A stretch of DNA of 30,410 nt, taken from positions 1 to 30,410 of the IMG/VR virus record IMGVR_UViG_3300020401_000062, one strand, 5' to 3'. The DNA is from a virus. Below, one piece after another: positions 1-30,410 of the stretch; positions within the stretch are counted from its first letter, which is position 1, and every line of letters starts with the position of its first letter. Both the position numbers and the translations under genes were made by a program. The notes below the pieces were generated by a model. That model saw only the letters and a list, made by a program, of their open reading frames with translations. It was not told the DNA's origin and searched no databases.

Positions 1-3000
1 CAGGTTCCATAGCTGTATATATATGATCCATTTTTTGTACAATTCTATCAGCAGGTAAATTTGTTCCTGCAGATATAACTTTACCAACTGCTAAAAATCC
101 AGGGTTTTCTAAACTTAATCCTTCTGTAAATATTTTTTCTTTTGACTGCTTATATGTAAATGTTTTACCAGCAGATTCAAGTTTTCTTAATTTAGAATTT
201 ATAGGTGGTGATAAAGATGTAGCCTCTATAGCAAGTTTTGAATAATCAGGTCTTGATTTTTTAGATTCTTCTATAGTTCTAATAATCAAATTTTTAACTG
301 TTGCTGCAGCAGCTCCATATACTCCAATACCTCTTAGTAATGTATCAACACTACTATTACCTATTCTAAAGTATCTTGATTTTTCTTTATCCTCTTCTTC
401 ATCATCAAATAACAGCGCAAATAGCCCTTGTTGTAAAGCAGAGAATATAATATTCTGTATTACACTATAATACGCAATCTTACTTATATTTGTCTTCCAA
501 TCTCCTCTTCCATTAATTAAATCTAACGTAGCCTTTTTTGTAAGCCTTGCATATTGCATTGGAGTGTTACCAAACGCTAATATAAGTCTACCTAAAGAAC
601 CAGCTTGTTGCATAGATATTCTATCAGGCCTAGCAGATTGTTGTGTTTCTTCTGCTATTTCTTGAAAGTCTGTAAATGCTCTTTGTTCTGCTTCTGATTG
701 ACTTAATCCTTGTTTTTTATATTTGTTTATTCTATTTCTATAAAATGTAGCACCCCCTGAAGCAATTGCAAATGAGTCAGCTATTTGTGTTGGTGTAAAT
801 CCAAACTTAAGTATTGCGGCTAACATTGCTCTTGCTTTATTTTTAGATGTCGCAGCAGCATTAGCAATTTCATCAGCATTTACATCAGTTTGTAAACCAG
901 ATCTTCTTTGTTTTAAGAAATCAGAATTAAATAATGTTACAAAGTCTTTAACATATTGTGGAAAATTAGCTAAAGCCAACGCAGCATTTATAGGATTATT
1001 ATCACTAAAGTTTATAAAGTTAACAGCAGATAATGTTTGCAGTACAGCAGATCTAGCATTAAAGAACATGATTGCCCCAACAGAATTGTTTGTCCAATTC
1101 ATAAATGTTTTTTCAGCATCACTTGCGTCTTTAAATCTATTTCTTCCGTTTTCCATACGATAAAGCATATTATCTAAAGCTTTAACATATGAATCTCCAT
1201 ACAATGCTCTTAACTTATTTTTGTTTTCTTTTGTAAATATCTGATCTACATTTTCTTTCCAATTCGTTAAATATTCTTTTCTTTTAACATCGTTCACATA
1301 TGAAACAAGGTCTGTAGTAATATCTCCAGCTATCCAATCAACAGAAGGAGGTGGATAACCTTCAGGATTTAACGCCATTAGTCTTTCTGCAAAAGCTTTT
1401 AACTTAGGATCATTATTAACTATTTTAATATTTTCTCTTACTTCTTTTTTACTAATGCCTTCAATATTTATTTTTTGGCGTTGCCACATATAAATTCTTA
1501 ATGAATTTTGATTAGTAAATCCAGTTTCATTTGTTTTATTTAATCCTCCAGGTACATCTTTTTTAGCTAGTCTTTTTAGTACCATCCAATCACGTAAAGA
1601 TTTTTGTTTTGCAGCTTCATATTTTTGAATACCGCGAGAGAATGGCCTAATTAAATTTTCTTCGTACCATTTCATTTGCTGGTCTCCAACTTTACCTTTA
1701 CCTAAAGTAGCATATAATAAACCAACAAAATCATCTGCTGAATAAGGTATAAAGAATTTTTTACCTTTACCTTTACCTAATAGTTTAGCTTTGACAGGTG
1801 AAAATGTAGTATAAAACGGTACGCCTGTTGTGTCTTGTATCAGTTCATTAAACTCTTTATCTAATGATCTTGAAAACTGTATTGTTCCTTTATTATTATA
1901 TTTTTCAAAAATATTTTCTGAATCATCAAACCATTCTTGATTAGCGGTATCAATACCTCCGTCAATTGCAGAAACTTTTTCATTTAAATATCTTTGCCAC
2001 CAAAAGTTTTTATACGGATCCCATTTTTTGCCATTAATTAAAGGCATTTCATTTTTTAACCCCGCCTTGTCTAATTTAATATTTTCTTCTTTAGATAAAC
2101 CTATTATTGTATAATTATCTTTTATAGCTTCTAAATCTTTATTAAATTGTTCTTGATTTTTAGTTGTTGCAGATTCTAATAAAAATTCAAGAGCAAATGA
2201 AACAGGTACTGCGTGTTCCCATTGAATTTTTCCAGATTTATTTTTACCTATTGAAACTACACGAGCGCCTAATGCATGAGGATGATTTCTTTCATTTATT
2301 GCAGTTACTACAGAATAGTAAATAGCCATTTTATGTTCTTTTAATTCAGGATCATTCAAAGCTTTATAAACAAAGTCCCAATATTCGTTCATCATTATGC
2401 TATTTTTCAAATTATAAAAGTCAATATATTCTTTGCTTGCATTTCTTAATGTTTCAAATTTTCCACTGAATGTATCAGAAGCTTTTGATTTACCATACAC
2501 TTTTGCAGATTTTCCAGTAATAGGATTTATTTTGGTTTCTGAAACGCCAAAAAGTTCTTTTAAATTTGTTTTTGCAAATTTTTTATCAAAATATTTTTCC
2601 TTAGAAAACATTTTTCCATTAGTAAATTCAAGATTTGATTTAAACCTAATTGTGCTTTTATTTAACAGCCCTTTCTTATAATAAGGTCTTTTAACCATTG
2701 CTTCAACCCCTGCTAAATATTTGTTTACGTCTTTTTCAGTAGTAAGATCATAGTATTCAGCGTTATTTTTTTCAGCCCAACTTATGTTATCACCTTTAGC
2801 AAATTGAAAACCAATAGGCCTACCTATTTTTGCACTAATTTGTTCTATATAGTCTTGTGGTAATTTTATACCTTGTAAGTCAGCTATGTCTTTAACTTTT
2901 TGTAAAATATTAGGATCAGCTAAAACTTCCATTGTAGCATCAAAAGCAAATGCTTCTGCAACAGCTTCAACTATTGCTGTTTTTCTTGTTCCTTGTGTAG

Positions 3001-5926
3001 ATCTACCAACATTATCACCTAAAAAATATTTTATAAACTCAGCTTTAGATATTTTTTTCTTAGTAAATATTTTATTTCCCTCAGCTGTTTTTTCTCTTTT
3101 TTGTTTTCCATCTTTATCTAATACTGGTTCAGCAAACTCTTTTAATCTTCTATTAAATATAGATTGAGGCAATGAATTATATATTGTTTCAAAATTATCA
3201 CGTAAAAAAGATTCATATGCTTCTCCTTTACCAAATAATTTAGATATTGGCTTTTTAAGTTCTGTTCTGAAACTTTTTTCTAATTGTTTAAGAAAAGTTT
3301 TTTCATTAACATTAGGCAATCTAGTTCCAAATATTTTTCTTACCGCATTAAAAACAACTGGTTTTATTTCATCGCCAATACCCATTTTTTTGCGTAAGCT
3401 TTGTAATTCTTTACTTGGCTCTTCTTTTACTATTTCTGTTTGTTGTTCTGTTGTAGTATCAGTTACGCCTTTTGCTTCTGTTACATCTAAAGTAAATTCT
3501 GTACCTAATATTCTTTGCGCAGCTTCAATAGCTCTTGCAGGTAAAAATTTATTTATATAAGCAGCTAAGGGAGCGCCATTGGCTTTTTCAGGAGTGTAAG
3601 ACATTATCATATCAAGAATACCTCTTTTACCGGTTTCTACCTCATCTCTTAATAACTCAAATTCAAAGCCAGGAACATTTTTATATTTGTTTACAATTCT
3701 ATTTGTTATAGGCTTAAACTCATCAATTATATCCATTGCATTTGCTGCGCCCTGAGATTCATATATTTCTTGAACTTTATCAGAAGAAGATTTAGAAAGC
3801 TGATATGTTTCATTTCTTACTTCTGCTCCTATGTTAATTATATCTTGATTAAGCTGTCCTTTTTCTATTGATTTATTATATTCCTTTAAAAAATTATATA
3901 CATCTCTACCTGTATTAAATTTAATTTTACTAAATCCAAATTTTCTTAATATAGGCCTTATAAAATCACCTATTTTAGTAAATAAATTTTCTTCATACTG
4001 GATTTGATTTAAATTAATAGCATCGGAGTATGCAGTAAAAAACTCGTCACCTAAAACTATTTCAGCTTCGGTATATTTTTTATCTTTTAATTTTTTATTA
4101 ATAATACTAACTTGTTCTTCGCCAATTATTTTTTTAAACTGATCTAATAATAATTGTCTATCTTTTCCTTTTAAAGCTCTGTTTAATATAGTGTGCAAAA
4201 GTTCATGACTTCCTACACTTACCGCTACATCTTTAACAGCTACATCTTTATTTATAATTATTTCACCAGTTTCAGGATCAACAAAACCTTGAGCTTTTAT
4301 AATCTCATTAATTTGTTTTTGTGTTTTTCCTTTATATTTTTCTTTAAGTTCTTTTATTGTTAAAGATTTAACACCAGCAAGACCTAATTTTTCAGCTCCT
4401 TTTTCTGCAAAAGAAATAGATTCTTGTAAAAATAATTCAGAAAGTTGTTTTTCTATTTCATCAACTCTTTGTTGTTCTTTTTTAGTAACTATTTTTTCAT
4501 CTACAAACTTTATTTTTTGTTTTAATTCTTCTCTTTCTTTAAATAAATCTATTGTTTTATTTCTATTTTCAAGATTATTACCAGATCTATTAATTATTTC
4601 ATTAGCAACTTTAGTTCTAGAAAAATTATTTAATATTTCTTCTCCTTGTTCTTTTGTTAATTCTTTATTTTTAACTCTTCTAATAACTTCTTCTTCTATT
4701 AATTCATCAGATCTTTTTATCGATGTAATTATAGTTGAGGTATCATTTGTTTCGGTTTGATTTAAAAAGAAGTCAGATATATTTTTAAAATCAGTATTTT
4801 TTAATTCTTTATTTATTTTTATTCTATCAATATTTTTACCTATGCTTCCGGCTTGTCTAGTTAATGTTACAGGTGCTGAACCTAAGCCTGCAAATGCTTC
4901 AAAACCTATTTCAGCTACATCCATTTCTTGGCCAGCTACAAACCTACCTGCAACTTCACCTAAACCACCTCCTGTAACTTCGATTGCACCTGCAGTTCCA
5001 AGTCCAAGTAATGGCGCCCCTCTGAATCCTGCTGAAGCTATTTTACCACCAACACCTGCAGCTAATCCCATTGTGGCTAATTCAATAGCGCCAATAGTTA
5101 TACCTCTGCCTAATGCTTTATTTTTTAAATCTGCTAATTCTTCACCATTCTGTAAAAACGCTCTTACATTTTCAATAGTTAATTCTTCACCTATTTTTTC
5201 ATTAAGTAATTCAGAAAACGTTAAACCTGTTTCTAATGCAGACATAGCACCACTCATTGCGCCAGCTATACCACCTCCTATAGTACCAACTGGCCCCCCA
5301 ATAAAAGTACCTGCGGTAGCACCTGTAGCTAAGCCAGCTGTAGCAGCTGTAGCAACCTCGTCAGATTGTAATGAGCCAATTTGCATTGCAATTGAACTTA
5401 CTAATTCTTGTGTTAATACACTAGGATTATTAGCCGCTCCTTTTATAAATCCCCACCAGCCACCGCCGGCTTCTTCATATATTCTATTAAAGTCACGCAT
5501 TTCATCAGATTGCATGACATTTTGTTGGAAATCTTTATTAGCGTTTATATAGTTAAGTATAGTTTCATCATCAGCATCTTCTCCTGCTCTAAATAAGTCT
5601 ATGCTAGGATCTGTTAGTGAAGCTTGTTGTAAACCTTTTTGTGCTGATCTATATATATCACCAAAAAAATCAGTTAAAGAATTTTTTCCAAAGGCTCTTT
5701 CAATTGCTGTGTCTTTCTCTTGTGAATCCGAAAAAAAACTTCCCGAACTGGAAGCCATAACGGGTGTAATATTTACCTCTGCAGGTGCACCCGGATTCTT
5801 CCCCGGCAGAGGAGGCAACTTTCCCACGCTTACTAATTTAGCGTTTGGATATTTTTGCAAAAAACTATTTACCTTTTCATCAGGTAAATTATATGTTTTT
5901 CCATTTTGTAGCGTATAAATAGGCAT
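1..5926 (-). CDS. Giant ejection/internal virion-like protein with zincin motif (C-terminus beyond window)
   Basis: I read this frame triplet by triplet from the ATG at 5926 to the window edge and found no stop: 1975 codons, with the C-terminus missing. The start lies 8 bases after the previous stop, behind an A/T-rich leader. Visible parts: a short N-terminal module (residues 1-32, beginning MPIYTLQNGKTYNLPDEKV); two Ala/Gly-rich hydrophobic stretches (about 191-228 and 275-350) that could insert in membrane; a Lys/Glu-rich probable coiled coil (about 420-560); and HELLH at 574-578 with a possible third zinc ligand E628 in DEFFTAY, which is a gluzincin-like layout. Later come WEHAVP (1236-1241), a lysine/glycine-rich GKGKGKKFF stretch, and long helical regions. 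Its place after two ejection-type genes matches T7 gp16, but no transglycosylase motif was seen. The likely role is a protein packaged in the head and injected with DNA, perhaps self-cleaving or attacking a host protein. The role is inferred; the ORF itself is certain. Confidence 0.85.
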   Translation of the reverse strand, partial: MPIYTLQNGKTYNLPDEKVNSFLQKYPNAKLVSVGKLPPLPGKNPGAPAEVNITPVMASSSGSFFSDSQEKDTAIERAFGKNSLTDFFGDIYRSAQKGLQQASLTDPSIDLFRAGEDADDETILNYINANKDFQQNVMQSDEMRDFNRIYEEAGGGWWGFIKGAANNPSVLTQELVSSIAMQIGSLQSDEVATAATAGLATGATAGTFIGGPVGTIGGGIAGAMSGAMSALETGLTFSELLNEKIGEELTIENVRAFLQNGEELADLKNKALGRGITIGAIELATMGLAAGVGGKIASAGFRGAPLLGLGTAGAIEVTGGGLGEVAGRFVAGQEMDVAEIGFEAFAGLGSAPVTLTRQAGSIGKNIDRIKINKELKNTDFKNISDFFLNQTETNDTSTIITSIKRSDELIEEEVIRRVKNKELTKEQGEEILNNFSRTKVANEIINRSGNNLENRNKTIDLFKEREELKQKIKFVDEKIVTKKEQQRVDEIEKQLSELFLQESISFAEKGAEKLGLAGVKSLTIKELKEKYKGKTQKQINEIIKAQGFVDPETGEIIINKDVAVKDVAVSVGSHELLHTILNRALKGKDRQLLLDQFKKIIGEEQVSIINKKLKDKKYTEAEIVLGDEFFTAYSDAINLNQIQYEENLFTKIGDFIRPILRKFGFSKIKFNTGRDVYNFLKEYNKSIEKGQLNQDIINIGAEVRNETYQLSKSSSDKVQEIYESQGAANAMDIIDEFKPITNRIVNKYKNVPGFEFELLRDEVETGKRGILDMIMSYTPEKANGAPLAAYINKFLPARAIEAAQRILGTEFTLDVTEAKGVTDTTTEQQTEIVKEEPSKELQSLRKKMGIGDEIKPVVFNAVRKIFGTRLPNVNEKTFLKQLEKSFRTELKKPISKLFGKGEAYESFLRDNFETIYNSLPQSIFNRRLKEFAEPVLDKDGKQKREKTAEGNKIFTKKKISKAEFIKYFLGDNVGRSTQGTRKTAIVEAVAEAFAFDATMEVLADPNILQKVKDIADLQGIKLPQDYIEQISAKIGRPIGFQFAKGDNISWAEKNNAEYYDLTTEKDVNKYLAGVEAMVKRPYYKKGLLNKSTIRFKSNLEFTNGKMFSKEKYFDKKFAKTNLKELFGVSETKINPITGKSAKVYGKSKASDTFSGKFETLRNASKEYIDFYNLKNSIMMNEYWDFVYKALNDPELKEHKMAIYYSVVTAINERNHPHALGARVVSIGKNKSGKIQWEHAVPVSFALEFLLESATTKNQEQFNKDLEAIKDNYTIIGLSKEENIKLDKAGLKNEMPLINGKKWDPYKNFWWQRYLNEKVSAIDGGIDTANQEWFDDSENIFEKYNNKGTIQFSRSLDKEFNELIQDTTGVPFYTTFSPVKAKLLGKGKGKKFFIPYSADDFVGLLYATLGKGKVGDQQMKWYEENLIRPFSRGIQKYEAAKQKSLRDWMVLKRLAKKDVPGGLNKTNETGFTNQNSLRIYMWQRQKINIEGISKKEVRENIKIVNNDPKLKAFAERLMALNPEGYPPPSVDWIAGDITTDLVSYVNDVKRKEYLTNWKENVDQIFTKENKNKLRALYGDSYVKALDNMLYRMENGRNRFKDASDAEKTFMNWTNNSVGAIMFFNARSAVLQTLSAVNFINFSDNNPINAALALANFPQYVKDFVTLFNSDFLKQRRSGLQTDVNADEIANAAATSKNKARAMLAAILKFGFTPTQIADSFAIASGGATFYRNRINKYKKQGLSQSEAEQRAFTDFQEIAEETQQSARPDRISMQQAGSLGRLILAFGNTPMQYARLTKKATLDLINGRGDWKTNISKIAYYSVIQNIIFSALQQGLFALLFDDEEEDKEKSRYFRIGNSSVDTLLRGIGVYGAAAATVKNLIIRTIEESKKSRPDYSKLAIEATSLSPPINSKLRKLESAGKTFTYKQSKEKIFTEGLSLENPGFLAVGKVISAGTNLPADRIVQKMDHIYTAMEP
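1691..1777. repeat. Short TTTACC hexamer runs inside the giant ORF
   Basis: TTTACC occurs twice in a row at 1691-1702 and three times at 1760-1777. On the coding (minus) strand this is GGTAAA, which encodes the Gly-Lys repeats in the giant protein. It is a small microsatellite-like tract and probably only reflects a basic linker, but it is a possible slippage site. Confidence 0.6.
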
Positions 5927-5934
5927 ATTTAAAT

Positions 5935-7518
5935 TTATTTTATTCTTGATCTTGATATTGTTTCGCTTACTTGTTCAGGTCTTGTAGATTCTTTTTGAAT
6001 TTTGTCTAATACAGAATCTCTTTTTGATTGTTTATTCAATTGTGCAAAAGCAATTTCATTTTGTGTTTTTTGTATATCTTCAGCTGTAATACTATTTGTT
6101 TCAAATTCAGAAAATTCATCTTTATCATCATTAGTGCTATCTTCTTTTTCAGAAGTTGGAAAATATTTAAGTGTATCTGTTGTAGTATATCCATATAAAT
6201 CTCTAATAAATTTAGCAATTGAAGCACCTGTAGTTTCGCCTACTGTAAAAGGCTTTATTTTTCCGTTAACCTCTATTGCATATGAATTTTCTACTAATTC
6301 ACCATCAGAATTTCTTTGTTGATATATTTCAATGCCTGGTATATTTTCGTTTGCATAACTAATCATTTGCTGAGTTGTATTAGCATCAATTGCGGTATTA
6401 GGCAATCCTTTAAATAAAGGTTTTAAAAGCATTGATGTTGCTAATAGCTCATTTTGTTTAAGAGCATATTCAATTTCAAATTGTCTAGGTTCTTTTGTTG
6501 ATGTTGTTTTTTGCTTAGCTTTATTAACTCTGTCATATTCTACTTTTAAATTTTTTGAAGTATTAGCAGCAACGGTTTTATATTGATCTTTTACTCTTTC
6601 TACAAAATCATTAGGTAATTGTATATTTTTAAAAGATTGTATATATTCATCTTTATCAATAGTACCATCATTATTAAAATCTGTAGCTTCTTCGTCTGTT
6701 AATTTTTTAAATGTAGTAGCTAACTCACCGTTAGGCCCACCCATTTTTAAAAAATCCATAGCCAACCCTAAAGCTTGATCAGGCTTTAAATTAAGATTTC
6801 TAAAATAATCATCAACTCTTCCTTGCAAATAAGCACTATCTTCAAAATCTTCTCCTCCTCCAATAAACATTCCACTTTTTGAAGCGCCTTCCATCAGTTT
6901 AATAATGTCCTTTTCTATTTTATTATGAGCTTCGTAATCTTTAGTTCTTAATTCAGGCAAATCATCAAAAGCAACTTCTTCACCAGTTTGTGCACTTTTA
7001 AAATACATTTTACCATTCTTAAATACAGGCACACCGTTTAATTGTACAATATCATTTATTAAAGATTTTTCAGATGAGGTTAATGCGTCAGAAAAATCAT
7101 CATTTTCAGATATTTCTTTATATGCTTCTGAATATTGTTTTAAAGCAGCAATAGAATTTTGTAGTTGATTAATTTTTGTTTTTTGTCCATTTAATTCATC
7201 CATATACTGGAACTGGTCCATTTCACCTCTTTGATTAACCAATAATTTATTTGCTTCTTTTATATTTAAAGCTTCTTGGTTATACCATCCTTTCCATGCT
7301 TCGGGTACTCCGTCGGTTTGTAAAGCACCTAAGCTAGCATAGTCTTTTAGTTTAATTAGTTCTTCTCTATTTTTTTCTTGCTTTAATCTTTCTGCTTCAG
7401 CTTTTCTTTCTTCAAGCGCGGATTTAAATTTTTGTGCACCTTTTTCTATGGCATTGCTTACGCTAACATATCTGTCTGCTGCCATACCAGCGCCTCTTAT
7501 TAATGCTAAATTTGCCAT
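5935..7518 (-). CDS. Probable internal virion (ejection) protein with an EF-hand loop, 527 aa
   Basis: This protein is not recognised by a specific family name. It is mostly helical and charged. Residues 22-60 are rich in Lys, Glu and Ala and probably form a coiled coil, and another coiled coil is likely around 90-140. Residues 280-291 read D-F-N-N-D-G-T-I-D-K-D-E, an exact 12-residue EF-hand calcium loop (D1, N3, D5, G6, I8, D9, E12). The C-terminal 70 residues are polar and look disordered. It starts 1 base after the stop of the 237-aa gene and ends 8 bases before the giant ORF, so the three are surely co-expressed. Size and position match T7 gp15-type ejection proteins, and this role is inferred from order alone. 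The leader is A/T-rich with no Shine-Dalgarno. Confidence 0.8.
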   Translation of the reverse strand: MANLALIRGAGMAADRYVSVSNAIEKGAQKFKSALEERKAEAERLKQEKNREELIKLKDYASLGALQTDGVPEAWKGWYNQEALNIKEANKLLVNQRGEMDQFQYMDELNGQKTKINQLQNSIAALKQYSEAYKEISENDDFSDALTSSEKSLINDIVQLNGVPVFKNGKMYFKSAQTGEEVAFDDLPELRTKDYEAHNKIEKDIIKLMEGASKSGMFIGGGEDFEDSAYLQGRVDDYFRNLNLKPDQALGLAMDFLKMGGPNGELATTFKKLTDEEATDFNNDGTIDKDEYIQSFKNIQLPNDFVERVKDQYKTVAANTSKNLKVEYDRVNKAKQKTTSTKEPRQFEIEYALKQNELLATSMLLKPLFKGLPNTAIDANTTQQMISYANENIPGIEIYQQRNSDGELVENSYAIEVNGKIKPFTVGETTGASIAKFIRDLYGYTTTDTLKYFPTSEKEDSTNDDKDEFSEFETNSITAEDIQKTQNEIAFAQLNKQSKRDSVLDKIQKESTRPEQVSETISRSRIK

Positions 7519-7519
7519 A

Positions 7520-8233
7520 TTATTTTAATTTTTTTAAATAAGTAAAATTGCTAACCCCCTCTTTAAATTTTTTACTAGCTTCAGGATCTACTAATTTATC
7601 AGTAACCGCTTCTTTGACTTTATCAGCAGCTCCTCCTACAGGAAAGGCAGCTCCTGCGGCTCCACCTATTCCTTCAGCAATACCACCTACTAAGTCTTGG
7701 GTAGCTTGTTGTCTTGCTAAATTTGCAGCCGCAACTCTTTGTTGTGACATACCAAGTAATGTCTCTTGTCTATCAAACTCCTGTTGTTGTACAAACTGAT
7801 TTCCTTGTGCTCTTGCAGCCTCTAATCTTTGTTGTCCTTGTGCTCTAGCTATTTGATTTGCTCGCTCTTGTTGACCTATACTAGCAGCGGAAGCCTGTAA
7901 ATTTTGAGCTTGTTGCCCTGCCATTGCTTGTGCTAATGCAGCAATACCTGAACTACCAGCAGCCCCTTGCAAGTTAGACATAGTTCCCGCTAGTGCTTGT
8001 TGCTGTTGTTGAGCAGCAAAATTAGCTGCCTGAGTATTAACAGTTAAATCCTCAAAAGGATTTGTCATTTGATCAGCTGGATTAGTAAACTCAAAAGACT
8101 CATAATCACTTTGTCTTTGGGCCATTTCAGCTTTAGCAGCCTGTTGCTCTCTTCTTCTTTTACCTCCTCCGACTATAGAAGCTCCTGCTTTTATTAGCCC
8201 GGGTAATGCGGCTGCTATTATTGGTAATGCCAT
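7520..8233 (-). CDS. Ala/Gln-rich probable internal virion protein (gp14-like position), 237 aa
   Basis: The N-terminus (residues 1-23, ALPIIAAALPGLIKAGASIVGG) is hydrophobic and glycine-containing. It is followed by a basic KRRREQQ and a long Ala/Gln-rich helical middle (about 65-175), where Q and A make up most positions. A second Gly/Ala-rich hydrophobic segment lies at about 182-200 (GGIAEGIGGAAGAAFPVGG), and the C-terminus is charged. This composition, at the start of a three-gene block with a large protein at the end, is typical of the small ejection protein of podoviruses that forms a membrane pore. The function is inferred from composition and order. It follows the 107-aa gene after 12 bases. 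Confidence 0.8.
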   Translation of the reverse strand: MALPIIAAALPGLIKAGASIVGGGKRRREQQAAKAEMAQRQSDYESFEFTNPADQMTNPFEDLTVNTQAANFAAQQQQQALAGTMSNLQGAAGSSGIAALAQAMAGQQAQNLQASAASIGQQERANQIARAQGQQRLEAARAQGNQFVQQQEFDRQETLLGMSQQRVAAANLARQQATQDLVGGIAEGIGGAAGAAFPVGGAADKVKEAVTDKLVDPEASKKFKEGVSNFTYLKKLK

Positions 8234-8245
8234 AATATTATATTT

Positions 8246-8569
8246 TTAATTACTACTTATATTTACTTCAGAGTTTACAGCAAATAATTCAGTAAAATCT
8301 GTTGAATCGTTTTCTAATGTTACACTAGCATGGTAACCTATTAATCCACTAGTATTTATTACATTATTTTTAGCAAACATAAAGAAACTATCAGCAGCGG
8401 GCCTAATGTTAGTATCAGGAATATCCGCAACTAAAGATTTTCTATCCTCTGCTATATCAATGCATTCTCCTAGCTCAGCAATGCTGTTGTTGTTTTCAAA
8501 ATAAACTACATCCCCAACTTGTAAAGAATCGTTTAATTTATCGTTAAAAGATATTGTTATATAAGCCAT
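8246..8569 (-). CDS. Small virion-associated protein of unknown function, 107 aa
   Basis: This is a compact, probably all-beta protein without Cys or membrane segments. Two features stand out: LQVGDVVYF (16-24), a small-barrel-type turn, and a C-terminal half in which FAKNNVINTSGLIGYHASVT leads to ELFAVNSEVNISSN. I recall similar C-terminal patterns (an N-x-SGL-GY stretch, then ELF-V-SE) in small proteins of marine phages, where the function is not known to me. It starts 4 bases after the stop of the 3074-aa tail gene and precedes the ejection block, so a small tail or adaptor component is likely. The start ATG at 8569 has an AT-rich leader (ACCTTAATAAA). Confidence 0.75.
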   Translation of the reverse strand: MAYITISFNDKLNDSLQVGDVVYFENNNSIAELGECIDIAEDRKSLVADIPDTNIRPAADSFFMFAKNNVINTSGLIGYHASVTLENDSTDFTELFAVNSEVNISSN

Positions 8570-8573
8570 TTTA

Positions 8574-11500
8574 TTAAGGTTCTATTGATGAATTAAATTT
8601 AGGATCATACAATTTAAAAGTACCGTGTGTTTCTTTAGTTTGTTGTTGTGAGAAAGCATCAACAATGAAACCATTTTGCACTTTAATAGTTAAAGGTATA
8701 TATTTATGATAAACTTCCGCATCTAAATGTTTTATAACAACAACTCTGTCTTCTGATTTTGTTGGAAGCGATGGTAAGAAGTCTGTATTATTTCTTGGCT
8801 TACCATTTCTTTTAAATGGATCAACAATAAAGAAATTAGCATATTCATTTTCAGTTACCATTATATTAACAAAACCATTTTGTACTAAATTAAATGCGTC
8901 TTTTGATCTACCTTGTATTATTAAAGCACCTGATCCTCCATTTGTTCTTTTAAATAATTTAGACTGACCCGCTCTTACATATTTACCACTAAACAATCCA
9001 TCTCTTTCTGTGGTTATTGCATAATAAAATCCTATATCATTTGTATCAACAGGGTATTGTTTATAACCAGAAGTACCGTGATATACTTTTTCATTAGTTC
9101 TTGAATTACCTGTATAATAATTTGTATAAACATCAGGACCTCTATAAATTAACGTATCCTTATATGTTTTAAAGTTTTCATCAGGATTATTATTAAATGT
9201 TGTTGTGTAAACTTTTGGATTATTCTGTTGTCTTTTTATAAATGAAAACCTAAAGTTACTACTTACTTCAGTAATTTGAGGTCGCTTACTTGTATCTTTT
9301 GATGAAGCTGAACTACTAGATGTACCAACTTGTTTTGGTGCTGTTTGATTACTGCTTTGTGAATTAAATCTAGCATTTTCAAATATGTTACTCATTTCAG
9401 CTTCATATCTTTGAGAATCCTGTTGAGTAAAATTAGAAAGTGCAGGCGTTGATGTAGCGAATTTATTACAAACAAATGTATCATCAAAATTAGGAGCACT
9501 GCTGTTTATTACTCTAAATGTTGTTTTAGTCCATATTGTTTTATCTGCAGCTGATTTTAAAAAGAATGATTGTATTTTTGAATCTATAACTTCAACATCA
9601 TTAGATGAATTTCCTTGTAACGTAGCAGCTATATCCCAAGTTTTAGATGTAAATTCTTGTACATGAACATTAAAATCAATAGTGCTACAATCTATGCTAT
9701 ACACATTTCCGCTTGGCGTTGTATTTGATATTGTTTGAGGAGTAATATCAAATATTTGTAATACAGTACCTCTTGAATTTAGTACCATACCTTTTGTTCC
9801 GCTTATTCTATAATAACCAGATTTAGCTAATGATTTACCGTTGCTTGTAGTAAATATTTTATTACCTACAGCAGGAGTTGGTGTTATACCATCATGCCAG
9901 TAATCTATATTTATATTTGAAAGTGGCACAACCTCTGCTAATGCTTTTGAGCTTTTAGAACTACTTGCTGTAAAATCAATATAAACAGGGTTTGCAGCTG
10001 ATGAGCTTGGCTGTGTTAAAGCCGCCTGTGTTGCTGTTACTGATGTTGGTTTTGGTGAAGAAGATACTGTAGAGGATGAATTAGTATTTGCTGTTTGTTT
10101 TAAGCTTCCATCGTTAACACCTGATTGAACTAATTTTCCTTTATAATATATATCTACATAAATTTTAGCTCTTCTTTTTGATGAATTAGGATTACCCCAT
10201 CCAGCAACACTAAATTCAACAGGATCACCTCCAGTTAGAATTGCTGTTTTATCGTCATGATCATCAGACACTACGCCTGTTGTTTTGTGAAGTCTAACAA
10301 ATCTTCCATAATCAAGTAAATCATCAGCATCAATATCAACGTAAGCCCTCCAAGTTAGCTGGCTTTTGTCATAGTTAAATCCATTTGAATACTTAGGAGT
10401 TACAACTTTTGAATATACAGCTAAATATCCCCTGCCACCTCCTTGGTTTATTGTACTTAATTGTCCGTTTGATTTTTTAACAAAATTACTAAGGCCCATT
10501 AAATCAGAACCAAATCGCCAAGTAACATTATCATCTACAAATGGCCATGCATCCTGGCTATCAGGAATACCGTCACCATCTGAATCAATTATAGGTACCA
10601 CAAACTTAGCTATTTCAACATTTATATTAGCTCTTGCTCTATTGTAATTTGATGTTTCAGCAATAACAACACCAACCTTACCATTTCCTTCTCCTGTAGC
10701 AGTAATTGAAGAACCATTTAATGTCATTATATTATTATATGATGTAAAATAACTTAATACTCCACCACTATTTGTTGTAATATATAAACTTAAATCGTCA
10801 GTATCACCTTCTGTTAATTGAACTAATAATGTTGAAACAGTTGGGTTAGCTTTCTTAACAGTTATTGTAATTGTTTTTTCAGCATATTCATATAATGTTC
10901 TTGTACTAGCTACATATACTTCTTCTGAATATACTTTTATTTTATTAACACCTGTTGGTGGCGTTTGTCCAGTATTGCTTTTTAATATACCATCACTAAC
11001 ACCAACAACTCCTGTTCCTGATATTAATTCATATTTTAATTTAGAATGATTATTATTAACTACGGCGCCAATTTTAATTGTACCATCACCATATGTTGAA
11101 ATAATATTATTAGCTGTAATCACTGTAGGTACTGTTGTTGTGCAATTTTGTATATCTTTTATATAGTCGATAGAAGTAATAAAATCTTTTTTTAACGTTA
11201 TTACAAAATCTGTATTATCTATTTTATACTCATTTTCTAATGATGTTATGCCGCTTGTTGCGCCAATTTGATTAGAATTTATTTGTGTAATTCTAGCTCC
11301 TATTTTAGGTGTTGGATCATAAGGATCAATATTATATAATCTATATTCTATTGTTGGTTGTGTAGTTCCACACCCTCCCTGTTTAAGTTTTATTACAGTA
11401 AATAATTCTTCAGTAGCAAAATCAAACTCTATTCTACCAATTACTTTATCAGGAACACTATTTATATTAGCCAATATATTTAATGTTAATTCAGTTTTAT

Positions 11501-14500
11501 CTGTGTTAATTTCTATATGATCAGTAACAGTTATAGAATTACCATTTATATCTGTATAAGTGCCTGCTGTAGCTAAACTTAATTCATTGTCTAATAAATT
11601 TACAACATGACCTGTAGCTGAAAATATTTTTGTAAAATCAGGACCTGTCCTATCTATTGTAAATGTTTTTTGAAATAAAAAGTTTTGATTTGATGTATCT
11701 GTTAATTTACCTAAAATTAATTTATTAGTAAATAATCTATCTTCATTATCTAATGGAGTATAGGATATACTATAATTACCAGCAGGAACAGTTGCAGATT
11801 GTGTTATAGTTTTATTAGGTCTTATAAAAATAGTTTGACTAGAAGATGGTAAATTGAAATCACTAGGAATAAGTCTTACTAATAAATTATTATTTTCTAT
11901 TAATACTTTTAATGTACCATTTTCTGCATATGTAGAAGTAACGTCATTTAAAGAATCTGATATTATAAAATCTTGACTACTAATATTATTTATAAACTCA
12001 TAACCTCCTGAAGGTGATATTACAAATTGATAAAAATTTTCTGTAGTTGCAATATTTAAAGCAGCGCCTGTTATTTGAAAAGGAATAGAAGGTGTAAAAG
12101 AATAATTACCTGTTCCTGCACCTGCTAAAGTTGTATTAGCATATTCTATATCTAATGTAACTTGTTCATTAACAAAACTGTCTAAAAATAAAACTATTTG
12201 ATTTGAAGTACTTATTTTATCAACTTCTATATTACCAGTTAATGTTATTTTATTATTTCCTTGATCTAAACTTAAAAATAAATTTGAAAGCCTAGGATCA
12301 TCAATTTTATTATCGTAAGCAAAATCACTTGCTTGTGGTTGTGATATTAATAAATATGTAGCGGCAGGTAAAGTTATTTCATGAGTAAAGCTATAAGAAA
12401 TCCCATCATTAGTAAATGCTTGAAATTCATTAACATTGCTTGTAGTATTTTTAAATTGAGAAAATAAACTTATTTTATTTATTTGTTTAGCGCTATATGG
12501 AATTATAATAACATCTTCAAAGTCTGGGCCATTTATAGTATCTCCTGTAGGTGTTATTGTTATAGTATATGTATCTGGTGAATTTGGGGGTAATACTACT
12601 TGCCTATTGTATTTACCTGTATTATCTATAACTATATTAAATTCTGTTTCTTCAAAAGATCCTGTATCTTGAAGTTTAAAAGAAAACTCAGCGCCTGGAT
12701 TTCCTGTTATTTCTAAATCTCTAACTAATATATCGTTTACAGCATCATTAGTGTTAATTTGAGAAAACAGTAATTGTTTTTTAGCTTTTTGAATTTGTAT
12801 TTCATCAACAGTAATAATATAATTAAAATTATTATTATCAGCGCTTGGAATTGTTATTTTTTCAGTTATAGTAACACTTGTATCATCTGTATTATTAGAT
12901 TTAACAGTTAAGTCAACATTAGGATTATTAGATCTTATACTATTAATATCTACTTTAAATCCGCTTTTAGCTGTAACTGTTCTAGTAACCACTGTTTTTA
13001 AAACATTTGGAGGCCCTGTAATAGTAAAATTACCATTTGGTATATCTGAATCAATATATTTATTTGGTTCAAAAGCATGAGCACCTGTAACTGTTATTGT
13101 TTTTTTATTTGCAAAATTTACTTTGCATAAAGAAATATCAATATGTTTATTTTTAGTAGGTTGGAATGCAATACCATGCGTATAATCTAAAACTATATTG
13201 TCTCCACTTTGTGTAGCTGTAATATTTTTAGCAGAAAAGCTATTTGCATTTAATACATAACCTGGTTTAGGTGATATAATTATTTCAGCTGTATTATTTA
13301 AAGCTGTACCAGCTATATTACTAATTTTAGTTATTTTAGATAAATAGCTATTAGTTTCAATAGGCAAAATACCAAATGTTAATTCTGTTGATGTGCCAGA
13401 ACCAATTGCTGAAATATCACTAGAAACACCTAGGCCCTGAAAGTTAAAGTTTTTAGGATCTAAGTTTTCAACTGTTTTTTCTTCACCCTTTATAAAAGAA
13501 AAATACTTATTTTCTTTTTCTTTAAAGTTCATAGTAGAAGACTTTTGTTGATCTGTTATAACTTCAGCTGTCCACCCTTTAGTACCTTCATAAGATAAAG
13601 TTCTATACTTTTTAATTACAGAAGGATCATCATTAATTTCAAGTTCTATTTTAGATGTATATTGTACACCATAAAAATTATTATATAAAGCGTCTCTTGC
13701 ATCTTGCTCCCAAAGTTCACCATTTCTATATGTATAATATATATTATTTAATGATAAACCGTTTTCAGGAATAAATGATTTTCTTGTTACCCATCCATTA
13801 ACAGTTTCATCAAAACAAACAGTATCTAAACCGTCAAATGATATATTATATAAATTATTATAATTATCATAAGAGCCTATTATGTTAGTGTTAACAGGAG
13901 TTGCATGATAACAACCGTCATCAAAAAATCTTTCTTTAAAAAAGTTAGTCATAAAGTATCTACTAATAACTTCAAGGCCGTCCTTAGATAATCTTATAAC
14001 TACACCTCTTGTTTTATCAGCAAAATAACATCTAAAACCATAAGAGGCAAAACTTTCTGGATTTTTAGATATACCATATTCACCAGCATAAGGACTTACT
14101 GCACCAATTACTTTATTTGTTGCAACTACATTAGGGCTTCCATCTGCATTATATAATATATCTTTATCAGCTAACGCTCTTACTATTTTATCTTCACAAA
14201 GCATTACAATTTGATCATCCCACGCATGAAGCTTTTGAATGCTACCATAAGAAGGTAATAAATCTTTTGTTATAGGAAAAGCTATATTAAATTCATTAGA
14301 TTTATTTACACCTGATTTAGAATTAACAATACCAGACCATATAACACCATTAAACCTATGCTCTTCTCTTATTTCTTCCGCAATAGTAGCTGATACTTTT
14401 ACTCCATTATCTATAAAAGGAGCATTGAAGTCGTCTCTAATCCTATTAGACTCAACACCATTACCAAAACAAAAAGCATTATACCATTCTAGTTTTTGTA

Positions 14501-17500
14501 AATTACCATGCTCTGCTATTTCAAAAGCTCTTTCAGTTTCATAGTAAATATCTAAATCTGTTTTGCTTTCTTTTGGTTCAGTTTCAAATATAGCTGGATC
14601 TTCTGTAAAAGTTATTTTACCTGTTTTTTCTTCTACAAATAATATGTCTACTGAGTTATTTTGATCACCATACTTGGGTATTGCAGCTTTTAATTGACTA
14701 GCTGTAATTGCTTTTCTTAATGGGTCATCTGCAACAAATATTGAAACTTCTCTAGTTCCTACAGCATTTGCTTTTTCAAATTTATTCCCGCGTCCTCCAA
14801 CTTCAATTACTGTATTACCTTTAATTGATTTTTCAATTTCATATATTGTATCCTTATCATTTGAAAAATAAAATTTAGCACCATTAACAAATAAGTCTAA
14901 ATATTTATCATCAACTTTTGTATTTAATTCTTCTACTTTAAAAGTATAATTTGATGCTGTACCATTATGACTTAAAAATAAAGGATACTTTGGATTTTCA
15001 TCAATTTTTCTAGGAGGTCTTGTTCTTTTATCTTTCTTTTTATCTGAAAAAATAGGTGTTCCAAATAAAGTTAATTTTTCTAATATTGAATAATCTTTAT
15101 TATTTACAGTATCTCCTTCAAATATAGTTTTTAATAAATTATTTGCTTTTAATTTAACAAAAAATCTACCATCAAACTCTTCGTTTTTATAATCTGAAAA
15201 TTTTTCTAATATAGTTATTCTTACACCTAATCTATAATTATTAGGATTATAAAGTGCTGTTGAAGCATCACCTACATTTCCAGATCTATCATATATAATA
15301 TTTACGTCGTCGTTAAAGCTATCTTTTATAGTTATTTCAATTTCAGTGGAATCTTCTCTATCAGCAGAAATAGATTTTATTTCATAAGGTTGAGATTCTT
15401 TTCCATTAAAATCAAATCTTATAAATCTACCTGGCTTTAATTCATTTACTAAATTACCAGGAACTCCAACGTTATTACTGTCGTCAGGATCAATACCAGC
15501 ATTTGTTCTTTTAATTTGTATTTTTGAATAATTAGCAACTGGTGTAGAATTTTCAGTTTTTACTTGTGTTAAAGTACCACCGCTGCTATTTGTATTATAA
15601 CCGGAAGTAAATAAAACATCGTCTAAAGAACTTATAACTTTCTTTTTATCAGCAACAAAATTTGGTGGCTCATTAAATATTTCAATAACCTTATACCTAT
15701 TATCAGAATCTGTTACAGCTAAATTTGTACCATGCTCTTTTTTAAGTATAATAAACTCATCTTTATTTACTTTGTTTCTTTCGTTAGATGAAAAAGAAAC
15801 ATACATAAAGCCATTTTGGTCATCATAATAAAACCGGTCTGCAGCAATATTATAATATTCACCGGAATTATCCTTAATATAATATTTGAAATATTTAGCC
15901 CAAGCTGGCGGGTTGTTTTTTAAACGTATTTCAAACTGTTTTGTTTCTTGTGTTTTATCTTTAGATATATTTATTGAACCAGATTGGTCAGATAATACAG
16001 GAGAATGTCTATTATATTCATCTATATAAGCTACACCTATTTGATATGTTCTATCAGATTTTATTGTTTTTTTGTTTGAATTTACATTTCTTTTTGTATA
16101 AGAAATACCAAATTCAGGTGTATTGTATATATCGTAATTTTGTGTATAATTACCATAAATAATTCTATTTGCGGTAACAGCCTGAGCTTTTGCTTTTTTA
16201 GGTACATTGTCCCATGCTCTAAGCAGCTGATCGTTTGGTAAAACAGAATGTATTCTTTCTTTTGTTATTTCATAACTATTATTAAAATCAATACGTTTAA
16301 ATGATTTTAAAGTATATATATTTTGATTTCTAGTTTCTTTATATAATATTTCTATTTCTTTTACAGTATCATCACCTAAATCAAAATCATTTAATATAAC
16401 TTTTCTTAGGTCATTTTCCATTCCTAAGTTTAAACCTTCTTTAGCATTATATTGATATTCCTGAGGTAAAAAAGCAGTTTCAGAAAAAGGAGACATTGTA
16501 GAATATTCACCGTCAAAATATTTCCATCTATATCCAAATCTTACAAATGAAAGTTCATGAATTGCTTTCTTTTCAACTAAAGCAATACTCATTCTATAAT
16601 TTATATTTTTTACAGGTTTATAACTTCTACTAGTTAATGTTATTATAATTTTTGAAGTAAGTTTTTGCTTTACAATTGCTGTAGCTTCTAAAAATTCACC
16701 AGTGCCATCATCTGTATAGGAACTTAATTCTAAATCATCACCTTCATTCCAATTTGGTAATGTAGTTAAATTGTCAATAGTTAAATTATCACCTATTCCA
16801 ATTTCTTTATCTCCGTTATTAGATGTTACATAAAAACTAATTATTTTTTCTATTTCAGTAACACCAGTTATTAATGAATTATATAAATCTAATGTAGGCG
16901 CTTTCATTGGCGCTTTCTTTGCAACCGATAAATCATCTTCATTAAATTCTCTAGTAGCATTAACTATATTGCCATTAGAATCTTTTTCTGAATATTGAAC
17001 TAATGTTTGTGTTAAAAAAACACCGTTTGTATTTGGATATGGAGTATTTGTGTATTTTTTAAATTTAGAAATATTTATTTTTCTAGGGGCATTTAAGTTA
17101 TCTGTAAAAAATAACATATCATCAATTATATCAATGCCTGTTATAAGATTGTTTTTAGAAAAATTTAATACACTCTTTATTGAAAAGCTAAATGTTATAG
17201 ATATATTACCATATTCTTGGCCATTATATTCTATATTTTTAAATACATATTTATTGTTTTCCTTTCTTAATATAGTGTTTTGCGGTATATCTATATCTAA
17301 ATAAGGATCTTGCGAAGATAAATGTATATTATTATTTACTAATACCTCATCTATTGTGTCATCTGGAATATTGCCACATATTGTTTTTAATTGATTAGCT
17401 GTAATATTATTTAATACTAATTCATTTTCATCATTAGACTGCAAAGACAGTCCATTAATTATATCTTCACTATTTCTTTTTGTATCTATAATTATAGGCT

Positions 17501-17798
17501 CAATTACTTTTTGAACTTGATCATATTCATAAATACCATCAATATTATCAGAAGTTATTATCCAATAAATTTTATCTTTAAGACCATAAGTAATTGACCC
17601 AATTGTTTGAGCATTTTTAAGGCCTAAATCAGTTAATTGTTTATTTCCTAATAAATTTTCAACTGCTCCAACGTCAGATCCCTCAGAAGAAGAAATGTGT
17701 ATATTTAAAGCATCACGATAAGTGCCATTTTTTACAAGGCGCTCATCCCTATCTTTATCCATCATTCCGGCTATAAACGTGTGTTTTAACTCAGCCAT
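8574..17798 (-). CDS. Giant tail protein: stabilisation module fused to Ig-like and Ca-binding tail region, 3074 aa
   Basis: Residues 1 to about 1480 look like the tail stabilisation or needle-type protein of crAss-like and marine podoviruses. The start carries NGTYRDALNIHISSSEGSD; the middle carries a conserved-looking SPYAGEYGISKNPESFASYG followed by RGVVIRLS (about 1230-1270); the end of the module carries SYEGTKGW (W1409) and neighbouring beta structure. Residues of about 1480-2400 are a long series of beta-rich, probably Ig-like segments, ending with one near 2306-2400. D-S-D-G-D-G-I-P-D-S-Q-D (2405-2416) is a thrombospondin type 3-like calcium loop. Two Ser/Thr-rich linkers follow (about 2570-2613 and 2816-2840) before the C-terminal domain. 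In most relatives I know of, the first part is a separate gene of around 1000 residues or more. The likely role is closing the portal, building the tail and reaching the host surface. The module names are inferred from pattern; the single uninterrupted frame is seen directly. Confidence 0.85.
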   Translation of the reverse strand: MAELKHTFIAGMMDKDRDERLVKNGTYRDALNIHISSSEGSDVGAVENLLGNKQLTDLGLKNAQTIGSITYGLKDKIYWIITSDNIDGIYEYDQVQKVIEPIIIDTKRNSEDIINGLSLQSNDENELVLNNITANQLKTICGNIPDDTIDEVLVNNNIHLSSQDPYLDIDIPQNTILRKENNKYVFKNIEYNGQEYGNISITFSFSIKSVLNFSKNNLITGIDIIDDMLFFTDNLNAPRKINISKFKKYTNTPYPNTNGVFLTQTLVQYSEKDSNGNIVNATREFNEDDLSVAKKAPMKAPTLDLYNSLITGVTEIEKIISFYVTSNNGDKEIGIGDNLTIDNLTTLPNWNEGDDLELSSYTDDGTGEFLEATAIVKQKLTSKIIITLTSRSYKPVKNINYRMSIALVEKKAIHELSFVRFGYRWKYFDGEYSTMSPFSETAFLPQEYQYNAKEGLNLGMENDLRKVILNDFDLGDDTVKEIEILYKETRNQNIYTLKSFKRIDFNNSYEITKERIHSVLPNDQLLRAWDNVPKKAKAQAVTANRIIYGNYTQNYDIYNTPEFGISYTKRNVNSNKKTIKSDRTYQIGVAYIDEYNRHSPVLSDQSGSINISKDKTQETKQFEIRLKNNPPAWAKYFKYYIKDNSGEYYNIAADRFYYDDQNGFMYVSFSSNERNKVNKDEFIILKKEHGTNLAVTDSDNRYKVIEIFNEPPNFVADKKKVISSLDDVLFTSGYNTNSSGGTLTQVKTENSTPVANYSKIQIKRTNAGIDPDDSNNVGVPGNLVNELKPGRFIRFDFNGKESQPYEIKSISADREDSTEIEITIKDSFNDDVNIIYDRSGNVGDASTALYNPNNYRLGVRITILEKFSDYKNEEFDGRFFVKLKANNLLKTIFEGDTVNNKDYSILEKLTLFGTPIFSDKKKDKRTRPPRKIDENPKYPLFLSHNGTASNYTFKVEELNTKVDDKYLDLFVNGAKFYFSNDKDTIYEIEKSIKGNTVIEVGGRGNKFEKANAVGTREVSIFVADDPLRKAITASQLKAAIPKYGDQNNSVDILFVEEKTGKITFTEDPAIFETEPKESKTDLDIYYETERAFEIAEHGNLQKLEWYNAFCFGNGVESNRIRDDFNAPFIDNGVKVSATIAEEIREEHRFNGVIWSGIVNSKSGVNKSNEFNIAFPITKDLLPSYGSIQKLHAWDDQIVMLCEDKIVRALADKDILYNADGSPNVVATNKVIGAVSPYAGEYGISKNPESFASYGFRCYFADKTRGVVIRLSKDGLEVISRYFMTNFFKERFFDDGCYHATPVNTNIIGSYDNYNNLYNISFDGLDTVCFDETVNGWVTRKSFIPENGLSLNNIYYTYRNGELWEQDARDALYNNFYGVQYTSKIELEINDDPSVIKKYRTLSYEGTKGWTAEVITDQQKSSTMNFKEKENKYFSFIKGEEKTVENLDPKNFNFQGLGVSSDISAIGSGTSTELTFGILPIETNSYLSKITKISNIAGTALNNTAEIIISPKPGYVLNANSFSAKNITATQSGDNIVLDYTHGIAFQPTKNKHIDISLCKVNFANKKTITVTGAHAFEPNKYIDSDIPNGNFTITGPPNVLKTVVTRTVTAKSGFKVDINSIRSNNPNVDLTVKSNNTDDTSVTITEKITIPSADNNNFNYIITVDEIQIQKAKKQLLFSQINTNDAVNDILVRDLEITGNPGAEFSFKLQDTGSFEETEFNIVIDNTGKYNRQVVLPPNSPDTYTITITPTGDTINGPDFEDVIIIPYSAKQINKISLFSQFKNTTSNVNEFQAFTNDGISYSFTHEITLPAATYLLISQPQASDFAYDNKIDDPRLSNLFLSLDQGNNKITLTGNIEVDKISTSNQIVLFLDSFVNEQVTLDIEYANTTLAGAGTGNYSFTPSIPFQITGAALNIATTENFYQFVISPSGGYEFINNISSQDFIISDSLNDVTSTYAENGTLKVLIENNNLLVRLIPSDFNLPSSSQTIFIRPNKTITQSATVPAGNYSISYTPLDNEDRLFTNKLILGKLTDTSNQNFLFQKTFTIDRTGPDFTKIFSATGHVVNLLDNELSLATAGTYTDINGNSITVTDHIEINTDKTELTLNILANINSVPDKVIGRIEFDFATEELFTVIKLKQGGCGTTQPTIEYRLYNIDPYDPTPKIGARITQINSNQIGATSGITSLENEYKIDNTDFVITLKKDFITSIDYIKDIQNCTTTVPTVITANNIISTYGDGTIKIGAVVNNNHSKLKYELISGTGVVGVSDGILKSNTGQTPPTGVNKIKVYSEEVYVASTRTLYEYAEKTITITVKKANPTVSTLLVQLTEGDTDDLSLYITTNSGGVLSYFTSYNNIMTLNGSSITATGEGNGKVGVVIAETSNYNRARANINVEIAKFVVPIIDSDGDGIPDSQDAWPFVDDNVTWRFGSDLMGLSNFVKKSNGQLSTINQGGGRGYLAVYSKVVTPKYSNGFNYDKSQLTWRAYVDIDADDLLDYGRFVRLHKTTGVVSDDHDDKTAILTGGDPVEFSVAGWGNPNSSKRRAKIYVDIYYKGKLVQSGVNDGSLKQTANTNSSSTVSSSPKPTSVTATQAALTQPSSSAANPVYIDFTASSSKSSKALAEVVPLSNINIDYWHDGITPTPAVGNKIFTTSNGKSLAKSGYYRISGTKGMVLNSRGTVLQIFDITPQTISNTTPSGNVYSIDCSTIDFNVHVQEFTSKTWDIAATLQGNSSNDVEVIDSKIQSFFLKSAADKTIWTKTTFRVINSSAPNFDDTFVCNKFATSTPALSNFTQQDSQRYEAEMSNIFENARFNSQSSNQTAPKQVGTSSSSASSKDTSKRPQITEVSSNFRFSFIKRQQNNPKVYTTTFNNNPDENFKTYKDTLIYRGPDVYTNYYTGNSRTNEKVYHGTSGYKQYPVDTNDIGFYYAITTERDGLFSGKYVRAGQSKLFKRTNGGSGALIIQGRSKDAFNLVQNGFVNIMVTENEYANFFIVDPFKRNGKPRNNTDFLPSLPTKSEDRVVVIKHLDAEVYHKYIPLTIKVQNGFIVDAFSQQQTKETHGTFKLYDPKFNSSIEP

Positions 17799-17801
17799 GT
17801 A

Positions 17802-18692
17802 TTAGTGTTTAATTTGTTTGGATTTACCTCTTAATGCTTGGATAATTTCGCTAGGACTTAATTTAGCTAATCTTATTTTAGCATTTCTTATAGCAGCCCT
17901 TCTTTCTTTTTTTACTCTATTAATCTGATATTCAGGTATATTTGATTTTGAAGACATTATTCCGTAAGAAATTATTTTATACATTGCTTCTTCAGCAAAT
18001 TTATGCACACGCATATCTTCATCATTATGTAGCCCGTCAGATATATATCTTAATACTATTGTTTGGTTAGCTAAATTACTTGAAAAGCTTATTACGCCAA
18101 ATTTATCACTTATTATATAAGCTCCGTTTTTTGTAGCAATAGTAGGATCTAATCCATATCTTTTACCGTAATCTACATTATAACCATATCCTTCTTCTAA
18201 AGAATCAACAGAATCATTTGCAGATACTTGATTATCAGTGCCTTCTCTAAATCTTTCTGCAGTAACAGAATCAGAAGAAATAAGTAATTCTCCTTGACCT
18301 CCAAATAAATAGCTATAATCAAAATCTTGATATATCATTTCTGGTAAATCACTTAATTTATTTTCAGCAATTTGCCTAAGTATACCTTGTCTATCAACAA
18401 AGCTTATATCAACTATATTAACATAGTCATGAGGTATAGGCATAGATAATGATGGACCTAAGTCTATTTCTTGTGTTCTTATATTACCTAAAGTGTCATA
18501 ATTTAATTCCGCAATCCCACGCTGAGCATGATATAAAACCTCTGCTCTTTTTGCCTTTTTAATTATTTTGTCATCACCAATTTGAGAAACAATAAAATTA
18601 TTAATAATGTCTTTTAGTGTTATAAACTGATATGAGCCCTGATCAAAGGAAATATCGTAATGATCCGATGGAGGTAACTTTGCTAATGCCAT
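17802..18692 (-). CDS. Head-tail connector or tail tube-like structural protein, 296 aa
   Basis: This sits between the 229-aa protein and the giant tail protein, 3 bases from each. The N-terminus is helical (ITLKDIINNFIVSQIGDD, about 24-41; then KRAEVLYHAQRGIAELNYD). A beta-rich middle includes PIPHDYVNIVDISFVDRQG (about 84-102), a pattern typical of tail tubular A or ring proteins, in which an initial helical bundle precedes a proline-plus-aromatic strand. The C-terminal helices are basic (RVKKERRAAIRNAKIRLAK), suiting contact with DNA or the portal. By order this matches T7 gp11 or a crAss-like ring protein. The specific identity is inferred. Confidence 0.8.
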   Translation of the reverse strand: MALAKLPPSDHYDISFDQGSYQFITLKDIINNFIVSQIGDDKIIKKAKRAEVLYHAQRGIAELNYDTLGNIRTQEIDLGPSLSMPIPHDYVNIVDISFVDRQGILRQIAENKLSDLPEMIYQDFDYSYLFGGQGELLISSDSVTAERFREGTDNQVSANDSVDSLEEGYGYNVDYGKRYGLDPTIATKNGAYIISDKFGVISFSSNLANQTIVLRYISDGLHNDEDMRVHKFAEEAMYKIISYGIMSSKSNIPEYQINRVKKERRAAIRNAKIRLAKLSPSEIIQALRGKSKQIKH

Positions 18693-18695
18693 TTA

Positions 18696-19385
18696 TTAAG
18701 ATTTTTCTTGTGTTATTTTTTTAGTGTCTTTAGCTTCACCAATTTGAGTTATATCAGCTTGTTTAATTATAACTCCAGCTAGAGTTAATATTTTATTTAC
18801 TAATGTAACTTCTTCTGAAGGGTGTAATTCAAAATTACTATGATCTGTTGAAGAAGGATTATATAAAGCAGTGCCATTTACTGTTTTATATGTCCAATTA
18901 ACAGTAGCGGGCGTTCTTACATAATTACAAGACACCTCTTGAACAATACTTGCTGGATATACTTCTATTTTATTATCCGTTCTTATGTATACAGGGTATG
19001 ATTCTGAAGGTGCAGTTAAAGGAGAGTTTAATATATAAAGAAATTCTTTACTATTTACTTGTTCTATTTCAGTATAACCATATTGTACACTTCCTAACCT
19101 ATATAAATTATCAGGGAGCTCATATGAAGAATTAAAATAAGTTAATTGAAATTCTTGTACTTTAAATAAATCAATTTTTTCTTTAATATTTTGAATTATA
19201 TTAGCAAATTCATTGTTTATTTCACCTCTACGATTGTGTTGATTAAGATCATAAAAATATTGCTCAAATATTTCATTTTGAGCTTGATTAGCTAGAAGAT
19301 TATATTCTTGTGGAGTCATATATCCTCTGTTTTCTTTATTGAGTATTGCCAATACTGTTTGGTATACTGTATCTACACTAACCAT
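18696..19385 (-). CDS. Head completion or connector-like structural protein, 229 aa
   Basis: The N-terminal helices include a run (YMTPQEYNLLANQAQNEIFE, about 22-41) that resembles the start of small head-tail connector and ring proteins. It is followed by beta strands with YELPDNLYRLGSV (about 88-100), and by a pattern reading Y-P-V-Y-I-R then IEVYP. No catalytic motif is visible. It is the first gene after the hairpin that follows the 254-aa gene, and it is separated by 3 bases from the 296-aa connector. Together they would form the neck between portal and tail. The function is inferred from position and general pattern. Confidence 0.75.
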   Translation of the reverse strand: MVSVDTVYQTVLAILNKENRGYMTPQEYNLLANQAQNEIFEQYFYDLNQHNRRGEINNEFANIIQNIKEKIDLFKVQEFQLTYFNSSYELPDNLYRLGSVQYGYTEIEQVNSKEFLYILNSPLTAPSESYPVYIRTDNKIEVYPASIVQEVSCNYVRTPATVNWTYKTVNGTALYNPSSTDHSNFELHPSEEVTLVNKILTLAGVIIKQADITQIGEAKDTKKITQEKS

Positions 19386-19400
19386 ATTATTTTTTTTATT

Positions 19401-19430
19401 ATAATGAAAAGGGCCACCTTAAATGACCCT
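19401..19430 (-). terminator. Terminator-like hairpin after the 254-aa gene
   Basis: On the minus strand the arms AGGGTCA and TGGCCCT form a 7-bp stem (one G-U pair) around a 7-base loop at 19410-19430. They are followed by TTTTCATTATAATAAAA. It lies in the 63-base gap between the 254-aa gene and the connector gene. The U-run is short, so it could be a weak terminator or an RNA-processing or stability element. Pairing was worked out by hand. Confidence 0.65.
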
Positions 19431-19448
19431 AGTCATTATAAGATATTC

Positions 19449-20213
19449 CTATTTTAATTTTTTCTGTATAGACTTATAAACTTCTGTTCCTTCATCTGTT
19501 TTTAACCAACCTGCAAATGCAGAATATGGATTTTCATCAAATGGAACAGTCATTAATTTTTTATTATTACTAGCCCAGTGAAAAGACTTTTGATCGCCTG
19601 ATAATTTAATTACGCCTGCTTCTTCAGCTTTAATACTAAAATTGCGTAATTGTACGTTATCATCCTCAACTAATGCTAAAAAAGTATCTGGATTTCTTTT
19701 TGCAAATAATAATAGGTCTCTTTTAATTTCTGAAGAAGTCATTTTAGAAACAGTAGAGCCCATTTCAACTCTTAATACCGCTTCTGCATGATCAACTTCT
19801 AAATCTTTTGCTAAATTCAATGCTTTTATTTCTAATTCAATATCAAAAAGTTCGTCTTTAGCCACCGCCACGTTATCTAATTCATAATATGTTTTATTTA
19901 ACTGCGGATGATATAATGAAAGTAGTTTTTGTAAAGATTGTTGTGCTTTAGGCACAAATAAAGATCCATCTTTAAAAACTATATGCTTTAAAGTAGACAT
20001 TCCGTCTTGTTCATCTCTAAATGGTGAATTTTGATTACTCGCGTATCTTAATTCCCTGTTTTGTCCTGTTTCTTCATCAAACCACATTAAAGGGTTTCTT
20101 GAATGATGTTTAGACGCTAATGTAAAAGTTATAGGTGTTTTATCACCTTTTAATATATAAGTTCTATCCTTAATTTTCCAAGCTTTTGCTTGTGTAGCTT
20201 CTTTTGTTGCCAT
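19449..20213 (-). CDS. Probable head accessory (decoration or cement) protein, 254 aa
   Basis: I do not know a characterised family. The N-terminal half is beta-rich, with a conserved-looking PLMWFDEETGQNRELRYASNQ (about 41-61). A short segment reading V-F-K-D-G-S-L-F-V-P leads into SLQKLLSLYHP. The centre is an acidic helix (about 120-155). The C-terminal part (about 165-254) resembles a small helical repeat ending in KSIQKKLK. I recall related proteins as hypotheticals in marine phage genomes. It directly follows the major capsid gene. Hairpins sit on both sides (20249-20270 upstream, 19410-19430 downstream), which suggests that its transcript level is set separately and fits a protein needed in high copy. 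That role is inferred. Confidence 0.75.
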   Translation of the reverse strand: MATKEATQAKAWKIKDRTYILKGDKTPITFTLASKHHSRNPLMWFDEETGQNRELRYASNQNSPFRDEQDGMSTLKHIVFKDGSLFVPKAQQSLQKLLSLYHPQLNKTYYELDNVAVAKDELFDIELEIKALNLAKDLEVDHAEAVLRVEMGSTVSKMTSSEIKRDLLLFAKRNPDTFLALVEDDNVQLRNFSIKAEEAGVIKLSGDQKSFHWASNNKKLMTVPFDENPYSAFAGWLKTDEGTEVYKSIQKKLK

Positions 20214-20230
20214 GATATAATATAATAAGA

Positions 20231-20270
20231 TTAATAAAAAGTAAAGATTGAGGCGCCGTATGACGCCCCA
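20231..20270 (-). terminator. Strong terminator-like hairpin after the major capsid gene
   Basis: On the minus strand the arms TGGGGCGTC and GGCGCCTCA pair over 9 bp (two G-U pairs) around a 4-base ATAC loop at 20249-20270. A T-rich tail ATCTTTACTTTTTATTAATC follows. The stem is strikingly GC-rich in this AT-rich genome. It sits 15 bases after the capsid stop codon, and the T-rich tail ends about 18 bases before the next start. Highly expressed capsid genes often end this way. It may be a partial terminator, since no promoter was found downstream. Confidence 0.8.
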
Positions 20271-20285
20271 TCCTTACATTAAAAA

Positions 20286-21719
20286 TTATGGTGACTGAGT
20301 AACAGACTTGAATAACACGAAGTTGTTTGCTCCTTGCACACAAAGACATCTTTCAGATAGGAATTGTACTTCCATCTTGTCAACATCGCTCGTGAAGTTT
20401 CCACCTACAGATCCAGTGATCCAAGATTTCATCTTTCTATCGTCAGCTTCAGAAGCTCTATAACGAACGTGTAAGAAAGGACGCTTAATGTTCTTACCTA
20501 AAGTTTGATCGTATACAGTTGAAGTACCAGCAGGTACAAGTATACCATCAATATCTTCAGTAAGACCACGTGTAGCAGCGTCATTTAGATATTTCCAGTC
20601 AGTTTTATAGAAGTCATAAGAACCTCTTCTAAATCCGCTGAATCCTAAATTAAGTGCCATATCCTCACTATTATTAAATACTCCATAAGAAGTACCTCCA
20701 TTATAATGAGCGTTTACAGCTCCTAACATATCATCAAATGCAAGCGCAGTTGCTCTGTTTAAGAAAAGCATGTTTTCTTCAATAGCACCTTGCTTATCAA
20801 GATTTTTAAGTATTTCATCAAAATCTTGTAGTGCAGTTCTATCAGCACCAGCGTTAGAAAGCGTTGCTTCACCTGAATTAAAGTTTTGATAGATATTACC
20901 TCTGCTTTCAACAGCAGCAAATAAACCTTCAGTACCTTTATATGTAGCAGTAGCAGCAGCAGAACCTGCAGCAGCTAATTCACCTTCTACCATTGACATT
21001 TCTAAGTAATCTTCAAAACGTAGTCTTGTTTCATGCTCAGATTTTAAATACCATAGGTATCCAGATGCTCCATTTTCAGTAGTTACTTCAACCCATCCAA
21101 TTTGTGCAGCGTCAGATCCAGAAATCTCATATTTATCTTTAATGATAATAGGAGAGTTACTGAACTGCTGAAAACCAGCATCAACAGATCCTTGCATTCC
21201 TGCAGTACCTTTGCCAAATTCAGAACCATATACAAATACCTTTACAGATACAGCACCTCCAGTTGAAAGTCCTGCAGCATCAAGATCAGCACCGCCATAA
21301 GCAGCAACTGTAAATGTAGTGGCGTCTGCAGCAGTAACAACTCCTTTTACAGTAACAAGCCCTTCAGCAATTGCTACAGTCTGTCCAACTCTTACGGCAT
21401 GGTCAGCTTGAGTAATAATACCAGTTGCAGTATCAGCAGATGCGCTATCATACGCAATATGTAATCTTCCTTGCTCTGACCAAATAATTTGATCTGAAGC
21501 AGAAGGAATCTCAGCTCCTACCATTCTTAGAAAAGAAGATACAGATCTGTTACCATATCTTTCAACTTCTTTTTCGTAAACATCTGGTAGGAATTGTTGT
21601 GCAAATGTTCCGCCTCCAGAGACAGAATCAAATGTCAGGTAGTTACCTGAAAAAAGTGTTTTAGTAGGTGAAGGCGTTAATCCTGCTGGAAACGATCCAC
21701 CTGTAGAAAATAATCCCAT
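20286..21719 (-). CDS. Major capsid protein, 477 aa
   Basis: This is the HK97-fold shell protein by context: it follows the portal and scaffold and precedes connectors. Patterns consistent with phage major capsid proteins include the N-terminal arm, then FLPDVYEKEVERYGNRSV (43-60), and the C-terminal VQFLSERCLCVQGANNFVLF. Residues of about 90-160 look like an inserted beta-rich module, opening with DHAVRVGQTVAIAEGLVTVK and ending just before VFVYGSEFGKGTAGM. Base composition is unlike the neighbours: two 60-base lines that I counted were 38% and 42% GC, against 22% for a line in the tail gene. This is consistent with selection on a highly expressed gene. Length is within the usual range. No protease or assembly-tag region was seen. 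The hairpin at 20249-20270 follows it. Confidence 0.85.
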   Translation of the reverse strand: MGLFSTGGSFPAGLTPSPTKTLFSGNYLTFDSVSGGGTFAQQFLPDVYEKEVERYGNRSVSSFLRMVGAEIPSASDQIIWSEQGRLHIAYDSASADTATGIITQADHAVRVGQTVAIAEGLVTVKGVVTAADATTFTVAAYGGADLDAAGLSTGGAVSVKVFVYGSEFGKGTAGMQGSVDAGFQQFSNSPIIIKDKYEISGSDAAQIGWVEVTTENGASGYLWYLKSEHETRLRFEDYLEMSMVEGELAAAGSAAATATYKGTEGLFAAVESRGNIYQNFNSGEATLSNAGADRTALQDFDEILKNLDKQGAIEENMLFLNRATALAFDDMLGAVNAHYNGGTSYGVFNNSEDMALNLGFSGFRRGSYDFYKTDWKYLNDAATRGLTEDIDGILVPAGTSTVYDQTLGKNIKRPFLHVRYRASEADDRKMKSWITGSVGGNFTSDVDKMEVQFLSERCLCVQGANNFVLFKSVTQSP

Positions 21720-21737
21720 TGTAAGTTTGTTTAAATA

Positions 21738-22997
21738 TTAATTTTTAATTTTCACTCTTAGTTTTGAACTATCATCTCCGCTTATTGCTCTTATTTTTAT
21801 ACCAGAATCTGTTGTTACAGCTTCATGAGTTTTTCTAGCAGCCATATCTATATTTTTAGATTTAGCCATAGAGTCTTTAATTGCATCTGCTTTACCTTGT
21901 TCATAAAAATGATTAGCTATAGCATCTGCATTCATTGCTGTAAACAAAGCTTTATGGTATCCTCTTGCATCATTTAATTCGTTATTACTATCAACAAACT
22001 TGCTGACAAACTTATTTATGTCTGACTGCTGGGATTTAACGCTATCAACATCTTTTACATTGAATCTATATCTATTATTTCCAACTTTATATTCAAAACC
22101 TTTGAATTCATTAGAAAATAATTGATTTGTTTTTTCAGAAAAAATGTTTCTTTGTTTTTCAAGCAATTGTTGCGTTGATTCTTGTTCAGATTTATAATTA
22201 TTAAAGAAATCTATTGCTTCTTTTTGATCTGATGTTAACTTAGAACCTAACTTAAGTTCTTCGTAATATTTATTTTTCAGATTTGAAAGATTAGACTTTG
22301 CGTCTGCAATAGCCTCTTTAAACATTAATTTTTTTCGCTTTATATCTTTTTCTTCATCAACTTCTTCATCGAATGAAAAATTGTCTTCAATTAAAAAGTC
22401 AACTTCATCAGAAGCTAAATGAGGTTTTGTTTGATGATAGTATTCACGCAATAGTTGCATGTCATCCATATCATCATAATTTTTATTAAGATTTACATAA
22501 TCTTGTACTGATCCACCAGTTTCTTCCATAAATTGAACCAATTTTTCAACATTTTCTGGTAACTGTCTGGCATCTTGATTATTATTTACATCTTCTACTT
22601 CTTCTTTAAGCTTATTAGGTATATCTTTTATTTTATCCGCTAAGCTTTTTTCTTCTTTTACCTCTTCTTCATCCGGTAAGCGTTCGAGCACCGCATCTTC
22701 ATTGTTATCGGGCTGACTTTCTCCGGTAGGTTTTTCATCTGTTTTTTCGATGTTTTGTTCTTGTACTTCTCCGCTAGTTTCGGATCCGTCGCGTACAGAA
22801 ACCTCATCTGTGCTTTGCTCTTGAACGGCATCTGATTCTTGTTTTGTGTTACGTAAATCTATTTTTATAGTTCCATCTTCAGCAACTGATACATTATCAG
22901 GTGTTTTAGATTCTTCAGCAGCTTCAGTTTTTTGTTCTGCTTGTTGTTCAACTGTTTCTTGTACAGTCTCTTCAACCGGTGTTGTTTCTTCTGACAT
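21738..22997 (-). CDS. Probable scaffolding protein, 419 aa
   Basis: Residues 1-150 are strongly acidic, Glu/Gln/Ser/Thr-rich and probably disordered (MSEETTPVEETVQETVEQQ at the start). The middle (about 210-300) is charged and helical, with probable coiled coil. The C-terminal region is more basic and ends in LRVKIKN, a common arrangement for a scaffold that binds the capsid shell by its tail. It lies 18 bases upstream of the capsid gene and 32 bases after the portal, the classic scaffold position. No protease motif is visible, so I would not call it a scaffold-protease fusion. The function is inferred from order and composition. Confidence 0.75.
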   Translation of the reverse strand: MSEETTPVEETVQETVEQQAEQKTEAAEESKTPDNVSVAEDGTIKIDLRNTKQESDAVQEQSTDEVSVRDGSETSGEVQEQNIEKTDEKPTGESQPDNNEDAVLERLPDEEEVKEEKSLADKIKDIPNKLKEEVEDVNNNQDARQLPENVEKLVQFMEETGGSVQDYVNLNKNYDDMDDMQLLREYYHQTKPHLASDEVDFLIEDNFSFDEEVDEEKDIKRKKLMFKEAIADAKSNLSNLKNKYYEELKLGSKLTSDQKEAIDFFNNYKSEQESTQQLLEKQRNIFSEKTNQLFSNEFKGFEYKVGNNRYRFNVKDVDSVKSQQSDINKFVSKFVDSNNELNDARGYHKALFTAMNADAIANHFYEQGKADAIKDSMAKSKNIDMAARKTHEAVTTDSGIKIRAISGDDSSKLRVKIKN

Positions 22998-23029
22998 AAT
23001 AAAATATTATAAAATTAATAAATAGGGTT

Positions 23030-25453
23030 TTATCTTGGTTCAAACATTTCTAGGTTAAATCCGCTACCCATGGTATCATTACCTGCAGATTCAAATGCTT
23101 GTTCACCTTTTCTATCCTTACGTTGTTCTATAAGTTTAGATTGTTGTGAGGCTTGTATTCTTGTTCTTTCGTCTTTTCTATCCTCTTTATATTTTTCTTT
23201 ATCAGTTAGCATTTCGCTATCTTTATCTTTCATTAGCATACTTAAATCAAACTCATATTGCATAAGTTCTTTTTTAAGTTCTTTTTCTTGCATTAATTTT
23301 TGCATTTCAAGATCTGCTTCTATTTTTGCTAACTCTGCTTTTTGTTGTGTTATAGCTTGATTTTTTTGCATTTCCATTTGAGCTGCAGCCTGTGTTGACT
23401 GCGTGTTTGCATCTGCTTGCGCCTGAATGTTGGCTTGTGCTCTTTCCTGGTCTTGCTGTAATTTTTTACGTCTTCTTACTTTTAATAATTGATTAGCTAA
23501 TTTTATATTTTTTATTTCTCTAATATCAATAGCATCTTCTAAGTAAATTTGATCTTTAGCTAAAGCTTGCTGTATATTATTTTCTAATAATTGTTTTTCT
23601 TCTTCATCTGGAGATAATTCAATAAAAATACCAAAGTCATGCAAATGCATATTTTTAATATCCTCAAGCGTACCTACATTAAATCTTCCTATACTAGATA
23701 TAAAAGAATCTCTTGTTGGAGAAAATTCTAATACGTCAGATATTCTTAAACTAATTGCTTCAGCTGTTTTAGCAGTAAGATAAAGGCTTGATTGAAGTAT
23801 ATGTCTTGTTGCTGTATTAGAATTTGCAGCAGCAAGTTTTTGTACACCAACTAAAGCGTTTTTATCAGGTGTTGAACCATCTCTTGCTTCATTTAAGCCG
23901 GTAACGTCGCGTATCATTTGTAAATAATAATTGTATGTATTAATTAATGATGATATTTTATTATTACCGCCGTTAGATGTCAATTCCTGTATAGGCATTC
24001 TACCAGCATTCATATCCCCATCAGATGTCATTGATCTACCAATAACAGAACCTGTTTGGAAAAACATATTTAATGCTTCTTGTGGATTATAATTAGTACC
24101 ATTACCTAAATCAATTTCAGCTAATCCGTCCGCATCTAAATAAACTCCATCAGGTATCATTCTTGACATAACCTGTTGTAGTTTTAAATGTGTTAATTGA
24201 ATAGTATCTGCAAAACCTGTTATTCTACTAACTAATGATTCTATTCTACCTTTATATATTCTAGGAGCTACAACATGATAATTCATCATAGCTTTTGTAG
24301 TATCGCTTTTTGGGCGAATCATATTTTTAGATAATTCCCACCTTAGTAATTTTCTAGTTCCTAAAACAAAAGCACCGTCATATACAACTTCAATTGATCT
24401 TGATTCTTTTGTAAATAAAGCTCTACTGTCTTTTGGTGGATCAAACTGATCATTTTTAGCAATTGCTTTATCAGCTCCAGTTGCTGTCTTTTTTATTTTA
24501 AATACTTCGTTATTATATGTTTTATAATTGAAATACAATATTTGTATTGTATTAGCATCTAAAACGCTGTCTTCATTAACATATCTATTATGTGATGCAG
24601 CTGTTTGAACACCCTGTTTAGAGAGCTCTTCTAAATCTTCATTTGTTAAATCTGGAAACTCTTGCTTTAATTGGTTTATAGTTACTGATTTAACTTCACC
24701 AACATAATATATATCATCAAAATAAGGAGAATGAGTATAAGAATAAACCATATCTGATGGATCAACGTATTCAATTTTTATACCATCTGATTTATTAAAA
24801 TTATTTTTTACACAACCAACACCTATAGTGACTAAATCATAATTAAATCTTTTTTGTATTAAATCATAATTATTTTTAGTTAATACTGATGCTATAGCTG
24901 TTTCTTCTGCTATTTCAATAGCTTGCTTATATTCAAGTTGCATGTGTAGTGACAGCTCTTCTTCTGATTCCGGTAATGTTTCCGGATCGTTGCTATACAC
25001 GTTTATTCCAAGTTGTTGCTGTATTTCATCAGATATTTCTTTGGTTTGCATATCTGTTAATATAGACTCTATATAATCAGTTCTTTTCTTCATTGAAGAA
25101 GGATCCTGTGAAAAAGCTTTAATGTCATAAAGCCTATCTGACATTCCATTAACTACTATATCAACAAACTTTGGTATAATAGGTACGGGTTTCCAATCTA
25201 AATTAAGATACGATAAATCACCATTAATAGATAATTCATCTTTATATTTTTTTACTGATTGTTCACCTCTAGCATATAATCTTAGTCTATGAAACTCATC
25301 TCTGTTAGAATAAAATCTAGTAGCGCCAGAATCTCTTTTAAACCACTCATGCTCAATTGCACGAGCTATTTGCAGTCCATATTCTGAACTAGCTTTTTCT
25401 GAGTCACTTGCTATTTGACTTGGAAATGAACTTTTTAATATTGTTTCCGCCAT
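23030..25453 (-). CDS. Portal protein, 807 aa
   Basis: The portal is the ring at the capsid vertex through which DNA enters and leaves. The gene follows the large terminase by 1 base. Portal-like features include an N-terminal YARGEQSVKKYKDEL (60-74), a PKFVDIVVNGMSDRL stretch (about 93-107), a long beta/alpha core, and the helix-rich MIRDVTGLNEARDGS (about 515-530), typical of the region that lines the channel. From about residue 660 to the end the sequence becomes Gln/Glu/Lys/Ala-rich coiled coil. This C-terminal barrel-like tail is long. 807 residues is at the large end for the family but fits podovirus-type portals such as those of crAss-like phages. Confidence in portal is good; subfamily is not resolved. 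Confidence 0.85.
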   Translation of the reverse strand: MAETILKSSFPSQIASDSEKASSEYGLQIARAIEHEWFKRDSGATRFYSNRDEFHRLRLYARGEQSVKKYKDELSINGDLSYLNLDWKPVPIIPKFVDIVVNGMSDRLYDIKAFSQDPSSMKKRTDYIESILTDMQTKEISDEIQQQLGINVYSNDPETLPESEEELSLHMQLEYKQAIEIAEETAIASVLTKNNYDLIQKRFNYDLVTIGVGCVKNNFNKSDGIKIEYVDPSDMVYSYTHSPYFDDIYYVGEVKSVTINQLKQEFPDLTNEDLEELSKQGVQTAASHNRYVNEDSVLDANTIQILYFNYKTYNNEVFKIKKTATGADKAIAKNDQFDPPKDSRALFTKESRSIEVVYDGAFVLGTRKLLRWELSKNMIRPKSDTTKAMMNYHVVAPRIYKGRIESLVSRITGFADTIQLTHLKLQQVMSRMIPDGVYLDADGLAEIDLGNGTNYNPQEALNMFFQTGSVIGRSMTSDGDMNAGRMPIQELTSNGGNNKISSLINTYNYYLQMIRDVTGLNEARDGSTPDKNALVGVQKLAAANSNTATRHILQSSLYLTAKTAEAISLRISDVLEFSPTRDSFISSIGRFNVGTLEDIKNMHLHDFGIFIELSPDEEEKQLLENNIQQALAKDQIYLEDAIDIREIKNIKLANQLLKVRRRKKLQQDQERAQANIQAQADANTQSTQAAAQMEMQKNQAITQQKAELAKIEADLEMQKLMQEKELKKELMQYEFDLSMLMKDKDSEMLTDKEKYKEDRKDERTRIQASQQSKLIEQRKDRKGEQAFESAGNDTMGSGFNLEMFEPR

Positions 25454-25454
25454 G

Positions 25455-27662
25455 CTATTTAATTATTTGCGAATGCATTCCTTTATTATTAAATCTTTTT
25501 ATGCTTATGTTTAATGCTTGTTTCTCATAATTTGGTTTCGGATGATATAAATGCCTATTACAACCCATAATAGCGAGCCCACTTGAAATAGTGGCGTCAT
25601 ACTTTGTTCGTTTATTAATATCAAACTTTGCCCAATCATTAAGTGTTTTATTAAAATAAATATTACCTCCTCCGTTTTCAGTAATTCCAACATACTTATT
25701 AATATATGTTTCAATTGCTGCGGCATGCGCTTGTTTTATATCTTCAGATGAATTAGGTATACCTCCTATTTCTTTTTCTGTTACTGATAATTTATTCCAA
25801 ATTTTATCAGGTCTATTCATAGAAAACCCTCTGTATCCTCTTCTTCTAAAATGATATAACAATCTAGGTTTATTATTTTCTGCAAGTATTGGCATTCCAT
25901 AAAATACACAAGCCATTAAAACATCCTCAAAAAACATTTCAGCGGTTTGAGGTCTTGCAATATATTCTAAAAAAAACGTATTAGGAGGAGCGTCCTCCAT
26001 ACTAAATTTTGTCAATCCGTGTAAAGCTCCTTTAGAACCTACACCGTCTGTTGTTCCTGATATATCATATGAGTCACAACCAAAACATCCAATATGTTCA
26101 TTACCTGGATGTTTAGACCCATTCTTTACTATCACGTTATTTTGTAAATCTTTAGATGGCACCCAACTAATTAAAAATCTTCCACTGTTATTTGGTGAAA
26201 AAATAACTTTAGTATCTTTAATACCGTTTTCCCAAATAAAAGATCCTTTAGTTACAGCACCTGTACGAATTACATCTTCATTAAAATCTATTTGCTCATA
26301 AATTTTTGAAAGATTAAAGATGCTATTTTTAGCTTCATCTCTAAATGCATGTTCCTCTGTTCTAGGAAATTGTCTATAATATTCATTTAGTCCGTCACTG
26401 TCATGCTTAAGTCCTTCCACTTCATTTTCCCAGAATTCAATGACTCCTGTCTCAATGTTATATCCATCTTTGTCAGTTCTGGGTACTTCTGGCGTATTAA
26501 AGACAGGGTGTCCATAAGAATCAATGTATCCTTCGTAGTTCCATTCCATAGGAATGAACAAAGAATATAATCCTGAGCTAGTCTGGCCATTTTTATTTCG
26601 TGCAGTAACGTCTGAACCATAATATAGTTTTTTAAAATTATCCCCACCTTTATCTAAAGCATTTGATGTTGAACCCATCATACATTTACCTATGATTCTG
26701 CTTCCTAATCTTAATGTGGTTTTTGTTACACGCCAGTTATTTAATATATTATCTGGTCTTTCCCATTTTCCAGATTCATCGTGAATTAATAGTTTTAACT
26801 TTTCTCCGTCATAACTATTATCTCCTGTATTTTTCCAATCAATTGTTGTATCTAACCCTTCTAATATCTGTCTTTCTTCTGTGTTTGTAATCGACTTACG
26901 GGTAAGTTTAGAAGCTGGAACTCTGTATGCCAATTCTGTTTTGGGCCTGTCCATTCCATCTTGTATTGGTTTGAAAAAGAATGGATAGTTGACGGATATT
27001 GGTACGACTTTATCTGTAAACATTTTCTTAGCATCAGCTCCAGATTTGGACAATATCCCGAAACGTGCGTCTGAAGTAATTGTCGCCTGAGCGACGGCCT
27101 CTGATGAAGACATAAAAGAGAAGCCTGACCTTCTGTTTTTAAGATAGCACATTCCATAACATCTAACGTCGGCCTTACAAGCTTCCCAGAAGATATAGAA
27201 AATTCTATTAGCTTCTCTGTAGTCTGGCTTCCCAACATCAATCTTGGAGTGTTGCAAGTACATATAATGAGAGCCAGTAATATAAGTAGCAACATTTTTA
27301 TTTTTAAACCAATGCCCTTGTTCTCTTTTAACAAACTCTTTATCAATATATGCATACCATTTGTTTTTAAATGATTCAGGATATGATTCCCAATCAAATA
27401 TAGTATTTATTCTATTTAATTCTTTTGGGTATTCATGAGGAACCCAGCAATCATTATTATTTTCAATACTTTTTGGTTTTGATGGTAAAGCAATTGCTAA
27501 GTTTTGTATTTCAATAATTTCGCCTATAGTACCATCTTTACTTATAATTACTACGTCAAATTCTTTGTTATAACCATATTCCCATTTTTTGTATCTATTA
27601 TTTTTTTTAATAATTTTTTCTTTAATAGGATATATAGTTTTTATTAAAGTTTGCTCGTACAT
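25455..27662 (-). CDS. terL: Large terminase subunit (packaging ATPase-nuclease), 735 aa
   Basis: This motor pumps DNA into the procapsid and cuts the concatemer. The ATPase domain has an altered Walker A, K-N-R-R-S-G-F-S (175-182), in place of the usual GKS/T. A clear Walker B reads LKLLIHDES (289-297, D295-E296). The coupling motif is G-S-T-S-N (330-334). The nuclease domain shows a likely first catalytic aspartate in GCDSYD (D530 or D533), with a further candidate aspartate D689 near KYDATISSG. Size is normal for the family. The start overlaps the stop of the small-subunit candidate as TAATG. A 178-aa reading in another frame (26861-27397) is a shadow of this gene. Confidence 0.9.
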   Translation of the reverse strand: MYEQTLIKTIYPIKEKIIKKNNRYKKWEYGYNKEFDVVIISKDGTIGEIIEIQNLAIALPSKPKSIENNNDCWVPHEYPKELNRINTIFDWESYPESFKNKWYAYIDKEFVKREQGHWFKNKNVATYITGSHYMYLQHSKIDVGKPDYREANRIFYIFWEACKADVRCYGMCYLKNRRSGFSFMSSSEAVAQATITSDARFGILSKSGADAKKMFTDKVVPISVNYPFFFKPIQDGMDRPKTELAYRVPASKLTRKSITNTEERQILEGLDTTIDWKNTGDNSYDGEKLKLLIHDESGKWERPDNILNNWRVTKTTLRLGSRIIGKCMMGSTSNALDKGGDNFKKLYYGSDVTARNKNGQTSSGLYSLFIPMEWNYEGYIDSYGHPVFNTPEVPRTDKDGYNIETGVIEFWENEVEGLKHDSDGLNEYYRQFPRTEEHAFRDEAKNSIFNLSKIYEQIDFNEDVIRTGAVTKGSFIWENGIKDTKVIFSPNNSGRFLISWVPSKDLQNNVIVKNGSKHPGNEHIGCFGCDSYDISGTTDGVGSKGALHGLTKFSMEDAPPNTFFLEYIARPQTAEMFFEDVLMACVFYGMPILAENNKPRLLYHFRRRGYRGFSMNRPDKIWNKLSVTEKEIGGIPNSSEDIKQAHAAAIETYINKYVGITENGGGNIYFNKTLNDWAKFDINKRTKYDATISSGLAIMGCNRHLYHPKPNYEKQALNISIKRFNNKGMHSQIIK

Positions 27663-27937
27663 TATCTAGATCTTTTTTCAGCAAACCCTGAAAAGCTATT
27701 TTTGTTTTCAACAGGTTTGTCTTCCATAATATTTTTTTCTGTTTCTATACGAGATAGTATTTCAAAAGCATCGAATATTGCAAGCTTTTTTGTTGCAGCG
27801 GCATTTTTTAATCTATCAGCAGCAAGTTCATCCTCACCGCCTTCAACAATTATTTCTTCTTCCGCTACACGTATAAGTTCATGAACAGCTTTATACCCAG
27901 CTTGTATTATATTCGACTTCAGTTCCTTTTCTTTCAT
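27662..27937 (-). CDS. Candidate small terminase subunit, 91 aa
   Basis: This small helical protein lies directly before the large terminase, with a TAATG overlap. Residues of about 6-30 (LKSNIIQAGYKAVHELIRVAEE) and 41-68 (RLKNAAATKKLAIFDAFEILSRIE) are amphipathic helices. No clear helix-turn-helix was identified. The alternation of helices and a polar C-terminus is compatible with a terminase small subunit, which recognises the packaging site, or with a terminase-binding factor. The start at 27937 is preceded by TCAATTAAAT. The gene overlaps the end of the 199-aa protein by 47 bases. Identity is inferred mainly from position. Confidence 0.6.
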   Translation of the reverse strand: MKEKELKSNIIQAGYKAVHELIRVAEEEIIVEGGEDELAADRLKNAAATKKLAIFDAFEILSRIETEKNIMEDKPVENKNSFSGFAEKRSR

Positions 27938-28490
27938 ATTTAATTGAAATTGAATTTAGAGGCACTCTGTATAATCTTTCGTTATCTATAACGAATTCAT
28001 ATTCACTATTAGGAGTAAAACCTATTAAATCATTATTAGATAAACCAAAAGCTTTTAAATCGCTTCCTATATGCTTTAAAACGCCTGTTAATGGTTCTTC
28101 TTTATTAGTATCTAAAGAATTAAAACTATGAATTGGCTTTACAAAACAAAAACCAGGAGGAGTATACCATTTATTGTTTCTTTTATAAAGAAATATTTGG
28201 TCGTGGTAACAAAAATATTTATCTTCTTCAAAAAAGCTTTTACTATTTTTTTCTTTACCTCTAACATCATAATATCTTCTAAATACATTATGATGAATTA
28301 TTACTTCATCTCCTATTTGTAAATATTCATTTTCATTAACAATAGGTAATGCAATTATAGTTGCATTTCTATTTACAAACTTATGATCTTCTATTGAAGT
28401 ATTTAATATTAGTTCTTTATCCGCTACACTTTTTTTATTATTGTATCTTCCATTTATAGGTTCTACAATATAACAATGTGTATGCCTCAT
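27891..28490 (-). CDS. GroES-like protein with two tandem modules, 199 aa
   Basis: The first module (about 5-104) opens with a HCYIVEPI strand. A loop-like stretch (10-42) could act as the GroES mobile loop, and TIIALPI then YLQIGDEVIIHHNVF follow, which is the GroES pattern G-x-VVAVG...VGD-VLF. The second module (about 114-186) starts at FCFVKPI, continues with G-V-L-K-H-I-G, and then LSNNDLIGFTPNSEYEF and a VIDNERLYRVPLNSISIKYE ending, which follow the same pattern but with a short loop. A duplicated fold of this kind would resemble a phage co-chaperonin (T4 Gp31-like) helping fold the capsid protein with host GroEL. It shares a 1-base TAATG overlap with the gene before it. The fold is inferred from pattern; function is not established. 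Confidence 0.55.
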   Translation of the reverse strand: MRHTHCYIVEPINGRYNNKKSVADKELILNTSIEDHKFVNRNATIIALPIVNENEYLQIGDEVIIHHNVFRRYYDVRGKEKNSKSFFEEDKYFCYHDQIFLYKRNNKWYTPPGFCFVKPIHSFNSLDTNKEEPLTGVLKHIGSDLKAFGLSNNDLIGFTPNSEYEFVIDNERLYRVPLNSISIKYERKGTEVEYNTSWV

Positions 28491-28708
28491 TAATACTCTA
28501 AATTAAATTCTATACTTACTGCCATATTTTTATTAAATTCTTTCCAAGGTAATACCTCGTCATTCTTTTTAATATATATTTTATAGCATTCTTTTTCTTC
28601 TAGTATTTCTGATATTATATGACCTCCAAAAACTTCTTGTCCTACACTGTAATGCATGGCATCATTTTTGTAATCTCTACCAATACTAATTTTTCTTATT
28701 AGATTCAT
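28490..28708 (-). CDS. Small conserved-looking protein of unknown function, 72 aa (start chosen at 28708)
   Basis: The reading frame also has an earlier ATG at 28729. I chose 28708 because its leader is A-rich (CAAAATAAAA) and the segment before it is a tandem copy of the same sequence. The protein starts MNLIRKISIGRDYKNDAMHY and continues VGQEVFGGHIISEIL. The pattern Y-K-N-x-A-M-H-Y recurs in small phage proteins that I remember, without known function. No membrane segment or Cys motif of note. It overlaps the 49-aa gene by 23 bases and joins the GroES-like gene through TAATG. Confidence 0.65.
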   Translation of the reverse strand: MNLIRKISIGRDYKNDAMHYSVGQEVFGGHIISEILEEKECYKIYIKKNDEVLPWKEFNKNMAVSIEFNLEY

Positions 28709-28835
28709 TTTTATTTTGATTAGATTCATCTATAATAGATAAAATAGCTTTTACTTTATTTATTTCTTTTATAGGTAATTCATTTAATACTTGATTGATT
28801 CTACTCAATTGAGATTCATTTAATTTAATTTCCAT
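28686..28835 (-). CDS. Tiny hypothetical protein, 49 aa
   Basis: I use the ATG at 28835, 1 base after the holin stop codon; a longer reading from 28901 would overlap the holin by 65 bases. The protein is helical and charged (MEIKLNESQLSRINQVLNEL, then a KAILSIIDES stretch). The last residues N-Q-N-K-N-E-S-N-K-K-N come from a duplicated 21-base unit (see the repeat at 28698-28729). No function can be suggested beyond its place between the holin and the packaging genes. Confidence 0.55.
   Translation of the reverse strand: MEIKLNESQLSRINQVLNELPIKEINKVKAILSIIDESNQNKNESNKKN
28698..28729. repeat. 11-bp direct repeat creating two possible starts
   Basis: ATTAGATTCAT on the plus strand occurs at 28698-28708 and 28719-28729, exactly 21 bases (7 codons) apart. 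On the minus strand each copy begins with ATG, giving two in-frame starts (28729 and 28708) for the small gene that ends at 28490, and a repeated E-S-N tail in the overlapping 49-aa gene. Confidence 0.8.
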
Positions 28836-28836
28836 T

Positions 28837-29256
28837 TTAATTTTTATGTTTATTATTTCCAAAAACTTTTTCCACTCCACGAGAGCCGAAATAGCCACCA
28901 ATTACTATTGTTAAAAGACCCGTAATCTGGTCAAGGGAATATCCCATATACCATCCGATAACATAACTGACAGTTAAAAATACTAATATCAAAGGTCGCA
29001 CATTTGATGCAAGCCACGACCCTGATCTCGCGTCAGCTACCCATCTTTTAGTTACACCATCTATTTCTGCTCTTTCCATTTTTAGCTTTTCTAAAGCTAC
29101 GCTTTTATCGGTTTCAGACATATCGCTTCCACCGATAATTGCTTCAATCACAGAACCAACTGGAGTATCTCCAGCTATGGCACCAACTACATTTGGTATT
29201 TTATTAAGTAAAAATTTTCCGACAGCAGTGTCTTTAAATTTTTTCTTTTCAGCCAT
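28837..29256 (-). CDS. Holin, GTA-type three-membrane-segment family, 139 aa
   Basis: The segment RWVADARSGSWLASNVRPL (71-89), running straight into two hydrophobic helices (about 87-107 and 111-128), is characteristic of the Pfam family of three-TM holins for gene-transfer agent release (PF11351, by memory). A third, weaker hydrophobic stretch, LLNKIPNVVGAIAGD (16-30), lies near the N-terminus, and the C-terminus is basic. The role is to permeabilise the inner membrane so that the endolysin can reach the wall. The start overlaps the previous stop as TAATG. It sits a few hundred bases from the M15 peptidase, as in a lysis cassette. Confidence 0.75.
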   Translation of the reverse strand: MAEKKKFKDTAVGKFLLNKIPNVVGAIAGDTPVGSVIEAIIGGSDMSETDKSVALEKLKMERAEIDGVTKRWVADARSGSWLASNVRPLILVFLTVSYVIGWYMGYSLDQITGLLTIVIGGYFGSRGVEKVFGNNKHKN

Positions 29257-29537
29257 TAATTTTTAGGCTTTCTTCCGGATCTTTTTTTTCCGGTTGATGC
29301 GCTTGCTACATCTCCAATTTGATTACCTACTTCTTTAACTGCAACTCCAACGTCTTTGATTTCTTTCATCACCGCTGTAGCTCGTTCCTTAATTGCTGCT
29401 GCAGCTTCTTCAGCTGAGTCTGCAATCATGTCCTTATCCGCATCTTTAATCTTTCCAGTATAAAGTTGTATAAGATAGAAGTTTAATAAAATTGATAAAA
29501 CAGTTATTACTGTTAATATAATTGTAATAGTACTCAT
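29256..29537 (-). CDS. Single-pass membrane protein with helical tail (spanin- or holin-like layout), 93 aa
   Basis: I use the ATG at 29537 (M-S-T-I-T-I-I-L), 16 bases after the previous stop and behind a TTTAAATTTTATATT leader; the longer reading from 29618 would overlap the 108-aa gene heavily. Residues 3-24 form one hydrophobic helix. The remainder is amphipathic, Ala/Lys/Glu-rich, with coiled-coil character (about 40-80), and it ends in a basic tail (KKRSGRKPKN). This architecture fits an inner-membrane spanin, or a second holin or antiholin. Context (endolysin, holin) makes lysis likely, but no family was recognised. Confidence 0.65.
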   Translation of the reverse strand: MSTITIILTVITVLSILLNFYLIQLYTGKIKDADKDMIADSAEEAAAAIKERATAVMKEIKDVGVAVKEVGNQIGDVASASTGKKRSGRKPKN

Positions 29538-29553
29538 AATATAAAATTTAAAA

Positions 29554-29880
29554 TTAACAATTCCATCTTCTACGAGCAGCTCTACCTCTTTCTGAAGTCC
29601 AGCCTTTTGATCTCGCACAAAATGATTTTCTGCGCTTTGCAGCTTTACTACCTTTTTTTAATTTACTCGGCGGGGTAGTTACCGCCGTTTGAAGTTTACT
29701 GCCAGGATTGTCTCTTCTGTATTTGTCAACACCTTTTTGACTCATACCCCCTCCTGCTGCAGCACCAGTACCTGTTTTATTAGCTTTATTATAATAACCT
29801 AAGCTTTTCTTTTTAGAAGGAGCTGGTGGCTTTTTCATAAAAGGTGACTGTAATACTATTGATGTTATTGGCTTACTCAT
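29554..29880 (-). CDS. Small basic Cys-containing protein (SFCAR motif), 108 aa
   Basis: The protein is strongly basic, with an Ala/Gly-rich middle (38-46) and a C-terminal block, KAAKRRKSFCAR (79-90), followed by SKGWTSERGRAARRRWNC. There are only two cysteines (C88 and C108). The arrangement A-A-K-R-R-K-S-F-C-A-R recurs in small proteins of marine phages and cyanophages that I remember, where no function is known. The charge suggests nucleic-acid binding or a virion DNA-associated role. It overlaps the end of the M15 gene by 8 bases. Confidence 0.7.
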   Translation of the reverse strand: MSKPITSIVLQSPFMKKPPAPSKKKSLGYYNKANKTGTGAAAGGGMSQKGVDKYRRDNPGSKLQTAVTTPPSKLKKGSKAAKRRKSFCARSKGWTSERGRAARRRWNC

Positions 29881-30340
29881 GTGTAATGTCTATATATTTT
29901 GTTTTTCCATTTTCTTTAATAGCTTTTAAAACACGCATTCTGTTTTTAGCTAATCTATAACTAACGTGAACCCACGCAGGATTTTCATCATCTCCAAATT
30001 CCCATATAAGCTGGTCAAATTCTAGCCTATCTTTTATATAGTTAAAAAAATCAGCATTACTAGCTTTACTATAAATATCATCAATATCAATAGCTTCACC
30101 AAGGCAATGCTGCGATTTTGTACTTCCACCTATTGCTTTATTTAATTCAGGTGAACGATAAAAAGAGGTTATATATATAGGCTCGTTAAAATGATTTCTC
30201 ATAGGCTCAAATATGTGCTCAGCTGTTATTTGCATTGTAATTAATGTTTCATTATCAGGAAAATTATCTATACCTTTTCTTTCAGCTGTATTTGATCTAG
30301 TCGCTTCTTTTAAACTTATATGTTCAGAAATTTTAGTCAT
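29873..30340 (-). CDS. Peptidase M15 family endolysin, 155 aa
   Basis: This is a zinc D-Ala-D-Ala or L-Ala-D-Glu type carboxypeptidase/endopeptidase that cleaves peptidoglycan stem peptides. The signature is complete: YRSPELN (61-67) precedes SQHCLGEAIDID (76-87), with zinc ligands H78 and D85. A downstream IWEFG (112-116, E114) is a candidate catalytic residue, and WVHVSY (123-128) supplies the third ligand H125. Length is typical of the single-domain M15_3 type. No signal peptide, so export through a holin pore is expected. The start at 30340 is preceded by AATTTAATTTAAT. Wall degradation at lysis is most likely; a virion role is possible. Confidence 0.9.
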   Translation of the reverse strand: MTKISEHISLKEATRSNTAERKGIDNFPDNETLITMQITAEHIFEPMRNHFNEPIYITSFYRSPELNKAIGGSTKSQHCLGEAIDIDDIYSKASNADFFNYIKDRLEFDQLIWEFGDDENPAWVHVSYRLAKNRMRVLKAIKENGKTKYIDITHE

Positions 30341-30363
30341 ATTAAATTAAATTAAAATTTATA

Positions 30364-30410
30364 TTATTTTCCGCCTCTTACATGCAAATACGGTCTATCA
30401 CAATATTTAC
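30364..30410 (-). CDS. C-terminal end of an upstream gene (partial)
   Basis: On the minus strand one frame is open from the window edge and reads K-Y-C-D-R-P-Y-L-H-V-R-G-G-K before a TAA at 30366-30364, 23 bases before the M15 start. The other two frames stop early. The composition looks like a real protein end, but 14 residues do not identify it. It continues beyond the window. Confidence 0.5.
   Translation of the reverse strand, partial: KYCDRPYLHVRGGK

What the first reader, a model, noticed from the sequence alone, without database searches (positions are those of the whole stretch)
1..5926. Giant ejection-type ORF with an HExxH zincin motif
At least 1975 codons without a stop carry HELLH at residues 574-578 and E628 in DEFFTAY about 50 residues later, the spacing expected for a gluzincin. 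It ends a block that resembles T7 gp14-gp15-gp16. A protease packaged with the genome could process host proteins, cleave itself, or open the envelope. I do not know of a described protein with this architecture.
Basis: partly seen in the sequence, partly recalled or inferred. Interest (0 to 1): 0.62.

Follow-up and report, generated by a model that had tools for sequence, protein, structure and literature searches.

The report
Phage-injected giant protein: protease plus sigma-like domain
A family of uncultivated aquatic, mostly marine viruses of Bacteroidota carries in its late genes a ~2,000-residue protein, probably injected into the host with the DNA, that holds a real zinc-protease domain and, directly behind it, a domain built like the core of a bacterial sigma factor, so these phages may pack a tool that grips the host's RNA polymerase.

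Summary
The minus-strand ORF 5926→2 stays open at the window edge, with HELLH at residues 574-578 and E628. Full-length relatives put the true C-terminus about 50 residues further on. In 78 full-length proteins of the family (80 relatives fetched of 297 found in IMG/VR), 0.28 HExxH motifs are expected from composition and 72 are seen. Across 60 non-redundant members E628 is invariant, although it was not selected for. A zincin-only AlphaFold model (pLDDT 90.7, pTM 0.87) has the zincin layout and resembles lethal-factor-type gluzincins and zincins of phage polyvalent proteins. So it is a gluzincin, of a known kind.

Support comes from structure (best match sigma70 region 2, Z 8.4), from sequence profiles whose best PDB hits are sigma factors, and from profile-profile comparison with the sigma factor that these phages encode separately (P 2e-4; 0 of 60 decoys reach it). 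Region 4 and the promoter-melting tryptophans are missing, so it is not a complete sigma factor.

Best reading: a polyvalent-type ejected cargo protein that combines a protease with an RNA-polymerase-binding module. Packaging, cleavage target and polymerase binding are inferred, not shown.

The parts
2..5926 (-). Giant late-gene ORF, at least 1975 aa (about 2,025 aa expected); putative ejected cargo protein
   Evidence: full-length relatives of about 1,880-3,300 aa
5027..5344 (-). Gly/Ala-rich hydrophobic N-terminal region, aa ~195-300 (possible membrane-active segment)
   Evidence: hydropathy peak at aa 276; aa 68-487 match phrog_32588, E 3.4e-56, function unknown
3857..4489 (-). Zincin (gluzincin-type) domain, aa ~480-690
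   Evidence: AlphaFold pLDDT 90.7, pTM 0.87; structural matches; conservation
4193..4207 (-). HELLH active-site motif, aa 574-578
4043..4045 (-). E628, predicted third zinc ligand
   Evidence: 60 of 60 non-redundant members; on the downstream helix of the model
3443..3793 (-). Sigma-70 region 2-like domain, aa 712-828 (structural core aa 711-807)
2213..2218 (-). E1237-H1238, conserved dyad in an otherwise variable module (aa ~1050-1330) of unknown function
   Evidence: invariant in A1; H invariant across 19 diverse members
2..1894 (-). Most conserved C-terminal part of the family, aa ~1345 to end; candidate packaging or ejection module
5935..7518 (-). 527-aa protein next to the giant gene (gp15-like by position; weak EF-hand match)
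   Evidence: order kept in relatives
7520..8233 (-). 237-aa Ala/Gln-rich protein (gp14-like by position)
8574..17798 (-). 3074-aa tail protein with crassvirus muzzle C-terminal domain (PF25729, above cut-off)
   Evidence: E 4.3e-9, 37.1 bits against a cut-off of 27; phrog_14478 E 1.5e-140

Best explanation
The ORF encodes a polyvalent-type virion cargo (ejection) protein of about 2,025 residues from a Bacteroidota podovirus. Its order is: N-terminal hydrophobic region, gluzincin (HELLH...E628), sigma-70 region 2-like domain, variable module with an E-H dyad, strongly conserved C-terminal part. Proposed mechanism: the protein is packed in the head, threaded through the tail in an unfolded state and refolds in the host. 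The zincin then cuts, most likely within the ejected polypeptides themselves, and so frees the following modules. The sigma2-like domain docks on host core RNA polymerase and steers or occupies it in the first minutes, before the phage's own separately encoded sigma factor is made. Shown here by computation: zincin fold and conserved ligands, sigma2-like fold and sequence relation, conserved late-gene position, a separate phage sigma gene in most long relatives, and no detected T7-like or multisubunit-type RNA polymerase. Inferred: packaging, ejection, catalytic activity, cleavage site, polymerase binding.
For: Zincin: conservation; model; lethal-factor catalytic domain entries, Z 5.2-5.6 over about 167-176 aa; Certhrax Z 6.1; best BFVD hit E 1.9e-5; several giant phage proteins annotated with large-polyvalent domains. 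The zincin profile also matches gp18 of the cultured Flavobacterium phage elemo (41 bits). Sigma2-like: sigma factors are the two best PDB hits, E 0.075 and 0.087; 6ca0_F Z 8.4, 2.8 A, 89 aa; sigma70, sigma28, SigK, SigA and WhiG chains in the list; one divergent member finds only two PDB entries, both sigma factors, best E 0.018; first seven hits all sigma, best E 0.013; SigK model E 8.4e-4; against the phages' own sigma: P 2e-4, score 33.2 against decoys 12.8 +/- 1.9, 0 of 60. Host-polymerase dependence: sigma region 4 matches in 15 of 18 records, sigma region 2 also found in those proteins, no T7-like polymerase while T7 itself rings, no Rpb1-type polymerase while controls ring. Late position.
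Against: No virion proteomics was found for this family. Pfam gives no match above cut-off for either domain in this protein. Of the residues equivalent to sigma70's core-contacting set, D403 is mostly D and Q406 mostly E, but E407 is mostly T; promoter-melting W433 and W434 are not kept. Z 8.4 is modest for a helical domain by the tool's own note. Seven of 78 full-length members have no HExxH, and the six of these whose N-terminal parts were compared lack the whole domain (L050 not resolved), so the protease is not indispensable in all.
Confidence: 0.6

Rival explanations
1. The zincin acts mainly on a host protein (a defence, transcription or envelope protein) after ejection, not on the phage polypeptide.
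For: Its nearest solved relatives by fold include host-targeting toxins. Conflict roles are proposed for polyvalent-protein enzymes (PMC5512222). The neighbouring variable modules are swapped between relatives, as in conflict proteins.
Against: No substrate evidence of any kind. Processing of the multidomain polypeptide itself is the theme proposed for phage zincins of this class (PMC5512222).
Confidence: 0.3
2. The sigma2-like domain is a re-used helical scaffold (DNA binding or architectural) that no longer touches RNA polymerase.
For: Promoter-melting tryptophans and E407 are not conserved; no region 4 in the protein.
Against: The domain, clear or diverged, is traceable behind the zincin in most members, and members without the zincin keep it. 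Positions equivalent to D403, G408, G411, F419 and Y430 are mostly kept.
Confidence: 0.35
3. The protease opens or remodels the cell envelope during penetration.
For: Ejection proteins cross the periplasm; the protein has hydrophobic segments.
Against: The zincin sits beside a transcription-type domain, which fits a cytoplasmic site; nothing in the fold points to an envelope substrate.
Confidence: 0.1
4. HExxH and E628 are a chance match.
For: None remaining.
Against: Conservation in 71 of 78 members, invariant E628, confident zincin fold.
Confidence: 0.01

Closest known systems
Polyvalent proteins with zincin-like metallopeptidase domains (Iyer et al. 2017, PMC5512222)
   Same: Giant multidomain protein in the late block; zincin core with HExxH helix and downstream Glu helix; modular swapping between relatives
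   Different: A sigma-70 region 2-like domain follows the zincin; the word sigma does not occur in that paper; no Pfam polyvalent domain passes its cut-off
N4 virion RNA polymerase gp50 (PMC12633501, PMC5512222)
   Same: Giant ejected protein with a conserved HExxH domain; links ejection to early transcription
   Different: N4 brings its own polymerase; here no T7-type or Rpb1-type polymerase is detected in long relatives, and a sigma2-like domain is present instead
Crassvirus cargo proteins gp45, gp46, gp47 behind the muzzle (PMC10172136)
   Same: Muzzle-domain protein followed by mid-size proteins and one giant protein
   Different: No RNA polymerase detected; the crassvirus cargo proteins were not compared directly by sequence
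Flavobacterium phage elemo gp18 (3694 aa, NC_055853, annotated structural protein)
   Same: Same position after related head and tail genes; homologous zincin (41 bits)
   Different: No sigma2-like match, and no sigma region 4 gene found in the elemo record
T7 gp16
   Same: Last and largest gene of the ejection block, by position
   Different: No sequence match; no zincin is known in gp16 (own knowledge)

Membership tests
Polyvalent proteins with zincin MPTase | Zincin core: small beta sheet, HExxH helix, downstream helix with Glu | tested here: met
   three strands (66-69, 94-96, 103-106), HExxH on helix 118-131, Glu on helix 174-185 of the zincin-only model
Polyvalent proteins with zincin MPTase | Several distinct domains in one polypeptide | tested here: met
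   zincin and sigma2-like domain; a PNK-type phosphatase domain in 5 of 19 relatives
Polyvalent proteins with zincin MPTase | Gene among late virion genes | tested here: met
   terminase, portal and major structural protein genes on the same strand
Polyvalent proteins with zincin MPTase | Match to a named polyvalent domain model | tested here: inconclusive
   no Pfam model above cut-off; fold matches to phage proteins named as large polyvalent
Polyvalent proteins with zincin MPTase | Delivered into the host with the DNA | not testable with these tools
   needs virion proteomics or an ejection assay
Gluzincin peptidases, lethal-factor-like (M34) | HExxH plus downstream Glu ligand | tested here: met
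   E628 in 60 of 60
Gluzincin peptidases, lethal-factor-like (M34) | Family-level sequence or fold match | tested here: inconclusive
   Z 5.2-5.6 to the catalytic domain, no sequence match; not filed as M34
Sigma-70 family factor | Region 2 fold and sequence signature | tested here: met
Sigma-70 family factor | Region 4 in the same protein | tested here: not met
   no Sigma70_r4 match in the Pfam scan up to E 1
Sigma-70 family factor | Promoter-melting aromatics of region 2.3 (primary sigma factors) | tested here: not met
   W433 equivalent K/S/N; W434 equivalent F/L; Y430 kept
Sigma-70 family factor | Binds core RNA polymerase | not testable with these tools
   needs a binding assay
N4-type virion RNA polymerase | RNA polymerase domain in the ejected protein | tested here: inconclusive
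   no PF00940 match in 17 long relatives while T7 rings; N4 vRNAP itself was not run as a positive control, and the window's own protein was covered only by the Pfam scan

The most novel reading that the evidence does not exclude
A virion-delivered, protease-released sigma module: the phage ejects a pre-made sigma-region-2 domain tethered behind a zinc protease. Self-cleavage in the cytoplasm frees it to seize host core RNA polymerase and start or bias phage transcription before any phage gene is expressed, doing with a sigma fragment what N4 does with a whole packaged polymerase.
Probability: 0.2. Interest if true: 0.87.

Novelty: new variant of a known kind. Interest (0 to 1): 0.62.

Why it matters
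How podoviruses without a packaged polymerase take over transcription immediately on entry is poorly known. A sigma-type domain in what is probably an ejected protein would be a new answer, and it can be tested with one purified domain. The protein family is large (297 relatives in IMG/VR) and without functional annotation. A cultured phage (Flavobacterium phage elemo) carries the homologous zincin at the same gene position, so the protease half can be tested on an isolate.

Tried and rejected
(1) Whole-protein tblastn against INPHARED: no match. (2) Pfam on the single protein: only sub-threshold hits; RTX, C19orf12, GvpK and others judged spurious. (3) Foldseek against PDB for both models: no hit at E 0.001, so the fold claims rest on VIA-align, BFVD and sequence profiles. 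(4) First PF00940 search had no positive control; repeated with T7. (5) Profile comparison of the most diverse domain set A6 with the phages' own sigma was at chance level (2 of 60 decoys reach it); A6 against bacterial ECF-type sigma factors was not (0 of 60). A2 against those bacterial factors alone was weak (1 of 60). (6) Single-sequence searches with L030 and L052 did not find sigma factors. (7) HNH nuclease considered for the E-H dyad module: no supporting match; left open. (8) HMMs of the sigma2-like domain against elemo gp18, the MW202828 giant and Panino CDS0069: no credible match. (9) Literature searches for a packaged or virion sigma factor found none in the open-access library held; subscription papers are not covered.

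Full report
Observation. The ORF at 5926→2 on the minus strand is open at the window edge, with 1975 codons and HELLH at residues 574-578, window 4207-4193. E628 lies in GDEFFTAY. G000 is a 30,410-base viral record that ends inside the gene. Four IMG/VR relatives found first give full proteins of 2055, 2140 and 2500 aa (L002 and L005 alike) and show about 50 further C-terminal residues.

Is the motif real? A profile-guided scan found 297 relatives and 80 loci were fetched. In 78 full-length proteins composition predicts 0.28 HExxH in total; 72 were found, with 71 proteins having at least one. Among 60 windows below 80% identity, H574, E575 and H578 were selected for but E628 was not, and it is present in all 60. 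In the 53-sequence alignment A3 the four invariant columns are exactly H, E, H, E. Of the seven full-length members without HExxH, the six whose N-terminal parts were compared skip the whole domain rather than losing single residues (L016, L022, L025, L029, L071, L076); L050 was not resolved.

Fold of the protease. AlphaFold on aa 454-709 with A3 gives pLDDT 90.7 and pTM 0.87: helix, three short strands, the HExxH helix (118-131), intervening helices, and the helix bearing the Glu (174-185). VIA-align pairs it with lethal-factor catalytic-domain entries (Z 5.2-5.6, about 167-176 residues) and Certhrax (Z 6.1); lethal-factor-like similarity is also what Iyer et al. reported for the N4 vRNAP zincin (PMC5512222). 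Against viral models the best hit is an uncultured virus protein (E 1.9e-5), followed by giant phage proteins, several annotated with large-polyvalent domains. Plain Foldseek against PDB was not significant. I therefore file it as a polyvalent-type gluzincin and not as an M34 member.

The missed domain. Residues 711-807 fold as sigma-70 region 2: in the aa 440-1045 model (pLDDT 84.8) the best VIA-align row is E. coli sigma70 6ca0_F, Z 8.4, 2.8 A over 89 aa. Sigma70, SigK, sigma28, SigA and WhiG chains also appear; unrelated rows there match other model parts, mostly the N-terminal helices. Sequence evidence agrees. Profile A2 against all PDB chains puts sigma factors first and second (E 0.075, 0.087). 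The more diverse profile A6 has sigma factors as its first seven hits (best E 0.013). A single divergent member (L053) hits only two PDB sequences, both sigma factors. NCBIfam's SigK model reaches 8.4e-4 for one member. The phages encode a separate sigma factor of about 250 aa with regions 2 and 4; A2 aligns with its region 2 at P 2e-4 and score 33.2, against shuffled-column decoys of 12.8 +/- 1.9, none of 60 reaching it. Forty of 80 members have a clear copy by iterated HMM and many others a diverged copy at the same place. Not every comparison agreed: A6 with the phage sigma and A2 with bacterial ECF-type factors alone were at or near chance level.

Function of that domain. At equivalent positions D403 is D in 32 of 39 sequences, and Q406 is mostly E; E407 is mostly T; G408, G411, F419 (as Y) and Y430 are mostly kept; W433 and W434 are not. 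This fits a module that might bind core polymerase but does not melt a promoter in the usual way. That is inference.

Context. The late block reads terminase, portal, scaffold-like gene, major structural protein, adaptor-like proteins, a 3074-aa protein with the crassvirus muzzle C-terminal domain (PF25729 above cut-off), 107 aa, 237 aa, 527 aa and the giant. The last four genes keep their order in relatives. Cultured relatives by terminase and major structural protein are Flavobacterium, Cellulophaga and Maribacter phages. At the same position elemo has gp18 (3694 aa, 'structural protein'), whose zincin matches the A3 profile with 41 bits. Three Bacteroidota MAGs hold contigs of this family, which supports the host range weakly. 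No T7-type or Rpb1-type polymerase was found in 17 long relatives, with positive controls ringing.

Mechanism. The shown facts make a polyvalent-type cargo protein the best reading. Self-processing by the zincin is the likeliest use, by analogy with the theme proposed in PMC5512222, and polymerase capture by the sigma2-like domain follows from its fold. Neither is shown. I put the zincin identity at about 0.95, sigma2 relatedness about 0.85, virion cargo about 0.8, polymerase binding about 0.45 and self-cleavage about 0.4; these five are judgements.

Novelty. Zincins in giant ejected phage proteins are known. I found no report of a sigma-type domain in such a protein in the library searched, which is limited to open-access papers. 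Hence: new variant of a known kind.

Noticed in passing
L128:1459-2220(-), L127:952-1704(+), L129-L134: Relatives encode a ~250-aa sigma-70 family protein with regions 2 and 4 outside the late block; region 4 match in 15 of 18 records tested, none in elemo, MW202828 or Panino.
   Followed up: partly
window 2213-2218 and relatives: An E-H dyad is kept in the otherwise very variable module between the sigma2-like domain and the C-terminal part; function unknown.
   Followed up: partly
L020, L044, L046, L050, L052 and others: Many relatives carry a DxDxT HAD/polynucleotide-kinase-type phosphatase motif in the giant protein (phrog_415 in 5 of 19 scanned); this window's protein does not show it.
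   Followed up: no
L080:13061-13063: In one relative a single in-frame TGA splits the giant gene into 1139- and 1391-aa ORFs in the same frame; real split or sequence error not decided.
   Followed up: partly
window 8246-8569 and 8574-17798: phrog_18548 matches both the 107-aa ORF and the muzzle-domain protein (aa 1325-1461), each to a different part of the profile; possibly a muzzle domain split into a separate gene.
   Followed up: no
window 5935-7518, aa 280-297: Weak EF-hand match in the 527-aa protein beside the giant gene (E 0.026); the loop DFNNDGTIDKDEY looks like a calcium site.
   Followed up: no
window 27891-28490: GroES-like co-chaperonin gene (phrog_13932, E 1e-14) close to the terminase gene.
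   Followed up: no
window 29873-30340: M15-type peptidase endolysin (PF08291, E 1.2e-17), with a holin-like gene at 28837-29256.
   Followed up: no
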